A stretch of DNA of 64,000 nucleotides from Streptomyces sp. NBC_01476 (GTDB lineage Bacteria > Actinomycetota > Actinomycetes > Streptomycetales > Streptomycetaceae), in contig NZ_CP109446.1 in NCBI RefSeq assembly GCF_036227265.1, positions 8,015,001-8,079,000 on the forward strand. Direction: 5' to 3'. A model generated the notes under the pieces. The model made no database searches. It was given only the letters and a program-made list of their open reading frames with translations, and had not been told where the DNA came from. Positions 1 through 64,000 of this stretch are shown piece by piece. Positions within the stretch are counted from its first letter, which is position 1, and each line of letters opens with the position of its first letter. Position numbers and translations under genes: made by a program.

Positions 1-41
1 GCCGCCAGGGCGCGGTCACTGATCGGGGGTGACGTGCTCAT
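1..41 (-). CDS. N-terminus of an unidentified protein, cut by the window edge
   Basis: An ATG at 41 on the minus strand is preceded by a good ribosome site (GGAGAGGAG) and opens a frame reading MSTSPPISDRALA before the window ends. Thirteen residues are too few to assign a family. The operator-like TTGTATCCAA lies 36-45 bases upstream, so this gene probably belongs to the same GntR-controlled regulon as the genes at 118-2695. No further function can be given. Confidence 0.6.
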   Translation of the reverse strand, partial: MSTSPPISDRALA

Positions 42-76
42 GTGTCTCCTCTCCGGCCGCCGAAACGAGCCGTATC

Positions 77-86
77 TTGTATCCAA
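77..86. promoter_or_regulatory. Candidate GntR operator, copy 1 (TTGTATCCAA)
   Basis: TTGTATCCAA is an imperfect dyad of the TTGnATnCAA type expected for FadR/FCD-class GntR repressors. The same ten bases recur at 2749-2758, and TTGAATCCAA occurs at 3652-3661. Each copy sits just upstream of a leftward gene. This copy precedes the gene starting at 41. Confidence 0.55.
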
Positions 87-117
87 ACTACGGGTCCTGG
101 ATTACATCGCTGTGACA

Positions 118-891
118 TCACGGCACGACGCTGCGGCGGCCCCGCGCGCCGCCCCGGCATCTCGCCAGCTTCTCCAGGAGATCGACGACCGACCACGCGG
201 TGATCTCCGAGGTCCGTCCGCCCGAGGAAGGGGAGACGCTGTTGTCGATGGCGAAGTCGTAGCGGCCGACGGACGACCACAGTTCGATCCGGTGCCGGGT
301 GGAGGTGGCGCCGGGATCGGCGACGACGACCACCTCGACCGCGTCGAGCCCGGCGGTCGCGAGCGCCAGGGCGACCGAGGAGTTGGAGGTGCGGGGGAAG
401 GCGAGGGCCGCCTCCCGCGCCGAGCCGCGGAAGACCACGTCGGGTCCGGGCGGGGCGGTGCGTACGCCGAGGGCTGCCGGAGCCTTGGTGGTGGTGTGCC
501 GCACCGTCGCCCCGGCCGCCGCCCGGTACGCCGCGGCCAGGATGTCGAGGCCGCCGATCGCGCCGGCCGGCACCAGGACATCGGCGCCGAGGACCGCGCC
601 CCGCCGCCGCAGGTCCTGCTCGACCGAGCGGTCGGCGAGCACGCCGCAGGAGCAGACCACGACCGGCAGACCGGCGTCGAGCGCGCGGGGGAGCAGGACG
701 CGGGCGGCCGCGGTGGTGCTCGCCTCGACCAGGAGGTCGGCAGCCCGCAGCGCCTCGCCCGTCATGGCGTCGCTGCTCGACGAGTCGAGCACGGCGACCA
801 GTTCGCAGCCCGGGACACGCCCCCCGTCCAGTTCTGAGGCGACCCGGGCGCCGATCGTGCCCGCGCCGGCGACCGCGATCCGCCACGTCAT
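118..891 (-). CDS. Aspartate dehydrogenase-like NAD(P)-dependent oxidoreductase
   Basis: A 257-258 residue protein with an N-terminal Rossmann loop (AVAGAGTIGARVA) and the layout of the L-aspartate dehydrogenase (NadX-like) family. It has a short nucleotide-binding half, a mid-protein VPAGAIGGLD segment, and a C-terminal domain ending with TSEITAWSVVDLLEKL. The family oxidises L-aspartate to iminoaspartate/oxaloacetate, or acts on a related amino acid. The ATG at 891 overlaps the stop of the gamma-glutamyltransferase gene by ATGA, so the two are translationally coupled. An upstream in-frame start at 915 would extend into the neighbour and is less likely. In this context it more plausibly degrades an amino acid released by the transferase than makes NAD. 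The substrate is not proven. Confidence 0.75.
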   Translation of the reverse strand: MTWRIAVAGAGTIGARVASELDGGRVPGCELVAVLDSSSSDAMTGEALRAADLLVEASTTAAARVLLPRALDAGLPVVVCSCGVLADRSVEQDLRRRGAVLGADVLVPAGAIGGLDILAAAYRAAAGATVRHTTTKAPAALGVRTAPPGPDVVFRGSAREAALAFPRTSNSSVALALATAGLDAVEVVVVADPGATSTRHRIELWSSVGRYDFAIDNSVSPSSGGRTSEITAWSVVDLLEKLARCRGGARGRRSVVP

Positions 892-2300
892 GACGCGACC
901 GCCGTCGCGTCCCACCGCGGATCGGCCGCCGCCGAGACGAGATCAGGACCGAGCCGGACCAGGGTGTGCGCGGACCGCGCCCCGAGCGGCGGGAGTTCGA
1001 CCCCTTCGCGCAGCACACCGCGCTCGGAGATCTCCCACTTGGGCGCTGTCACCGCGGTGCCCATCCGCGCCGGACCGTCGAGCAGCCCGGGGTGGGTCAA
1101 CTGGTCGATGACCTGGACGTTCCAGGGCACCTGCTGGGCGCCGCCGGGTGTGGCCCCGAGGACCCACGACCGTGTCGCGTCTTTGAGGGCCCAGGCGTGG
1201 AGCGTGGTGAGAGGCCGCTGACCTGGGCGCGGCGCGTTGGGGTGGCCCTCTTCGAAGGTGAAGCCGCGTCCGGCGCGGTTGGCCAGCACGAGGTCGTCGC
1301 CGGGGAGGACCAGACCGCTGCCGTACCGGGGAAAGGAGTTGGAGTGGACGATCACCACGGCGTTGCCGTCCGCGTCGGCGGCCGACACGGTCGACGTCCC
1401 TTCGGACACAGCCGCCGGGTGGAGCTCCCCCCGGGACAGCGACGCGAGAGCCCTGGCCACCGTGTCGGGTGAGGTGGGAGCGCCGCGCTCCACGCGGTGC
1501 TCGCGGTCGAACGTACGGGTCAGGGCGATCCCGTAGCTGGGTCCGTTGGTCGCCCACAGGCGCCCGTGCTCCGACTCGACGCTGTGCGCGCGTTCTTCTG
1601 TCACTTCGACAGTGCCGAGGTCGCCGAGGTCCAGGACGCCTCCGTGTTCCTGGACGTATCCGACGAGGCGTTGGCCGAGTTCGCCGGTGAAGAGGTCCGC
1701 CCCGTGGCGGGCGAACCGTTCAAGCACCCCCGCGAGCCCCGGCATCCGGACGACCTCGCCCTCGGCGACGGGCCTGGTCGCGGGGAAGCAGCGACCGCCG
1801 CCGGGCTGGTAGCGCGTCAGCAGCGCCAGCGACTCCTGGGTCAGGAGCACATTCAGCCGTGACCAGGGGAAGCCGCGTCGCGCCAGCGCGACCGCGGGCG
1901 CGACGAGGCGTTCGCGGGACATCCGGCCGAGCGCCGCCAGGTGGGCGTATCCGGCCGGGGCGCCGGGAACACCGACCGACAAGGGGCCCACCGCGGGGAC
2001 CTGCCAGTCACGTGCCGCCGCGGCGGCGTAGAGGCCGGCCGGTGCGCCGCCCAGTGCGATGACGGAGACCGGCTCCTCGCGGTCGGCGCGCACGTACAGC
2101 GCCACGAGGTCGCCGGCGAGGCCGCACTTGGACGGCATCACGACGGTCTCGGCGAACGCGGCGGCGAGGGCGGCGTCAAAGGCGTTGCCGCCGTCCAGCA
2201 GGGCGGCGAGCCCGATGCCGGAGGCCGTCCGTGAGCCCGCGGCGACCGCGCCGAGCGTCCCGGAGGCCACCGCGCGGCGCGCCATGGCACCTGCCGGCAT
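888..2300 (-). CDS. Gamma-glutamyltransferase family protein
   Basis: This 470-residue member of the Ntn-hydrolase gamma-glutamyltransferase family autocleaves and then transfers or hydrolyses gamma-glutamyl groups. The nucleophile block is visible as GTSTVSAADADGNAV. Thr302 lies seven residues before the DxDGN aspartate, as the catalytic threonine does in known enzymes. The N-terminal GGNAFDAALAAAFAE and GLAGD segments also fit. It is shorter than classical 560-580 residue enzymes and shows no signal peptide, so it is probably a cytoplasmic, GGT-like amidohydrolase. It starts two bases after the VOC gene stop and overlaps the dehydrogenase gene downstream, making a three-gene operon read leftward. 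Confidence 0.85.
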   Translation of the reverse strand: MPAGAMARRAVASGTLGAVAAGSRTASGIGLAALLDGGNAFDAALAAAFAETVVMPSKCGLAGDLVALYVRADREEPVSVIALGGAPAGLYAAAAARDWQVPAVGPLSVGVPGAPAGYAHLAALGRMSRERLVAPAVALARRGFPWSRLNVLLTQESLALLTRYQPGGGRCFPATRPVAEGEVVRMPGLAGVLERFARHGADLFTGELGQRLVGYVQEHGGVLDLGDLGTVEVTEERAHSVESEHGRLWATNGPSYGIALTRTFDREHRVERGAPTSPDTVARALASLSRGELHPAAVSEGTSTVSAADADGNAVVIVHSNSFPRYGSGLVLPGDDLVLANRAGRGFTFEEGHPNAPRPGQRPLTTLHAWALKDATRSWVLGATPGGAQQVPWNVQVIDQLTHPGLLDGPARMGTAVTAPKWEISERGVLREGVELPPLGARSAHTLVRLGPDLVSAAADPRWDATAVAS

Positions 2301-2302
2301 GC

Positions 2303-2695
2303 TCAGGCGCCCAGCTGGCTGGGGCCGTAGTGGCGCAGTTCGATCGTGTTGCCGTCAGGGTCGTCGACGTATACGAGATCGGCGGGGCCGCGGGCTCCCC
2401 AGCGGCGGAAGGGTCCTTCGACCTTCTCGAACACCCCGGAGTCGCGCAGGGCGAGGAAGTCGGTGGGCGCCACCTCGATGGCGAAGTGGGACAGGTTGGT
2501 GCCGGTGGCTTCGACGCGGGCGTCGAGGTCGATGATCGTGCCGGGGCACACCTCGACCGAGGGGAAGGGGACGGTTCCGGCCCGGAACTCCTGGAGCCGG
2601 TGCACCAGGAAGCCGAACTTCTCGACGTACCAGGCCACGGAAGCCTCGGGATCCTTTACGCGCAGGACGATGTGGTCCAGCTGCTTCACGGTCAC
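2303..2695 (-). CDS. VOC-family (glyoxalase/dioxygenase fold) protein
   Basis: A single vicinal-oxygen-chelate domain of about 130 residues. It opens VKQLDHIVLRVKDPEAS and ends VDDPDGNTIELRHYG, with the usual paired beta-alpha-beta-beta-beta halves. Metal-ligand candidates are His in LDHIVL, His in LSHFAIEV and Glu in NTIELR. The GTG at 2695 is preferred because it gives a normal VOC N-terminus after GAGGG. A GTG at 2740 would add an odd leader and put the operator at 2749-2758 almost on the start codon. It heads the operon with the transferase and dehydrogenase. Dioxygenase, lyase and resistance roles are all possible. Confidence 0.8.
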   Translation of the reverse strand: MTVKQLDHIVLRVKDPEASVAWYVEKFGFLVHRLQEFRAGTVPFPSVEVCPGTIIDLDARVEATGTNLSHFAIEVAPTDFLALRDSGVFEKVEGPFRRWGARGPADLVYVDDPDGNTIELRHYGPSQLGA

Positions 2696-2748
2696 GGCGG
2701 CGCCCTCGCGGGCGGGGATGGCGGAGTAAGTAGTCGTCACACGACATG

Positions 2749-2758
2749 TTGTATCCAA
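2749..2758. promoter_or_regulatory. Candidate GntR operator, copy 2 (TTGTATCCAA)
   Basis: Identical to the copy at 77-86. It lies in the promoter region of the VOC/GGT/dehydrogenase operon, 54-63 bases before the preferred start at 2695. Confidence 0.55.
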
Positions 2759-2890
2759 AAGACATCACGACTGATGACGGCCCTGGTGAATTCCGTGTAT
2801 CCGCCCAGTACCTGGTGCGCCGGCGGACGCCTGCTCGGGCGGCGGCGGACGGCGGGCTCACCGACCCATGGACGTATACAGACGTACGGA

Positions 2891-2932
2891 CGCGCGCAGG
2901 CCCGGAGGAGCGCTCCTCCGGGCCTGCGCGCG
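2891..2932. terminator. Perfect 42-base palindrome, likely terminator of the GntR gene
   Basis: Arms 2891-2911 and 2912-2932 are exact reverse complements of 21 bases each with no unpaired loop in the linear sequence. In RNA this would be a very stable hairpin. It starts about 20 bases past the stop of the GntR gene (2954) on the minus strand, in the place of an intrinsic terminator without a U-tract, which is common in Streptomyces. Confidence 0.7.
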
Positions 2933-2953
2933 TTGCGTGACGCCGACCGCGGG

Positions 2954-3625
2954 TCAGTCCTGGGCCGCCTCGACCTGCTCGACCGGCTGGGGACCGCCCT
3001 GATTCTCGTGGCGCTTCTTGAGGTGCCGGCGCATGAGCAGCATCGCCAGCTCCGCGTCCCGGTCGAGCGCCGCCTGGATGATCGCCGCGTGCTCGTCCCA
3101 CGACTGATTGACCGCCGCGCTCTTGCCGCCGACCAGATGGTGCGCCTGGTTGCGCGCCGAGCGCAGCGTCTCGGCCAGGAACCGCGAGCCGCCGCCGGCC
3201 GCGAGCAGATCGTGGAACCGGTCGTTGAGCGCGTTGAGTTTGCCGTGATCGGCGCCGGCCACGGCGGTGTGCCCCTCCTCCAGGACGACCCGCAGCGCGG
3301 ACATCGTCGCCTCGTCCGCGCGTTCCACCGTGTGCTGGACGGCGATCAGCTCAAGTGCCAGACGGACCTCCCGGACGATGCGCAACTCGTCCCTGTCGAG
3401 CTGGACGACGCGTACGCCGCGGCGCGGCAGCGACTCGAGCAGGCCCTCGGCCTCAAGGCGGCGGAACGCCTCGCGCACGGGGTGGCGGGAGACGCCGAGG
3501 CGCTCGGTGATCGTGGCCTCGGTCAGGTGCTCGCCGGGGCGCAGTTCGCCGTCGAGGATGAGCCGACGCATCTCATCGAGCGTCTCGTCACGGAGTGAAC
3601 GATGACGAGATCCCACTGATGACAT
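2954..3625 (-). CDS. GntR-family (FCD-type) transcriptional regulator
   Basis: This 223-residue protein has an N-terminal winged helix: the segment around LRDETLDEMRRLILDGELRPGE, then LTEATITERLGVSRHPVREAFRRLEAEGLL. An all-helical FCD effector domain follows, with the usual metal/acid-binding pattern (NDRFHDLL, then RNQAHH and DEHAAIIQAALDRD). The ATG at 3625 has GAGGAGA upstream. A longer frame running to 4291 is rejected because it reads through the MetI remnant in a foreign frame. The gene probably represses itself and the flanking leftward genes through the TTG(T/A)ATCCAA sites. The effector is likely an organic acid or amino-acid-derived acid handled by the adjacent enzymes. Confidence 0.9.
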   Translation of the reverse strand: MSSVGSRHRSLRDETLDEMRRLILDGELRPGEHLTEATITERLGVSRHPVREAFRRLEAEGLLESLPRRGVRVVQLDRDELRIVREVRLALELIAVQHTVERADEATMSALRVVLEEGHTAVAGADHGKLNALNDRFHDLLAAGGGSRFLAETLRSARNQAHHLVGGKSAAVNQSWDEHAAIIQAALDRDAELAMLLMRRHLKKRHENQGGPQPVEQVEAAQD

Positions 3626-3651
3626 AGGTGTCTCCTCGGCACGGGCAGAGA

Positions 3652-3661
3652 TTGAATCCAA
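3652..3661. promoter_or_regulatory. Candidate GntR operator, copy 3 (TTGAATCCAA)
   Basis: Differs by one base from the copies at 77 and 2749. It is placed 27-36 bases upstream of the GntR start, as expected for autoregulation. The flanking ATACAG on the reverse strand extends the match to copy 1 (GTATCTTG on both). Confidence 0.55.
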
Positions 3662-3854
3662 GATACAGCTGAGGTTACCGTGCTCGGGCTGCCGACGTCT
3701 CCCCCTCACGATGCGCAGAAGCGCGGGAGCTCCGGCCGGCGCCATACGGCGGCCCTGAAAGGCAGTTGAGGCGGCCCGAGCCTTCCGGCGGGGCCGGGCG
3801 GGAAGCTCCGGCGACCGGGTCCCTGCGGTGGGCGAACCCCCGGGGGGGGAGGAG

Positions 3855-4138
3855 TCAGCGGCGCAGGGCACGGCGGGCGGGCCAGTTGCCCAGGAACTGG
3901 CCCGCCTGGACGATGACGACGATCGTCGCCACGGTGATGTGGACGACCGGCCAGTTGTAGCGCTGCGAGCCGTACCCGATCGCGAAGTCGCCGAAGCCCC
4001 GCCGCCGAAGAGCCCGGCCTGCGCGGACATGTCGACGGCCGCGACGAAGATGACCGTGTAGCCCAGGATCAGCGGACCCAGCGCCCCGGGGATCAGCACT
4101 GTCAGCAGGTTATCGGCCCGCGCGCCCCGCCCCGACAT
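3855..4138 (-). pseudogene. Frameshifted, truncated MetI-type methionine ABC permease remnant
   Basis: Read leftward from the ATG at 4138, the frame gives LLTVLIPGALGPLILGYTVIF and then VDMSAQAGLFGGG. The reading must shift by one base near 4010 to continue GFGDFAIGYGSQRYNWPVVH, then VATIVVIVQAGQFLGNWPARR to a TGA at 3855. Joined, this resembles the last ~95 residues of D-methionine permease MetI (IPEALPGLILG..., GGGGLGDLAIRYGYQR, LVQ.IQ.LGD). The normal protein is about 220 residues, and no N-terminal half, ATPase or binding protein is present. The shift is a missing G in a G-run (GGCGGCGGGGCTTC). A sequencing slip could explain the shift but not the missing front half, so a decayed gene is the best reading. 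Confidence 0.65.
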
Positions 4139-4282
4139 GCGGGCCGGCCTCTCGCGACTGTCCCCGGGCCACGCCCGGCCGCGAAACGGACCGTCCACGG
4201 CAAAGGGGAGCCGGCACCGCGACGGAACCGCTTCAGGACGGCACCCTGCGTCCGGTCGGCGCCCGCGCAGCGGCCCGTGGCA

Positions 4283-4311
4283 TTGACACACGGTATTCCG
4301 ATCGTTGTCAT
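4283..4311 (+). promoter_or_regulatory. Possible sigma-70-type promoter of the LAL regulator gene
   Basis: TTGACA at 4283-4288 is followed 17 bases later by TGTCAT at 4306-4311, a weak -10. It lies about 70 bases before the GTG at 4383. The -35 is good but the -10 is poor, so this is tentative. Confidence 0.3.
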
Positions 4312-4382
4312 GAGCACATGAAATGGTCGGTGATCAACCGCGGTGCCCACCGCGGTCCCGGACCAGAAGGAGAGGCCATAAC

Positions 4383-7196
4383 GTGGCGGACCGAGTCGTC
4401 GCCGGTAGTCCGCTGGGCCGGCCGGGCCGGCCCCCGCAGGGTGCGGCGCCCGCGCCGGCGGAGCGGGCGCTCCGGCACCTGCGGGAGCGCAGCGGGCTGC
4501 TCGTGTACGGGCCGGCCGGCATCGGCAAGTCGACGCTGCTCGGCGCCGTGGCAACCGCCGCGGCGGACGAGGGAGGTGCCGTCCTGCGCTGCCGGCCCGC
4601 GCCCGAGGACGCCCAACTGCCCTACCTCGGGCTGATCGACCTCTTCGCCCGGGTGCCCGACGAGGTGATCGCCGCCGTGCCGCCCGGGCCCCGGGAGGCC
4701 CTGCTGAGCGCGCTGCGCCGCCCCGGCCCGGCCGGCCCGCCCGACGGCCTCGCGGTGCGCCTCGCCGTGCTCGACGCGCTGCGCCGCCTCGCGGACACCG
4801 CCCCCGTGCTGCTGGTCGTCGACGGCATGCAATGGCTCGACGGACCCAGCGCCGATGTTCTCGCCTTCGTGGCCCGGCGTATCGACGACACCCGCATCCG
4901 GATCGCCGTCGCCCAGCGGGTGGCCGAGGGCCTGCGCCCCGAACACCCCCACTGGTGCCCGCCGGACACCGCGGAGTTCCCCGTGCCGCCGCTGCCCGAC
5001 GCCGATGTGGCACACCTGCTGCTCGCCGCCGGGATCGTCCTGCCGCCGCCCGTCCAGCGGGCAGTGCTGCGCACCGCCGCCGGAAACCCTTTCTACGCAC
5101 TGGAGTTGAGCCGGAGCGCGCCGCCGGAGGGCCTGCCCGCGGAGAGCGGCGGCTTCCTCCCGGTGCCCGCCGCGCTGCGCTCCCTGGTCCTGGGCGGCGT
5201 CACCGCCCTCCCGGCGTCCACCGGGTACGCCCTGCTCGTCGCCTGCGCCGCCGCCCGGCCGACCCTGCCGCTGCTGCGGGCCGCCGGCGTACCCGACGCG
5301 AGCGCCGCACTGGCTGCCGCCGAGCGGGCCGGCGTGATCAGCACCGACGCCGCACAGTCCGTGCGCTTCCGGCACCCCCTGGTGCGCGCGGCACTCTACG
5401 GCGAGGCAACCGAGGCCGAACGCCGCACGGTGCACGAGCGGTTGGCCGCCGCCGTCGCCGAACCCACGCAAGCCGCACGCCACATGGCCCTCGCCGGGCC
5501 TGACGAGGACGCCGCCACCGCCGCCGCGCTGATGGCAGCCGCCCACGCGGCGCGCAAGCGCGGTGAGCCGGACGCCGCCGCCGAACTCGCCGAACTCGCC
5601 GTGCACAGAACCCCGGTGACCCACCCGGCCGACCGCGACCTGCGCCTCCTGGACGCCGCCGACTTCGCCTGCGACGCCGGCCGATGGGAGGAGTCCGAGC
5701 GGTCCGCCCGCACCGTGCTCGACCGCTCGGACTCCGCCAGGAGCCGGGTACGGGCCCGGCTGGTGCTGCTGAGCGGCGTCGGCCAGGCCCTGCGCGACCA
5801 CGTCGAACTCATCGAGGACGGGCTGCGCGACGCCGCCGGCGCTCCGGAACTGGAAGCGCCGCTCTACCACTGGGCGTCCGTGCGCGGCCTGTTGACCGGC
5901 TCCCTGGACGAAGCGTCCCGGCACGCCCGCCGCTCCGCACAGTGCGCCGCACAGGCGGGGGACACCGGGCTGCGGATCGCCGCACTGTCCACACTCGCAC
6001 GGGTGCAGTCGCTCGCCGGTGAAGCCGCCGACGCCGACGCCGCGCTGGCCCAGGCCGTGGAGCTCGCGGCCGACGGACCCCAGAGCCGGGGCCTGATCCG
6101 GATGCGGGCGGTCCTGGCCCTCGACACCGACCGGGTCGACGACGCCCGCCGCGAACTGGCCGAACTCCTCCCGGCCGCAGGGGAGTCGGACGGCGTGGAG
6201 TCGACCGTGGCCACCCTGGTGGCGCTCACCCGCGCCCAGGTCCGCGCCGGAGCCTGCCGGGAGGCGCTGCGCACCGCGGCCCGCTGCACCCGGGTGGCCG
6301 CCGACGCAGGCATGGAGTCGGCGCCCGCGCTGTACGCGGCCGCCCTCGCGGAGACCTTCGGCGGCTCCGCGGCCGAGGCCCGCCGACTGGCGGTACGGGC
6401 CGTGCACGCCTCCCAGGAAGACGGCGACCAGCTCTTCCGGCTGCGGGCCCTGGCGGCGCTGGGCCAGGCCGGCCTGTTCACCGGCGATCTCCAGCACGTG
6501 GCCGAGGCGGTCGAGTCGCTGCGTCAAGTGACCCTGATCGGGGAGTCGATGGGCGCGGCCGACCCGCCGCTGCTGGGCTGGTACGCCGACCTCGCCGAGG
6601 CGCTGGTGGCGCTCGGCGAGACCGCGGCCGCCCACGACGTCCTGCAGCGGGCGTACCAGCGTGCAGGCCGGCTGCCGGGCAGCGTCCTGGCCTCGCTGGA
6701 GCGGGCCGAAGGGCTGCGGGAGGCGGCGGTCGGCCGGCTCAAGGAAGGCGCGGCACTCCTGCGGTCGTCGGCCGACCGGCTGGGCCCCCTCGACCTGCCG
6801 GTGGACCTGGTACGGACGCTCACCGCGCTCGGGACGGTCGAGCGCCGGGCCAGGCACCGGACCACCGCGCGGGCACTGCTCACCGAGGCGCGACAGCTCG
6901 CCGACCGCGCCGGCGCGGAACCGCTCGCTGAGCGCGCCGGGGTCGAACTCGCCCGCGTGGACGGGACGGTGGGCGGCGCCGCGGCCACCGCACTGACACC
7001 CGCCGAGGCCAGGATCGCCGAACTGGTGCGCGGCGGAGCGACCAACCGCGAGGTCGCCGCCCAGCTGTTCATCAGCGTCAAGACGGTCGAGGGCACGCTG
7101 TCGCGGCTGTACCGCAGGTTCGGGGTGCGCTCACGCACCGCGCTGGCGTACGCGCTGGCCTCCATGCCACGGGTGTCACACGAAACGCACCCTTAA
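4383..7196 (+). CDS. Large LuxR-family ATPase regulator (LAL type)
   Basis: A regulator of about 937 residues. An N-terminal AAA/NB-ARC-like ATPase has Walker A GPAGIGKST and Walker B VLLVVDGMQWLD. A long alanine-rich helical repeat (TPR-like) middle follows, and then a C-terminal LuxR helix-turn-helix (LTPAEARIAELVRGGATNRE, VAAQLFISVKTVEGTLSRLY). The length and order match LAL (MalT/PikD-like) activators, which bind DNA after ATP and ligand sensing. The GTG at 4383 is chosen because AAGGAGAGG ends seven bases earlier; the ATG-less upstream frame lacks such a site. It lies 100 bases before the secreted peptidase gene in the same direction and could control it. No secondary-metabolite genes adjoin it directly. 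Confidence 0.9.
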   Translation: MADRVVAGSPLGRPGRPPQGAAPAPAERALRHLRERSGLLVYGPAGIGKSTLLGAVATAAADEGGAVLRCRPAPEDAQLPYLGLIDLFARVPDEVIAAVPPGPREALLSALRRPGPAGPPDGLAVRLAVLDALRRLADTAPVLLVVDGMQWLDGPSADVLAFVARRIDDTRIRIAVAQRVAEGLRPEHPHWCPPDTAEFPVPPLPDADVAHLLLAAGIVLPPPVQRAVLRTAAGNPFYALELSRSAPPEGLPAESGGFLPVPAALRSLVLGGVTALPASTGYALLVACAAARPTLPLLRAAGVPDASAALAAAERAGVISTDAAQSVRFRHPLVRAALYGEATEAERRTVHERLAAAVAEPTQAARHMALAGPDEDAATAAALMAAAHAARKRGEPDAAAELAELAVHRTPVTHPADRDLRLLDAADFACDAGRWEESERSARTVLDRSDSARSRVRARLVLLSGVGQALRDHVELIEDGLRDAAGAPELEAPLYHWASVRGLLTGSLDEASRHARRSAQCAAQAGDTGLRIAALSTLARVQSLAGEAADADAALAQAVELAADGPQSRGLIRMRAVLALDTDRVDDARRELAELLPAAGESDGVESTVATLVALTRAQVRAGACREALRTAARCTRVAADAGMESAPALYAAALAETFGGSAAEARRLAVRAVHASQEDGDQLFRLRALAALGQAGLFTGDLQHVAEAVESLRQVTLIGESMGAADPPLLGWYADLAEALVALGETAAAHDVLQRAYQRAGRLPGSVLASLERAEGLREAAVGRLKEGAALLRSSADRLGPLDLPVDLVRTLTALGTVERRARHRTTARALLTEARQLADRAGAEPLAERAGVELARVDGTVGGAAATALTPAEARIAELVRGGATNREVAAQLFISVKTVEGTLSRLYRRFGVRSRTALAYALASMPRVSHETHP

Positions 7197-7295
7197 CAAC
7201 CAGCGCAAGGGTTCCCACGCTTACGCGGCGTCACACCACTCCCTAGCGTTGATCCGGCCCCGAACAAGGGGACCGGACCCCCATGGAGGATCTTC

Positions 7296-8924
7296 GTGAC
7301 CCTACGTCTGAAACTGCTGGCCGCTGCCGCCACCCCGGCACTGCTGCTCGCAGCCGTCCCCGCCGCGTACGCCGCCACCACGCAGCCGGACGCCGCCCGC
7401 ACCGCGCTGTCCGGCAACATACTCACCGGACTGAACACCAATGCCGTACGGACCGGCGCTGTCGCCTCCACCGACCGCATATCCGTGGCCGTCACGCTGG
7501 CGTCCCGCGACGACAAGGCCCTGGCCGCCTTCGTCGCGCAGGTCACCGACCCCGCCTCGCCCTCGTACGGTCACTACCTGACGAAGAGCCAGTTCGCGGG
7601 CCGCTTCGGCCGCAGCGACGCCGACGTCAAGAAGGTCACCGACTACCTGCGCTCCCAGGGGCTCACCGTCGGCACCGTGCACTCCGGCAACCTGCTGATC
7701 GACGCCACCGGCACCGCCGCCCAGCTGGAGAAGGCGTTCGGCACCAAGCTGTCGACGTGGAAGGACAGCGCCTCGGGCCGCTCCTTCTACGCCAACGACG
7801 CCGCGCCCTCGCTGCCCAGCTCGGTCGGCTCCCTGGTCAGCGATGTCTCCGGCCTCAACAACCGCGTCCAGCTGCACCACCAGGCACCGGCCGCCGTCAC
7901 CCCGCACAACGGCCCCGGCGGCGGCTACACCCCCACCCAGATCAAGGGCGGCTACAACGTCTCGGGCAGCTACACCGGCAGCGGCCAGCAGGTCGCCCTG
8001 CTGGAGTTCGACGGCTTCCAGCAGTCCAACATCACCGCGTACGACAGCCACTACGGGCTGAGCTCGACCGCGCCCACCGTGCACAAGGTGAGCGGCGGTT
8101 CCGGCCCGCTCGGCGACGGCCAGGTCGAGGTCGAGCTCGACATCGAGGTGCTCAACGCCGTCGCGCCGGCCGCGAAGATCACCGTCTTCGAGGGCCCCAA
8201 CTCCGACGCGGGCGAGGTCGACACCTACCAGGCGATCGTGGACAGCGGCGTCCCTGTGACGTCCATCAGCTGGGGCGCCGCCGAGACGCAGCGCACCAGC
8301 TCCAACATCAGCGCGGTCGACGCCGTCTTCGCGCAGGGCGCCGCCGAGGGCCTGAGCTTCTTCGCGGCCTCCGGCGACAGCGGCTCCGACGACGCCGGCA
8401 CGGGCGGCACCTCCGTCGACTACCCGGCCAGCGACCCGTACGTCACCGGCGTCGGCGGCACCACGCTGACCGTCACCTCCGCCAACGCGTGGAGCCGGGA
8501 GACCGCCTGGTCCGGCGGTGGCGGCGGCAAGTCCGGTGTGTTCAGCATCCCCAGCTGGCAGACCCCGGTCCAGAAGAGCCAGGGCGGCGGCAAGCGCCAG
8601 GTCCCCGACGTCGCGGCGCTGGCCAACCCCTCGCCCGGGGTGTCCATCTACTCGCAGGGCCGCTGGGGCCAAGTCGGCGGCACCAGCGCGGCGGCGCCCG
8701 AGTGGGCCGGCTTCGCCGCGCTCTACAACCAGCAGGCCACGGCCGCGGGCAAGCCCCGGCTCGGCTTCGCCAACCCCGCCCTCTACACGGCCGGCGGCAC
8801 CGGCTTCCACGACATCACCAGTGGCAGCAACGGCGCCTACTCCTCCGCCACGGGCTGGGACTTCACCACCGGGTGGGGCTCCTACAACGCCGCCACCCTC
8901 GCGGCGAAGCTGCTGAACCCGTGA
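7296..8924 (+). CDS. Secreted S53-family serine peptidase (sedolisin/kumamolisin type)
   Basis: A 542-residue preproprotein. A Sec signal (RLKLLAAAATPALLLAAVPAAYA) is cut near residue 26, followed by an activation propeptide (about 30-200, with the YGHYLTKSQFAGRFG segment) and the catalytic domain. The Glu/Asp pair lies in QVEVELDIEVLNAVAP, the oxyanion-hole Asp in ASGDSGSDD and the nucleophile Ser in GGTSAAAPEWAG. All four S53 landmarks are present, and the C-terminus carries the calcium-site style HDITSGSNG and GWD. The GTG at 7296 follows a perfect GGAGGA. These enzymes are acid-active extracellular endopeptidases. A strong hairpin terminates the transcript at 8962-9006. Confidence 0.93.
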   Translation: MTLRLKLLAAAATPALLLAAVPAAYAATTQPDAARTALSGNILTGLNTNAVRTGAVASTDRISVAVTLASRDDKALAAFVAQVTDPASPSYGHYLTKSQFAGRFGRSDADVKKVTDYLRSQGLTVGTVHSGNLLIDATGTAAQLEKAFGTKLSTWKDSASGRSFYANDAAPSLPSSVGSLVSDVSGLNNRVQLHHQAPAAVTPHNGPGGGYTPTQIKGGYNVSGSYTGSGQQVALLEFDGFQQSNITAYDSHYGLSSTAPTVHKVSGGSGPLGDGQVEVELDIEVLNAVAPAAKITVFEGPNSDAGEVDTYQAIVDSGVPVTSISWGAAETQRTSSNISAVDAVFAQGAAEGLSFFAASGDSGSDDAGTGGTSVDYPASDPYVTGVGGTTLTVTSANAWSRETAWSGGGGGKSGVFSIPSWQTPVQKSQGGGKRQVPDVAALANPSPGVSIYSQGRWGQVGGTSAAAPEWAGFAALYNQQATAAGKPRLGFANPALYTAGGTGFHDITSGSNGAYSSATGWDFTTGWGSYNAATLAAKLLNP

Positions 8925-9267
8925 GCTGAAGCCGCCGGTCCGACGCAAGCCGGTGCCGGCCGGCGCGGGGCCCGGGTACGCACCACGCGTACCCGGGCCC
9001 CGCGCCTGCACCTGGACGCCGAGCCGCGGTCTCGTCCCCGCCCCCGACGCACACACCTTCCGCCCCGCCGGATGTCCGGCGCGATGCGCCGGCAGGTGGA
9101 AAGCGCGTCCACCACCGGGCTGTCAAGCGGTTGTTTCTCTTCTCCCATCTTTCACCGTGATCACATCTGGGACCGCTGCCCGGCGGGTAGCGTGACGGTA
9201 CGTACCCCCGGCCGGGACGCACGCAGTCGTGTCACTCCAACAAGGATGAGAGGAAGGGAAACAGAGC
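8925..9267. other. Intergenic region between peptidase and hydrolase genes
   Basis: Holds the terminator at 8962-9006. The rest shows no credible gene. The last 30 bases contain a purine-rich ribosome site (GAGAGGAAGGG) for the gene at 9268. Confidence 0.6.
8962..9006 (+). terminator. Strong hairpin terminator after the S53 peptidase gene
   Basis: Two exact 20-base arms (8962-8981 and 8987-9006) flank the loop ACCAC. No T-run follows, which is usual in this GC range. Confidence 0.85.
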
Positions 9268-10095
9268 ATGCCCTTCGTCACCACCAAGGACGGCACCGAG
9301 ATCTTCTACAAGGACTGGGGCACGGGTCAGCCCGTCGTCTTCAGCCACGGCTGGCCGCTGAACGGCGACGCCTGGGACCCCCAGGCGCGGCTGGTCGCCG
9401 AGAACGGCTTCCGCGCGGTGGTCCACGACCGCCGCGGGCACGGCCGGTCCAGCCAGACCTGGGGCGGCAACGACCTCGACACGTACGCGGACGACCTGGC
9501 CGAGGTGATCGAGACCCTGGACCTCCGCGACGTGGTCCTGGTCGGCCACTCCACCGGCGGCGGTGAGGTGACCCGCTACATCGGCCGGCACGGTACGGGC
9601 CGGGTCGCCAAGGTGCTGCTGCTGGGCGCGATCCCGCCGCTGATGCTCAAGACGGAGGCCAACCCCGAAGGTTTGCCGCGGGAGGTCTTCGACGAGATCC
9701 GCGCGGGTGTGGCCGGGGACAGGTCGCAGTTCTACGAGGATCTCAGCGTCGCCTTCTACGGCGCCAACCGGGAAGGCTCGCAGGTTTCTCAGGGCACCCG
9801 GGACGCCTTCTGGCTGTGGTCGATGCAGGTCGGGATCAAGGGTGCCTACGACTGTGTCAAGGCGTTCTCCGAGACCGACCTCACCCAGGACCTGGGGCGC
9901 ATCGACGTGCCGACGCTGATCGTGCACGGCGACGACGACCAGATCGTGCCGATCGCGGACTCCGCGGAGAAGTCCGTGCAGTTGGTGAAGGACGCCACGC
10001 TGAAGGTCTACCCCGGCGCTCCGCACGGCCTGTCGATGGTCGCGCCCTTCGCGGACACCTTCAACGCGGATCTGCTGGAGTTCCTGCGCGGCTGA
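9268..10095 (+). CDS. Alpha/beta hydrolase, cofactor-free haloperoxidase (chloroperoxidase F/BpoA2-like)
   Basis: A 275-residue alpha/beta-hydrolase matching the length and motifs of the metal-free haloperoxidase/perhydrolase group. The oxyanion strand is [12 protein letters not shown], the nucleophile elbow GHSTGGGEV, the acid Asp lies in [12 protein letters not shown] and the catalytic His in GAPHGLS. The family's [11 protein letters not shown] segment is also present. These proteins are serine esterases that can form peracids, which secondarily halogenate, so the true substrate is an ester or lactone. The ATG at 9268 has GAGGAAGGG upstream. It is monocistronic, with a hairpin terminator directly after it. 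Cytoplasmic; no signal peptide. Confidence 0.9.
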
Positions 10096-10110
10096 ACCGG
10101 CGGTACGGCG

Positions 10111-10151
10111 CCGCGCCGGAGCCGACATCCAGGACGTCGGCTCCGGCGCGG
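10111..10151 (+). terminator. Hairpin terminator after the haloperoxidase gene
   Basis: Exact 16-base arms 10111-10126 and 10136-10151 enclose the loop ATCCAGGAC, 16 bases past the stop codon. Confidence 0.85.
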
Positions 10152-10229
10152 TGCGTCCCGCGTGCTGCATGCCCCGCGGCCCGCGATCCGCCCCGTGCCC
10201 GCGGCCGGCGCGGACCCCGGACCGCTCGG

Positions 10230-10841
10230 TCAGCCAACGGCTTCCGCGGACTTGGCAGCCTTCCGGCGCTTGCTCTTGGCGCCTGCCGCCGGAAGCAGGG
10301 TGTAGAAGACCGACCGGCCCTGCTTCGACCGCTCGGCGATGCCCCTGGCCACCAGCGCCTCCAGGGTGTTGCGCACCACGACCGTACTCACCTGTCGTGA
10401 GGTGTCCCCGCTGTTCAGTGTCTCGGCAACTTCGAGGACCGAGGTCGGTTCGCCCTTTTTGCTCAGGAAACGGACAACGAGATCGCGCAGTGTCGCCTCG
10501 CCGTTGCCGCCCCGGCGCTTCCGGGGCACCTGCGGGCCGGACTCCGGCGCGTCACCGTTGGAGTGCTGAGCGGGGATGACCGCTGGGGAGACGGCTTCCG
10601 GCTCCTCGGGGGCGGTGGCCTCCTCCGGCGCGGGCGCCCCGTCAGGGAGGGACTCCCCGCCGGGGGTTTGCGTGTCGGTGGACAGATGACCCAGCAGGCC
10701 CAGCAGCCAGGAGCGGTCTGTCGCCAGTTGCTCCAGTTGCTTGTGTGTCTCGGCGATCTCCGCCTCCACACGGGCGAGATCGGTCCGGATCCTGTCGGCG
10801 TACACATGGGTGAGGTTTCTCGAACCCGGTTGCTCGGACAT
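10230..10841 (-). CDS. Coiled-coil plus winged-helix regulatory protein
   Basis: A 203-residue protein seen in many Streptomyces as an unnamed regulatory protein. Residues ~15-55 form a heptad-rich coiled coil (VEAEIAETHKQLEQLATDR) and ~60-110 are an acidic Pro/Glu/Ala linker. Residues ~112-190 form a winged helix (LRDLVVRFLSKKGEPTSVLE, then STVVVRNTLEALVARGIAER and SVFYTLL). A basic tail follows (AKSKRRKAAKSAEA). The architecture suggests a dimeric DNA-binding protein. AGGGAGG precedes the ATG. No effector domain is visible, and the target is unknown. Confidence 0.75.
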   Translation of the reverse strand: MSEQPGSRNLTHVYADRIRTDLARVEAEIAETHKQLEQLATDRSWLLGLLGHLSTDTQTPGGESLPDGAPAPEEATAPEEPEAVSPAVIPAQHSNGDAPESGPQVPRKRRGGNGEATLRDLVVRFLSKKGEPTSVLEVAETLNSGDTSRQVSTVVVRNTLEALVARGIAERSKQGRSVFYTLLPAAGAKSKRRKAAKSAEAVG

Positions 10842-10930
10842 GCGACCTCCCTATCGTGGATGTAAGTCCTGTATAGCGGATCACACCCGTGAAGTGAGAA
10901 CCGGAGACAGCCGGAGCGAACACACGTTTG

Positions 10931-11788
10931 CTACGCGCTCGCCGGTGTGACCGGCTGCCACGTCCAGTTGCGGCGTTCGTAGGCGGTCCGGAAACCGAGC
11001 CGGAGCATGTTGTGCAGGGAAGGGTTGTGGCTTCCGCCGGTCTCGGCACCCGTTTCGGCGACAAGCCACCGGCAGCCCAGTTTCTGCGCCATCCGCGCCC
11101 GTGCGGCGAGCAGTTCGGTCTGCCCGCCGCGGTTGCGCGCGTGCGGCAGTACGGCCCCGGCGAACAACTGGGCCGTCTCCTCGGCGACGTACATCGTCCC
11201 GGTGCCCACGATCTCCCCGTCCAGCCAGGCGGCATACGGATACCACCCGGGTTGGCCGGCGGAGGCCGCGGCCATCTGCGCGTAGTGGGTCTCCGGCATG
11301 CCGAAGGCCCGCATCATCACCGAGGCCCAGCGCGCGGCGTCGCCGGGCTCCAGCGGCGTGACCCGCACACCGGCCGGCGGCCGCCGGTCAGAGGCATCCG
11401 CGTTGGCCACGAGTTCGTCGACCACGCCGACGAGTTTCACCCATGACGACTGGGCGGTGATGCCCTCGCGGCGGCAGATCTCCGCCCAGTCCCCGGGGAT
11501 CACCGAGGGCGCGAGCTGGAGAACCGCCTGCGGGGTCCCCTCGGCCCGGTAGAAGTCGCACACCTCGCCGATGAGTCCGGCCGTGACGGGCGCGGTGCGG
11601 CCGAAGCCGAGCGCCTTGCTCCAGAACCGTGTGGGGTCCTCCCGCATCGACAGGACCACCGCGTCACCGATCCGCGTGGCGTTCATCCCCAGCGCCGCGC
11701 GTACGGCGTCAGGCGCGCCGGTCTCGAACCGGAACAGGGCCTCGGCCTCGGAGTGTTCGACCAGCGACGGCGGAAGAAGTGCGTTCAT
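10931..11788 (-). CDS. GNAT-family N-acetyltransferase
   Basis: About 285 residues. The C-terminal half is a GNAT domain: acceptor side WASVMMRAFGM, then YAAWLDGEIVGTGTMYVAEE, and the acetyl-CoA P-loop region VLPHARNRGGQTELLAARAR. The conserved NPSLHNMLRLGFR tail has the Asn and Tyr-rich end typical of GNATs. The N-terminal 130 residues form a divergent second, probably GNAT-like, half. The ATG at 11788 has AAGG upstream and is preferred over an ATG at 11851, which would add a polar leader. The acceptor substrate cannot be told. Confidence 0.8.
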   Translation of the reverse strand: MNALLPPSLVEHSEAEALFRFETGAPDAVRAALGMNATRIGDAVVLSMREDPTRFWSKALGFGRTAPVTAGLIGEVCDFYRAEGTPQAVLQLAPSVIPGDWAEICRREGITAQSSWVKLVGVVDELVANADASDRRPPAGVRVTPLEPGDAARWASVMMRAFGMPETHYAQMAAASAGQPGWYPYAAWLDGEIVGTGTMYVAEETAQLFAGAVLPHARNRGGQTELLAARARMAQKLGCRWLVAETGAETGGSHNPSLHNMLRLGFRTAYERRNWTWQPVTPASA

Positions 11789-11976
11789 CGGCTTGCCTTC
11801 GTGCGTAAGGGGGTCAGGGCCCTCGGGGGGCCCACGGCGGTTTTCCGCCACCCGCGGCTGGCCGGTGCGGGGACCGAACGCGGTGGGGCGAAGGCCGGCG
11901 AAGATCGGTTCGCGGGGAACAGCTCATCCCGCCGGACAGTCGGAAATCGACGCTACCACGGGTGTGTCGGGGAACC

Positions 11977-13686
11977 TCAGACAGCCCGGACGGGCCGGTA
12001 GACCGGCGCCCACATCGCCTCGCGGATCCGCTGCCCGATGGTGTCGTCGTCGACGGCGGCCAGGGCCACCCCGTCCTCGGCCGCCGCACGGGCCACGGCT
12101 TCGGCGACCGCCGCCGAGGTGCTGCGCAGATCGTCGGTCGGCGGCAGGATCGGGGCACCCGGTGTGCCGGTCCTGGCCTGGTCGGCGACGGCGTGGGCAG
12201 CCGCGACCAGCATGCCGTCGGTGATCTTCTGGGCGCGGGAGACGATGGCCCCGAGGCCGAGACCGGGGAAGACCAGGGCGTTGTTGGCCTGGCCGATCCG
12301 GTGGGTCACCCCGTCCCTGGTGACGTCCGAGAAGGGGCTGCCGGTGGCGATCAGCGCCCGGCCGCCGGTCCACTCCAGCAGGTCGGACGGTACGGCTTCG
12401 GCGAGCCGTGTCGGGTTCGACATCGGCATGACGATCGGCCGGTCGGTGTGCGCCGCCATCGTCCGGACGATGTCCTCGGTGAAGGCCCCGCCCTGCCCCG
12501 ACGACCCGATCAGTACGGTGGGACGCACCCGGGCGACCACCTCGCCGAGGGCGATACCGCCGACCCGCTTGTCGCGCTGCCAGTCGGCCACCTCTGCGGT
12601 GGGGCGGGCGTACGGGAGCTGGAAGTCGCGCAGCCCGTCCTGGTCGTCGGTGAGGAGCCCGAAGCGGTCGACCGGCCAGAACCGGCGTACGGCCTCGTCG
12701 TGGGTGAGGCCCTCGGCGATCAGCGCGTCGCGCAGCTGGTCGGCGATGCCGATGCCGGCGGTGCCCGCTCCGAAGACCACGATGCGCTGGTCGCGCAGCG
12801 GCACGCCCGTGATCTTCACCCCGGAGAGCACCGCGGCGAGGTTGACCGCTCCCGTGCCCTGGATGTCGTCGTTGAAGGTGCAGCACGAGTCGCGGTAACG
12901 GGTGAGGATCCGGCGGGCGTTGGCCGGTCCGAAGTCCTCCCAGTGGAGCAGGGCGCGTGGGAACAGCTTGGTCACCGTTCGCACGAAGGCGTCCACGAAG
13001 GCGTCGTACGTCTCCCGGTCGACCCGCCGGTGCCGGGTGCCGAGATAGCGCGGGTCGTCCAGGAGTTCCTGCCGGTTGGTGCCGACGTCGAGCATGACCG
13101 GCAGGGTGCGGGCCGGGTCCACACCTCCCGCGGCGGTGTACACGCAGAGTTTGCCGACCGAGATGTCGATGCCGCCCACGCCCCAGTCGCCGATGCCGAG
13201 GATCGCCTCGCCGTCGGTCGCCACCACGAGGTCCAGGTCGTCGGCGCCCAGCCCCGAGGCGGTGAGGGCGCGTTCGATGTCCTGGGGCGCGTCCACGGAC
13301 AGGTAGATCCCGCGGGGGCGCCGGAACTCGTTGCTGTACCGCTCGATGGCGGCGCCGATGGTCGGCGTGTACACGATGGGCAGCATCTCGGCGAGGTGGT
13401 CGCCGACGAGGCGGAAGAAGAGCACCTCGTTGCGGTCGTGGAGAGCGGTGAGGTACACGTTCTTCGCCAGATCGCTCGGCTGCGAGGAGAACTGGTAGTA
13501 CGCGCGGGCCGCCTGCTCGTCCTGGCTCAGCACCTGCGGCGGGACCAGTCCCACCAGACCCAGCTCGTCCCGCTCCCGCTCGGTGAACGCGGTCCCCCGG
13601 TTCACCCGCGGGTCGGCCAGTACGGCCCGCCCCCGGGAGGTCGTCTCCCAGCACGCGTCCCGGTCGTTCCAGCTGAGCTCTCTCAC
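11977..13686 (-). CDS. NAD-dependent malic enzyme
   Basis: A 569-residue cytosolic enzyme of the long (eukaryote/MaeA-like) malic enzyme class. It decarboxylates malate to pyruvate with NAD+ reduction. Visible blocks are the N-terminal RGTAFTERERDELGLVGLVP, the tyrosine/substrate block PIVYTPTIGAAIE, and the metal/substrate block EDFGPANARRIL then FNDDIQGTG. The Rossmann loop is IVVFGAGTAGIGIA, followed by MPMSNPT and the FPGLGLG region. Full length for the family. The GTG at 13686 follows GAGGAGAGACC; an ATG at 13707 lacks a comparable site. It stands alone, in line with a housekeeping anaplerotic or NADH-supplying role. Confidence 0.95.
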   Translation of the reverse strand: MRELSWNDRDACWETTSRGRAVLADPRVNRGTAFTERERDELGLVGLVPPQVLSQDEQAARAYYQFSSQPSDLAKNVYLTALHDRNEVLFFRLVGDHLAEMLPIVYTPTIGAAIERYSNEFRRPRGIYLSVDAPQDIERALTASGLGADDLDLVVATDGEAILGIGDWGVGGIDISVGKLCVYTAAGGVDPARTLPVMLDVGTNRQELLDDPRYLGTRHRRVDRETYDAFVDAFVRTVTKLFPRALLHWEDFGPANARRILTRYRDSCCTFNDDIQGTGAVNLAAVLSGVKITGVPLRDQRIVVFGAGTAGIGIADQLRDALIAEGLTHDEAVRRFWPVDRFGLLTDDQDGLRDFQLPYARPTAEVADWQRDKRVGGIALGEVVARVRPTVLIGSSGQGGAFTEDIVRTMAAHTDRPIVMPMSNPTRLAEAVPSDLLEWTGGRALIATGSPFSDVTRDGVTHRIGQANNALVFPGLGLGAIVSRAQKITDGMLVAAAHAVADQARTGTPGAPILPPTDDLRSTSAAVAEAVARAAAEDGVALAAVDDDTIGQRIREAMWAPVYRPVRAV

Positions 13687-13977
13687 GGTCTCTCCTCGTA
13701 CTCCCATGCCGGACGAACCCAGCGCCGCCCGCCCCCAGCATCCACCCCCCGACCCTCCACCCCGAAAGAACCCGCCGCGGGGTCGGCGACCGTGGCCCCG
13801 GGGTCAGGGTGCGGACGGAGCGTCCTCTACCGCGCCGGAGACGGGTTTGCGCCCCCACACCGGCGTGGGGAGAACGCCACCGAGGCCGGAACCGAGCGGG
13901 ACCGGGCGGACATGGGGGAGGGGATGCCCCGGTGAGGCGAGGCGTGGGAGGGGGTTCGGGGGTTGCACGGGTGGGGG

Positions 13978-14985
13978 TCAGCTTTCGATGGTGAGGGACT
14001 GGAGTTCGGCGAGTGCGGTGTGCGGGAGCAGTGAGCCGTCCCAGACGGCCGTGAGGTGGGTGATCAGTCCCGCGCGGTCGAGTTCCAGCGCCGCGGCGCC
14101 GCGTGGGACCGGGCCGGTGGGGTTGGTCCACTCGTATCCGCCGCCCGCCGAACTGCCCACCACATGGCGGACGTTGGCGCCGGGTCCGTAGGGGAGCCGG
14201 GTGATCGCCCGGCCGAGGTAGGAGCCCAGGGCCAGGTGTCCGGTGACCTTGGTGTGCGTGGTGAGGTCTTCGAGGACGCCGTCGGCGGTGAAGAGCCGGG
14301 CCACGGCGGCCACATCGCCACGGGCGAACGCGGCGGAGACGGAAGCGGCCACCCGCTTGATGGCCGGAGCCGCGGTCTCGCCCACGGTTCCCTCCTTGAA
14401 ATCGGCCGGGAACTGATCGGCCGGCGTACGTTCCGCCTCGATGCCGGCCAGGGTGAACTCCCGCCCGTCCCAGTAGTCGACCCACCGGGCGATCCGGCCG
14501 TCCTTGAAGTTGACCAGCCCCATCGGGCGGATCTCGTGGCCGAAGAGTTCGGGGGTGTCGGTGAAGAAGACAAGCGCGCTGTCGGCGTCCCCGAGGATCT
14601 TGGTGGGGTACGACCGCGCGGTGGCCGGCCAGGTGGGCATCAGCTGGTGGAAGAGGTCCGAGAGGTCCTGCCAGGTGTAAAAAGGCCAGCCCAGCGTCGC
14701 GTCGACGTATGCCGTCCGCCGGGCGAAGTGCGCCATGGTCGCGTCGGCGTCGCGGGCGGTCTTGTCACGGAAGTAGCCGGCCAGCAGGCGGACCACCCGC
14801 GGAGTGGCGCGCGCGACATCCACGTCGTGGTCCAGGATGACGGCCGACCCGGGAAGTCCGCCGCCCGCGTCCCGCGCGGCGGCCGGGCCGGCCGACAGCA
14901 CGGTGGCGGCTGCCGCGGTGCCCAGCGCTGTTACGAGAACCCTCCGCCGCGGTGCGGCCGGGTGTGTTTCCCGCTGCTCGCTCAT
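13978..14985 (-). CDS. Exported protein with two NTF2/SnoaL-like domains
   Basis: A 335-residue protein whose N-terminus (APRRRVLVTALGTAAAATVL...AAA) looks like a twin-arginine or Sec signal cleaved near residue 38. The mature part holds two NTF2-like cone folds: about 58-180 (LAGYFRDKTARDADATMAHF, DYWDGREF) and about 205-330 (AASVSAAFARGDVAAVARLF, then AVWDGSLL). This family includes polyketide cyclases, isomerases and binding proteins. Tandem secreted forms are common in actinomycetes and mostly uncharacterised. The ATG at 14985 is taken. It is divergent from the deacetylase gene, with a large dyad in between. Confidence 0.75.
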   Translation of the reverse strand: MSEQRETHPAAPRRRVLVTALGTAAAATVLSAGPAAARDAGGGLPGSAVILDHDVDVARATPRVVRLLAGYFRDKTARDADATMAHFARRTAYVDATLGWPFYTWQDLSDLFHQLMPTWPATARSYPTKILGDADSALVFFTDTPELFGHEIRPMGLVNFKDGRIARWVDYWDGREFTLAGIEAERTPADQFPADFKEGTVGETAAPAIKRVAASVSAAFARGDVAAVARLFTADGVLEDLTTHTKVTGHLALGSYLGRAITRLPYGPGANVRHVVGSSAGGGYEWTNPTGPVPRGAAALELDRAGLITHLTAVWDGSLLPHTALAELQSLTIES

Positions 14986-15392
14986 GTCGTCCCCTGACCG
15001 GTGCTGGAAGGTGCCGGCGATGTGTCCTGCGGGGTGGCGCAGAACCCGACGAGAAACTACTCAGGAAAGTTGAGTGCGTCAACGTGCCCTGTTTCCAGGG
15101 GAGTTGACGCGAGGGGCCTCCTTATGAACCGGCGGTCCGGCCCCTTACGGACTGGTGGCCCGCTGACCGGTGTCCCGGTGACCGGCAACCGCCCGTACAC
15201 CGCTCCCCGCTGCGTGACCTTCCCGCCGGACACCGGGCGCGCATGACGATCTCGCCCCGCTGATCCCCAGGCCGAGGGAACCCCGGGCCGGATACGCACA
15301 TCCTCCCGGGCGAGCGCACGGCGGCAGGGCACCACCGCACCACCGTCGTGCGCCCACGACCGTCCGGCTCGGCACAGAGGCAGGCTCCACCC
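14986..15392. other. Divergent intergenic region with a nested dyad
   Basis: About 400 bases between divergent exported-protein genes. It has no plausible gene and contains the palindrome at 15076-15110. Confidence 0.5.
15076..15110. promoter_or_regulatory. Nested inverted repeat, likely operator
   Basis: GCGTCAAC (15076-15083) pairs exactly with GTTGACGC (15103-15110). Inside it CCCTG (15087-15091) pairs with CAGGG (15096-15100). The position about 95 bases upstream of the leftward NTF2 gene and between divergent genes favours a protein-binding site over a terminator. Confidence 0.5.
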
Positions 15393-16229
15393 ATGCGCGT
15401 CAACGCAGTGCTCCCCCTTCTGGCCGTGGCCGGACTCCTGGCCGCTACCGGCTGCTCCGGGCACTCGGCGGCGGCGACACCGCCGCCCGGCGCCGCGAGC
15501 CGGCCGGCCGCGCCCCTCACCACGACCCGGGCGCCGGAAGCGGACAGAGCCGCGGCGTTCCGCAGCTGGGGCGTCCCCGTGCTCGCGCCGCAGCCACCCG
15601 CCCCCGCGGTCAAACCGGTGCGCACCGACGGCGGTGAGATACCCGTAGTCAGCCGGATACCCACCCAGCAGAAGATCGTCTTCGTCACCTTCGACGACGG
15701 CGCGGAGAAGGACCCGAAGTTCGTCGCCATGATGCGGGACCTGAAGATCCCGTTCACCATGTTCCTGACCGACGACATCATCAAGAACGACTACGAGTAC
15801 TTCAAACCCCTCCAGGCGCTGGGCAATTCGATACAGGACCACACGCTCAGCCACCCCGATCTGCCCACCGAGCCGTTCGCCCGCCAGCGGCACGAGATCT
15901 GTACCCAGCAGAGCAGACTCACCCAGGAGTACGGTGCCAGGCCCGGCCTGTTCCGGCCGCCCTACGGAGACTGGAACGCCGACACACGCGCCGCGGTGAA
16001 GTCGTGCGGCGGCCTGCGGGCGATCATCCTCTGGCGCGAGACCATGCAGATCAACCGGGTGACCTTCCAGGACCCGTCCCGGAAGTTCCACCCCGGCGAC
16101 ATCATCCTGGCGCACTTCCGCGGACCGTCGCAGCTCAAGGGCGAGTCGATGACCGCGATGGTGGCGAAGATGCTGCGGGCGATCGCCGCGCAGGGCTACA
16201 CCGTCGCCCGCCTCGACGACTACGTGTGA
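15393..16229 (+). CDS. Lipoprotein polysaccharide deacetylase (CE4/NodB family)
   Basis: A 278-residue protein with a lipobox (LLAATGCSG, Cys about 22), so a membrane-anchored outer-face enzyme. The NodB homology domain has motif 1 VTFDDGAEKD (catalytic Asp and first metal Asp), motif 2 DHTLSHPDL (HxxxH metal ligands), motif 3 RPPYGDWN, and the motif 5-like IILAHF. It probably removes N-acetyl groups from peptidoglycan or another N-acetylhexosamine polymer. The ATG at 15393 directly gives the lipoprotein signal; in-frame sequence upstream (from 15348) is ignored. It is monocistronic. Confidence 0.88.
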   Translation: MRVNAVLPLLAVAGLLAATGCSGHSAAATPPPGAASRPAAPLTTTRAPEADRAAAFRSWGVPVLAPQPPAPAVKPVRTDGGEIPVVSRIPTQQKIVFVTFDDGAEKDPKFVAMMRDLKIPFTMFLTDDIIKNDYEYFKPLQALGNSIQDHTLSHPDLPTEPFARQRHEICTQQSRLTQEYGARPGLFRPPYGDWNADTRAAVKSCGGLRAIILWRETMQINRVTFQDPSRKFHPGDIILAHFRGPSQLKGESMTAMVAKMLRAIAAQGYTVARLDDYV

Positions 16230-16321
16230 GGCGGAGCGAAACCGGAGCGGGAAACCGGAGCGGGAAACCTTCGCGGCCGGCGACTCCGCCGGTGTCGCGG
16301 GCCGCCCGGCTCCGGGAGGGG

Positions 16322-17314
16322 TCAGTGCTGGACGGTGAGCACGATCTTGCCGAACTGCCCGTTCGACTCCATGTAACGGTGGGCCTCGGCGAAGTCCGCG
16401 AGGTCGAAGGTGCGGTCGATCACCGGGGCGAACGCACCGTCGGCGAGTCCGGCGTCGATGAACTCGATGGCTTTGCGCCGGCGCTCGGGGTCGCCGGTGA
16501 CGGGGAAGAGGGTGTACAGGCTGACCTCGATGCCGGGAACGGCCGGCAGCCCCTGACCGGGGTCGTTGCGGGGGTCGAGCAGACCGTAGGCGAGAAGCCG
16601 TCCTCCGGTGGCGACACACGCGATGACCTCGACGATTCCCGGGCCGCCCACCGGGTCCATCGCGGTGGTCACCCCCCGGCCGTCAGTGATCTCGTGGACC
16701 CGCTTGGTGAGATCCTCCTCGCCCGTGACGATGACGTGTGCGGCGCCGGCGTCGAGCAGCCGCTGCTTCTTGGCGGGCGTCCGGGTGGTCGCGATCGGGA
16801 CGGCGCCGATCCTGTTGGCGACCTCGATGGCAGCCAGGCCGACGCCGCCGGTCGCCGCGGTGAGGAGTACGTGATCGCCCGCCGCGACCGGACCGCCCTC
16901 CGCCAGTGCTCCGTACGCGCTGGCGTAGGCCATCCAGACGGCCGCCGCCCGGACCGGGTCACTGTCCGCCGGACGGGGCACGAGGGACGAGGCGGGGACG
17001 ATCACGTGGTCGCCGTAGGTGCCGTACTCGGTGAGCTTGAACGCGGGCAGGACCGCGACGCTCTCGCCCACCGCGACCTCGCTCACACCCGGTCCGACGG
17101 CTTCGACGACCCCGGCGGCCTCGTACCCGAGTCCGGAGGGGGAGTTCGGGGGATAGAAGTAGCGCCCCTCACGGAACATGGCGTCGGCCCGGTTCACCCC
17201 GATCGCGTCCACCCTGAGGACGGCCTCCCCGGCCGCGGGATCGCGCAGGGCAACCTCCCGCAGGTACAGCACGTCGGGTCCGCCGGTGGTGTCGAAGAAG
17301 ATCTGTCGAGCCAT
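16322..17314 (-). CDS. Zinc-less MDR alcohol dehydrogenase / quinone oxidoreductase
   Basis: A 330-residue medium-chain dehydrogenase/reductase of the quinone-oxidoreductase class. It has the N-terminal GroES-like domain (VLRVDAIGVNRADAMFREGRY, GYEAAGVVEAVGPGV) and the cofactor loop TAATGGVGLAAIE typical of NADPH-dependent, non-zinc members. The C-terminus is YMESNGQFGKIVLTV. The catalytic zinc cysteine is absent. The start MARQIFF at 17314 is preferred over longer in-frame starts that run into the neighbouring gene. It probably shares the operator at 17357-17410 with regulation of oxidative or xenobiotic stress. The CMD gene lies just upstream in the same direction. Confidence 0.88.
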   Translation of the reverse strand: MARQIFFDTTGGPDVLYLREVALRDPAAGEAVLRVDAIGVNRADAMFREGRYFYPPNSPSGLGYEAAGVVEAVGPGVSEVAVGESVAVLPAFKLTEYGTYGDHVIVPASSLVPRPADSDPVRAAAVWMAYASAYGALAEGGPVAAGDHVLLTAATGGVGLAAIEVANRIGAVPIATTRTPAKKQRLLDAGAAHVIVTGEEDLTKRVHEITDGRGVTTAMDPVGGPGIVEVIACVATGGRLLAYGLLDPRNDPGQGLPAVPGIEVSLYTLFPVTGDPERRRKAIEFIDAGLADGAFAPVIDRTFDLADFAEAHRYMESNGQFGKIVLTVQH

Positions 17315-17356
17315 GTGTGTGCCTGCCTCTTGGTATGCGCTGGTATGCGGACGACG

Positions 17357-17410
17357 GTGGGAAACGGATCTGTTTCCCACGCTCCGGAAGGTACACCGAT
17401 CTGTTTCCCG
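17357..17410. promoter_or_regulatory. Operator with perfect dyad GTGGGAAAC-n6-GTTTCCCAC plus a third half-site
   Basis: GTGGGAAAC at 17357-17365 and GTTTCCCAC at 17372-17380 are exact inverted repeats. The half-site GATCTGTTTCCC at 17368-17379 is repeated exactly at 17398-17409, 30 bases (about three helical turns) away. The element lies immediately upstream of the quinone-reductase gene, and repressor dimers could bind side by side. Confidence 0.65.
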
Positions 17411-17465
17411 ACGGCAAGCCGGGGCCGCCGGGCCCGCTGCGGGGCGGCCCCGGCTGTGATCTCCC

Positions 17466-17876
17466 TTACGTCTGCTCCGCCTTCGCGGCCTCCTCGAAGA
17501 CCTGCAGGGCGACCTGGTAGCTGTCGAAAGCACGGGCGGCGCCGGCGTACGCCTCGATCTGGACGAACGCCTCGACGATCTCCTGCGGGGAGACGCCGTT
17601 GTTCAGCGCGATGCGGAGCTGCCCGCGCAGCGGTTCGAGGGTGCCCAGGGTCGCGGCGATCGTGACGGACACCAGGGCGCGGGTGCGTGTGTCGAGCACG
17701 TCGGTCCGCGACCACGCGTCGCCGAAGGTGTGCACGGTGGCGAGACGTTTGAAGTCCGCCCCGTTGGCGGGCTCCCCGGGCCCTGGTTCCAGGAACCGTT
17801 CCAGCCGTACGCCGAGCAGCCGTTCGGCCCGGTCGAGTGCGGCGGCGTAGCTCCGCGCCTCGTCGGATTCGGGCAT
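17466..17876 (-). CDS. Carboxymuconolactone decarboxylase (CMD) family protein
   Basis: A 136-residue single CMD domain (DTRTRALVSVTIAATLGTLE, then LNNGVSPQEIVEAFVQIEAYAG). AhpD-type CxxC cysteines are absent, so it belongs to the PcaC-like or general CMD group rather than the alkylhydroperoxidase subgroup. The ATG at 17876 has GGAAGGGGAG upstream. A longer frame to 17969 only translates the 12-base repeats at 17919-17954 and is rejected. It lies 150 bases upstream of the quinone reductase gene in the same direction. Such pairs occur in stress or aromatic-metabolism loci, but the substrate is unknown. Confidence 0.82.
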   Translation of the reverse strand: MPESDEARSYAAALDRAERLLGVRLERFLEPGPGEPANGADFKRLATVHTFGDAWSRTDVLDTRTRALVSVTIAATLGTLEPLRGQLRIALNNGVSPQEIVEAFVQIEAYAGAARAFDSYQVALQVFEEAAKAEQT

Positions 17877-18304
17877 CGTGCTCCCCTTCCAGGAGGTGCT
17901 CACGGACGGCGGGGGTCCGTCTCCGGTTACGTCTTCGGTTATGTCTCCGGCTACCACGAAACCGGACAAACCGGTCTCAGGTCTCCGCTCCGGGGCCGGG
18001 AGAGTGACGGGGTCCGCGGCGCGGGGAATTCGCCGCCTTGCGGGGCCCCGCCGAGTTGCCCCGTCCCCGAGGGCGACCGGCCCCGTTCTCCGGGCCCCCG
18101 CATCCGTGTGAGAACGGACCGCGTCGAGCGGTCGCGACGGCCGCGCCGGAGATGCCGGGACGGGTGCCGCCGCGGGGGGAAACGGATGGCTCTTTTAGGC
18201 TTGCCGCTGTGGCGCCGGCCGTGCGGTGCCCGCCGGGCACACCCCGCCCGGTGGCCGCGGCCGGGAGGCCGGAGCACAGAGCGAATACAGAACGGACATG
18301 TGCA
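17877..18304. other. Divergent intergenic region with 12-base tandem repeats
   Basis: Contains three tandem 12-base units (17919-17954) and a short dyad ACCGG-acaaa-CCGGT (17961-17975). No gene is seen; the remainder is GC-rich leader for the gene at 18305. Confidence 0.55.
17919..17954. repeat. Three tandem 12-base repeats (GTCTCCGGTTAC type)
   Basis: Units GTCTCCGGTTAC, GTCTTCGGTTAT and GTCTCCGGCTAC follow each other without gaps, 43-78 bases upstream of the CMD start. Iterated direct repeats so close to a start suggest a regulator binding array. Confidence 0.7.
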
Positions 18305-19168
18305 GTGACTGACGAAGGTCTGCGGATAGTTCTCCTCACGAGCTTTCTGCCCAACTACGATCTGATCTCCCGCTGGGCCGAGCGCCGGGGACACAGCATT
18401 CCCCTGGTGGTCACCGTGCCGAACGAGCGGGTCGATCGGTACGGCCAGGCCGGCAACGCGGTGGTGGACGGGGTCCCGACCGGCCAGAGTGTCCTGGTCA
18501 CCGGCAAGCTGAAGGCGGTCGCGGCTCCCGTCATCCAGGCGATGCGCCCGGATCTGGTGATGTCCGCCGCCTATCCGCGTCTCATCCCCGCGGAGATCAC
18601 CGAGGCCCCGAAGTTCGGTGCCGTCAATCTCCACCCGTCGGTGCTGCCCGCGGGGCGGGGGCCCAATCCGATGCGCCTGGTGTACGAGGGCGCCCCCACC
18701 TTCGGCGCCACCCTTCACCGCACCGCCGCCGAGTTCGACACCGGGGAGATCCTGAGCCAGCGGGAGCGGCCGCTGCCCGAGCGGCTCAGCGGCCCGGCTC
18801 TCCTCTCCGAGTGGTTCGCCATGTTCGGCGAAGTCATCGACGAGGGCGTGTCCCGCGCGGTCTCCGGTGTGCCGGGGACGCGGCAGGACCCGGGAGGCGC
18901 GACGTACGCGGCGCCGTTCGAACCCGCAGAGACGTATCTGGACTTCACCGAGGAAGCGGCCGTCGTGATCCGTAAGACCGCCGCGCTGAATGTCATCGTG
19001 CCGCGGGCTCGGGCCGAACTGGCCGGCCGGGAAGTCGTCGTACGCGATGTGGCCCTGCTGGAGACCGGCGGGCGGAGTGCTCCCGGGACCGTCCTGGAGG
19101 CCCGCGCCGACGGCTGGACCGTCCAGGTGGCGGACGCCGTGCTGCGGGTGACGGCCGACCTCGACTGA
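18305..19168 (+). CDS. Formyltransferase-family protein (Fmt/GART-like)
   Basis: A 287-residue protein with the N10-formyltetrahydrofolate-dependent transferase fold. The active-site blocks are GAVNLHPSVLPAGRGPNP (Asn and His) and EFDTGEILSQ (Asp). A C-terminal OB-like domain like that of methionyl-tRNA formyltransferase follows (TYAAPFEPAETYLDF, then APGTVLEARADGWTVQVADA). It is shorter and more divergent than housekeeping Fmt and is not next to def or sun genes. A sugar- or metabolite-specific N-formyltransferase is therefore as likely as a second Fmt. The GTG at 18305 is the preferred start. Confidence 0.8.
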   Translation: MTDEGLRIVLLTSFLPNYDLISRWAERRGHSIPLVVTVPNERVDRYGQAGNAVVDGVPTGQSVLVTGKLKAVAAPVIQAMRPDLVMSAAYPRLIPAEITEAPKFGAVNLHPSVLPAGRGPNPMRLVYEGAPTFGATLHRTAAEFDTGEILSQRERPLPERLSGPALLSEWFAMFGEVIDEGVSRAVSGVPGTRQDPGGATYAAPFEPAETYLDFTEEAAVVIRKTAALNVIVPRARAELAGREVVVRDVALLETGGRSAPGTVLEARADGWTVQVADAVLRVTADLD

Positions 19169-19358
19169 GCCCGGCCGGCCCGAGCCGCCGTCGTCCTATC
19201 CCTCTGCCCCTCCGCGCCGCGGGGTCCGCCGGCCCGCCCCGCCCGCCCCCGCCGGTCGCGGTCCGCGCGGCGGCCCGTGTGCTTTAATCCGCGCAGTGCC
19301 CCCGGACCGTGGCCGGTGCGGCACCACCAGGCAGGACGGGCGAAGGGGCGAAGGCTGC

Positions 19359-19904
19359 ATGTCTCCGAGGAGTGACGCGCGGCGCAATCGCGCCCACATC
19401 CTCGCCGTCGCGCGCGAGATCCTCACCGAGGACGGCCACGCCTCGCTCAATTCCATCGCGAAGCAGGCCGGGGTCGGGCCCGGCACCCTCTACCGGCACT
19501 TCCCCAGCCGTGAGGCACTGGTCCTTGAGGTGTTCCGCGCCGAGGTCCAGAAACTCGTCGACTGGGCCCCGGAACTGCTGCGCACCGAGACCCCGCCCCG
19601 GGCGCTGCGCCTGTGGTTCGAGCGCCTCGCCGGATACATCCGTATCAAGCGAGGGCTCGGTGACGCCCTCACCACCGCCGTCCACGACGCGGTCACCCAC
19701 GAAACCCACGGCCCCGTCACCGACGCCATCCGCGTCCTGCTCGACGCCGGCGAACGCGACGGCACCATCCGCCCCGGCCTCGATCCGGACGACGTCCTGC
19801 TGCTGATGGGCTGCGTCTGGCGGGTCCCGCCCGGCCCGGCCGGCGCCCGGCAGGCCCAGCGGCTCCTTGACCTTTCGCTCGAAGGCATCCGTACCGGCCG
19901 CTGA
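19359..19904 (+). CDS. TetR/AcrR-family transcriptional regulator
   Basis: 181 residues. The N-terminal helix-turn-helix (ILTEDGHASLNSIAKQAGVG then PGTLYRHFPSREALVLEVFR) is clear, and the C-terminal ligand domain is the short SbtR-like type (WFERLAGYIRIKRGLGDAL). The ATG at 19359 has GAAGG upstream. No adjacent divergent gene marks its target; the formyltransferase lies upstream in the same direction. Its ligand is unknown. Confidence 0.9.
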   Translation: MSPRSDARRNRAHILAVAREILTEDGHASLNSIAKQAGVGPGTLYRHFPSREALVLEVFRAEVQKLVDWAPELLRTETPPRALRLWFERLAGYIRIKRGLGDALTTAVHDAVTHETHGPVTDAIRVLLDAGERDGTIRPGLDPDDVLLLMGCVWRVPPGPAGARQAQRLLDLSLEGIRTGR

Positions 19905-19949
19905 GCCGGCCGGGCCGCCAGGCAGTGCCGGGACGGGCGGTGACAGGGC

Positions 19950-20864
19950 TCAGTCGTGCGGGACCACGGCGACCGGGGCCGGCGAGTGGTGCAGCAGCGC
20001 GTGGGTGACGGAACCGACATGCGGCCCCGGACCCGGGCGGGGCGTGCGCCGGCCGACGACGACCAGGCTGGCCTGGCCGGCCGCCTCGACGAGATGGTGC
20101 GCGGCAGGACCGATGGCTGACTCGGCGACCACCCGGACCGCGGGGAACTTCTCCCGCCACGGGCGGAGCGCCGCGGTCAGCGCGTTCATCTCCTGGCCGG
20201 CGAGTTCGGTGCTCAGGTCGGGAGCCATCGCGGACGGCGAGTATCCGTAGATGGCCGGCGGCAGCCAGCCGTGGACGACCCGCAGGGTCGCCGACCGGGC
20301 GGCGGCGGCTTCGAAGGCGAAGCCGAGCAAGGTGTCGCTCGGCTTCACCAGATCGAGGCCGAGGACGACGTCGCGGTATGGCGCATCATCGGCCGGACTT
20401 CCGCTCTCCTCCGGCAGGTGTTCGTCGGCCGCTGTCCTGGCGGCCCGCACCATGACCACCGGGCACGTCGTCCGGGCGACGACCGCCTGTGACACGGAGC
20501 CGACGAGATACCCGGCGAGGCTGCTCAGCCCGCGCGAGCCCAGGACCAGCAGTTCGGCGTTCTCGGCGGCGGACAGCAGCGCCGGCACCGGCTGGGCGGC
20601 GATCTGATCGGCGGTGACGGACAGTCCGGGGTAACGGGCCCGCAAGGTGGCGCCGGCCTCGCGCGGGATCCGCTCGGCCCAGTGGCGCTCGGGGTCGAGG
20701 TGGGCGGAATTGTCCGTGGTGGTGGCGGGGTCGCTCGGCTGCCACTGCCAGGCGTGCACCAGGCGCAGCGGCAACTCCCGGCGCAGGGCTTCCCTGGCCG
20801 CCCAGTCCGCGGCGGCCAGGCTCTCCGGTGAACCGTCCAGACCCGCGATGACGGAACGTGTCAT
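19950..20864 (-). CDS. Universal stress protein, tandem UspA domains
   Basis: 304 residues with two UspA domains (about 1-142 and 160-302). The first ends in the ATP-binding signature LLVLGSRGLSSLAGYLVGSVSQAVV. The second has VVVGRRTPRPGPGPHVGSVTHALL, in which the G-2x-G-9x-G pattern is partly kept. Tandem Usps of actinomycetes are typically induced by hypoxia or starvation. The ATG at 20864 has GAGGAGG upstream. A GGGACCCTGTTCCC dyad 55-68 bases upstream resembles the DevR/OsdR box, fitting that regulation. Confidence 0.9.
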   Translation of the reverse strand: MTRSVIAGLDGSPESLAAADWAAREALRRELPLRLVHAWQWQPSDPATTTDNSAHLDPERHWAERIPREAGATLRARYPGLSVTADQIAAQPVPALLSAAENAELLVLGSRGLSSLAGYLVGSVSQAVVARTTCPVVMVRAARTAADEHLPEESGSPADDAPYRDVVLGLDLVKPSDTLLGFAFEAAAARSATLRVVHGWLPPAIYGYSPSAMAPDLSTELAGQEMNALTAALRPWREKFPAVRVVAESAIGPAAHHLVEAAGQASLVVVGRRTPRPGPGPHVGSVTHALLHHSPAPVAVVPHD

Positions 20865-21172
20865 GACACCGACCTCCTCATTGACCTTGTGTCTCCAGAC
20901 TCGCCGCGGCCGGTGTCCGGGAACAGGGTCCCAAGGTCACCGCAGTGGGGCCGAACGGCCCTTCGAACGGCCCCGGAAGGCGTTCGGGAGATCCCCGCCC
21001 CGGCGGCGCGAGGGGAAGGAGCGGAACAACGCACAAACATTCGTGTCCCGGAGTGCCCCGGCGTCCGATCAACCTCGGTCGCTCGCCGCTGAAAAACGAC
21101 AATCCGTCGGCGCCGGGTCCATCTCGTGGTGAGATGTCCCCTCATCCGGGACAGACGACCGCGAGGCGGAAC
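20865..21172. other. Divergent promoter region of the Usp and PAS-SpoIIE genes
   Basis: No gene is visible. It contains the DevR/OsdR-like dyad at 20919-20932 and a repeated CGAACGGCCC near 20950-20975. Confidence 0.5.
20919..20932. promoter_or_regulatory. DevR/OsdR-like dormancy box
   Basis: On the Usp-coding strand it reads GGGACCCTGTTCCC, against the DosR/DevR core GGGACTWWAGTCCC (nine of ten arm positions). It is located 55 bases before the Usp start. Confidence 0.4.
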
Positions 21173-22699
21173 ATGACGACGGCGAGCGAGGAACCCTTCC
21201 GGGCACTGCTGGAGGCGGCGCCCGACGCGATGGTGATCGTCGACGGCTCGGGAGCCATCCAGCTGGTCAACGCCCAGACCGAGACGCTGTTCGGCTACGC
21301 CCGCGAAGACCTGCTGGGACAGCCGGTGGAGGTACTGGTCCCTGAACGCTTCCGCCGCCGGCACCCCGGATTCCGCCACTCCTACGCGTCGAACCGGCAG
21401 GTGCGCCCGATGGGTGCGGGCCTTGAGCTGCACGGACTGCGCAGGGACGGCCGTGAGTTCCCGGTCGAGATCAGCCTCAGCCCGCTGGAAACCCCCGGCG
21501 GCGCGCTGGTCTCCGCCGCCATCCGGGATGTCAGCGAGCGCAAGGCCGCCGAGGCGCAGCTCGCCGAACTCTACGAGCAGCAGCGGCATGTGGCGCTCAC
21601 CTTGCAGCGCAGCCTGATGGGGTCGCCGGCCCCGGTACCCGGAATGGCCACCGCCAGCCGGTACTTCCCCGCCCGCCAGGGGGCAGGTGTCGGTGGTGAC
21701 TGGTTCGACCTGATACCCCTGGGCGCGGGCAGGGTCGGCGTGCTGATAGGCGACGTGATGGGGCGGGGGCTCGAAGCGGCCGCCGTCATGGGGCAGTTGC
21801 GCTCCGCGGCGCACGCGCTGGCGAAGACCGGCATGCCGCCCTGGCAGTTGATGCGGGCGCTGGACGCGGTCGTCAGCGAACTGCCCGACCAGCTCGTCAC
21901 CTGCTGTTACCTGGTGCTGGACCCCGACGCGGGCCGGACAACCATCAGTTCGGCCGGACATCTGCCCCTGCTGGTCATCCAGCCGGACGGCCGGGTCGAG
22001 CGCCCGCAGGTCGAGGTGAGTGTCCCGCTGGGTGTCGGCGAAGTACCGCACCAGGAGACCAGGATGACGGTGCTGCCGGGGTCCGTACTCGCTCTCTACA
22101 CCGACGGCCTGGTCGAGACCCCCACCAGCGACATCGAGTTGCAGATCGAAGCGCTGGGCAGCGCCCTGGAGAAGGCGGTGGCCGGCACCTTGGACCTGGA
22201 GGCGACCGCTGACGCGGTGCTCACCAGTCTGCTGCCCGGTCCTGAGGACTACGGCGACGACGTGACCCTGCTGCTGGTCAGGGTGCCCGAGGCGCCCGCC
22301 ACGGCGGTGTCCGCGGTCCTCGCGGCCACGCCGATCAGTGTGGCCCAGGGGCGCCGGTTCCTGCGGGACACCCTGCGTGCGTGGGACTACCCGGAGCTCT
22401 CCGAGACCGTGTGCCTGCTCGCGTCGGAACTCCTGTCCAATGCCGTACGGCACGCCTGCGGGCCGTTGCGGCTCCGGCTGCGGCAGGCCGGAGAGGAACT
22501 GAGCGTCGAGGTCTCCGACGGAAGCCCGGTGCTGCCCCAGGCGCGTTTCGCGGTGGCCGACGCGGAGTCGGGCCGCGGCCTGCTCCTGGTCGACTCGCTC
22601 GCCCGCGCCTGGGGTACGGTCCCCACCGTGGACGGCAAAGCGGTGTGGTTCTCCCTGCCGGTCCCGGCCTCGAAGTCGGCGGCGTCCCACCGCTCCTGA
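21173..22699 (+). CDS. PAS-SpoIIE phosphatase-HATPase sensor protein
   Basis: 508 residues. An N-terminal PAS domain (FRALLEAAPDAMVIVDGSGA, then VSERKAAEAQL) is followed by a PP2C-type SpoIIE phosphatase (about 150-360: GGDWFDLIPLGAGRVGVLIG, DVMGRGLEAAAVM, YTDGLVE, GDDVTLLLV). A C-terminal GHKL anti-sigma-like ATPase comes last (about 395-500: ELLSNAVRHA, SGRGLLLVDSLA). Such proteins in Streptomyces both dephosphorylate anti-anti-sigma factors and bind sigma factors in stress signalling. The ATG at 21173 is taken; an in-frame ATG at 21134 is possible. No transmembrane segment is seen, so it is soluble. It is divergent from the Usp gene, suggesting shared stress control. Confidence 0.9.
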   Translation: MTTASEEPFRALLEAAPDAMVIVDGSGAIQLVNAQTETLFGYAREDLLGQPVEVLVPERFRRRHPGFRHSYASNRQVRPMGAGLELHGLRRDGREFPVEISLSPLETPGGALVSAAIRDVSERKAAEAQLAELYEQQRHVALTLQRSLMGSPAPVPGMATASRYFPARQGAGVGGDWFDLIPLGAGRVGVLIGDVMGRGLEAAAVMGQLRSAAHALAKTGMPPWQLMRALDAVVSELPDQLVTCCYLVLDPDAGRTTISSAGHLPLLVIQPDGRVERPQVEVSVPLGVGEVPHQETRMTVLPGSVLALYTDGLVETPTSDIELQIEALGSALEKAVAGTLDLEATADAVLTSLLPGPEDYGDDVTLLLVRVPEAPATAVSAVLAATPISVAQGRRFLRDTLRAWDYPELSETVCLLASELLSNAVRHACGPLRLRLRQAGEELSVEVSDGSPVLPQARFAVADAESGRGLLLVDSLARAWGTVPTVDGKAVWFSLPVPASKSAASHRS

Positions 22700-22740
22700 C
22701 CCGAGCCGGTCCCGAGCCGGACCCGGGCCGGAACCCTCGC

Positions 22741-22756
22741 GCCGGAGGACTCCGGC
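22741..22756. terminator. Short hairpin between convergent genes
   Basis: GCCGGAG and CTCCGGC flank two bases and lie between the ends of the convergent phosphatase and Nramp genes. A modest candidate terminator. Confidence 0.4.
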
Positions 22757-22769
22757 ACGCGCCGGCGGT

Positions 22770-23972
22770 TCACCGGAGCAGCGGTTCCGCCACCAGGGCG
22801 ACGTCGAGCGCCACGACGGCGGCGATCGCCGCGGCCAGTGCGACCACGACTGGGACCGCGTTGGCCCGCGCCCCCATCAGCCGCCGTGACGACGTCATCA
22901 GCGCGAGGGGCACGAGCACCAGCGGCAGGCCGATCGCGAGGGCGACCTGGCTCAGGATGAGCACCATGACGGGGGAGGCACCGACGCTGAGGAGTACCAC
23001 CGCGGGCAGCACCGTCGCGAGCCTGCGGACCGAGCGCGGCATCTCGCGCCGCAGCAGTCCGCTCATCACCACCGACCCGGACTGCGTCCCGACCGCGGTG
23101 GAGGTCAGCCCGCTGACGAGCAGCGCCGTCAAGAACGCCGTCCGAGCCGCGCTCCCGGCCCGCTCCGCCAGCCCTTCCGCGATGCCGGCGAAGTCGTCGC
23201 CCGCCATGCCGCGCAGCGCGCCGGCCCCGACCACGAGCATGGCGGCGTTGGTGGCGCCGGCGAAGAGCATCGCGGTGAGCACGTCGATCCGGTGCGCGTC
23301 GAGGCGGTGATGGCCGCGGGCGAGCGCGCTGTGGATGTGGATGGCGTGCGGCATGATCGTGGCGCCGACGATTCCGGCCGCGAGTACAAGGGCCCCCTCG
23401 CCGGGCAGCGCCGGCACCAGGCCGGCCCCGAGTTCGTGGAGCGGGGGCGGCCGGAAGGCCAGGCAGAACGCGAACGCCCCGCCGATGATGCCGAGCGACA
23501 CGACCGAGACGCTCTGCAGGAACCGTTCGCCCAGCTGATCGCCCACCGTCAGCAGTCCGGCCCCCACGCCGGCCGCGATCAGGCCGCCGAGCGGGAGAGG
23601 GATCCCGAGCAGCAGACGCATGGCGATGGCCGCGCCGATCACCTCGGCGACGTCGGTAGCGATCGAGACGAGTTCGGCCTGCGCCCAGTAGGCGACCCGC
23701 CAGGGCGCCGGGCAGTGCTCGGCGACGAGCTGCGGAAGCGTCCGGCCGGTGGTCGCGCCGAGCTTGGCCGCCAGGTACTGGACCGGGCCGGCGACTCCCG
23801 TCGCCAGGACCACCACCCACAGCAGCGCGGTGCCGTGGCGCGCGCCCGCGGTCACATTGGTGACCAGATTGCCGGGGTCGACGTAGGCGATGGCCGGAAC
23901 GAAGGCGGGGCCGAGGCGGCGCAGTACGGAGCCGCGGAGCTGCGGCGGCGAGAGTGTCTGGATGGTCGTCAC
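22770..23972 (-). CDS. Nramp-family divalent metal (probably Mn2+) transporter
   Basis: A 400-residue integral membrane protein with about eleven hydrophobic helices. TM1 carries the metal-binding DPGN (IAYVDPGNLVTNVTAG) and TM6 carries GATIMPHAIHIHS, matching the MPH ligand motif. These are the signatures of proton-coupled Mn2+/Fe2+ importers of MntH type. The GTG at 23972 overlaps the upstream gene stop by GTGA. It is the last gene of an operon with a bicupin and a DUF1275 protein. The bicupin class usually needs Mn2+, so the transporter plausibly supplies that metal. No Mn or Fe box was recognised. Confidence 0.9.
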   Translation of the reverse strand: MTTIQTLSPPQLRGSVLRRLGPAFVPAIAYVDPGNLVTNVTAGARHGTALLWVVVLATGVAGPVQYLAAKLGATTGRTLPQLVAEHCPAPWRVAYWAQAELVSIATDVAEVIGAAIAMRLLLGIPLPLGGLIAAGVGAGLLTVGDQLGERFLQSVSVVSLGIIGGAFAFCLAFRPPPLHELGAGLVPALPGEGALVLAAGIVGATIMPHAIHIHSALARGHHRLDAHRIDVLTAMLFAGATNAAMLVVGAGALRGMAGDDFAGIAEGLAERAGSAARTAFLTALLVSGLTSTAVGTQSGSVVMSGLLRREMPRSVRRLATVLPAVVLLSVGASPVMVLILSQVALAIGLPLVLVPLALMTSSRRLMGARANAVPVVVALAAAIAAVVALDVALVAEPLLR

Positions 23973-24646
23973 GGGGTCCGGTCACCGTCCGGTGGGAAGA
24001 CCAGGGCCGCGACGACTGTCGCGGCAGCGGCGACCGCGGGGCCGAGGCGCTGGTCGAGGGACATGGCACCCGAGGCCGTCAGGGCCCCGAGGACGAGCAT
24101 GACGACCACCACCACACGGAGGGCCGCGTGATCGGTACTGCCGTCGGCGGCGTCCTGGGCCAGGCTGGTCAGGGTGCCGGTGACGAAGGTCGTGGTCACC
24201 CCCGAGGAGCGCTCGTACCGTTTGGCGGCCGCGGTCTGGGCTCCCATGGCCGCCGCGGACACGGCGAGCATCCCCAGCCGCAGGCCGGAGCCGGGGCTGG
24301 GCTTCGCGGCGATCGCCGCGAGCAGGGCGAGGTTGAGCCCGCCCACCACCCAGAGCACCCGGCGGATCCTGCGCCAGTTCGGGGCGGGCCGCCCGGGGGT
24401 GGCGCGGGAGACGGCGTAGACGGCGATCAGGAAGGCGCCCAGCGCGGTGGCCGCGCCCGAGACGAGGGACCCGTACGCCGGCCGGGAGGTGAGCCCGGCC
24501 AGCACCAGGCTTCCGGTCATGTTCGCTGTGAACACCCCGCCGAGCTGCGCGAAGGCGAAGGCGTCACCGGCGCCGGCGGCGTAGGACATCAGTGCCGACA
24601 CCGTGGCCAGGCGCCGGGCGTCGGTGGTCGGTGGTACGGATCGCAA
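23969..24646 (-). CDS. DUF1275 (YoaK-like) membrane protein
   Basis: A protein of about 225 residues with six predicted membrane helices (LMSYAAGAGDAFAFAQLGGV, FTANMTGSLVLAGL, GAATALGAFLIAVYAV and others). It includes the DUF1275 hallmark FTANMTGN-like motif and FVTGTLTSLAQ. The function of the family is unknown. The TTG at 24646, eight bases after the bicupin stop, is the most likely start, though a weak one. It overlaps the Nramp gene start, so the three genes are coupled. Confidence 0.75.
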   Translation of the reverse strand: MRSVPPTTDARRLATVSALMSYAAGAGDAFAFAQLGGVFTANMTGSLVLAGLTSRPAYGSLVSGAATALGAFLIAVYAVSRATPGRPAPNWRRIRRVLWVVGGLNLALLAAIAAKPSPGSGLRLGMLAVSAAAMGAQTAAAKRYERSSGVTTTFVTGTLTSLAQDAADGSTDHAALRVVVVVMLVLGALTASGAMSLDQRLGPAVAAAATVVAALVFPPDGDRTP

Positions 24647-24654
24647 GTCGTCTC

Positions 24655-25701
24655 TCAGGCCGTCCTGACCGGATCCGTCGGGTTCCTGCGGCCGACGATG
24701 AGCGGGTCGGTCGTGGTGACCGGGAACTGCGGCAGCTCCCGCTCGGGCACGTCGAAGGTGGACGCCAGGACCTCGCGGGAGAACGCGGTCGCGGTGGCCC
24801 GGTATCCGACGTCACCGGGCGTCGGCTGGTCGAAGAAGATGAGGAAGTGGAACTCCTCGTCGCCGAGCACCTCGATGTGGTGCGGATAGGCGCGCGGGAC
24901 GAAGTAGACGTCGCCGGGGCCCAGTTCGTACTCGCTGAGGCTGACGTCAGGATCGAGGACGCGCATCCGGGCCCGGCCCTTGGCCACATATCCCATCTCC
25001 GCGGTCACGGGGTGCCAGTGCGGATCGCGCATCCCGCTCTCCTTGACGCGCAGCGAGTACATCGAGAGGTCGTCGAGGGCCGCCCAGAACTGCTTGCGCG
25101 CCAGACGGGCGGTGCCGTAGCTGAACGCGGTCGGCGCGTTCTGCGCCTCGATGTCGAACAGATGGGCATTGGGAAGCCGCTGCGTGGGATTGACCGACGC
25201 GGTGCCCTGCCGGGCCAGGATCTGGGAGGCATCCGGACGGGCGAATGCCTCGAACGCCGAGGAGGGCAGGTCGTAGGTGTTCCCCAGCACGGAATTGGTC
25301 ATGGCCGACAGACTGTCGCGCAGGGAGAAGTGCTGCGGGCGCTCACTGCGCAGGGCGATGATGATCTCCGTGTCGGTATCGGCGAGATTCTCGATGTGGT
25401 AAACCGAGCCGGACTCGACGTGGTACATCTGCCCCTTGGTGACGACGAACGACGAGAACTCGTTGCCGGTGCCGAGCATGGAAACCAGGACCTCGCCGCT
25501 GAGGACATAAGCGAGCTGGTTGGCGTTGACGTTCCACTGCGGTTCCCTGATCGCCCCGGGCGCCAGCACCACACGCTTGATGGACAGCCGGTTGAGGATC
25601 GGCAGTGCCTGGCCGTCGACGACCTGAATGCTGCCCAGATCGTTCTGGAAGGCGGGGGCGCTGCGGGTCAGGGAGACCCAGTGCGGCGATGGCGGGACCA
25701 T
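24655..25701 (-). CDS. Bicupin, oxalate decarboxylase-like
   Basis: 348 residues with two cupin barrels. The C-terminal cupin has the complete Mn site DPHWHPVTAEMGY (HxH and Glu) with the last His in YPHHIEVLG. In the N-terminal cupin the same place reads REPQWNVNANQLAY, so the two His are replaced by Gln and Asn and the Glu is lost; only YHIENL remains. Oxalate decarboxylase normally has two metal sites, so this protein has one active-type and one degenerate site. It may be a decarboxylase, an oxidase or another cupin enzyme. It is first in the operon with DUF1275 and Nramp. A short dyad lies in its promoter. Confidence 0.82.
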   Translation of the reverse strand: MVPPSPHWVSLTRSAPAFQNDLGSIQVVDGQALPILNRLSIKRVVLAPGAIREPQWNVNANQLAYVLSGEVLVSMLGTGNEFSSFVVTKGQMYHVESGSVYHIENLADTDTEIIIALRSERPQHFSLRDSLSAMTNSVLGNTYDLPSSAFEAFARPDASQILARQGTASVNPTQRLPNAHLFDIEAQNAPTAFSYGTARLARKQFWAALDDLSMYSLRVKESGMRDPHWHPVTAEMGYVAKGRARMRVLDPDVSLSEYELGPGDVYFVPRAYPHHIEVLGDEEFHFLIFFDQPTPGDVGYRATATAFSREVLASTFDVPERELPQFPVTTTDPLIVGRRNPTDPVRTA

Positions 25702-25718
25702 GGGACGCCCTTCCCGGA

Positions 25719-25733
25719 GTGAGTTTTGCTCAC
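25719..25733. promoter_or_regulatory. Short dyad GTGAG-ttttg-CTCAC upstream of the bicupin gene
   Basis: Exact five-base arms 25719-25723 and 25729-25733, eighteen bases upstream of the bicupin start. A possible operator. Confidence 0.35.
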
Positions 25734-25830
25734 ATATGCCACTCTTCGCGCGCCTTTACACGTGCCGCTCCGTTCGGGTGACCTCCCGGTGCGTCCGACC
25801 GCTCCTCGTTCGGGCGCCGGGCAGGCCGCG

Positions 25831-26970
25831 TCACGTCCGACCGCGCAGGGGGCGGAAGAAGTCCGTGAGGTCGGTGGCGAGGAGGCCGGGCTCTTCGTGG
25901 GGGGCGAAGTGGCCGCCGCGGGGCATGCGGGTGTAGCGGGTGACGTTGTAGGTGCGCTCCGCCCAGCTGCGCGGGGGCTGGACGAGGTCGGCGGGGAAGA
26001 CGGCGACGGCGGTGGGGACGTCCACCCGCTCCAGGCGGTGGGCGCGGCCCCTGTCGTACTCGTAATAGGGCCGGAACGACGTCGAGATGGTCCGGGTGAA
26101 CCAGTAGAGAGACGCCTGGGTCAGGAGGAAGTCGTCACTGAACCGGGCCGACAGGTCGCCGCCGCAGTCGCTCCACGCGCGGTACTTCTCGACGATCCAG
26201 GCGAGGAGCCCGGTCGGTGAGTCGGCCAGGCCGTAGCCGAGGGTCAGGGGCCGCGTCTGCTGCTGGTGCAGGTACGCGCCCTCGTCGGAGAACCAGGTGG
26301 CCAGGGAGTCGAGGTACGCCTGCTCCTGCGCGGTGACAGTGGCCGGGTCGTACCCGCTCGGGTTGGCGACCGACAGCAGATGGATGCCCACGAGGTCTTC
26401 GGGGTGCGCCGCCGCCAGCCGTGAGGTGATACCGGAGCCGAGGTCCCCGCCGTGGGCCGCGTAACGCTCGAAGCCGAGATGGCCCCGCAGCAGCCGGTGC
26501 CAGATCTCGTGGGTGGGCAGGCCGTCCAGCACGGGCCGCTGCGGCGAGAAGGCGAAGCCCGGCAGGGACGGGACGATGACCGTGAACGCGTCCTCGGGGG
26601 CGCCTCCGTACCGCGAGGGGGTGGCCAGCCGGCGGGCCAGGCCGACCAGTTCGAGGACCGAACTGGGCCAGCCGTTGGTCAGGACGACCGGCAGGGCGCC
26701 AGGGTGTTCGGCGTCGAAGCGCAGGTAGTGGACGGCTGTCCCGTCGATGTCCGCGAAGCGGGAGGGCAGGGCGTTGATCGCCGCCTCCTGCGCACGCCAG
26801 TCGTAACCGTCGGCCCAGTGGGCGACGAGCCGCCGCAGTTCGCCCTGCTCGGTGCCGGCGGCCCACCCCTCGGTGGGCCACGGCGTCGGCCAGCGGGTGT
26901 GCCGCAGCCGTGCGCGCAGCTCGTCGAGTTCGGTGTCGGTGACGGAGATCAGGGGCGGGCTGTCGGTCAT
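25831..26970 (-). CDS. Epoxide hydrolase (alpha/beta-hydrolase, EHN domain)
   Basis: A 379-residue enzyme with the N-terminal EHN cap (TDTELDELRARLRHTRWPTP then QAAINALPSRFADIDGTAVHYL) and an alpha/beta-hydrolase core. The oxyanion strand is LTNGWPSSVLE, the nucleophile Asp lies in AAHGGDLGSGITS, the lid tyrosines in SLYWFT and YYEYDRG, and the catalytic His in PRGGHFAPHEEP. This is a complete microsomal/juvenile-hormone-type epoxide hydrolase. The ATG at 26970 is preferred over 27009. It is transcribed leftward, 118 bases downstream of the TetR gene in the same direction, and may be its target. Confidence 0.9.
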   Translation of the reverse strand: MTDSPPLISVTDTELDELRARLRHTRWPTPWPTEGWAAGTEQGELRRLVAHWADGYDWRAQEAAINALPSRFADIDGTAVHYLRFDAEHPGALPVVLTNGWPSSVLELVGLARRLATPSRYGGAPEDAFTVIVPSLPGFAFSPQRPVLDGLPTHEIWHRLLRGHLGFERYAAHGGDLGSGITSRLAAAHPEDLVGIHLLSVANPSGYDPATVTAQEQAYLDSLATWFSDEGAYLHQQQTRPLTLGYGLADSPTGLLAWIVEKYRAWSDCGGDLSARFSDDFLLTQASLYWFTRTISTSFRPYYEYDRGRAHRLERVDVPTAVAVFPADLVQPPRSWAERTYNVTRYTRMPRGGHFAPHEEPGLLATDLTDFFRPLRGRT

Positions 26971-27088
26971 CGCGGGCTCCGTTGTGTGTAGCTGGGGGAT
27001 GGCCGGCACCGGCCGCCCGGCCGGTGGCCGCCCCGCTGCGGCCGGCGCTCCGGCCGCGGGTTCCGGCGGGCCGGCGACGGCCGGACCG

Positions 27089-27727
27089 TCATGCGAACGG
27101 CCCGGACACCGGACCGAGGGTGCGGTCGATCATCGCCCGCGTCCTGTCCCGGGGTTCCGGCACGGTGGAGAGCAGGGCGTGCAGGATCACGCCTTCGAGC
27201 AGGGCGTCCAGCCGGGCGGCGTTGTCCGGGTCGGTGAAGCGGGCGAGGACCGCCCGGCTGTCGGTGGTCCACTGCTGGGTGAGGGCGCGCAGTTCGGGGT
27301 CGCGCAGCGCCGCCAGATGGAGTTCGAAGCCCAGGACCGCGCTGCGGTGCCGTGCCGGACCTTCCTGGACCAGGTCGGTCAGCACCTCGACCAGTTCGTC
27401 GCGCGTCCGCACGGACGCGAACAGGTCCCTGAACGCCGTGGTCCGGATCTCGACGTACCGCGCGAACGCCTGCGCCTGAAGGCCGGTCAGGCTCGCGAAG
27501 TGGTACGTGACGGAGCCGAGCGGCACATCGGCCCGGGCGGCGATACGGCGATGGGTGGTGCCGGCCACGCCGTCCTCCGCCAGGACGTCGAGAGCGGCGT
27601 CGAGGATCCGTTCCTTGCGGTCGGGGTCCTTGCGGCGCGGGCGGCGGCCGTCCTTCCGGCCTCCGGCCGCGCCGCCGGTCGCGCCGTCTGGCCCGGAGGG
27701 GTTCGCAGGGGGTTCGGGACGCTGCAT
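27089..27727 (-). CDS. TetR-family transcriptional regulator
   Basis: 212 residues. A basic, disordered 30-residue leader precedes the helix-turn-helix (ILDAALDVLAEDGVAGTTHR, then ADVPLGSVTYHFASLTGLQA). The C-terminal domain resembles the TetR_C_31/PF17940-like type (GFELHLAALRDPELRALTQQ). The ATG at 27727 abuts a perfect GTGTAC-aaac-GTACAC operator, so it is surely autoregulated. The epoxide hydrolase directly downstream is the natural second target. Confidence 0.9.
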   Translation of the reverse strand: MQRPEPPANPSGPDGATGGAAGGRKDGRRPRRKDPDRKERILDAALDVLAEDGVAGTTHRRIAARADVPLGSVTYHFASLTGLQAQAFARYVEIRTTAFRDLFASVRTRDELVEVLTDLVQEGPARHRSAVLGFELHLAALRDPELRALTQQWTTDSRAVLARFTDPDNAARLDALLEGVILHALLSTVPEPRDRTRAMIDRTLGPVSGPFA

Positions 27728-27765
27728 GTGTACAAACGTACACCCGCTTAGGAACAGATGTACAC
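27728..27765. promoter_or_regulatory. TetR operator GTGTAC-aaac-GTACAC with an extra half-site
   Basis: The perfect six-base arms 27728-27733 and 27738-27743 start at the base next to the TetR ATG. A second TGTACAC lies at 27759-27765, 31 bases from the first. Confidence 0.65.
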
Positions 27766-27834
27766 ATGCGGCGGAGGCGACCCGGTGAGAAGCAGCCGGT
27801 GAGAAGCCGCCTGGTGAGAAGCAGGCCGCGCCGG

Positions 27835-28899
27835 TCAGGCCGACGGCACGGGGTGGTCGAAGGTCGACGCGTCGATGACGAAGCGGTAGCGGACATCGCC
27901 GCGCTCCAGCCGTTCCAGCGCTCCGCCGACCTGGCCGGCCGCGACCGTCTCGATGTCCGCACCGATGCCGTGCGCGGCACAGAAGTCGAGCATCTCCTGG
28001 CACTGGCGGACGCCGCCGTTCTTGGTGGAGGTGATGATGCGGCGGGCGGCGCCGAGCAGCGGCCCGTGGAAGCTGTCGGCCTCGGCGGTGACACCGGCGT
28101 TGACCATCACGCCGTCCAGCCGCAGGAGTCCGAGAAAGGCGTCGATGTCCAACCGCGCGGAGACCGTGTTGACGATCAGGTCGACGTCGTAGGCGAGGTC
28201 GCTGAAGGTGGCGGGGTCCGAGGTGCTGAGATAGGCGTCGGCGCCGAGCCGCAGCCCGTCCTCACGGTTGGTCAGGCTGCGGCTGAGAGCGGTGACACGG
28301 GCACCCATCGCGTGGGCGATCTTGACCGCGAGATGCCCCAGCCCGCCCATCCCGACGACGGCGACGGACCTGCCGGGGCCGGCTCCCCAGCGCCGCAGCG
28401 GCCCGTACACCGTGACGCCCGCGCAGAGCAGCGGGGCGGCGGTGTCCAGGGCGAGGCCGTCGGGGATGCGCAGCACGTAGTTCTCGTCGACGACGATCCG
28501 CCGGCTGTAGCCGCCGTAGGTGATCCGGCCCTCGTAGTCACGGGCGCTGTAGGTGATCACCTCACCCTTGCGGCAGTGCTGTTCCTCCCCGGCGAGGCAG
28601 TTCTCGCAGGTGCGGCAGGAGTCCACGTAGCAGCCGACGCCGACCCGGTCGCCGACGCGGTGCCGGGTGACGTCCGCACCGGTGGCGGCGACGGTCCCGG
28701 TGATCTCGTGACCCGGCACCATCGGGAAGATGCCTTCCATCCACCGGTTGTGCAGCAGCGCGATGTCGGTGTGGCAGATACCGGTGTACGCGATGTCGAT
28801 GACCACGTCGTGCGGGCCCGGGTCCCGGCGCTCGATGGTGGTGAACTCCAGCGGTGCGTCGGGTCCCGCGGCGGCCAGGGCGGGAACGGTGAACGGCAT
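27835..28899 (-). CDS. Zinc-dependent alcohol dehydrogenase (NADP cinnamyl/aldehyde reductase class)
   Basis: 354 residues. Catalytic zinc ligands lie in YTGICHTDIAL (Cys) and PMVPGHEITG (His-Glu). The structural zinc site has the four cysteines of CRTCENCLAGEEQHC. The cofactor loop is VAVVGMGGLGHLAVKIAHAM. The YahK/AdhA-like class reduces aldehydes to alcohols with NADPH. The ATG at 28899 has AGGAGAG six bases before it. It is divergent from the MmyB-type regulator gene, which probably controls it, as in many actinomycete pairs of this kind. Confidence 0.93.
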   Translation of the reverse strand: MPFTVPALAAAGPDAPLEFTTIERRDPGPHDVVIDIAYTGICHTDIALLHNRWMEGIFPMVPGHEITGTVAATGADVTRHRVGDRVGVGCYVDSCRTCENCLAGEEQHCRKGEVITYSARDYEGRITYGGYSRRIVVDENYVLRIPDGLALDTAAPLLCAGVTVYGPLRRWGAGPGRSVAVVGMGGLGHLAVKIAHAMGARVTALSRSLTNREDGLRLGADAYLSTSDPATFSDLAYDVDLIVNTVSARLDIDAFLGLLRLDGVMVNAGVTAEADSFHGPLLGAARRIITSTKNGGVRQCQEMLDFCAAHGIGADIETVAAGQVGGALERLERGDVRYRFVIDASTFDHPVPSA

Positions 28900-29108
28900 G
28901 AATGCTCTCCTGATATCGGTACGGGAATGCGTAAAGCGTGGATACCGGCCGGCGAATCCCGCCGCTGAATGGAACGTCGCCGGAATCCGCGGCCGGCGGC
29001 ATTTTCCATTCGATCACGGAGGACGGCCGGGAAAAAGCACTGAGCGTGATACGCGCAGGGTCACCCTCGCCGCCCCGCGCGAAAGCGGTCCGGAGCTATA
29101 AAGGAGGT

Positions 29109-29978
29109 ATGGCGGACGGCGAGAACACCCTGCGCGAGTTCCTGACCTCGCGCCGCGCGGCCCTCCACCCGGGCAGGACCGGGCTGCCGGTCCCGCACGG
29201 GCCGCGCCGGGTGCCGGGGCTGCGCCGGGAGGAGGTCGCGGCCCTGGCCGGGGTCAGTGCCGCCTACTACACCAAGCTGGAGCAGGGACGCATCGGGCGG
29301 ATATCGGACGAGGTCCTCTCCGCGGTCGAGAAGGCGCTCCAGCTCGACGAACTGGAACGGCTGCATTTCCGGGCACTGGTCAGGAACGCGGGCCACCGGC
29401 CCGCGCCGGTCAAGGACGTCACGGCCAGGGCCCGCCCGGAACTGGTCGCGATGATCGAGGCGCTCGATCCCGTCCCGGCGCTGATCCACGGACCGCGCCT
29501 GGACGTCCTCGCGGTCAACCGCACCGCCAAGCTGCTGATCGACGACTTCGACGCCCTGCCCGTGCGGGACCGCAACCTCGCGCGCTGGACGTTCCTCAAC
29601 CCGCGGGCCCGAACCGTCTATGCCGCGTGGGAGACCGTGGCGCCCCAGGTCGCCGCGGTGCTCCGCCACCTCACCGTCGACCGGCCGGCGGACCCCGTTC
29701 TGCACCAGCTGGTGGGGGAAATCGCCCTGGCTTCCCCCGAGTTCGTCCGCTACTGGGCCGAGTACCGGCTCTACGCGCACTCCCACGGCACCAAGCGGTT
29801 CTTCAACGAGACGGTCGGCGAACTGGCCCTGCACTACGAGATGCTGACCCTGCCGGGCGACACCGGGCAGCGTGCCGTCGTCTTCACCGCGGAGCGCGGA
29901 TCCCCCGCCGAGGAGAAGCTCCGCCTGCTGGCCGCCTGGAACGAGCCCAGCCCCTCACCCGCCGACCGGAGAGCCTGA
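29109..29978 (+). CDS. XRE-family regulator with MmyB-like ligand-binding domain
   Basis: 289 residues. An N-terminal helix-turn-helix (LRREEVAALAGVSAAYYTKL then EQGRIGRISDEVL) is followed by the C-terminal PAS-like MmyB domain (ALIHGPRLDVLAVNRTAKLL, LARWTFLNPRAR, FVRYWAEYRLY). The family binds fatty-acid-like ligands and regulates a divergent oxidoreductase gene, here the alcohol dehydrogenase. AAGGAGGT sits directly against the ATG (29109), an unusually short spacing, so initiation may be weak. Confidence 0.9.
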   Translation: MADGENTLREFLTSRRAALHPGRTGLPVPHGPRRVPGLRREEVAALAGVSAAYYTKLEQGRIGRISDEVLSAVEKALQLDELERLHFRALVRNAGHRPAPVKDVTARARPELVAMIEALDPVPALIHGPRLDVLAVNRTAKLLIDDFDALPVRDRNLARWTFLNPRARTVYAAWETVAPQVAAVLRHLTVDRPADPVLHQLVGEIALASPEFVRYWAEYRLYAHSHGTKRFFNETVGELALHYEMLTLPGDTGQRAVVFTAERGSPAEEKLRLLAAWNEPSPSPADRRA

Positions 29979-30016
29979 CCACCGCTGGGGAGGGGGGGCT
30001 TGACGCCGCTCGGAAG

Positions 30017-30035
30017 TAAGGCAAGGCTTGCCTAA
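30017..30035. promoter_or_regulatory. Iron box before the SznF-like gene
   Basis: TAAGGCAAGGCTTGCCTAA is a 19-base DtxR/DmdR/IdeR-type box with eight of nine arm positions symmetric, 78-96 bases upstream of the ATG at 30113. It marks the first operon of the metallophore cluster as iron-repressed. Confidence 0.8.
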
Positions 30036-30112
30036 GTTACTTGGGCGGCACGGTGAGACCCGTGTGCCGCCTTCGCACATCCGCCGCCCCGATTCTCTTC
30101 TGGAGGACCGTC

Positions 30113-31519
30113 ATGCCCCTGGAGTACTCGGAGACATTCGCTCGGCTCACCGCCGGAGACCCGAACGACGTCGTCAAGGCATTCGCGGCCAACCCGGCCT
30201 TCCGCGCCGCGGAATGGGAGGAGCTGACCACCGAGGACGACCCGTACCGCAGGCCGGTACGGCCGGACGACCTGGCCTGGCTCGACTACGGCAAGCCCAT
30301 GCCCGTGGCCAAGGCGCTCAAGCTCAGCGCCCTGCTGGGCCACCGCATGCTGCGCAACATCTACGACAGCGGACTGCTCTACCTGCCGCCGTCCCCCGGC
30401 CCGGCCGCCCAGGCCGACGCCGCCACCTTCTACAGCGAGAGCAACCGCGTGCTGGGCGCCATGGCGGCCCCCGTGCTGGAGCGCCACCTGTTCTCCCTGC
30501 TGGCCTCGGAGCGCAAGCCGCTGCCCGGGTACGCCCCCGAGCAGGTCGCGGCGGCGATCGCCGACTACCACCAGCAGCGGCTCGCCGAATCCGGACAGGC
30601 GTTCACCGCCGCGCTGTCCACCAAGGACCGCAAGGCGTCGGCGACCTTCGTCCTGCTCCAGTTCAGCTCCTACCTGCCCGCCTCCCGGCTGGCCGTCGGC
30701 CGGGCCGCGCTCGGCGAGTACGACATCGCCCACCCGGGCGCCCGCGTCGCGCTGCTGGACGACTACCGCACCTGGGCTGGTCTGAGCGGCCAGTACCGCG
30801 CGCTGATGGAGGGCGCCGGACTCAAGACCACCACCGGCGCCTACTGGCAGCTCTACCTCGGCACGTCGCTGGCCCGCGGCAACCACCTGCACTGGCTCTC
30901 CCGCGACCGCGAGAAGTACCCCGAGTTCCTGGGCGCGCTGCTGCACCACAGCATCGACCAGGCCGTCACGGCCGCCCGGTTCGCCGACGTCTTCGAGGAC
31001 GGACTCGGCGTGCGCCCGGCGCTCTTCGACCACCTCGGCGTCGCCCCCGGCCACCTCGTCGACCTGGTCGGCCGCTGGGTGGAGCCGCTGCTGGAGCTCT
31101 ACGGTCCGGAGGGTGTCGAGCGCTTCCACCACGGCTTCGCCGACGCCGTATGGCTGGCCGCGCTGTGGGACGAGGACCTGGCGCAGCAACTGGCCTGGGC
31201 CGACAGCATCCCCGAGCACCAGGACAAGGCAGCGCGGATCAACAAGTACATCGAGGACAACGGCATCACCGTGGACCTCGACACCTTCGTGGAGAGCAAC
31301 GAGGAGACCTCGACCACCCATGTGCACGACGAGCACCGGCTGGTGATGATCGAGCGCGGGGAGATGCACTTCTGGAACAACGTCACCCACAAGATAGATC
31401 TGCACGAGGGCGACAAGGTGCTCATCCCGGTCTCCCGGCTGCACGGCTCGACCGTGCTCTCCGGCGAGTGCACCTACCACCAGCCGATCATTCCCGAGGA
31501 CATGTACGCGCGGTTCTGA
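30113..31519 (+). CDS. SznF/GrbD-like N-N bond-forming protein: degenerate diiron domain plus intact cupin
   Basis: 468 residues, against about 471 for SznF, the N-nitrosating metalloenzyme of streptozotocin biosynthesis. The N-terminal dimerisation region matches recalled SznF features (NPAFRAAEW, DDPYRRPVRP, LDYGK, FYSESNRVLG). Residues ~115-370 form the heme-oxygenase-like fold. The C-terminal cupin keeps its iron histidines as H403, H405 (TTHVHDE) and H444 (SRLHGS), with the same 2- and 39-residue spacings as SznF H407/H409/H448. In the central domain, SznF ligands E189, H225, E281 and D315 have no equivalent here, while H311 and H318 correspond to H307 and H314. So diiron N-hydroxylation is probably lost and only the cupin step remains. 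The neighbouring YqcI/YcgG protein could supply the hydroxylation, as proposed for graminine in gramibactin. It follows an iron box. Confidence 0.82.
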   Translation: MPLEYSETFARLTAGDPNDVVKAFAANPAFRAAEWEELTTEDDPYRRPVRPDDLAWLDYGKPMPVAKALKLSALLGHRMLRNIYDSGLLYLPPSPGPAAQADAATFYSESNRVLGAMAAPVLERHLFSLLASERKPLPGYAPEQVAAAIADYHQQRLAESGQAFTAALSTKDRKASATFVLLQFSSYLPASRLAVGRAALGEYDIAHPGARVALLDDYRTWAGLSGQYRALMEGAGLKTTTGAYWQLYLGTSLARGNHLHWLSRDREKYPEFLGALLHHSIDQAVTAARFADVFEDGLGVRPALFDHLGVAPGHLVDLVGRWVEPLLELYGPEGVERFHHGFADAVWLAALWDEDLAQQLAWADSIPEHQDKAARINKYIEDNGITVDLDTFVESNEETSTTHVHDEHRLVMIERGEMHFWNNVTHKIDLHEGDKVLIPVSRLHGSTVLSGECTYHQPIIPEDMYARF

Positions 31520-31531
31520 CAGCGGCCCGCT

Positions 31532-31566
31532 CCGGGGCGCCGCCGGCCACCTGCCGGGCGCCCCGG
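31532..31566 (+). other. Intercistronic hairpin
   Basis: CCGGGGCGCC (31532-31541) pairs with GGCGCCCCGG (31557-31566) between the SznF-like gene and the next gene. It may stabilise the upstream mRNA or partly terminate. Confidence 0.4.
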
Positions 31567-31609
31567 CCCCTGCGCCGAGCTGCCCTCTTCCGGGACGGAG
31601 TCCAATTCA

Positions 31610-32704
31610 GTGCCTGTGTCCGACAACCGACCTCTCGCCGCGGCGCCGAACCCCCTGCCGCCGGGCCCTTCGACCGCCGGCGCGGTGGCGCAGAGCCCCG
31701 CGGCCGACGCCACCGCCGCCCAGACGCTGGCCGCCTGCACCATCGGCGCCACCCCGCCGTGGGGACCGGCGGCCGCGCGTGAGCTGGTGGAGACCCTGCT
31801 CGACACCGACCGGCCCTTCCCCTGCACCTTCGCGGTGGCCGCGGCCAAGAAGCAGTCGCTGCGGTTCGGATTCATCGACAGCCCGCACGACGACAGCACC
31901 TGGGGACCGCTGGCCGGCATCCTTCAGGACTACCTCGCCACCTACCGGCAACTGGGCAAGGACACCTCCCTGGTGGTCCTCTTCCGGCCCGAGGAGCAGC
32001 CGAGCACGCTCGACCACTACTTCCGCCGGTTCTGGTCGGTGCTGCAGTTCCTGCACGACGGCGACCCGGAGCCCTGGCCGGCCGGCAGCCCGCTGGACCC
32101 CGAGGAACTCTGGTGGGAGTTCAGCTTCGGCGGCACCGAGATCTTCGTCGTCTGCAACACCCCGGCCCACGTCACCCGGCACAGCCGCCACAACCGAGGC
32201 TTCATGATCACCTTCCAGCCGCGCTGGGTCTTCGAGGGACTGGAGCCCGACACTCCGCGCGGCGCCAAGGCCCGCCAGGTCATCCGCAACCGCATCCGCC
32301 GGTTCGACGGCATGGAACCCGCCGCCGAACTCGGCAACCACGGCGAGGAGGGCAACCGGGAGTGGCGCCAGTACTTCCTGCCGGACACCGCCGAGGGCAA
32401 GGTGCCCGGGTGCCCCTTCCTCGCCAGGCGCGACGCCCGCGAAGCGGTCACCGCGGTCCCGGACGGCGCCCGCGACGAGGCCGCGTCCGTCCCCGCCCCG
32501 GCCGGCACCGGCCCCGCCGACCAGCGCCGGTACACCGTGCTGGTCAACGACGACCGCCAGTACTCGCTGTGGCCGGCCGGCCTGCCGGTGCCCGGCCGCT
32601 GGCGCGGCACGGGCGTCCACGGCGGCCGGGACGCCTGCCTGGCCCATGTCGCCCGGGTCTGGACCGACATGCGCCCGGCGCGGTCCCTGGACCGGGCGGC
32701 GTGA
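31610..32704 (+). CDS. Fusion of YqcI/YcgG-family putative heme N-hydroxylase with an MbtH domain
   Basis: 364 residues. After a disordered leader, residues ~50-270 form a YqcI/YcgG domain (PFPCTFAVAAAKKQSLRFGF, the LVVLFRPEE segment, EIFVVCNTPAHVTRHSRH, FMITFQPR). Proteins of this family include heme-dependent arginine N-hydroxylases such as DcsA and GntA, by my recollection. An alanine/proline linker leads to a complete MbtH domain (~305-358): VNDDRQYSLWP, the Trp of RWRG, and CLAHVARVWTDMRP. MbtH proteins bind and activate NRPS adenylation domains and are normally stand-alone. The GTG at 31610 is preceded by GGACGGAG. The gene probably shares a transcript with the SznF-like gene; a strong terminator follows. 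Confidence 0.85.
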   Translation: MPVSDNRPLAAAPNPLPPGPSTAGAVAQSPAADATAAQTLAACTIGATPPWGPAAARELVETLLDTDRPFPCTFAVAAAKKQSLRFGFIDSPHDDSTWGPLAGILQDYLATYRQLGKDTSLVVLFRPEEQPSTLDHYFRRFWSVLQFLHDGDPEPWPAGSPLDPEELWWEFSFGGTEIFVVCNTPAHVTRHSRHNRGFMITFQPRWVFEGLEPDTPRGAKARQVIRNRIRRFDGMEPAAELGNHGEEGNREWRQYFLPDTAEGKVPGCPFLARRDAREAVTAVPDGARDEAASVPAPAGTGPADQRRYTVLVNDDRQYSLWPAGLPVPGRWRGTGVHGGRDACLAHVARVWTDMRPARSLDRAA

Positions 32705-32709
32705 CGGCC

Positions 32710-32746
32710 GGCGCGTACGGAACCGGCCGCCGGTTCCGTACGCGCC
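32710..32746. terminator. Bidirectional hairpin terminator
   Basis: Exact 17-base arms 32710-32726 and 32730-32746 with a three-base loop, between the convergent YcgG-MbtH and TetR genes. Confidence 0.85.
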
Positions 32747-32747
32747 G

Positions 32748-33488
32748 TCACCCGGCGGAAGCCGGCCGGCCGTCAGGTGCGGGCGCCAGCCCGGCGAGCC
32801 CCTCCAGCAGGACATCCAGCTTGCGGGCGAACCAGTCGCCGGGGCTGCCCGTGACGATGTCCGTCAGCGCGTCGCGCAGGCGGGGGTCCACGTTCGGCAG
32901 TGCGTCCGGGAGCATCTCCCGCCGCATGGTGGCCGCCTGGTCGGGGGTCTTCGCGGGCTCGCCGCGGCGCTGGCCGGCCAGGAAGAACATCAGCACCTGC
33001 TCGTGCACCAGGTCGTAGGCGAGTATCGCGTCCCGCGGTGCGAACCCCAGGTCCACCAGGGCGGTCACCGTACGGTGGCTGACCTCGCCGTACGCGGCCG
33101 AGTCCACGGTGAGCGAGACGATCTGCGCGGCCAGCCCGGAGTGGCGCTCCAGCAGCCGGAACGTCGCCCAGGCGTGCTCGCTCAACTGCCGCCGCCACGG
33201 CCCGCCCGGCTCCGGCCAGTCGGCCTCGGTCACCACCGCGTCCACGGCCGCCGTGACGAGGGCGTCGCGGGTGGCGAAGTACCGGTAGAGCGTGGAGTGC
33301 TTGATCCCGAGGTGCTGCGCCACGCTCGTCATGCCGATCTGGTCGAATCCCACGGCCACCGCGGCCCGTACGATCGCCTCCCGGTCCACCTGCGGCGGCC
33401 GCCCCAGCCGCGGGGTGCGCATGGCGCGGGCCGGCCCCGGCCGCCCGGCGGGTCGACGGGGCTCGATCGGCTCGCTGCTCCTGGTCAT
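32748..33488 (-). CDS. TetR-family regulator of the metallophore region
   Basis: 246 residues. A basic leader is followed by the helix-turn-helix (REAIVRAAVAVGFDQIGMTS, then QHLGIKHSTLYRYFATRDAL) and a TetR_C domain of about 150 residues (LAYDLVHEQVLMFFLAGQRR). The ATG at 33488 is taken. It is divergent from the siderophore-interacting protein gene and shares its promoter region, which has an iron box. It may sense the metallophore or control the exporter; the ligand is unknown. Confidence 0.88.
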   Translation of the reverse strand: MTRSSEPIEPRRPAGRPGPARAMRTPRLGRPPQVDREAIVRAAVAVGFDQIGMTSVAQHLGIKHSTLYRYFATRDALVTAAVDAVVTEADWPEPGGPWRRQLSEHAWATFRLLERHSGLAAQIVSLTVDSAAYGEVSHRTVTALVDLGFAPRDAILAYDLVHEQVLMFFLAGQRRGEPAKTPDQAATMRREMLPDALPNVDPRLRDALTDIVTGSPGDWFARKLDVLLEGLAGLAPAPDGRPASAG

Positions 33489-33591
33489 GGCCTCATTGTC
33501 TCCCGGTGCCTCGCGGCAGCCTCCGGCGTCCCTGGATGGCGGCGGACCTCCGGGGGCGCCGCCTTCTTTAACGACATCATGTTGTCAATGA

Positions 33592-33610
33592 CTTTGGTAA
33601 GGCATACCTT
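33592..33610. promoter_or_regulatory. Iron box before the siderophore-interacting protein gene
   Basis: TTTGGTAAGGCATACCTTC resembles the DmdR/IdeR box (symmetric at five of nine arm positions, GGTA/TACC core intact). It is 64-82 bases upstream of 33674 and also upstream of the divergent TetR gene. Confidence 0.6.
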
Positions 33611-33673
33611 CATTGCGACCGCATATCCAGTACGCCGCTCGACCCGGCCACGGCTTCGACACCAGGAGTGCCC

Positions 33674-34582
33674 ATGCCCCCGATCCAGGAGGAACTGCGC
33701 CGGCGCACCCGCCTGACGCGCCCGCAGGTCCGGATCCGCACCGCCCATGTGGTGCGGACCGCCGAGGTGACCGCGCGGATCCGCCGGATCACCGTCGGGG
33801 GCGACGACCTGGCCGGCTGCGGTGACGGACTGCCTGCCGACGCCTGGAAGTTCCTGCTCCCGCCCGCCGGCCGAGGCCGGGTCGACCTGCCGGTGATCGG
33901 CCCGGACGGCGTACCGGGATACCCGCCGGACGCCGTACCGCCGGTGATGCGCGCCTTCACCACCCGCCGGTTCGACGCGGCGGCCGGCGAACTGGCCGTG
34001 GACGTCCTGCTGCACGGGGACACCCCCGCGAGCGTCTGGGCGCGCACCGCCGCGCCCGGCGACACGGTGGGCCTGGCCGGGCCGCGGCACGAGTTCTTCG
34101 CCTCACCGGAGGCCGGCTGGCACCTGCTGGCCGGCGACGAGGCGGCGCTGCCGGCCATCGCGGCGATCCTCGAAACGCTGCCCGCCCGTACCCCGGTGGT
34201 CGCCCTCATCGAGGCCGACGACGAGGCGGACCACCTCGACCTGGCGGCTCCGGCCCTCGCCGAGGTCGTCTGGCTGTACCGGCGCGGCGCGCCGGCCGCG
34301 GGCAGCGGCCTGCTGGAGAAGGCGCTCCGCGGCCTGGACCGGCCCTTCGCCGCCGCGCAGGCCTGGCTCGGCGCCGAGGCGGGCGCCGTCCGGGCGATGC
34401 GCCGTCACCTGCTGGACGAGCGCGGGCTGCCCCGCCCCCAGCTCCAGGCCGCCGCCTACTGGAAGCACGAACTCACCAGCGACCAGCGCGACGCGCAGGT
34501 GTTCGCCGCCTACCAGGCGGCGGTCGCGGCCGGCGGCGACCCGGACGACCCGGCCCTTACGACGGACGCCGACCTGGTGTAG
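33674..34582 (+). CDS. Siderophore-interacting protein (FAD-dependent ferric reductase)
   Basis: 302 residues of the ViuB/SIP family, which reduces ferric siderophores in the cytoplasm to release Fe2+. The FAD domain has VVRTAEVTARIRRITVGGDD and the flavin-binding RAFTTRRFD. The NAD(P)H domain has LLAGDEAALPAIAAILETLP and ends with the family's YWKHELTSDQRD. The ATG at 33674 is placed after AGGAG; a GTG at 33668 is also in frame. Its 3' end overlaps the convergent ligase gene by 26 bases. An iron box precedes it. It points to a ferric chelate as the natural cargo. Confidence 0.9.
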   Translation: MPPIQEELRRRTRLTRPQVRIRTAHVVRTAEVTARIRRITVGGDDLAGCGDGLPADAWKFLLPPAGRGRVDLPVIGPDGVPGYPPDAVPPVMRAFTTRRFDAAAGELAVDVLLHGDTPASVWARTAAPGDTVGLAGPRHEFFASPEAGWHLLAGDEAALPAIAAILETLPARTPVVALIEADDEADHLDLAAPALAEVVWLYRRGAPAAGSGLLEKALRGLDRPFAAAQAWLGAEAGAVRAMRRHLLDERGLPRPQLQAAAYWKHELTSDQRDAQVFAAYQAAVAAGGDPDDPALTTDADLV

Positions 34583-36194
34583 CCGCGTGGGCGAGCAGCG
34601 CTCTGCGGTCCACCTTGCCGATCGCCGTCAGAGGGAGGGCTCCGATGGCCACCAGCCGGTCCGGCACCTTGTACCCGGCCAGGCCCCGCCCGCGCAGGAA
34701 CTCCCCGGCCTCGGCGGCGCTCGGAGCGCCGAGGCCGGACTCCACCACCACGAACGCGGTGATCCGCTCGCCCAGCACCGGGTCCGGCTCGCCGACCACG
34801 GCGGACTGCCGGATCGCCGGGTGCAGCGCCAGCTGCTCCTCGACCTCCTCGGCGGACACCTTGTCGCCGGCCCGGTTGATGACCTCCTTGATCCGCCCCT
34901 CCACCACGAGATGCCCGGTGGGCAGCGCGCGGACCAGGTCCCCGGTGCGGTACCAGCCGTCGGTGAAGGCGAGGGCGTTGTGCTCCGGCAGCCGGTAGTA
35001 GCCGCGCAGCGTGTACGGACCGCGGGTGAGCAACTGCCCCACCGCGCCGGGCGGTACGGCGGTCCCGTCGTCGTCCACGATCCGCACCTCGTCGCCCGCG
35101 CTGAGCGGGCGCCCCTGGCTGACCAGCACCAGCTCCTCCGGGTCGTCGAGGCGGGTCAGGTTGAGCAGCCCCTCGGCCATCCCGAACACCTGCTGGAGCG
35201 CGCAGCCGAGCACCGGCCGTACCCGCGCCGCGGTGGCGGCGTCCGGCTTCGCCCCGCCGACCTGGACCAGCCGCAGACTGGAGACGTCCTCGGGCAGCCA
35301 GGACAGCGCGTCCAGCCACAGGCCGAGCAGCGACGGTACGAGCGCGGTCACGGTGACCCGCTCCTCGGCGATCAGCCGCAGCGACTCGTCGGGGCTCGGG
35401 TCGGCCGGCAGCACCACGGTGCCGCCCACCGCCAGGGTGCCGAGGACCCCGGGGCAGGCGAGCGCGAAGTTGTGGGCGGCGGGCAGCGCGGCGAGGTAGA
35501 CGGTGTCCGGGCCGAAACCGCACACCTGCGCGCTGGCCCGGGCGTTGTACGCGTAGTCGTTGTGGGTGCGCGGGATGAGTTTCGGCAGGCCCGTGGTGCC
35601 CCCCGACAGCAGGAAGAGCGCCACGTCGTCCGCGGCGCCCGGCGCCGGCAGCGGCGCGCGCGGCGCGGCGCGCCCGGCCGCCTCCACGGCGGCCAGCCCG
35701 GTGAACTCCTGCGGGTCTCCCACCACCAGCACCTGCCGCAGGTCCACCCCCGGCTCCGCGGCCACCGTCCTGGCCAGCGCCCGGTAGTCGTGGCCGAGGT
35801 ACCGGTCGGCGATGAGATAGCCGGCCGCGCCGGAGAACGCGCACAGGTGGGCGATCTCCCGCTGCCGGTGGGCGGGCAGCGCGTAGACCGGCAGCGCCCC
35901 GATCCGCAGCAGCGCGAAGGTGGCCAGCACGAACTCGGCGCAGTTGGGCAGGTGGACCACGATCCGGTCGCCGCGGGTCAGCCCGAGGCCGAGCAGCCCG
36001 CGGGCGAGGTCGTCTGCGCGGGCGTCGAGTTCGGCGTAGCTGAGCCGGACCCCGTCACCGACGACCGCGGTGCGCGCGCCGTGCTCGGCGGCCGAGCGCC
36101 GCAGCAGCTCGCCGAGCGGCTCGTCCGTCCAGTAGCCGGCCGCGCGGTGCCGGGAGGCTTCCTCGGGGGGCCACGGTACGCATCCGGGCAGCAT
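34557..36194 (-). CDS. Salicylate-AMP ligase (DhbE/YbtE/PchD family)
   Basis: A stand-alone aryl-acid adenylation enzyme of about 545 residues that loads salicylate onto an aryl carrier protein. Core motifs are LFLLSGGTTGLPKLIPRTHN, FGMAEGLLNLT, WYRTGDLVR, GRIKEVINRAGDKVSAEEVE, and the terminal LPLTAIGKVDRRAL with the catalytic Lys. The pocket segment AHNFALACPG has Asn235, Phe236 and Cys240 in DhbE numbering. Cys in place of Ser240 is the salicylate rather than 2,3-dihydroxybenzoate signature. The ATG at 36194 gives a normal ribosome-site distance; 36203 is an alternative. It is co-transcribed with the salicylate synthase gene, 27-36 bases downstream of it. Confidence 0.92.
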   Translation of the reverse strand: MLPGCVPWPPEEASRHRAAGYWTDEPLGELLRRSAAEHGARTAVVGDGVRLSYAELDARADDLARGLLGLGLTRGDRIVVHLPNCAEFVLATFALLRIGALPVYALPAHRQREIAHLCAFSGAAGYLIADRYLGHDYRALARTVAAEPGVDLRQVLVVGDPQEFTGLAAVEAAGRAAPRAPLPAPGAADDVALFLLSGGTTGLPKLIPRTHNDYAYNARASAQVCGFGPDTVYLAALPAAHNFALACPGVLGTLAVGGTVVLPADPSPDESLRLIAEERVTVTALVPSLLGLWLDALSWLPEDVSSLRLVQVGGAKPDAATAARVRPVLGCALQQVFGMAEGLLNLTRLDDPEELVLVSQGRPLSAGDEVRIVDDDGTAVPPGAVGQLLTRGPYTLRGYYRLPEHNALAFTDGWYRTGDLVRALPTGHLVVEGRIKEVINRAGDKVSAEEVEEQLALHPAIRQSAVVGEPDPVLGERITAFVVVESGLGAPSAAEAGEFLRGRGLAGYKVPDRLVAIGALPLTAIGKVDRRALLAHAATPGRRPS

Positions 36195-36230
36195 GCGGAT
36201 CATCCTCTCCTGGTGGGCGGGCGTGGTGGA

Positions 36231-37607
36231 TTATGCCTGACGAGGCGTCAGATACGGGGCGACGCTGGCGAGTTTCTCGCAGGTCTCGCGGTACTCGCGG
36301 TCCGGGTCGGAGACCCCGACCACGCCCGCGCCGGCGTGCACCCAGGTGCGGCCCTGATGGGTGTAGACGGTGCGCAGCGCGAGAGCCGCGTCCAGATCGC
36401 CGTCGGCGGTGGTGCGCAGCACCGCGCCCGCGTACAGGCCCCTGGTGCCGGGTTCGTTGTCGGCGATGACCTGGTAGGCGGCGGACTTGGGGATGCCGGA
36501 GGCGGTCACCGCGGGGAAGAGGGCCGCGAGCGCGTCCCAGCGGGTGCGGTCGGCCCTGAGCCTGCCGCGTACCCGCGACCCCAAGTGCCGTACGCTGCCG
36601 CGCTCCTTGACCGCCATGAACTCGTCGACCGCCACCGAGCCGGGCGCGCACAGGGCGCGCATCTCGGCATCGGCGAGCGCCACCGAGACGGCGTGTTCGT
36701 AGATCTCCTTGACGTCGGTGCGCAGTTCGGCCCTGGTCCGCGCGTCCTGTTCCGGGTCGTCGCCGTGGCGGGCCCGGGTGCCGGCCAGCGGCTGCGATGT
36801 CACCCAGCCGTCCGGCGAGACCTCGGCGACGGTCTCCGGGCTGAAGCCGGCCGCCCGCAGCCCCGGCAGGTCGAGCAGGAAGGACCTGGCGGGGGTGTTG
36901 GCCCGGCGCCCGGCGGCGTAGGTGGCGGGGAAGTCGAGGTCGAAGGGTACCTCCACCCGCCGGGAGAGGATCACCTTCTCCAGTTCGCCGCGGCCGATCC
37001 GGGCCACCGCGTCGGCGACCGCGGCCCGGTACGGTGCCGGGTCGCCCGCCTCGACGTCCAGCGGGCGGGCGGCAGTCTCGGGCCGGGTGTCCGGGCCGGC
37101 CGCCGCCGCGAGCACGCGCTGGAGCAGCCCGGCGTCGGCGCAGCGCAGGTCCAGCGCGCTGCCGCCGATCTCCACCTCGACCCGGGGCACGAAGACATGG
37201 GCGAGCGGCTGCCGCGGGTCCGCCGGCCGGCCGGCCGCGGCCGGCGCGCACTCGAAGGCGGCCCAGCCGTATCCGCGCCAGTCCGTCACCGGCGCGCCGG
37301 CCAGGGCGGCGCCCAGTTCGCGTACCGCGTGACCGGTGGTGCGCGAAAAGACGCGCCGCACGCCGTTCCAGTCGGTCTCGACCTCGTGCTGGCGGACCGT
37401 CACCGAACCGAGGGAACCGCCGGCGAACCACCAGCGGCCCGCCTGCTCGTAGACGGCGTACCGGTCGAACAGGCCGGCGCGGGCCAGCCGTACGGCGGTG
37501 GCGAGCGGGTCGTACCGGCCGGCGATCCGGGTGTGCAGGTAGCGCAGCGGGGGAGGGGTGGCGCCGGTCCCGTGCGGGCCGGTCGCGGAGGGGGCGTGCG
37601 TGGTCAC
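36231..37607 (-). CDS. Salicylate synthase (MbtI/Irp9/YbtS type)
   Basis: 458 residues, the length of MbtI. It is a chorismate-utilising enzyme converting chorismate through isochorismate to salicylate and pyruvate. Visible MbtI-type blocks are ELEKVILSRRVEVPFD, VDEFMAVKERGSVRHLGSRV, PAVTASGIPKSAAYQVI, GTRGLYAGAVL, TWVHAGAGVVGVSDPDREYR and ETCEKLASVAPYL. No separate isochorismate pyruvate lyase gene is present in the window, as expected for the one-enzyme route. The GTG at 37607 has only a weak ribosome site. The promoter lies in the divergent region with overlapping iron boxes. Confidence 0.92.
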   Translation of the reverse strand: MTTHAPSATGPHGTGATPPPLRYLHTRIAGRYDPLATAVRLARAGLFDRYAVYEQAGRWWFAGGSLGSVTVRQHEVETDWNGVRRVFSRTTGHAVRELGAALAGAPVTDWRGYGWAAFECAPAAAGRPADPRQPLAHVFVPRVEVEIGGSALDLRCADAGLLQRVLAAAAGPDTRPETAARPLDVEAGDPAPYRAAVADAVARIGRGELEKVILSRRVEVPFDLDFPATYAAGRRANTPARSFLLDLPGLRAAGFSPETVAEVSPDGWVTSQPLAGTRARHGDDPEQDARTRAELRTDVKEIYEHAVSVALADAEMRALCAPGSVAVDEFMAVKERGSVRHLGSRVRGRLRADRTRWDALAALFPAVTASGIPKSAAYQVIADNEPGTRGLYAGAVLRTTADGDLDAALALRTVYTHQGRTWVHAGAGVVGVSDPDREYRETCEKLASVAPYLTPRQA

Positions 37608-37710
37608 GTGGAAACCGTCCAGAGGTCATCGGCGGGGAAACCCGCGGTGCGACCTGGGCCGGACCGCGGAGGTCGGGGAGCGCGAAGAACGACGGAGCCC
37701 TGCAAGATAG

Positions 37711-37729
37711 TTAGGATAGCCTTGCCTAA
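37711..37729. promoter_or_regulatory. Iron box A in the divergent biosynthetic promoter
   Basis: TTAGGATAGCCTTGCCTAA, a near-consensus DmdR/IdeR box (seven of nine arm positions symmetric), between the salicylate synthase and carrier protein genes. Confidence 0.85.
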
Positions 37730-37730
37730 C

Positions 37731-37749
37731 CAGGGTGAGCCTAGCTAGC
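37731..37749. promoter_or_regulatory. Iron box B, adjacent to box A
   Basis: On the minus strand it reads GCTAGCTAGGCTCACCCTG. It shares ten consecutive bases (TAGGCTCACC) with the actinobacterial consensus TTAGGTTAGGCTCACCTAA. It begins two bases after box A, so two repressor dimer pairs could cover the region. Confidence 0.6.
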
Positions 37750-37861
37750 ATCCGCCGGTGTGTCCACGTGTGATCCGCAGCCGGCACCGCACCCGGAGCC
37801 TGACGCACCGACAGCTCCCGGGGCAGTGTCCAGCCAGTCCACTCATCTCGTGAGGTGAACA

Positions 37862-38266
37862 GTGACGCCGAATCCAGCCGGACCGACCGTGACCGAAGGC
37901 GGCACCGCCCCGTCCCCCGCACCTGACGCGGCGGCCGGTGAACCGGGCGGCTCCCCCGACCCGTTCGGTCTGCGCCGCACCGTCGCCGACGTGCTCGGCG
38001 TCGCGCCCGAGCGGATCGGGGACGACGACAACCTCGTCGCCCTCGGCGTCGACTCGGTCAAGGTGATGACGATCTCCGCCCGGCTGCGCAGACACCGGCT
38101 GCGGGTCGGCTTCGCCCGGATGATCGAGGAGCCGACACTCCAGGCGTGGTGGCGGCTCATCGACGAGTCGGCGGGGGAGGGGCGCCCGGGGCCCACCGCG
38201 GGAGAGCCCCTGGAATCCGGCAGCGGTACGCCGCCCGGATCCGACGGCGAGAGGCAGCACCGATGA
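37862..38266 (+). CDS. Stand-alone aryl carrier protein
   Basis: 134 residues. A disordered Pro/Ala/Gly leader precedes a carrier domain (about 38-105) with the phosphopantetheine serine in NLVALGVDSVKVMTISARLR. A disordered tail follows. The absence of any catalytic domain and the position opposite the salicylate genes point to an ArCP primed with salicylate by the ligase at 34557. The GTG at 37862 follows GAGGTGAAC. The stop overlaps the thioesterase ATG by ATGA. Confidence 0.88.
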   Translation: MTPNPAGPTVTEGGTAPSPAPDAAAGEPGGSPDPFGLRRTVADVLGVAPERIGDDDNLVALGVDSVKVMTISARLRRHRLRVGFARMIEEPTLQAWWRLIDESAGEGRPGPTAGEPLESGSGTPPGSDGERQHR

Positions 38267-39042
38267 CGTCGCTGGGCACCACCGGATCGCCCTGGCTGCG
38301 CACCTTCCGGGCCGCCGCACCGGACACCCCCACGCTGGTGGTCTTCCCGCACGCCGGCGGCGGAGCCGGGTTCTACCGGCCGCTGGCGCAGAGCTTCCCC
38401 GCCGGCGTCGGGGTCCGCGTGATCCAGTACCCCGGCCGCGAGGCCCGGGCCGGCGAGCCGCTCGTCGACGACATGGCCGTACTCGCCGACCAGGCCGCCA
38501 CCGCGCTGCTGCCCCTGCTGAACAGGCCGCTGGCGATCCTCGGGCACAGCATGGGCGCCCTCGTCGCCTACGAGGTGACCAGGCGGCTGGAGGCCGAAGG
38601 CGCCGTCCTGGAAAGGCTGTTCGCCTCGGCGCGGCACCCTCCGGCCGCCCACCGCGGGAGCGGACACCGCAAACACCTGCTGGACGAGGAGCACTTCACC
38701 CAGATGCTCCGGGACACCGGCGGCACCCCGTCCGCGCTGCTGGACGACCCGGAGATGCGCGCATACCTGCTGCCCATCGTCCGCAACGACTACCGGCTCA
38801 TCGAGACCTACGTCCCCGCGCCGGGACCCGCCCTGCGCACCGGGATCGTCTCGATCGCGGCGGCGGACGACGGCACCGTCTCGGCCGCCCAGGTGGAGGG
38901 CTGGCGCCGCGCCACCCGCGGCGACTTCGAGCACCTCACCTTCCCCGGCGGGCACTTCTACCTGCTGGAGCGGCCGGACGACCTCAGCGCGACGGTCCTG
39001 AGCCGGCTGGGGTGGGGCCCCGGCGGGAGCGGCACGCGGTAG
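38263..39042 (+). CDS. Type II thioesterase
   Basis: A 259-residue alpha/beta-hydrolase of the editing thioesterase family that clears wrong acyl groups from carrier domains. It has VVFPHAGGGAGFYRPLA at the N-terminus, the nucleophile GHSMGALVAYE, the Asp in AAADDGTVS and the His in FPGGHFYLLE. Because no terminal TE domain is present in any synthetase of the window, it might also act in chain release. The ATG at 38263 overlaps the ArCP stop. Confidence 0.92.
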   Translation: MTSLGTTGSPWLRTFRAAAPDTPTLVVFPHAGGGAGFYRPLAQSFPAGVGVRVIQYPGREARAGEPLVDDMAVLADQAATALLPLLNRPLAILGHSMGALVAYEVTRRLEAEGAVLERLFASARHPPAAHRGSGHRKHLLDEEHFTQMLRDTGGTPSALLDDPEMRAYLLPIVRNDYRLIETYVPAPGPALRTGIVSIAAADDGTVSAAQVEGWRRATRGDFEHLTFPGGHFYLLERPDDLSATVLSRLGWGPGGSGTR

Positions 39043-39131
39043 CGGCCGGCGGGCGCCCCGGTCTTGCCGCCGGGCCCCCGCGCGGCCGTCGAGGACCGGA
39101 CACATCCAACCGCACAAGGGAGTTGACTGTC

Positions 39132-41402
39132 GTGGGCACTGGCACACCCCTGCCGCCCGAAGCCCCGGATTCCGTCGCCGTCGTCGGTATGGCGGTCAGA
39201 CTGCCGGGCGCCGACACGCCCGAGGCGTTCTGGCGCAACCTGCGCGACGGCGTCGAGTCGATCACCACCTTCACCGACGAGGAACTGACCGCGGCCGGTC
39301 TGCCCGACGCCGCCCTCAACGACCCGACGCGGGTACGGACCCGGCCCGTCATCGACGCCCCAGAACTCTTCGACGCGGCGTTCTTCGGCTACAGCCCGGG
39401 CGAGGCGGCGGTCACCGACCCGCAGCACCGGCTCTTCCTGGAGTGCGCCTGGGAGGCACTGGAATCCGCGGGGCACGACCCTCGCGGGCTCGGCGACGGC
39501 ACCGCGGTGAGCGTCTTCGCCGGCACCGGCCCGGACAGCTACTTCCTGCACCACCTCCACCCGCGGCAGGCGGCGGCCGGACCCGGGGCCGGCTCCTTCC
39601 AGGACCTGCTGGGCAACAGCGGCGACTTCCTCGCCTCCCGCGTGTCGTTCAAACTCGACCTCACCGGACCGAGCGTCACCGTGCAGGCCGGCTGCTCCAC
39701 CTCGCTGGTCGCCGTCCACCTGGCGGTGCAGAGCCTGCTCGGCGGTGAGTCCGACCTCGCGCTGGCCGGCGGCGCCACCCTCTACTTCCCGCAGCGGACC
39801 GGCTATCTGTACCGCCAGGGCGGGGTCAACTCGCCCGATGGCCACTGCCGTGCCTTCGACGCGCGGGCCGGCGGCACCACCCCGGGCGACGGCGTCGCGG
39901 TCCTGGCGCTGCGCCGGCTCTCCGACGCCCTGGAGGCCGGCGACCCGGTGCTGGGCCTGATCCGCGGCACCGCCGTCAACAACGACGGCGCGGCCAAGGC
40001 CGGGTTCACCGCGCCCGCGGTGGACCCGCAGAGCGACGTCGCCGCCGAGGCGCTCGCCGTGGCCCGGCTCGACCCGGCCGACATCGACTACCTGGAGGCG
40101 CACGGCACGGGCACCCCGATGGGCGACGCCCTGGAGGTCACCGCGCTCGCCGAGGGCTACGCGGGCGCCCCGGCCGGCGGCCTCCGGCTCGGCACCGCCA
40201 AGCCCAACGTCGGGGACACCTGGGCGGCGGCGGGCGCGGTCGGCCTGGTCAAGGTGCTGCTCGCGCTCGAACACGAGGAACTGCCGCCGCTGATCAACTG
40301 CACAGAACCGAATCCGGCGATCGACTTCGCGGCGAGCCCGTTCCGGCTCAACACCGGGGCGACGCCGTGGAAGCGGGGGGACCGGCCGCGCCGCGCCGCC
40401 GTCCACACCTTCGGGATCGGCGGCACCAACGCGCACGTCGTGGTCGAGGAGGCGCCGGACCTTCCCGCCGCTCCGGCGCCGGACCGTGACTGGTACGCCC
40501 TGCCGCTGTCCGCCCGCACCCCGTCCGCGCTGCGGGCCCAGGCCGCACGGCTCGCCGGGCACCTCGAACGCCACCCCGCGCTGTCCCTGCCCGGCGTCTG
40601 CCACACCCTTCTCACCGGCCGCGCCCGCTTCGGTCACCGCGCGGTGGCGCTGGCCCGCACCCGGGCCGCGGCGCTGCTCGCGCTCCGTGCGCTCGCGGAC
40701 GCCGGGCCTGGCGGGGCGGCCGTCTCGGGCCCCGGCTGGACTCTCGTCCGTCCCGCCGGGTTCGGGGCCGAGTCCGGGTCTGAACCCGGGTCTGGGTCGG
40801 AGCCGCCCGGGTCCGGGTCCGGCGAGGGGTCCGCGGTGCCGGACCGGCCGGCGGGGAGCGACGGCGCCGGCGGGCCCTCGGCGCCCGGGGCGGCGGTCGA
40901 GCAGGCGCGGGGCTGGGTGGACGGCGGTACGGGGCCCGCGGCACCGGAGATTGTGCCGGCACCGCGGAAAGTCGTCCTGCCCACGTACCCGTTCGAACGG
41001 GCCAGGCACTTCGTCGAGCCGCCGCGCTTCGCCGCAGGCGGCGGTCCGCAGCCGCAGCCGCCGGCCGTCGCGGCGCACCCCCGGCCGGCGCTGGACACCC
41101 CGTACGCCCCGCCCGCCGACCGGCTGGAGGGGATGGTCACCCAGGCGTGGGGGAGCGCGCTCGGCATCGAAGGGGTGGGGCGGGACGACAGCTTCTTCGA
41201 CCTGGGCGGGCACTCGCTGCTCGCCGCCCGGGTCACGACGTCGCTGCGGGCGGTGCTGCCCGTGCCGACGGACGTGACCGACCTGCTGGACGCGCCGCCG
41301 ACCGCGGCCGGCCACGCCGAACGACTCAGACGGCGCCTGCTCGAGAAGCTGGGCGAACTCACCGACGAGGAGGCCGCCGCGCTGGCGGCGGAACTCGGGT
41401 AG
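39132..41402 (+). CDS. KS-carrier protein with altered ketosynthase (KS0-like)
   Basis: 756 residues. A ketosynthase fills about 10-440: nucleophile Cys188 in QAGCSTSLVAVHLA and first His (H324) in EAHGTGTPMGD. The conserved KxNxGH motif reads AKPNVGDTWAAAG, so the second catalytic His is Asp362. A post-KS segment, a Gly/Ser/Glu/Pro low-complexity linker (~545-605) and LPTYPFERARHFV follow. A carrier domain comes last with Ser695 in DLGGHSLLAARV. There is no acyltransferase. Loss of this His usually removes decarboxylative condensation, so the protein may only pass a chain on, or catalyse a C-C or C-N bond of another type. The GTG at 39132 is nine bases after AAGGGAG. Confidence 0.88.
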   Translation: MGTGTPLPPEAPDSVAVVGMAVRLPGADTPEAFWRNLRDGVESITTFTDEELTAAGLPDAALNDPTRVRTRPVIDAPELFDAAFFGYSPGEAAVTDPQHRLFLECAWEALESAGHDPRGLGDGTAVSVFAGTGPDSYFLHHLHPRQAAAGPGAGSFQDLLGNSGDFLASRVSFKLDLTGPSVTVQAGCSTSLVAVHLAVQSLLGGESDLALAGGATLYFPQRTGYLYRQGGVNSPDGHCRAFDARAGGTTPGDGVAVLALRRLSDALEAGDPVLGLIRGTAVNNDGAAKAGFTAPAVDPQSDVAAEALAVARLDPADIDYLEAHGTGTPMGDALEVTALAEGYAGAPAGGLRLGTAKPNVGDTWAAAGAVGLVKVLLALEHEELPPLINCTEPNPAIDFAASPFRLNTGATPWKRGDRPRRAAVHTFGIGGTNAHVVVEEAPDLPAAPAPDRDWYALPLSARTPSALRAQAARLAGHLERHPALSLPGVCHTLLTGRARFGHRAVALARTRAAALLALRALADAGPGGAAVSGPGWTLVRPAGFGAESGSEPGSGSEPPGSGSGEGSAVPDRPAGSDGAGGPSAPGAAVEQARGWVDGGTGPAAPEIVPAPRKVVLPTYPFERARHFVEPPRFAAGGGPQPQPPAVAAHPRPALDTPYAPPADRLEGMVTQAWGSALGIEGVGRDDSFFDLGGHSLLAARVTTSLRAVLPVPTDVTDLLDAPPTAAGHAERLRRRLLEKLGELTDEEAAALAAELG

Positions 41403-42032
41403 CGCGTGTCCCCGACATGCCGCGGCCGTACCGCCGTTGGTGGCCGGCTCCGCCGTGCCGCCGAGCACGGGTGCGCCTCCGGCGGGATCTGGAAGCGGCG
41501 GGCCCACCCTGCCGGGCCCGCACCCCAGCCGCGGCCCCGCCCCGGCCGCAGACCGACCCGCCCCCCACGACGCCGGACAGCCACGGAGGTGGCCCCCATG
41601 CCGCGGAAACCTTCGTCGCCGCCGGTCGCTGCCGATGGTGGACGGGAGGCGTTCGGCACCCTCGCGGGGCGGGCCCGGCGTCCTCCAGCGGGTGGTCTCT
41701 GTGCCGGGGAAGCCTTCCGGCGACCGCCGGTTGCCGGGCCCGGGCCGGTGGTCGCCGCCGGACGGCATGGCGTCCTCGGGCGGTCGGTGGGAGGCGTTCG
41801 GCACCCCTGCGGGACCCGCGCGGGCTGTTCAGGACGGCCGCTGCGGCGGGCCCGTGCCGGTGACCGGAACCGCGGGTCCGGCGGACGTCCCGCGTCCTGC
41901 GGCCGGGCGCGGCCGGGGAGCAGATCCCGCGCGGGCCCCGCAGAGAAGGGCCCCGCAGGGAAGGGCCCCGCCCAGCACCGCCCCACGTACGGCACACCGT
42001 AGTCAACCCCCCAACGGAAGCCGGGAGATCCC
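41403..42032. other. 630-base non-coding gap inside the synthetase operon, with imperfect direct repeats
   Basis: No credible gene: frames here have no family features or normal composition. GGGAGGCGTTCGGCACCC occurs at 41644-41661 and again at 41789-41806. A related GAA(A/G)CCTTC...CGCCGGT block occurs near 41607 and 41715, suggesting an imperfect duplication of 110-145 bases. It may hold a second promoter or decayed sequence. The last bases carry a CGGGAG ribosome site for 42033. Confidence 0.6.
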
Positions 42033-45000
42033 ATGACCGACGCCCTACCGCGGACCCGTGACACCGAGGAGTCCGCGTCCCGTACGGACGGGCTGTCCGC
42101 AGCCAAACGGCAGTTGCTGGACCGGTGGCTGGCCGGCGCGGCCAAGCCGCAGGCCATCGGCCGCCGCCCGGACACCGGCCCGGTGACCGCCACCCGCCCG
42201 CAGCGCCGGATGTGGGTCCACGCCAAGCTGCACCCCGGCACCGCCGCCTACAACATCGGGCAGGCCGTCCGGCTGACCGGCCCCCTCGACCAGGAGGCAC
42301 TGCGCGCCACGCTGGCCGAACTCGTCTGCCGGCACGACGCGTTGCGCACCACCTTCACCGAAATCGACGGCCTGCCCCACCAGGTGGTCGCCGAACACGT
42401 CGAACCGCCCCTGGCCTGCGACGAGTCGGACGGGGACCGCACCAGCGAGGCCGACTGGCTCTCCGCCCTCGACACGGCCCCCTTCGACCTGAGTGCCGGC
42501 CCCCTGATCCGCTTCGGGCTCCTGCGCCACTGCGCGGACGAGCACCTGCTGATGACCGTCGTGCACCACGCGGTCGCCGACGGCCTCTCCCTCGGCATCC
42601 TGCTGCGCGAACTGCGGGAGCTGTACGCCGCGTTCAGCACCGGACGGACGAGCCCGCTGCCTGACCCGGCAGTCACCTTCGCGGACTACGCGCACTGGCG
42701 CGAGGTCCGCGAGGCGAGCCCCGAGCACGCCGAAGAGGTCGCCGCCTGGCGCCGCGCGCTGGGCGACGAACCTCCCCGCCTCGACCTGCCCACCGACCGT
42801 CCCCGGCCGGCCGTGCCCGGCTCCCGGGGCGTCTCCCACCGCTTCACGCTGGACCCGGCCGCCTGGCAGGCGGTCCGCACCCTGGCCAGGGAACACCAGG
42901 CCACCCCCTACATGGCCGCGGTCACCGCGCTGACCGCCCTCCTGCACCGCTACACCGGGCAGCAGGACATCGCCGTCGGCTCCGTCGTGCACGGCAGGGA
43001 ACGCCCCGAACTCCAGGAGGCGGTGGGCTGCTTCGCCGACACCGTGGTGCTGCGCACCGCCGTGGACGGCGCCACCGCCTTCGGCGAGCTGCTGGACCGG
43101 GTCCGCGGCACCTGCCACGACGCCTACGCCCGCCAGGACGTGTCGCTCGACGTGCTCGCCGCCGAACTCCGCTGGGACCGCTCACCGGCGGCCGGCCCCG
43201 TACCGCAGGTGCTTGCCGTGATGCAGAGCCCGCCGGAGACCGCCGACTTCGCCGGGCTGCGGGCCGAACCCGTCGAGCAGGAGGTCGACTCGGCCCGCTT
43301 CGACCTGGTGCTCAACTGCTGGGAATCCGACGGCACGTTGCACGGCGCGATCACCGGCAACGCCGACCTCTACGATGCCGGCACGGTGGCCCGCTGCGCC
43401 GCCCACCTGGTCCGGCTGCTGGAGTCGGTGGCGGCCGGCGGGGCGGACACCACGGTGACCGACCTGGACATCCTGCCCGCCGAGGAGCGCGAAACGCTGC
43501 GGCGCTGGGGGCGTCCCGCCGAGGGCGACGACCCGCTGGTCCGGCGCGACCTGGCGGCCCTGATACGCGACGCCGCCCTGCGGAACCCGGCGGCCGTCGC
43601 CGTCGAGTGCGGCGCCACCACCGTGACGTACGCCGAACTCGACGCCCGCGCCGAGGCCCTGGCGGACCGGCTGCGCGGTGCGGGGGTCGGCCCCGAAACG
43701 CTTGTCGGGGTGCTGCTGGAACGCTCGGTGGAGCTGGTCGTGGCGCTGCTGGCGGTGCTCAAGGCGCGGGGCGCCTTCGTACCGCTGGAGGTCTCCTGGC
43801 CTGCCGCCCGGGTGTGGGACATCGCCGACCGGTGCGGGCTGCGGCTGGTGGTGGGGGAGGATGACGCGCAGCGGCTGCTGGCCGGGAGCGACATCGAGGT
43901 GGTGCGCCCGGGTGAAACCGGGGCACCCGCCGGGTCGGCGGCGTCCCTGCCTGCGGACGTCCAGGGCACCCCGGACACCACCCTGGCCGCCCCCGTGGAC
44001 GAACCCGTCGACGAACCCGTGGACGCCCCCGTGGACGCCCCCGTGGACATGGAACGCCTCGCCTACGTGATCCACACCTCCGGCTCCACCGGCACCCCCA
44101 AGGGTGTGATGATCCGTCAGCAGGCCATCTGCAACCGGATGCTGTGGCAGATCGGCAAGCTCGGCCTCGGCGCCGACGACGCCGTCCTGCACAAGGCGCC
44201 GCTCGGCTTCGACATCTCCGTCAACGAGATCTTCCTGCCGTTGGTGGCCGGCGCCCGCCTGGTGGTCGCCGAGCCCGGCGGGGACGGCGACGTGGACCGG
44301 CTGCTGACCACGGTCGAACGCCACCGTGTCACCTTCCTCTACATCGTCGCCTCGATGCTCGACGTGCTCCTCGAACGCGACGACGCTGCCTCCCGGATCC
44401 GTTCGCTGCGCCACCTGTGGTGCGGCGGTGAGGCCCTGACCGCCGACCTGTACGGCCGGTTCCGCCGCGCCTCCGCCGCGCGGATGTACCACGGCTACGG
44501 CCCCGCCGAGACCACCATCGGCGTCAGCTGCCGGGTCTTCGAAGCCGACGAGCCGGCCGAACGCATCACCATCGGCCGGCCCAACCCCAACGCCCGCCTG
44601 TACGTGCTGGATTCGGCGTTCCGGCCGGTCCCGATCGGAGTCCGCGGTGAACTCCACGTCGGCGGGCTGCCGTTGGCGCGCGGCTATCTCAACGACCCGG
44701 AGCGCACGGCGGAGAGCTTCGTCGCCGACCCGTACGCGGACACCGACGACGGCCGGATGTACCGCACCGGCGACCTGGCCCGATTCCTGCCCGGCGGCGA
44801 GATCGAGTTCCTCGGCCGGCTCGACGACCAGGTGAAGATCCGCGGCTTCCGGGTCGAACCCGGGGAGGTCGCGGCGGTGCTGGCCCGCCATCCCCGGGTC
44901 CGGCAGTCGTCCGTCGTGGCCAGGGCCGCGGCCGGCGGAGGCCATGAGCTGATCGGCTACTGCTCGGTGACCGCCGAGCCGGCCCAGGACCCGGCGGAGG

Positions 45001-45599
45001 TCTCGGGCGACGGGCTGCGCGACTGGCTGGGCGGGCTGCTGCCCGCGCACGCCGTCCCCCGGGTGGTCGTGGTGCTGCCGGAGCTGCCGCTGACCACCGC
45101 GGGCAAGGTGGACCGCAAGGCGCTCGCCGCGGTACCGCTGCCCACACCGGACACCGCCGACGGGTACACCGCTCCGGCGGGCGGCACCCAGGACGGCGTC
45201 GCCAGGATCTGGGCGGAGGTGCTGGAGACCGAGAAGGTCGGCGCGCACGACAACTTCTTCGACCTCGGCGGCCACTCGCTGCTCGTCATCCGGGTGCAGA
45301 CCCTGATCAGGCAGCGGCTCGGGCACGACGTGCCGCTGCTGGCCCTGTTCGGCAACGCCACCGTGGCCCGGCTGGCGGCCTACATCGAATCCGCCGCGGA
45401 CTCCGGCCAGGACACCGCGGCACCGCCGGTGGGCGCCGAGTCGGACGCCCGCGCCCGCGCACTGCGCGGCCGGGAGGCACTGGCCCGCCGCAGGACGCGC
45501 CGCCCGGGACCGGCGGCGGGCGGCCAGGCACGGCAGGACGGACCCACGCCGGACCAGCCCGCCGGTCACCCCTACCCGGACGAGGAGGCCGCGCGATGA
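42033..45599 (+). CDS. NRPS module C-A-PCP, predicted N-hydroxyornithine/graminine-type substrate
   Basis: 1188 residues. The condensation domain (~50-480) has VVHHAVADGLS, the intact HHxxxDG. The adenylation domain (~505-1020) has YVIHTSGSTGTPKGVMI, YGPAETTIG, MYRTGDLAR and TTAGKVDRKAL with the catalytic Lys. The carrier domain has its Ser near 1083 in DLGGHSLLVIRV. The ten-residue code read by eye is D-I-N-Y-W-G-G-I-G-K (from GFDISVNEIF, VTFLYIV, HLWCGG, HGYGP and TTIGVS). This is the code reported for N5-formyl/N5-hydroxyornithine in pyoverdine-type synthetases. Graminine, an N-nitroso-N-hydroxy ornithine analogue, would fit. A VD(E/A)P repeat interrupts the A domain. The stop overlaps the next gene by ATGA. 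Confidence 0.93.
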   Translation: MTDALPRTRDTEESASRTDGLSAAKRQLLDRWLAGAAKPQAIGRRPDTGPVTATRPQRRMWVHAKLHPGTAAYNIGQAVRLTGPLDQEALRATLAELVCRHDALRTTFTEIDGLPHQVVAEHVEPPLACDESDGDRTSEADWLSALDTAPFDLSAGPLIRFGLLRHCADEHLLMTVVHHAVADGLSLGILLRELRELYAAFSTGRTSPLPDPAVTFADYAHWREVREASPEHAEEVAAWRRALGDEPPRLDLPTDRPRPAVPGSRGVSHRFTLDPAAWQAVRTLAREHQATPYMAAVTALTALLHRYTGQQDIAVGSVVHGRERPELQEAVGCFADTVVLRTAVDGATAFGELLDRVRGTCHDAYARQDVSLDVLAAELRWDRSPAAGPVPQVLAVMQSPPETADFAGLRAEPVEQEVDSARFDLVLNCWESDGTLHGAITGNADLYDAGTVARCAAHLVRLLESVAAGGADTTVTDLDILPAEERETLRRWGRPAEGDDPLVRRDLAALIRDAALRNPAAVAVECGATTVTYAELDARAEALADRLRGAGVGPETLVGVLLERSVELVVALLAVLKARGAFVPLEVSWPAARVWDIADRCGLRLVVGEDDAQRLLAGSDIEVVRPGETGAPAGSAASLPADVQGTPDTTLAAPVDEPVDEPVDAPVDAPVDMERLAYVIHTSGSTGTPKGVMIRQQAICNRMLWQIGKLGLGADDAVLHKAPLGFDISVNEIFLPLVAGARLVVAEPGGDGDVDRLLTTVERHRVTFLYIVASMLDVLLERDDAASRIRSLRHLWCGGEALTADLYGRFRRASAARMYHGYGPAETTIGVSCRVFEADEPAERITIGRPNPNARLYVLDSAFRPVPIGVRGELHVGGLPLARGYLNDPERTAESFVADPYADTDDGRMYRTGDLARFLPGGEIEFLGRLDDQVKIRGFRVEPGEVAAVLARHPRVRQSSVVARAAAGGGHELIGYCSVTAEPAQDPAEVSGDGLRDWLGGLLPAHAVPRVVVVLPELPLTTAGKVDRKALAAVPLPTPDTADGYTAPAGGTQDGVARIWAEVLETEKVGAHDNFFDLGGHSLLVIRVQTLIRQRLGHDVPLLALFGNATVARLAAYIESAADSGQDTAAPPVGAESDARARALRGREALARRRTRRPGPAAGGQARQDGPTPDQPAGHPYPDEEAAR
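43992..44048 (+). repeat. 12-base tandem repeat inside an adenylation domain
   Basis: Nearly five copies of CCCGTGGACG(AA/CC), encoding Pro-Val-Asp-Glu/Ala repeats, in a loop before the A3 motif of the C-A-PCP protein. It stays in frame and probably forms a flexible surface loop. Confidence 0.85.
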
Positions 45600-48500
45600 C
45601 CCCCGCACCGGACGGCGCCCCCGCGGCGCGCCCGCCGCACCCCTTCCCGCTGACCGACACCCAGCAGGCGTACCTCGTCGGCCGCGGCGACCTCTACCCG
45701 CTGGGCAACGTCAGCACGCACGCCTACCTGGAACTCGAAGGCCCGCTGGACATCGGCCGGTTCGTCCGTGCCTGGCGCCTCCTGGTCGACCGGCACCCGA
45801 TGCTGCGCGCGGTCATCGACCCGGACCGCCAGGAACAGCAGGTGCTGCCGGAAGTGCCCGATCCGCCGATCGAGATCGTGGACCTGCGCGACCGCCCCCC
45901 GCAGGAGACCCGCGACACTCTCGCCGAGCTGCGCGAACGGCTGTCCCACGAGGTACGGCCCGCCGACCGCTGGCCGCTGTTCTCCGTCGCGGTCTGCCTG
46001 CTCGGCGACGGCATCTGCCGGGTGCACATCGGCTTCGACGGGCTGACCGTCGACTGGGCCAGCTGGCATGTGATGTACCGGGACCTGTCCGCCTACTACG
46101 AAGACCCGGACACCCCGCTGCCCGGGCTTCCCGCCACCTTCGAGGAGTATCTGGCGGCGGCCGCCGACGGCGGCGACGCCGAACAGACCGGCGAGGCCGA
46201 GGAGTTCTGGCGCAAACGGCTCTCCGTCCTGCCCGACGCCCCCGACCTGCCGCTGCGCACCGACCCCGGCTCCGTCCAGCGGCCCCGCTTCGTCCGCCGC
46301 GAGGCCGTACTGGACCGCGACACCTGGACCCGGCTGCGGCAGCGCGCGGCGAAGGCCGGCCTGACCCCGACCGGGGTGGTGCTTGCGGCCTACGCGGAGG
46401 TGATCGCCCGCTGGAGCACCACGGACCGCTTCACCCTCAACGTACCGAGCATGAACCGGGAACCGCTGGTGCCAGGGGTCGCCGACCTGGTCGGCGAATT
46501 CGCCTCCTTCACCCTCGTCGAGGCCGACCACAGCGGCCCCGGCACCTTCACCGCACGGGCCAGGGCGCTCCAACGCCGCCTGCTGGAAGGTCTGGAACAC
46601 CGGGAACTGAGCGGCGTACGCCTGCTGCGTGAGCTGACCCGGGCCCGGGACGGCGAGCAGGCCCGGATGCCGGTCGTCCTGACCAGCACACTGGCCCTCG
46701 GCGCGGCCGAGCCCCACGCGCTGGAGCGTGCCCTCACCCACGTCCACGGCATCACCCAGACCCCCCAGGTCCACCTCGACGCCCAGGTGGAGGAGCGGCG
46801 CGGCGCACTCGCCTGCAACTGGGACGCGGTGGAGGAACTCTTCGCGCCCGGTGTGCTGGACGCCATGTTCGGCGCCTGGACCACGCTGCTCACCCGGCTC
46901 GCCGACGACCCGGCCGTCTGGGACCTGGACGACGCCGTACCGCTGCCTCCCGGGCAACTGGCCCGCAGGCAGGCGGCGCAGGGCCGGACCAGGCCGATCC
47001 CCGGCGAACTGGTGCAGGACGCGTTCCTGCGGCAGGCCGCCGCCCGCCCGGACGCGCCGGCCCTGGTCAGCCCGGCCGGCACCCTCGGCTACGGCGCGCT
47101 GCTCGACCGCGCGGCGGCCCTCGCCCACGTGCTGCGCGAACAGCCCGGCACGGATCCGGGCGCCCTCGTCGCGCTGCTCTTCGACAAGGGCGAGGACCAG
47201 GTGGTGGCGGCGCTCGCGGTGCTCCTCGCGGGCTGCGCGTACGTGCCGCTCGACCCGGAGGCGCCGGCCGGGCGGCTCCGGACGCTGCTCGGCGCGGCGG
47301 GTGCGGCCGTGGTGCTCACCCACGCACCGCTGGCCGGCGCGGTGCCGGCCGGCCCCTGGCGGGTGCTGCGGACGGACGGCGAGGCCGCCGGGCGGCCCGC
47401 GGTGGCGGGGCCGCCGGCGCCGGCGCGCGGACCGGGCGACCTGGCCTATGTGCTGTTCACCTCCGGCACGACCGGCACCCCGAAAGGCGTGATGATCGAG
47501 CACCGCGGGGTGGTGAACTGCCTGCGGGAGACGGTGGAACGCTTCGGGATCGGGCCCGGGGACCGCTGCCTCGGGCTGACCGCACTCCACCACGACATGT
47601 CGCTCTTCGACGTCTTCGGCGTGCTCGGCGCCGGCGGCACCCTCGTCCTGCCGGACGCGGCCCGCCGCACCGACCCCGCGCACTGGCTGGAACTGATCGG
47701 CGCCCACCGGGTGACCCTGTGGAACTCGGTACCGGCGATGATGGAGATGCTGCTCGACCGGCTGGCCGACACGGGCACCCAAGGCCCCAGCACGCTGCGG
47801 CTCGCCTTCCTCGGCGGCGACTGGATCCCGCTGCGCACCGTCGCGGAGCTGGCCGGGCGGCTTCCCGCGGCCCGGCTGGTCTCGGTCGGCGGTCCGACCG
47901 AGACCACGCTGTGGAACATCTGGTACCCGGTGGAGCGGGCCGACCCCCAGTGGCGCTCCGTGCCCTACGGCACGCCGCTGGCCAACACCAGCTATTACGT
48001 GCTCGATCCGGCGCTGCGGGACCGCCCCGACGGCGTCACCGGTGAGCTGTACTGCGCGGGGCCCGGGCTCGCCCGCGGTTACCTCGGTGACCCGGAGGCC
48101 ACCGCCGCCGCGTTCGTCACCCACCCGCGGACCGGTGAACGGCTCTACCGCACCGGGGACCTCGGACGGTACGGCACCGACGGAGTGATCGAGTTCGTGG
48201 GCCGCCGCGACGGCCAGGTGCAGATCGCCGGGCGCCGGGTGGAGCCCGCCGAGGTGGAGGCGGCCCTCGCGGCGCATCCCGCGGTCGCGCGGGCCGTCGT
48301 GGTGGCGGTACGGCGCGACGGACTGGCCGGCCACCGCGGGCTGGCCGCGTTCGTCGTCCCGCGACGCGGCGGGCCGGTGCCCGAAGCGGACGAACTGCGG
48401 GCCCACCTCGGTGCGTTGCTGCCCGGGCACATGGTGCCTGGCAGCCTCACCGTGCGGGAGAGCCTGCCACTGACCCGCAACGGCAAGCTCGACCGTGAGG

Positions 48501-48898
48501 CGCTGGAACGCACCGCCGCGGCGGCGCCGATACCGGCGCCCGAGGGGGCGGAGGACACCGGGGACCCGCTGGTCGAACTCCTCGCCAGGACCTGGGCCGC
48601 CGCGCTCGGCCTGCCCCGGGTGGGCCCGCGCGACAACTTCTTCGCCCTCGGCGGCGACTCCCTGGTCGGCGCCCGCATCCTCGCCCGGCTCCACGAGGTC
48701 TTCCCCGACGAGGAGCTCTCGCCCCGCGCCCTGATGGCGACCTCGGACGTGGCCGGCATGGCCGCCGTCCTCACCCGGGAGGAGGTCCAGCCCGGCCGGA
48801 TGGCGGAGATCGCCGCCGTCCACCTGTACGTGGCGGACCTGAGCCCGGACCGGATCGACGAGGAACTGTCCGCCACACCGTCGGAGGTGGCGTCATGA
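45596..48898 (+). CDS. NRPS module Cy-A-PCP, thiazoline/oxazoline forming
   Basis: 1100 residues. The N-terminal domain begins FPLTDTQQAYLVGRG and carries DGLTVDWAS (DxxxxDxxS) near residue 149, the mark of a cyclisation domain. It condenses and cyclodehydrates Cys, Ser or Thr. The A domain has LFTSGTTGTPKGVMIEHRGV, LYRTGDLGRYG and TRNGKLDREAL. By eye its code is D-M-F-N-F-G-V-L-W-K. It shares Asp, Asn and Trp with the cysteine code DLYNLSLIWK but has Phe and Gly in place of Leu and Ser, so Cys is likely and Ser possible. The carrier Ser is near 1022 in ALGGDSLVGARI. With salicyl-ArCP it could give a hydroxyphenyl-thiazoline. It is translationally coupled to the previous gene. Confidence 0.92.
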   Translation: MTPAPDGAPAARPPHPFPLTDTQQAYLVGRGDLYPLGNVSTHAYLELEGPLDIGRFVRAWRLLVDRHPMLRAVIDPDRQEQQVLPEVPDPPIEIVDLRDRPPQETRDTLAELRERLSHEVRPADRWPLFSVAVCLLGDGICRVHIGFDGLTVDWASWHVMYRDLSAYYEDPDTPLPGLPATFEEYLAAAADGGDAEQTGEAEEFWRKRLSVLPDAPDLPLRTDPGSVQRPRFVRREAVLDRDTWTRLRQRAAKAGLTPTGVVLAAYAEVIARWSTTDRFTLNVPSMNREPLVPGVADLVGEFASFTLVEADHSGPGTFTARARALQRRLLEGLEHRELSGVRLLRELTRARDGEQARMPVVLTSTLALGAAEPHALERALTHVHGITQTPQVHLDAQVEERRGALACNWDAVEELFAPGVLDAMFGAWTTLLTRLADDPAVWDLDDAVPLPPGQLARRQAAQGRTRPIPGELVQDAFLRQAAARPDAPALVSPAGTLGYGALLDRAAALAHVLREQPGTDPGALVALLFDKGEDQVVAALAVLLAGCAYVPLDPEAPAGRLRTLLGAAGAAVVLTHAPLAGAVPAGPWRVLRTDGEAAGRPAVAGPPAPARGPGDLAYVLFTSGTTGTPKGVMIEHRGVVNCLRETVERFGIGPGDRCLGLTALHHDMSLFDVFGVLGAGGTLVLPDAARRTDPAHWLELIGAHRVTLWNSVPAMMEMLLDRLADTGTQGPSTLRLAFLGGDWIPLRTVAELAGRLPAARLVSVGGPTETTLWNIWYPVERADPQWRSVPYGTPLANTSYYVLDPALRDRPDGVTGELYCAGPGLARGYLGDPEATAAAFVTHPRTGERLYRTGDLGRYGTDGVIEFVGRRDGQVQIAGRRVEPAEVEAALAAHPAVARAVVVAVRRDGLAGHRGLAAFVVPRRGGPVPEADELRAHLGALLPGHMVPGSLTVRESLPLTRNGKLDREALERTAAAAPIPAPEGAEDTGDPLVELLARTWAAALGLPRVGPRDNFFALGGDSLVGARILARLHEVFPDEELSPRALMATSDVAGMAAVLTREEVQPGRMAEIAAVHLYVADLSPDRIDEELSATPSEVAS

Positions 48899-49073
48899 CC
48901 CGGCCCGCACGGCCAACGCGCCAGACCGCCACCCTCACTGAGCCCGGCCGGGACGCGGACCCCGTCCGCCGGCTGGTCGCCAACCGCGCCGGGCCGGTTG
49001 TCCGCCGAGCCCGGGGTGGTGGCGGGCGTGCGGGGTCGTCTGCGGGGCCGGGGCAGGGCGCGGAGGGCGGGTG

Positions 49074-52000
49074 GTGAGCGGGGAGGGGATGACACCGGAG
49101 GAGCGCAGGCGCGAACTGCTGCGCCGGACGCTGGCCGCCCGGGGGCTGGCAGCCGCCGCCCCGGCCGCTCCCGCCGTGCCAGGGGGATCACGGCTGCCCG
49201 CGCCGCTGTCGCACGCGCAGCGCCGTATGTGGTTCCTGCACCGGCTGGCGCCGGGCGATCCCGCCTACCACCTGACCGTCGGGGTCCGGCTGGACGGCGA
49301 ACTGGACGCCGGGCGGCTGCGGCAGGCGTTCGAGACCGCGGCCGGCCGGCACGAGGTGCTGCGGACGCTCTACCGCGGCGAACCGCAGGGCGACCCCGTG
49401 CAGGTCGCCGCCCCGGCGGCGGCCCGTGTCCCGTTCGAGGTGCGCGACCTGCCCTCCGGCGACCCCGGCGCGGTGGTACGCGCCTGGTCCGACGTGCCGT
49501 TCGACCTCGCCGCCGACCTGCCGCTGCGCCTGCTGCTGCTCCGCCGCGGACCGGCCGAGCACCTGCTGTTCCTGACCATCCACCACATCGCCTGCGACGA
49601 CCTGTCCTGGGAGATCCTGCTCGGCGACGTGTCCGCCGCCTACCGGGACCGGCCGTGCCGCCCGCTCACCCGCCAGTACGCGGACTTCGCGCGCTGGGAG
49701 GCCGCCCAGCCGCGCGGCGCCGCCTTCGAACGCTCCCGCGGCTACTGGCGGCACCTGCTCGCCGGCCCCGGCGGCGCCGTCCGCCTGCCCGCCGACCAGC
49801 CGCGCCCGGGCCGCCCGCCCGGCCACGGGGTACGGCGCCGCGCCACGGTCTCCCGGGCCGCCGCCGAAGGCATCAGGGCGCTGGCCCGCAGCGAGCAGGC
49901 ATCGCCCTACATGGTCCTGCTCGCCGCCGCCGCCCTGCTGCTGCGCCGGTACGGCTCCACCGGGCACATCCCCTTCGGCACGCCCGTGGTCCGCCGGCCC
50001 CGCCCCGAATTCGAGCCGGTGATCGGCAACTTCGGCAACGTCATGGTGCTGCCGGTCGACGTGGGGCCGCCCGGCACGGACCTCGGACTGCCCGAACTGA
50101 TCGCACGGGTCAGGGAGGTGTGCACCGAGGCGTACGCGCACCAGGACGTGCCCTTCGAGACCGTCGTGGAGGACGCCCGCCCCGACCGGGGCGGCGGCAC
50201 ACCGCGGCTGTTCGACGTGATGTTCTCCCACCGGTCGAGCCTGCTGCGCGGCCTCGACCTGCCCGGCGTGCGCTGCGCCGAATACCCGCTCGACCCCGGC
50301 ACCTCCCGCTTCGACCTCGTCCTGGACGTGGCCGACGACGCGGACGGCGGCAGCGGGATGACCGTCACGGTCACCGCCCGCACCGACATGTTCACCGCCT
50401 CCACCACCCAGCACCTCGCCGACCGGTTCGCCGCCCTCATCGAGGAGCAGACAGCCGCGCCGGCCGGTGCCCCGGCGCACTCCGGACGGTCCGCGCGCCC
50501 CGAGGGCCCGCCGCGCCCCGCCGGCGCCGACCGCCCACCACGGCCGAGTCAGGAAGAGACCTCACCCATGTCACAGGAAACCCCCGCCGCCACCCCTGAT
50601 CCCGGACCCGACTACGACCCCGACCTCGACATCGCCATCGTCGGCATGGCGGGTCGCTTCCCCGGCGCGCCGACCCTGGAGGGCTTCTGGGACGTGCTCG
50701 CCGAAGGCCGGGAGACCACCGTGCCCTTCACCGACGAGGAGTTCGTCGCGGCCGGCCACGACCCGCGCGAGCTGGACGACCCGGGCCTGGTCAAGGTCGA
50801 GGCGGCGGTGGAGGGCATCGACCTGTTCGACGCCGCCTTCTTCGGCTACCGGCCCACCGAGGCCGAACTCCTCGACCCGCAGCAGCGGTTGTTCCTGGAG
50901 TGCGCCCACCACGCCCTGGAACAGGCCGGTTGCGCCCCGCGCGAGTACCCGGGGCTGATCGGTGTGTACGCGGGCGCCGGCCAGAGCCGCTACTTCCTCA
51001 ACCAGGTGCACCCGCACATCGCCGGCGCCCCCAACTCGATGGCGCTGCTGCCCGCGGTCTCGGCGAACTCGCCCAGCTCCTTCGCGACCCGGGTCTGCTA
51101 CGAACTCGGCCTGACCGGCCCCGGCATCACCGTGGCGACCGCCTGCTCCACCTCCCTGGTGGCTCTCCACCTGGCCTGCCGGGACCTGCTGGACCACCAG
51201 TGCGACGTGGCGCTGGCCGGCGGCGCCTCCCTCAACCCCTCGCCGAAGATGGGCTATCACTATCTGCCGGACGGCCCGCTCTCCCCCGACGGGCGCTGCC
51301 GCTCCTTCGACGCCGCCGCCGCCGGCATGTTCCCCGGCGACGGGGTCGGCGTCGTCGTCCTGAAGCGGCTGGCCGACGCCCTCGCCGACGGCGACACCAT
51401 CCGCGCGGTGGTCAAGGGCTCCGCGGTCAACAACGACGGCGACCGCAAGGCCGGCTTCTCCGCGCCCAGCGCGGAAGGCCAGACCGAGGTCATCCTCGCC
51501 GCACACGCGGCGGCCGGCGTCGAGGCGGGCTCCATCTCGTACGTCGAGGCACACGGCACCGGCACCCCCGTCGGCGATCCCATCGAACTCCAGGCACTCA
51601 TCGACGCGTTCGCCACCGACCCCGGCACCGCCGACCGCCCCGGATTCTGCGCCATCGGCTCGGTCAAGACCAACATCGGGCACCTCGACGCCGCCGCAGG
51701 AGTGGCCGGGGTGATCAAGACGGTGCTCGCCCTGGAGCACGAACTCATCCCGCCCAGCCTGCACTTCGAGCGGCCCAACCCGCTGATCCCGCTGAACGGC
51801 GGCCCGTTCCGGGTCGCCACCGGCCGCACACCCTGGCAGCGCACCCCCGGCGTCCCGCGCCGGGCCGGGGTCAGCGCCTTCGGCATCGGCGGCACCAACG
51901 CGCATGTGATCCTCCAGGAGGCCCCGGCCCTGGCCGCCCTCCGCACCGGCGGCGACCCGGCCACCGACTCCCGCCACCACCTGGTGACCGTCTCCGCCAA

Positions 52001-55000
52001 GTCCCCCCAGGCGCTGGCCGAAGGAGCCGCCGCGCTGGCCGGCCACCTCGACGCCCACCCCTGGCTGGAGGTGCGCGACGTCGCCCACACCCTCCGCTCC
52101 GGGCGGGCCGAGTTCCCCTACCGCCGTGCGGTCTCCGCCGCCGACCCGCGGGGCGCGGCGCGGGCACTGCGCGGCAACGGCGGCAGCACCGGTGAGGCGG
52201 CCGAGAGCAGACCGGTGGCCTTCCTGCTGCCCGGCGGCGGCACCCAGTTCGCCGGCATGGGCGCCGGGCTCTACGACTCGGAACCCGTCTTCCGTGCCGA
52301 ACTCGACCGCTGCGCCGCGATCATGGCCGGCCACGGGCGGGACCTGCACGCCGAACTCGCCCACGACGGCGGCGGATTCCCCGGCGTGGTCGCCACCGGC
52401 TACGCGGTCGCCCGCCAGTTGGAGGCGTACGGGGTCCGGCCGGCCGCGCTGCTCGGCCACAGCCTGGGGGAGTACACCGCCGCCTGCCTGGCCGGCGTCA
52501 TCTCCCTGGCCGACGTGCTGCCCCTGGTGGCGGAACGGGAACGGCTGATGCTGCGGGCCGGCGGCGCGACCATCAGCGTGCTGCTCGGCGCCGACCAGGT
52601 GCGGCGCCTGCTGACCGGCGGCCTCGGCATCGCCTCGGTCAACGGACCGCTGCACTGCTCGGTCTCCGGACCGGTCGCCGAGATCGAGGAACTGGAGGCC
52701 CGGCTCACCGACCAGGGCGTGGACCACTCCCGGCTCCGCCTGGCCACCGCCGTCCACTCCGCGCTGCTGGAGTCCATCCTGCCGGAGTACGCCGCCGCTC
52801 TCGGCCGGGTCACCCTGCACGAGCCCCGGGTCCCGGTGATCTCCAACCTCACCGCGGCCCCGCTCACCCCCGAGCAGGCCACCGACCCCGGTTACTGGCT
52901 GCGGCACACCCGGGAGACCGTACGGTTCGCCGACGGCCTCACCACCCTGCACGGCGCGGGCCGCCCGGTACTGGTCGAGATCGGCCCCAGCCGCGGGCTG
53001 ACCCGGCTGGCCGGGCTCCAACTGGGCCGCGAGGCCACCGCCGTACCGGCCATGCGGCACCCGCGGGACGGCTACGGCGACAGCGAGGCCCTGGTGACCG
53101 CGCTCGGCGCGGTGTGGACGGCCGGCGGCACCATCGGCAGGCACGCCCCCTACGACGAACACCCGCGCCGCCGGGTGCCGTTGCCCGGTTACGCCTTCCA
53201 GCGCCGCCGCTACTGGGTCGACCCGCCCCGGCCCGCCGCCGATACCGGCACCTACCTCGTACCGGACGGCCTGCGCGACCCGGCCTTCGCCCGCGCGCTG
53301 GAGCTGGCCGCCACTGGCAGCCGGCTGCTGGTCACCGACCCGGCCGAAGCGCCCGCGGGACCGCGGGCGGCGGTCGCGCACATCGACCCGGTGCGGGAGG
53401 CCGGCCTGCTCACCGAGGACGACGAACTGCTGCGCAGCCGAATCACCGTGACACACACCCCGGCCGACCTCCAGCGCGACCTGGACCGGCTGTGCGCCCG
53501 GTACACCCTGCGCTTCCTGCACGACGCCGGGGTACGAACCGCTCCCGGCAGCGCCACCACCGCCGACGCCGTGGCCGGCACCGTCGGCGTCGTCCCGGGC
53601 TACCGGCCGTTCCTGGACGCCATGCTGGCCGTCCTGGCGGAGGACGGCCACCTGGTGCGCGACAAGACCGGCGGTGTGACCTTCCGCGCCGTACCCGGCG
53701 AGCCCGGTGACCTCGGCGCGGCACCCGGCATCGACGCTCTGCGGGCCGCCCTGCTGGCCCGCCACCCCGACCGCGCCGGCGAACTGGAACTGCTGGACCG
53801 CTGCGCCGCCCGCTACCCCGAGGTGTTCACCGGGGCCGTGGAAGGCCACCAGGTGCTGCTCCCGGACGGCGCGGACGACATCTCGCAGGACGTGGTGGAC
53901 CAGCGCGTCGGCACCAGCGACGTGGCCGTGCACACCCGGCTCGTCGCCCAGGCGGTCGCCCGGCTGGCCCGGGAGGCCGAGGGCGGCCGGCTGCGCGTGC
54001 TGGAGGTCGGCGCCGGACGCGGTTACCTCACCTGGGACGTGGTCGACGCCCTCAAGGGCATCCCGGGCGTCGAATACCACTTCACCGACCTCGGCAGATC
54101 CTTCGTCCTGGCCGGCCAGCGCACCGCCGCCGACAAGGACGTGGACTTCATGCGGTTCGGGGTGCTCGACATCTCCGAGGACCCCGAACCGCAGGGCTAC
54201 CCCGCCGGCGGATTCGACGTGGTCCTCGCCTTCAACGTGCTGCACGCCACCCCCGACCTGCACCGGACCGTGGGACACGTGCGGTCGCTGCTCGGCGACG
54301 GCGGGTGGCTGTTCCTGCTGGAGGCCACCCAGCAGCGCCGCCCGTCGATGATGACGGCCGGCCTCTTCGCCGGCTGGTGGTACTTCGCCGACGACCTGCG
54401 CGAACACTCCCCGCTGCTGCCGCCGGCCGGCTGGCGCGCCCTGCTCGGCGCTGAAGGATACGACCCGATACGGGTCTACCCGCAGGACGCCGGCCGGCTG
54501 CGCGAGGCCGACCACGCGCTGCTCGTCGCCCGCCGGGCGACGGCCGACGGGACCGATGAACGCACCGCGCGCATACGGCAGTTGGAAGCGGCCGGCGGAA
54601 GCGTCGAGATCCTGCCCCGGCAGACCGCCACCGCCCTGGGCGGCGCGCTGGACGCGCTGCCGGGTGTCGAGGGCCCGCTGGTACTCAAACTCGTCGACAG
54701 CCCAGGCCGGCCGGCCCCGCAGACCGCCACCGGCACCGGCACCGACGAACCCGAGCCGCCCTCCGGCGGGCTGTACGGAGGCGGCTCCGCCTTCAACCAG
54801 CGGCCGGACCTCGGCACCCCGTACACCGAGCCGCGCACCGACCTGGAACGGACGGTGGCCCGCACCTGGCAGGCCGTCCTCGGCATCGACCGCGTCGGGG
54901 CGCACGACGACTTCTTCGACCTCGGCGGCGAATCACTGCTGGCCATGCAACTGGTCACCCGGCTGCGCGAACAGCTCGGGGTCGCGCTGTCCGTCCGCGC

Positions 55001-55139
55001 GTTCTTCGACGCGGGCAACCCGACCGTCGCCGTCCTGGCCGGACTGATCGAGGAGTCCCGCAGGACCGGCGCCCCCGCCACCGCGGCCATCGCGCCCAGC
55101 GCGCGCCGCGCCGCGGCCCGCACCACCGTGGAGGACTGA
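49074..55139 (+). CDS. Hybrid C-KS-AT-MT-ACP synthase
   Basis: About 2021 residues. The C domain (~40-470) has the motif HHIACDDLS, with Asp in place of the last Gly. A Pro-rich linker (~470-515) follows. The KS (~520-950) is intact: Cys near 691 in TACSTSLVALHLA, HGTGTPVGD, and NIGHLDAAAG. The AT (~1040-1340) has GHSLGEYTAACLAG and VHSALL and is probably malonyl-type. The methyltransferase (~1480-1740) has VLEVGAGRGYLTWDVV and may be C- or O-methylating. The ACP has its Ser near 1952 in DLGGESLLAMQLV. No A or PCP lies between C and KS. An internal ATG at 50568 with AGGAAG upstream begins just before the KS and might give a separate KS product. The start is GTG 49074 (GTG 49071 and ATG 49089 are alternatives). 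Confidence 0.9.
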   Translation: MSGEGMTPEERRRELLRRTLAARGLAAAAPAAPAVPGGSRLPAPLSHAQRRMWFLHRLAPGDPAYHLTVGVRLDGELDAGRLRQAFETAAGRHEVLRTLYRGEPQGDPVQVAAPAAARVPFEVRDLPSGDPGAVVRAWSDVPFDLAADLPLRLLLLRRGPAEHLLFLTIHHIACDDLSWEILLGDVSAAYRDRPCRPLTRQYADFARWEAAQPRGAAFERSRGYWRHLLAGPGGAVRLPADQPRPGRPPGHGVRRRATVSRAAAEGIRALARSEQASPYMVLLAAAALLLRRYGSTGHIPFGTPVVRRPRPEFEPVIGNFGNVMVLPVDVGPPGTDLGLPELIARVREVCTEAYAHQDVPFETVVEDARPDRGGGTPRLFDVMFSHRSSLLRGLDLPGVRCAEYPLDPGTSRFDLVLDVADDADGGSGMTVTVTARTDMFTASTTQHLADRFAALIEEQTAAPAGAPAHSGRSARPEGPPRPAGADRPPRPSQEETSPMSQETPAATPDPGPDYDPDLDIAIVGMAGRFPGAPTLEGFWDVLAEGRETTVPFTDEEFVAAGHDPRELDDPGLVKVEAAVEGIDLFDAAFFGYRPTEAELLDPQQRLFLECAHHALEQAGCAPREYPGLIGVYAGAGQSRYFLNQVHPHIAGAPNSMALLPAVSANSPSSFATRVCYELGLTGPGITVATACSTSLVALHLACRDLLDHQCDVALAGGASLNPSPKMGYHYLPDGPLSPDGRCRSFDAAAAGMFPGDGVGVVVLKRLADALADGDTIRAVVKGSAVNNDGDRKAGFSAPSAEGQTEVILAAHAAAGVEAGSISYVEAHGTGTPVGDPIELQALIDAFATDPGTADRPGFCAIGSVKTNIGHLDAAAGVAGVIKTVLALEHELIPPSLHFERPNPLIPLNGGPFRVATGRTPWQRTPGVPRRAGVSAFGIGGTNAHVILQEAPALAALRTGGDPATDSRHHLVTVSAKSPQALAEGAAALAGHLDAHPWLEVRDVAHTLRSGRAEFPYRRAVSAADPRGAARALRGNGGSTGEAAESRPVAFLLPGGGTQFAGMGAGLYDSEPVFRAELDRCAAIMAGHGRDLHAELAHDGGGFPGVVATGYAVARQLEAYGVRPAALLGHSLGEYTAACLAGVISLADVLPLVAERERLMLRAGGATISVLLGADQVRRLLTGGLGIASVNGPLHCSVSGPVAEIEELEARLTDQGVDHSRLRLATAVHSALLESILPEYAAALGRVTLHEPRVPVISNLTAAPLTPEQATDPGYWLRHTRETVRFADGLTTLHGAGRPVLVEIGPSRGLTRLAGLQLGREATAVPAMRHPRDGYGDSEALVTALGAVWTAGGTIGRHAPYDEHPRRRVPLPGYAFQRRRYWVDPPRPAADTGTYLVPDGLRDPAFARALELAATGSRLLVTDPAEAPAGPRAAVAHIDPVREAGLLTEDDELLRSRITVTHTPADLQRDLDRLCARYTLRFLHDAGVRTAPGSATTADAVAGTVGVVPGYRPFLDAMLAVLAEDGHLVRDKTGGVTFRAVPGEPGDLGAAPGIDALRAALLARHPDRAGELELLDRCAARYPEVFTGAVEGHQVLLPDGADDISQDVVDQRVGTSDVAVHTRLVAQAVARLAREAEGGRLRVLEVGAGRGYLTWDVVDALKGIPGVEYHFTDLGRSFVLAGQRTAADKDVDFMRFGVLDISEDPEPQGYPAGGFDVVLAFNVLHATPDLHRTVGHVRSLLGDGGWLFLLEATQQRRPSMMTAGLFAGWWYFADDLREHSPLLPPAGWRALLGAEGYDPIRVYPQDAGRLREADHALLVARRATADGTDERTARIRQLEAAGGSVEILPRQTATALGGALDALPGVEGPLVLKLVDSPGRPAPQTATGTGTDEPEPPSGGLYGGGSAFNQRPDLGTPYTEPRTDLERTVARTWQAVLGIDRVGAHDDFFDLGGESLLAMQLVTRLREQLGVALSVRAFFDAGNPTVAVLAGLIEESRRTGAPATAAIAPSARRAAARTTVED

Positions 55140-55141
55140 CG

Positions 55142-58100
55142 ATGCCGTCCGCGCCCGCCCCTTTGGAGTTCCCGGCCTCCTACGACCAGGAACGCATGTG
55201 GTTCTTCCACCGCCTCGACCCCGGCAACCCGTCCTACAACGTGCCGCTCGTGCTGCGGCTGCGCGGGCCGCTGGACCCCGCGCGGCTGGCCCGCGCCCTG
55301 GACCGGGTGGTGGCCCGCCATGAGATCCTGCGCACCACGTACGCCGCAGGCCCGGACGGCACACTCGGGCAGTTCGTGCACGAGCGGCTCTCCGTACCGC
55401 TCGGCGTCCACGCCCTGGACGGCCCGCCGGCGGAACCGGCGGAACGGGACCCCCGGGTCCGGGCGCACCTGCGTGAGGTGGTCCGCACACCGTTCGACCT
55501 CACCGCTGGACCGCCGGTACGAGCCCGGCTGCTGCGGCTGGCGGCCGACGACCACCTCCTGGTGTTCTGCCTCCACCACATCGCCACCGACGGCTGGTCG
55601 CTCGGCCTGCTCGTCCGCGAACTCGACGCCTTCTACCGGGCGGACGGCGAAGGACGCCCGGCCGGACTGCCCGAACTCCCCATCCAGTACGCCGACTACG
55701 CGGAGTGGCAGCGCGCCACCCTGACCCCGGAAGCACTCGCCGCCCGGCTCGACCACTGGCGCGAGGTGCTCGGCGCACGCCCCCCGCGGCTCGCCCTGCC
55801 CACCGACCGTCCGCGCCCGGCCCGGCCGTCGTTCCACGGCGCCCGGCTGGACTTCGAACTGCCGCCCGGGACGTACCGGAACCTGCGGGACCTGGCCGGG
55901 CGGCACGGCGTCACGCTCCACATGACCCTGCTGGCCGCCTGGAACGCGCTGCTGCACCGCTACGGCGCCGGCGAGCGGATCGTCGTCGGCACCCTGCTGG
56001 CGAACCGCGACAATGCCCAACTCGCCCCGCTCATGGGCCTGTTCGTCAACACCCTGCCGGTCAGGGTCGATGTGACCGGCGAGCTGTCGTTCACTGACCT
56101 GCTGGCCCGGGTACGCGCCGCGTCGCTCGACGTGCTGGCCCACCAGGACACCCCCGTCGACGGCATCGTCCGCGCGCTCGGCGCGGCCCGCGACGGCGGC
56201 GGCAACCCGCTGTTCCAGGTGCTGTTCGCACTGCAGAACTTCGCCGACCAGCGGCTCGAACTCGGCGGCCTGCACGTCGAACGCCTCGACGACGAGGAGG
56301 AGTCCACCCGCTTCGACCTCGAACTGCACGTGTGGGAGCACCCGGACCGGCTGCGCGGATCGCTCGTCTTCGACACGGACCTGTTCGACCGGGCCACCGC
56401 CGAACGCCTGGTGACCCACTACCGCGCCCTGCTGGAAGCGGCGGTGCGCGACCCCGCGGCCCGGCTGAGCGCACTGCCGCTGCGCACCGCGGGCGCCGAG
56501 CGGGCCCTGCGCGAACGACTCGGTGAGCAGGGCGCGTTGGTGGTGCTCGACGCCGGCGGACAGGTGCCGCCCGAGGGCGTTCCCGGCGACGTGTGGACCA
56601 CCGAGGGCGTGCGCACCGGGCAGCGCGGGCTGGTACGGGCCGACGGCACGGTCCGGGTGCTCGCCGGTGTCGGCCCGGACGGCGGTGTGCCCCGCGTCGC
56701 CCAGGCCGGCGGGCGATCGGTCGCCCTGCCGGACCTGGAGGAGGACCTGCTGCGGAGCGCGCCGGGCCTCGCGGACGTCGCCGTCGTGCCGCGCGTCCCG
56801 GCCGGCGCCCCCGACAGCGACGCGGAACTCGTCGCCTTCGCCGTCCCGGCCGGCCCGCTCGACCTCGCAGACCTGGCCGCCCGCCTGCCCGCCCCCGGCT
56901 CCGTCGTGCCCGTCTCCCGCCTTCCGCTGACGCCCGACGGGGAGCCGGACCTGCCCGAACTCCTCCGCCTCCCGGTCTGCGACCAGGCGGAGGCCCACCG
57001 GCTGGAACAGCGTCTCCGCGCCGAGCACCCGGGCGAGCCGGTCGCCGTCCTCACCACCGCGGTCACCCCTTCCGGGCCGCAGCGGGTGCCGGTGCCGGTG
57101 CCCGTGCGGGAAGCGGCGCCCGGCGGTGCGGAACCCGCCGCCGGCCCGCCGCCCGCTCATGATCGGCCGGTCCCCGAAGCCGCCGGCCCCGGGGCCCGCC
57201 CCGCACTCGTCGACGGCGGACCACCCACCGCGACCGGCGACCGTACGCTCGTCGACACTCTGCTGCGGGTCGCCGCCTCGGGCACCGGCGACTTCGTCAC
57301 GGTCGGCGGTGACGGGGACGAAGTCCGGCTCACCTACGCCGAGTTGCTGGACCGGGCGCTGCGCGCCCTGACCGGACTGCGGGAGCTGGGGCTGGGCGCA
57401 GGCGACCGGGTCCTTGTGCAACTGGAGGACCACGCCGACTTCGTGACCGTGCTGTGGGCCTGCCTGCTCGGCGGACAGGTGGCCGTACCGCTGGCCGTCC
57501 CCGGCGACTACCACGCCCGCGACGCCGCCACCGACCGGCTGCACGGGTCCTGGGACCTCCTCGGCCGCCCGCTGGTCGTCACCGCCGCCGGGCGGCTCGC
57601 CGAACTGCGGGAAGCCGCCACCGCGCGGGACTGGCCGGGGCTGCGGGCGGCCGGCGCCGAGGATCTGCTGGCGGGCGCCCCGGCCGAGCCGCGTACCGCG
57701 GACCCGGACGACCCGGTGCTCTTCATGCTCACCTCCGGAAGCACCGGCCGGCCCAAGGCGGTGGTGCTCCGGCACCGCAACGTGCTGGCCCGCTGCGCGG
57801 CCACCGCCGCCGTCAACGGACTCGGTGCGGACGAGGTGACGTTCAACTTCCTGCCGCTGGACCACGTCGGCGGCGTGGTGATGTTCCACCTGCGGGACGT
57901 CTTCCTCGGCTGCCGGCAGGTGCACGCCCCCACCCGCTGGGTGCTCCAGGACCCGCTGCGCTGGCTGGACACCGCGGACCGCTTCCGCGCCACCGTCACC
58001 TGGGCGCCCAACTTCGCCTTCGGCCTGGTCAACGACCGCGCCGCGGAACTCGTCCGGCGCGGCGCCGGATGGGACCTGTCCCCGCTGCGGTTCGTGATGA

Positions 58101-60724
58101 ACGCCGGCGAGGCGATCGTCGCCAGGACCGCCCGCCGCTGGCTGCGGCTGCTCACCCCGTACGGCCTGCCGCCGACCGCGCTGCGCCCCGCCTGGGGCAT
58201 GTCGGAGACCTCCTCCGCGATGGTCTACTCCGACCGCTTCCGGCAGGAGACCACCACCGACGACGACGCGTTCGTCGAGGTCGGCGCCCCGCTGCCGGGC
58301 TGCGCGATACGGATCGTGGCAGGCGCACCGGACGACGCAGACGAGCCGCGGGTGCTCGCCGAGGGTGAGACCGGCCGGCTCCAGGTCCGCGGCGCCACCG
58401 TCACCACCGGCTACCACGCCGCCCCCGAGCAGAACGCCGCCGCCTTCACCCGCGACGGCTGGTTCGACACCGGCGACCTCGGGCGGATCCGGGACGGCCG
58501 GCTCACCCTCACCGGGCGCGCCAAGGACGTCGTCATCCTCAACGGTGTCAACTACCACAGCCACGAGATCGAGTCGGCGGTCGAGGAACTCGACTGCGTG
58601 GAGCCCTCCTTCACCGCGGCCGTCGCGGTGCGGGCCGGCGCCACGGCCACCACCGACGAACTGGCGGTCTTCTTCCACCCGCGGGGCGCCGCCGACCCCG
58701 GGGAGGCCGCCCGCCGGGTCCGGCAGGCGGTGCGCGACCGCGTCGGCGTCAACCCCCGGTATGTGCTCGCGGTCGACCGGGCGGAGATTCCCAAGACCGA
58801 GATCGGCAAGATCCAGCGCACCGCCCTGAAGGTCCGCTTCGAGGCCGGCGCCTTCACCGCGCCCGCCGACAGCGCCACCGTCCCCGACCACTTCCACCGC
58901 CCGGCCTGGATTCCCCGCGCCCTCCCTCCGGCCCCGCTCGAACCCCCGCCCGGCGGCGCCGTGCTGATCCTGCCCGACCCGGGGGGCGTGGCCGAACTGC
59001 TGGCCCGCGCCCTGGAGGAAGCCGGAAGGAGCCCCGTCCTGCTCGCAGATGCCGCAGACGCCGGGGGCGGAGCCGCCGGGGCCACCAGAGCTGCCGGAGC
59101 CGCCGCCCCCGGCAGCCGGCCCGCCACCGTGGTCGACCTGCGCGCGTACGGCGGGCCGGCCGACATCGACCCCGCGGCGGCCCGCGCCGAACTGCACGGA
59201 CTGCTCGGCCTGGCCGGCGCGGCCGCCGGGGCGAGCGCCGTGTACGTGGTCACCAGCCACGCCCAGTGCGTCCTGCCGCAGGACCCGCCCGCATACGAAC
59301 GGGCGCCGCTCGCGGGGGTGGTGGCCACCCTCGGACACGAACGGACCGACTCCCGGGTCGTCCACCTGGACATCCCGCCGGTTGACCCGGCGGAAACCGT
59401 ACGGGTGCTGTGCGCCGAACTCGCCCGGCTGCCACGGGAACGCGCGGTCGCCCACCGCGAGGGGCGCCGACTGGTCCGCCGGCTCGCACCCGCCGCACCG
59501 GCGGCCCGGCCGGTCACCATCCGGCCCGGCGGCCGGTATCTGGTCACCGGCGGGTCGGGCGGTGTCGGCCGGCTGCTGGTGGCGGAACTGACCGGCACCT
59601 ACGCCGCCCAGGTGCTGTGCGTGGGCCGTACCGCTCCGCCGCCGGAAGGCGGCGACCCGCGGGCGGAGTACGCGGTCGCCGACCTCCGGGACGCCGAGGA
59701 CGTCGGCCGCGTGCTGCGCGACGCCGAAAGCCGCTGGGGCGCGCCGCTGGACGGGGTCTTCCACCTGGCCGGCAGTTACCGCGAGGTCCCGCTCGACCGG
59801 TGCACGGCCGGCGACCTGGACGAGGCGCTGTCGGCCAAGACCGAGGGCGCCCGGGTCCTGCACCGCCTGCTGCGGGACCGGCCGGGAACACTCGTGGTCT
59901 CCTTCTCCTCGGTGAACGGTTTCTTCGGCGGCGCCTCGGTCGCCGGATACGCCGCCGCCAACGCGTTCCTCGACGCCCTCGCGGTCCACCAGCGGCAGGC
60001 GTACGGCCTGGACGCGTACAGCCTGGCGTGGACCATGTGGGACGAGACCGGGATGAGCGCGGGCTACCCGCTCAAGCAGCTGACCGAGGCGCGCGGCTAC
60101 CGCGTCCTGCCGCCGCACGAGGCGCTGGCGTCGCTGGCCGTGGCGCTGGAACGGGGCGCCCCGCACCAGTTGGTCGGCCTGGACCCGGTACGGCCCTGGG
60201 TCGCCGCGCAGTCGGCAGGACCGGTGCAAGCGCTCCAGGAACTGACCGTGTACGGCACCTCGGAGAGGACGGCCGGCGAGCCCTGGTGCGACCGGTTCGG
60301 TACCCCGCTCGCCCACCGCCGGGTGGTCCTCGGTGAACTGCCGGTGGACCCGGCCACCGGGGAGGTGCGGCGGGACCTGCTGACCGGGGCCGGCACGCCC
60401 GCCGCCGCCGACGGTGAGCCCCTGCCGGGACTGGAGGAGGTCATCGCCGCCACCTGGGCGGAGGTGCTGGGGGTGCCGCACATCACCCGCGGCGCCAACT
60501 TCTTCGACCTGGGCGGCGGATCGCTCCAGGCGACCCGGGTGCACGGCCTGCTCCAGGAACGGCTGGGCCGCGAACTGGCGATGGTCGAACTGTTCCGCCG
60601 CCCCACCGTCCACGCCTTGGCCGAGGCGCTGGAACCGGCCGGCACCGCCGCCCCCGCGGCAGGAGGCCGGGGCCGGTCACGCGCCGAGCGCCGGCTGCGG
60701 GCGGGGGCGGCTCGCCGGAACTGA
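55142..60724 (+). CDS. Hybrid C-(relic A subdomain)-acyl ligase-KR-PCP synthase
   Basis: 1860 residues. The C domain (~10-440) has LHHIATDGWS. Residues ~480-610 resemble the small C-terminal subdomain of an adenylation domain (GLVRADGTVRVLAGV, VVPVSRLPLTPDGEPDLPEL). The catalytic Lys of the GKxD motif is Glu601, so it is a vestige. A complete AMP-ligase (~715-1230) follows: FMLTSGSTGRPKAVVLRHRN, WGMSETSSAM, FDTGDLGRIRDG and EIGKIQRTALK. It is of acyl/aryl-ligase rather than amino-acid type. The KR (~1260-1710) has YLVTGGSGGVG, FSSVNG and Tyr near 1603 in AGYAAANAF. The PCP has its Ser near 1793 in DLGGGSLQATRV. There is no release domain. It starts two bases after the previous stop. Confidence 0.9.
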   Translation: MPSAPAPLEFPASYDQERMWFFHRLDPGNPSYNVPLVLRLRGPLDPARLARALDRVVARHEILRTTYAAGPDGTLGQFVHERLSVPLGVHALDGPPAEPAERDPRVRAHLREVVRTPFDLTAGPPVRARLLRLAADDHLLVFCLHHIATDGWSLGLLVRELDAFYRADGEGRPAGLPELPIQYADYAEWQRATLTPEALAARLDHWREVLGARPPRLALPTDRPRPARPSFHGARLDFELPPGTYRNLRDLAGRHGVTLHMTLLAAWNALLHRYGAGERIVVGTLLANRDNAQLAPLMGLFVNTLPVRVDVTGELSFTDLLARVRAASLDVLAHQDTPVDGIVRALGAARDGGGNPLFQVLFALQNFADQRLELGGLHVERLDDEEESTRFDLELHVWEHPDRLRGSLVFDTDLFDRATAERLVTHYRALLEAAVRDPAARLSALPLRTAGAERALRERLGEQGALVVLDAGGQVPPEGVPGDVWTTEGVRTGQRGLVRADGTVRVLAGVGPDGGVPRVAQAGGRSVALPDLEEDLLRSAPGLADVAVVPRVPAGAPDSDAELVAFAVPAGPLDLADLAARLPAPGSVVPVSRLPLTPDGEPDLPELLRLPVCDQAEAHRLEQRLRAEHPGEPVAVLTTAVTPSGPQRVPVPVPVREAAPGGAEPAAGPPPAHDRPVPEAAGPGARPALVDGGPPTATGDRTLVDTLLRVAASGTGDFVTVGGDGDEVRLTYAELLDRALRALTGLRELGLGAGDRVLVQLEDHADFVTVLWACLLGGQVAVPLAVPGDYHARDAATDRLHGSWDLLGRPLVVTAAGRLAELREAATARDWPGLRAAGAEDLLAGAPAEPRTADPDDPVLFMLTSGSTGRPKAVVLRHRNVLARCAATAAVNGLGADEVTFNFLPLDHVGGVVMFHLRDVFLGCRQVHAPTRWVLQDPLRWLDTADRFRATVTWAPNFAFGLVNDRAAELVRRGAGWDLSPLRFVMNAGEAIVARTARRWLRLLTPYGLPPTALRPAWGMSETSSAMVYSDRFRQETTTDDDAFVEVGAPLPGCAIRIVAGAPDDADEPRVLAEGETGRLQVRGATVTTGYHAAPEQNAAAFTRDGWFDTGDLGRIRDGRLTLTGRAKDVVILNGVNYHSHEIESAVEELDCVEPSFTAAVAVRAGATATTDELAVFFHPRGAADPGEAARRVRQAVRDRVGVNPRYVLAVDRAEIPKTEIGKIQRTALKVRFEAGAFTAPADSATVPDHFHRPAWIPRALPPAPLEPPPGGAVLILPDPGGVAELLARALEEAGRSPVLLADAADAGGGAAGATRAAGAAAPGSRPATVVDLRAYGGPADIDPAAARAELHGLLGLAGAAAGASAVYVVTSHAQCVLPQDPPAYERAPLAGVVATLGHERTDSRVVHLDIPPVDPAETVRVLCAELARLPRERAVAHREGRRLVRRLAPAAPAARPVTIRPGGRYLVTGGSGGVGRLLVAELTGTYAAQVLCVGRTAPPPEGGDPRAEYAVADLRDAEDVGRVLRDAESRWGAPLDGVFHLAGSYREVPLDRCTAGDLDEALSAKTEGARVLHRLLRDRPGTLVVSFSSVNGFFGGASVAGYAAANAFLDALAVHQRQAYGLDAYSLAWTMWDETGMSAGYPLKQLTEARGYRVLPPHEALASLAVALERGAPHQLVGLDPVRPWVAAQSAGPVQALQELTVYGTSERTAGEPWCDRFGTPLAHRRVVLGELPVDPATGEVRRDLLTGAGTPAAADGEPLPGLEEVIAATWAEVLGVPHITRGANFFDLGGGSLQATRVHGLLQERLGRELAMVELFRRPTVHALAEALEPAGTAAPAAGGRGRSRAERRLRAGAARRN

Positions 60725-60737
60725 CGGCGGTACGGAA

Positions 60738-60777
60738 AAGGGGGGTGCCCGGGACAATGGTCCCGGGCACCCCCCTT
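60738..60777. terminator. Bidirectional hairpin terminator at the end of the synthetase operon
   Basis: Exact 17-base arms 60738-60754 and 60761-60777 with loop CAATGG, between the convergent synthetase and binding-protein genes. Confidence 0.9.
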
Positions 60778-60791
60778 GCTCGGGCGGCGGG

Positions 60792-61814
60792 TCAGCCGGA
60801 GACCTTCGCGAAGGCCGGCGCGAGCTGGTCCAGTACCCACGGCAGGCCCAGCGTCGAGGGATTGCGCAGCAGCGTGATCGTGGTCAGGTCCACCACCTGG
60901 AAGGTGTGCCCGGAGGCCGCCGACTTCATCAGCGCCGACTCGCCGATCTGCTTCTCCAGACCCGGCGTCTGGTACGCACTGATCATCAGGTCGGCGGAGA
61001 GCACGTCGAGCCGCTCCTGGCTCACGGTGCCGACACCGGCGCTGTTCTTGGCCAGGTCGGTGAGCTTGGGCGCCTGCTTGAGCCCGAGGGACTGCAGGAA
61101 GCCCACCGCGAAGTCGTGCGGCGAGGACAGGGTCACGATCTGGTCGGCAGCGGCGGTGTACGTGACGCTGAAGGTCTTGCCGGACAGGCCCGGGTACTTG
61201 GCCTTGGTCGAGGCGACCGCGTCCTGCGCCTGCTTGATCGCCTGGTCGGACTCGGCCTGGCGGCCCAGCGCCTTGCCGATCAGCCGCTGGCGGTCCTCCC
61301 ACGAGTCGGTGGCGGCCGAGGTCAGCGGCGCCACGGTCGGCGCGATCTGCGACAGCTTGCCGTAGTTGTCCTTCGCGGTGTAGTCACCGGTGTCCAGGAT
61401 CAGGTCGGGCTTGAGAGCGGCGATCTTCTCGAACGGCAGCGCGCTGATCGTGGAGACCAGTTCGGTGTCCTTGGTCAGCTTCCCCTGCAGCCAGGGGTAA
61501 CCGCCGTCGGCGGTGAAGACGTTCTTCGGCGCCAGCACCGGGACGACACCCGCCGCCAGCGACGCGTCGAGGTCCACAGAACTGAGCACGACGACCCGCT
61601 TGGGCGCGGCCGGGATGCTGACGCTGCCGAGCGAGTCCTTGACGGTGAGCGGGAAGCCGGACGACGAGGCCGCGGTGGTGGCCGCCGGGGTGGTGGCCCC
61701 GGCCTTGCCGTCGTCGTGCGAGTCCGAGCCGCACGCGCTCACGGCGAGCAGCATCCCGGAGACGGCCGCCGCGGCGGCGAGAAGGCGGAACGGGCGTCTG
61801 ATGGTGCGCAACAC
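60792..61814 (-). CDS. Iron-siderophore ABC transporter substrate-binding lipoprotein
   Basis: 340 residues. A lipobox (LLAVSACGS, Cys about 28) anchors it to the outer membrane face of the cell. The mature part is a class III (FepB/FhuD/FecB-like) binding protein, with VSIPAAPKRVVVLSSVDLDA, EKIAALKPDLILDTGDY and ERLDVLSADLMISAY. The single long helix linking two lobes is implied by QAIKQAQDAVASTKAKYP. It should capture the ferric metallophore for import. No permease or ATPase gene for import is adjacent, and no iron box was found upstream. The GTG at 61814 follows GGAGG. Confidence 0.9.
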   Translation of the reverse strand: MLRTIRRPFRLLAAAAAVSGMLLAVSACGSDSHDDGKAGATTPAATTAASSSGFPLTVKDSLGSVSIPAAPKRVVVLSSVDLDASLAAGVVPVLAPKNVFTADGGYPWLQGKLTKDTELVSTISALPFEKIAALKPDLILDTGDYTAKDNYGKLSQIAPTVAPLTSAATDSWEDRQRLIGKALGRQAESDQAIKQAQDAVASTKAKYPGLSGKTFSVTYTAAADQIVTLSSPHDFAVGFLQSLGLKQAPKLTDLAKNSAGVGTVSQERLDVLSADLMISAYQTPGLEKQIGESALMKSAASGHTFQVVDLTTITLLRNPSTLGLPWVLDQLAPAFAKVSG

Positions 61815-62073
61815 GGGTCCTCCGGTCGAGGTGGTACGAGCGAGGTGAACAGATCCGCGGGCGTCGCCGCCGCGGTGCGGGGGGTCAGGGGGACGGCTGC
61901 CGCCGGGTGCGGCGGATACGCGGCCGTCGTCGGGTGGGTGATGTCAGTACGCCGTCCGGCCGGTCGGTGGACGCGGCGGCCTGATGCGGGGATCGCACGG
62001 GTCGCACGGGTGGTGCGCGGCGTCGGGCGCCGCCCCGGTCCTGCCGGTGTGGTGGTTCATCCGCCGGCCCGCG

Positions 62074-62880
62074 TCACGTACTGTCGTGCCGGGCCGGCGC
62101 GGACAGCCCCCGCACGGCCACGGCGCCGAAGACGGCCACCATGCCGACCGTCCAGGCGAGCACACCGAGCAGCGGGCCGGCGATCGCGCCGCCGCCTGCC
62201 AGGCCCCGCATCGCGTCCGCGCCGCAGCTCATCGGCAGCGCACGGACCAGGGGACGCAGCGCGCCGGGGTAGGAGTCGAGCGGCGCGAACCCGGTGTTGA
62301 AGAAGAGCATCAGCGTGAAGAGCATCGACAGACCGCTCAGCGCCGCGACACTGCGCGCGTGCGCGGCCACCGCGCACACCAGCGCGGAGAAGCCGAAGCC
62401 GAGCAGCACCGGGACCGCCACGAACAGCGGCAGCGCCGCCGCGCCCGCGCCGCCCGCCGCCCTGAACCCCAGCGCGTAGCCGACCGCGAGGAACACCACG
62501 GCGGTCACCAGCGCCCGTACCAGCTCCGCCTCCAGCCGCCCGATCAGCAGCGACGAGCGGTGCACCGGCATGGCCCGGAACCGGTCGAGCAGGCCCGAGC
62601 GCCGCTCCAGCACCAGCGAGGCACCGCTGCCCACCCCGCCGAACACCGTGCCGACCAGGGTGGCCAGCGGCAGGAAACGGTTGAGGCTGTCCCCGCCGGA
62701 CGACGCGGCCACGCTGTCGCCGAACACCAGCCGGAAGACCAGCAGCAGGAACACCGGGAAGACCAGTGCCTGCACGAAGACGATCGGCGACCGCGACCAG
62801 CGCCGCAGCAGCCGCCCGGCCTGCAACCCGCCCTGCGCCAGCGCGGTTCCCGTCGGCGCGGGCACGCTCGGGGCGCTCAT
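62074..62880 (-). CDS. ABC-2 type exporter permease (DrrB-like), second of two
   Basis: 268 residues with about six membrane helices (SPIVFVQALVFPVFLLLVFR, VGTVFGGVGSGASLVLERRS, LVTAVVFLAVGYALGF and others). It has the DrrB-family cytoplasmic loop RRSGLLDRFRAMPVHRSSLL. It pairs with the permease at 62877 (ATGA overlap) and the ATPase at 63680 as an exporter, plausibly for the metallophore. The gene ends 260 bases upstream of the binding-protein gene. Confidence 0.88.
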   Translation of the reverse strand: MSAPSVPAPTGTALAQGGLQAGRLLRRWSRSPIVFVQALVFPVFLLLVFRLVFGDSVAASSGGDSLNRFLPLATLVGTVFGGVGSGASLVLERRSGLLDRFRAMPVHRSSLLIGRLEAELVRALVTAVVFLAVGYALGFRAAGGAGAAALPLFVAVPVLLGFGFSALVCAVAAHARSVAALSGLSMLFTLMLFFNTGFAPLDSYPGALRPLVRALPMSCGADAMRGLAGGGAIAGPLLGVLAWTVGMVAVFGAVAVRGLSAPARHDST

Positions 62881-63683
62881 CGCGGGCCTCCTTTCACCCG
62901 GCCGAGGGTCCGCCCGGCCAGCCAGGCGAAGACGGCCAGCAGCGCCACCAGCCACGCCGCCGTGATCAGCACCGGCCGGGCGGTCTGCCCGCCGGAGGCC
63001 AGCGCGCGCAGCGCGTCCGCCGCCTGCGAGACCGGCTGATCGCGGACGAAGGGCCTGATCCAGCCGGGGAACCCGGTCACCGGGGTGAAGCCGGTCGACA
63101 GCATGGTCAGCAGCAGCTGCGGTACGAGCATGGCCGAGGCGGTGTGCTCCGGGTTGCCCACCGCGAGACCGAGGGCGACACACCCGACGGACAGGCACAG
63201 CGCGAACGCCACGGCCAGCGCGACGAAGCCGGCCGCGGCCCCCGCCCCGGCCTCGAACCGGAAACCGAAGGCGGCGGCGGTGCCGATCGCGGCGCCGCAG
63301 GCCACCAGCGCCCGGCACAGATCGGCGCCCAGCCGGCCGACGACCGGCGCGAGCCGGCCCAGCGGCATCGTACGGAACCGGTTGAACATGCCCTGTTGCA
63401 CATCCGCGGCGATCGCGTCGGCCGAACTCATCGCGACGAAGAGCATCGACTGCAGGACGACGATCGGCGGCAGCCACTGCACATAGTCGACGCCCCGCTG
63501 CTCCATCACCCCCCGCATCGGCACGTAGAAGCCGACGAAGAACACCAGCGGTGCGATGACGGCCCCGGAGATCTCGGCGGTGTCGCGCGCCAGCAGGGTG
63601 ACCGCGCGCAGCGCCAGCACCCAGGACTGTGTCAGCGGCGAGGCGGTGCGCGCGACCGGGGCCGCGGCCGTCGGGGCGGTCAC
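62877..63683 (-). CDS. ABC-2 type exporter permease (DrrB-like), first of two
   Basis: 268 residues with six predicted helices and the same permease family loop (QQGMFNRFRTMPLGRLAPVV). Sequence divergence from its neighbour suggests a heterodimeric channel. The GTG at 63683 overlaps the ATPase stop by GTGA, so all three exporter genes are coupled. Confidence 0.88.
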   Translation of the reverse strand: MTAPTAAAPVARTASPLTQSWVLALRAVTLLARDTAEISGAVIAPLVFFVGFYVPMRGVMEQRGVDYVQWLPPIVVLQSMLFVAMSSADAIAADVQQGMFNRFRTMPLGRLAPVVGRLGADLCRALVACGAAIGTAAAFGFRFEAGAGAAAGFVALAVAFALCLSVGCVALGLAVGNPEHTASAMLVPQLLLTMLSTGFTPVTGFPGWIRPFVRDQPVSQAADALRALASGGQTARPVLITAAWLVALLAVFAWLAGRTLGRVKGGPR

Positions 63684-64000
63684 GGCGCCGCCTCGCCGCG
63701 GTCCGCGGCGGCTTCCGCGGGGCGGCCGGTCAGCGCCAGGAACACCTCGTCCAGGGAAGGGCGGCGCAGCGCGATGTCCGTCAGCGCGACACCGGCCGCC
63801 TCCACCCGCCTGACCACCTCGGACAGCGTCGCCGGGCCGTCGGGCGCGGGCAGCACCACGGCGTCCTCACGCAGGGCCGCGCCGAGGCCGGCCAGCGCCG
63901 AGAGCACCCGCTCTGCGTCCGCCGGGTCGGCCGGTGTCACCTCGCAGAACGTCCCGCCCACCTGCTGCTTCAGCTCCTGCGGGGTGCCGGTGGCGATCAC
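63680..64000 (-). CDS. ABC exporter ATPase (DrrA-like), C-terminal part, cut by the window edge
   Basis: The visible ~106 residues are the C-terminal end of a daunorubicin-resistance type ATPase (MIATGTPQELKQQVGGTFCE, then ALRRPSLDEVFLALTGRPAE). The Walker motifs lie beyond the window. It is first in the three-gene exporter operon. The promoter, and any iron box, is outside. Confidence 0.85.
   Translation of the reverse strand: MIATGTPQELKQQVGGTFCEVTPADPADAERVLSALAGLGAALREDAVVLPAPDGPATLSEVVRRVEAAGVALTDIALRRPSLDEVFLALTGRPAEAAADRGEAAP

Follow-up and report, generated by a model that had tools for sequence, protein, structure and literature searches.

The window analysed here, a stretch of 64,000 nucleotides of the Streptomyces sp. 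NBC_01476 genome, carries on its forward strand an open reading frame that starts with an ATG at position 30113 and closes with its stop codon at 31519 (468 amino acids), in position and length as given by an earlier sequence-only reading of this DNA. The encoded protein (the 30113 protein) was assigned to the SznF/ChmM/GrbD type by phmmer, MAFFT and an AlphaFold model. Its best solved relative in phmmer is SznF (6m9r; E = 1.6e-47, 165 bits, residues 12-456), to which it is homologous over the full length at about 27% identity. An AlphaFold2 model built from 35 locus sequences (mean pLDDT 87.8, pTM 0.91) was compared with solved structures by VIA-align and matched SznF best (Z 41.8, rmsd 2.8, 444 residues), followed by other N-oxygenases with a heme-oxygenase-like (HDO) fold, for example HrmI (Z about 24). 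The sequence-only reading had proposed an SznF homologue and a structural comparison as a check, and both the phmmer match and the model agree with it. Because the model superposes on SznF over this length, the whole three-domain architecture is taken to be kept: an N-terminal helical domain (residues about 1-137), the HDO domain (about 138-330), from which diiron ligands have been lost, and the cupin domain (about 380-468). Judged from the model, the loss is one of metal-binding side chains, the domain itself being retained.

The cupin site (31319-31477, forward strand) is complete. SznF H407, H409 and H448 correspond in the phmmer and MAFFT alignments to H403 (codon 31319-31321), H405 (31325-31327) and H444 (31442-31444), as previously deduced from the spacing of the histidines. 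SznF Tyr459, which calculations tie to proton transfer (PMC11705231), is additionally matched by Y455 (31475-31477). The histidine triad and the tyrosine are invariant in all 25 aligned members of the ligand-lost group, the window included.

The diiron site presents a different picture. Its ligands in SznF are E189, E215, H225, E281, H311, D315 and H318, and alanine replacement at six of these seven abolished activity (PMC11705231). At least four of the seven are absent from the 30113 protein: E189, H225 and D315 are replaced by S191, L224 and A311 (phmmer and MAFFT), and E281 by S280 (or I281). These four losses had been named correctly in the earlier inventory, which left out E215; here the carboxylate is retained as D217, and the position is D or E in most relatives. 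A chance loss in a single sequence was rejected, ligand loss being common to all 25 loci, whereas all seven ligands are present in 15 of the 15 szn-type homologues aligned. The remark that H307 and H314 remain was accurate in that both residues are present and are aligned by phmmer with H311 and H318. MAFFT, however, places a gap at position 311, which leaves the alignment of H307 uncertain, and equivalents of the two histidines are absent or shifted in loci L053 to L057 and throughout the f90 group. Since both are missing already from L053, a locus of the same genus, H307 and H314 are probably not surviving diiron ligands, and they were set aside as functional leftovers.

From the sequence, a weak metal site near D217, H307 and H314 may be conceivable, and the central domain could thus keep a reorganised site (for example D217 with H307/H314) that still performs one hydroxylation. 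The retained carboxylate at D217, purifying selection on the HDO domain and the single-iron binding reported for some HDOs speak for such a site. We nevertheless consider it very unlikely, given the poor conservation of the two histidines and the dedicated N-oxygenase gene adjoining the 30113 gene. Furthermore, three residues newly conserved in the HDO domain of the ligand-lost group (E271, H278 and D282) would, by helix periodicity, share one helix face opposite the former E281 ligand. Within the genus, dN/dS amounts to 0.36 for the HDO domain and 0.20 for the cupin, the most constrained domain. A degenerating pseudogene was rejected on the basis of this selection on the HDO domain and of the reading frames of the relatives, which are free of stops.

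The search for homologues covered 395 genomes from the family and 395 from the class, with hits in 27 and 17 of these, respectively (own genome counted); a search for related loci from the single sequence had returned two near relatives only. In the MAFFT alignment, most HDO ligands are missing and the cupin triad is retained in 25 loci, among them that of the window. With locus L058 added to the szn-type homologues, 16 loci have intact HDO ligands. Of the 25 ligand-lost loci, 22 have a YqcI/YcgG gene no more than about 10 kb away, as against none of the 16 HDO-intact loci (Fisher p = 9e-9, a value that overstates independence, as one evolutionary change underlies it). The three ligand-lost loci without a nearby YqcI gene come from contigs 6.5-12 kb long; in all three genomes a YqcI gene is present on another contig. 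Five genomes with an HDO-intact homologue carry YqcI genes elsewhere, away from the sznF-like gene. When the HDO columns were left out of the tree, the ligand-lost sequences clustered in a single group with the homologue from Tistrella mobilis (SH-aLRT 99), and ligand loss requires one change on this tree. Because of this grouping, the association is best read as a single evolutionary event that has long been maintained and not as many independent ones; several long branches call for caution.

Other arrangements were observed among the homologues. The homologue at L058:9317-10669 (G262, C15) has the seven diiron ligands intact, with the cupin histidines replaced by Q, A and Y and Tyr459 by A, and lies near a gene for a PRMT-like methyltransferase; its end product may be a dihydroxylated arginine, with no N-N bond formed. 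The homologue at L059:9495-10841 (G176, C1), in an NRPS context, combines intact diiron ligands with a tyrosine in place of the first cupin histidine (TTYVHDED). On Azospirillum and Gloeothece plasmids (L097:5791-7538 and L098:5785-7508), homologues with intact HDO ligands are directly followed by a gene for a Rieske 2Fe-2S protein, a likely electron donor.

The adjoining gene (31610-32704, forward strand) encodes a ChmN/GrbE-type YqcI/YcgG heme-thiolate N-oxygenase fused to MbtH, as recognised by profile matches (PF08892, E = 1.7e-67; MbtH, E = 1.5e-15). The N-oxygenase part occupies residues about 50-270 and the C-terminal MbtH domain about 304-358. In AglA, C44 binds the heme, R166, K196 and R200 contact its propionates, and F152, R179 and F182 line the substrate pocket (PMC12866846). 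Alignment of the 31610 protein with AglA (E = 9.3e-30) places C72, the predicted heme ligand, at C44, R193/R222/R226 at the propionate positions and F179/R205/F208 at the pocket positions. All of these are nearly invariant among relatives. The predicted activity is N-hydroxylation of arginine. No other YqcI gene and no other MbtH gene were found in the genome (8.4 Mb). The YqcI-MbtH fusion is shared by members of the genus and by many relatives of the f90 family; it was not seen in L054-L057.

Further downstream follow genes for a siderophore-interacting protein of the ferric siderophore reductase family (33668-34582, forward), a 2,3-DHB/salicylate-AMP ligase (34557-36203, reverse), a salicylate synthase (36231-37607, reverse; TIGR03494, 416 bits against an NCBIfam cut-off of 325), a free-standing carrier protein (37862-38266, forward), a stand-alone thioesterase (38146-39042, forward; the true start is probably near the carrier-protein stop) and a ketosynthase with carrier protein (39012-41402, forward). 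The assembly line continues on the forward strand with a C-A-PCP NRPS (42033-45599), the predicted graminine module, an NRPS with a divergent condensation (possibly heterocyclisation) domain, A and PCP (45596-48898), a C-KS-AT-MT-PCP hybrid (49071-55139) and a C-A-KR-PCP protein (55142-60724). The last arrangement serves the loading and reduction of alpha-keto acids in depsipeptide synthetases. A gene of the periplasmic-binding-protein family (Peripla_BP_2, 60792-61814, reverse) is probably involved in siderophore uptake. The product of the cluster is probably a salicylate-capped diazeniumdiolate siderophore.

The A-domain pocket of the 42033 NRPS (D-I-N-(I)-L-C-G-I-G) recurs almost unchanged in most of the other ligand-lost loci where an NRPS gene lies within reach. 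A literature search on the adenylation code DINYWGGIGK returned no match, and the argument from this domain therefore rests on genomic relatives. The nearest outside relatives are A domains of NRPSs about 3650 amino acids long; an ornithine/lysine N-monooxygenase gene was found about 8 kb from the related A domain in 10 of the 10 genomes checked. In one such cluster read fully, the related A domain belongs to the first module, and iron-siderophore transport genes lie between the NRPS and the N-monooxygenase (one cluster examined). We take this layout to be that of coelichelin clusters. Coelichelin contains N5-hydroxy- and N5-formyl-N5-hydroxyornithine, and graminine is the N-nitroso analogue of the latter. 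Because the pocket matches those of coelichelin-like hydroxyornithine synthetases, free graminine would be expected at the 42033 A domain, and the comparison suggests that this substrate, rather than carrier-bound arginine, is loaded. The adenylation domain with this coelichelin-like pocket lies at 43566-44690, and several f90-family loci carry two such domains.

Similar pairs of proteins are known. In chalkophomycin biosynthesis (Streptomyces), the SznF homologue ChmM lacks the diiron ligands, and its partner ChmN is a heme-thiolate YqcI/YcgG enzyme; purified ChmN converted L-arginine into Nδ-hydroxy- and Nδ,Nω-dihydroxyarginine, whereas ChmM showed no activity in vitro with free hydroxyarginines (PMC11177257). 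The same study lists 48 NRPS/PKS-associated SznF homologues, all but one missing many HDO ligands, and 107 co-localised YqcI genes (PMC11177257). ChmM (469 amino acids) resembles the 30113 protein in length, in its NRPS/PKS cluster with a YqcI/YcgG partner and, by published description and not by alignment, in the lost diiron ligands and kept cupin triad. ChmN differs from the 31610 protein in length, its 264 amino acids leaving no room for MbtH, and chalkophomycin contains an N-hydroxypyrrole where the present cluster has salicylate genes. Gramibactin requires GrbD and GrbE, and synthetic L-graminine rescued mutants in either gene; GrbE homologues with an MbtH fusion are mentioned in the same paper (Hermenau 2019, PMC6771848). 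GrbD was described as similar to SznF in the cupin domain only, and GrbE as similar to arginine hydroxylases (Makris 2022, PMC9679993). GrbD/GrbE and the Tistrella mobilis homologues follow the same two-gene logic in proteobacteria and with other peptide backbones. The tistrellabactin producer T. mobilis KA081020-065 likewise combines a YqcI protein with an SznF homologue that has lost the diiron ligands and kept the cupin triad; this homologue is about 34% identical to the 30113 protein. Streptozotocin biosynthesis uses SznF/StzF, which shares the three-domain fold and the cupin residues. In SznF, however, the diiron site of the HDO domain is functional; the enzyme acts on Nω-methylarginine, does not depend on a YqcI protein and yields an N-nitrosourea.

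The 30113 protein unites lost HDO ligands, a kept cupin, an adjacent YqcI/YcgG gene and an NRPS/PKS context, as found for the ChmM/GrbD type. It is thus very probably an N-N-bond-forming cupin enzyme of this type with a dead HDO domain, partnered by the 31610 N-oxygenase. The HDO domain would hold no diiron cofactor and act as a scaffold, the mononuclear-iron cupin site being the sole catalytic site. The 31610 enzyme would hydroxylate L-arginine at Nδ and Nω; the cupin would then rearrange the dihydroxyguanidine and form the N-N bond, and loss of the remaining carbon and nitrogen would give L-graminine (N5-hydroxy-N5-nitroso-ornithine), the predicted product of the 30113 protein. Free graminine would be loaded by the 42033-45599 NRPS into a salicylate-capped siderophore. 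For this strain we infer the cupin step, the metal content, the loading of free graminine and the identity of the product; because ChmM was inactive in vitro, N-N bond formation is inferred for the ChmM/GrbD subfamily as well. The split of labour advanced in the sequence-only reading is upheld by the ligand-loss pattern, the intact cupin and the adjacent YqcI partner, which match the reading of ChmM/ChmN. For the assay with N-hydroxyarginine that it proposed, the expected cupin substrate is Nδ,Nω-dihydroxyarginine and not the mono-N-hydroxylated compound.

The inactivity of ChmM on free substrates also bears on a route in which N-oxygenation and N-N bond formation take place on carrier-tethered arginine, with MbtH docking the N-oxygenase on the A domain and the SznF homologue accepting the thioester. 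This route was raised by the authors of the 2024 JACS paper, who found the A-domain code of ChmO distinct from those of other graminine NRPSs (PMC11177257), and the fusion of the N-oxygenase to MbtH, of which no second copy was found in the genome, may point to assembly-line chemistry. We regard it as improbable, however: the pocket of the 42033 A domain should suit a side chain of the N5-hydroxyornithine type more than a guanidinium group, and free arginine is accepted by ChmN and AglA (PMC11177257, PMC12866846). Loading of free graminine moreover agrees with the rescue of the grbD and grbE mutants by L-graminine, which argues against a tethered substrate (PMC6771848, PMC11177257). A speculative and rather unlikely proposal is that the 31610 fusion protein, the HDO-dead 30113 protein and the graminine module form one complex that converts unstable dihydroxyarginine and passes the resulting free graminine directly to the A domain; the E271/H278/D282 face would have been gained for such contacts. 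The lack of activity of isolated ChmM on free substrates would be accounted for by such a complex, if real.

The shared cupin residues would also fit an N-nitrosourea, as in streptozotocin, as the product instead of graminine. This outcome is most improbable, since none of the cluster genes scanned (part of the ORFs) was recognisable as encoding an SznE-type arginine methyltransferase, the context is that of an NRPS siderophore cluster with a hydroxyornithine-like A domain, and in the tree the 30113 protein lies outside the szn group, next to the homologue from a graminine-producing strain.

The split-of-labour design as such had been described before, chiefly in the 2024 JACS paper on chalkophomycin and also by Hermenau 2019 and Makris 2022. 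The present analysis adds the comparison of single ligand residues, the counts linking ligand loss to YqcI genes, the tree, the fused MbtH domain as the only one found in its genome, and the A-domain argument. The coelichelin-like A pocket offers a simple way to tell N-N bond formation on the free amino acid from formation on the assembly line, a point that the 2024 JACS paper had not settled (PMC11177257), and the MbtH-fused orthologues provide new proteins for reconstitution of the still-missing graminine-forming step. The cluster would represent a further example of a heme enzyme replacing the diiron half of SznF.
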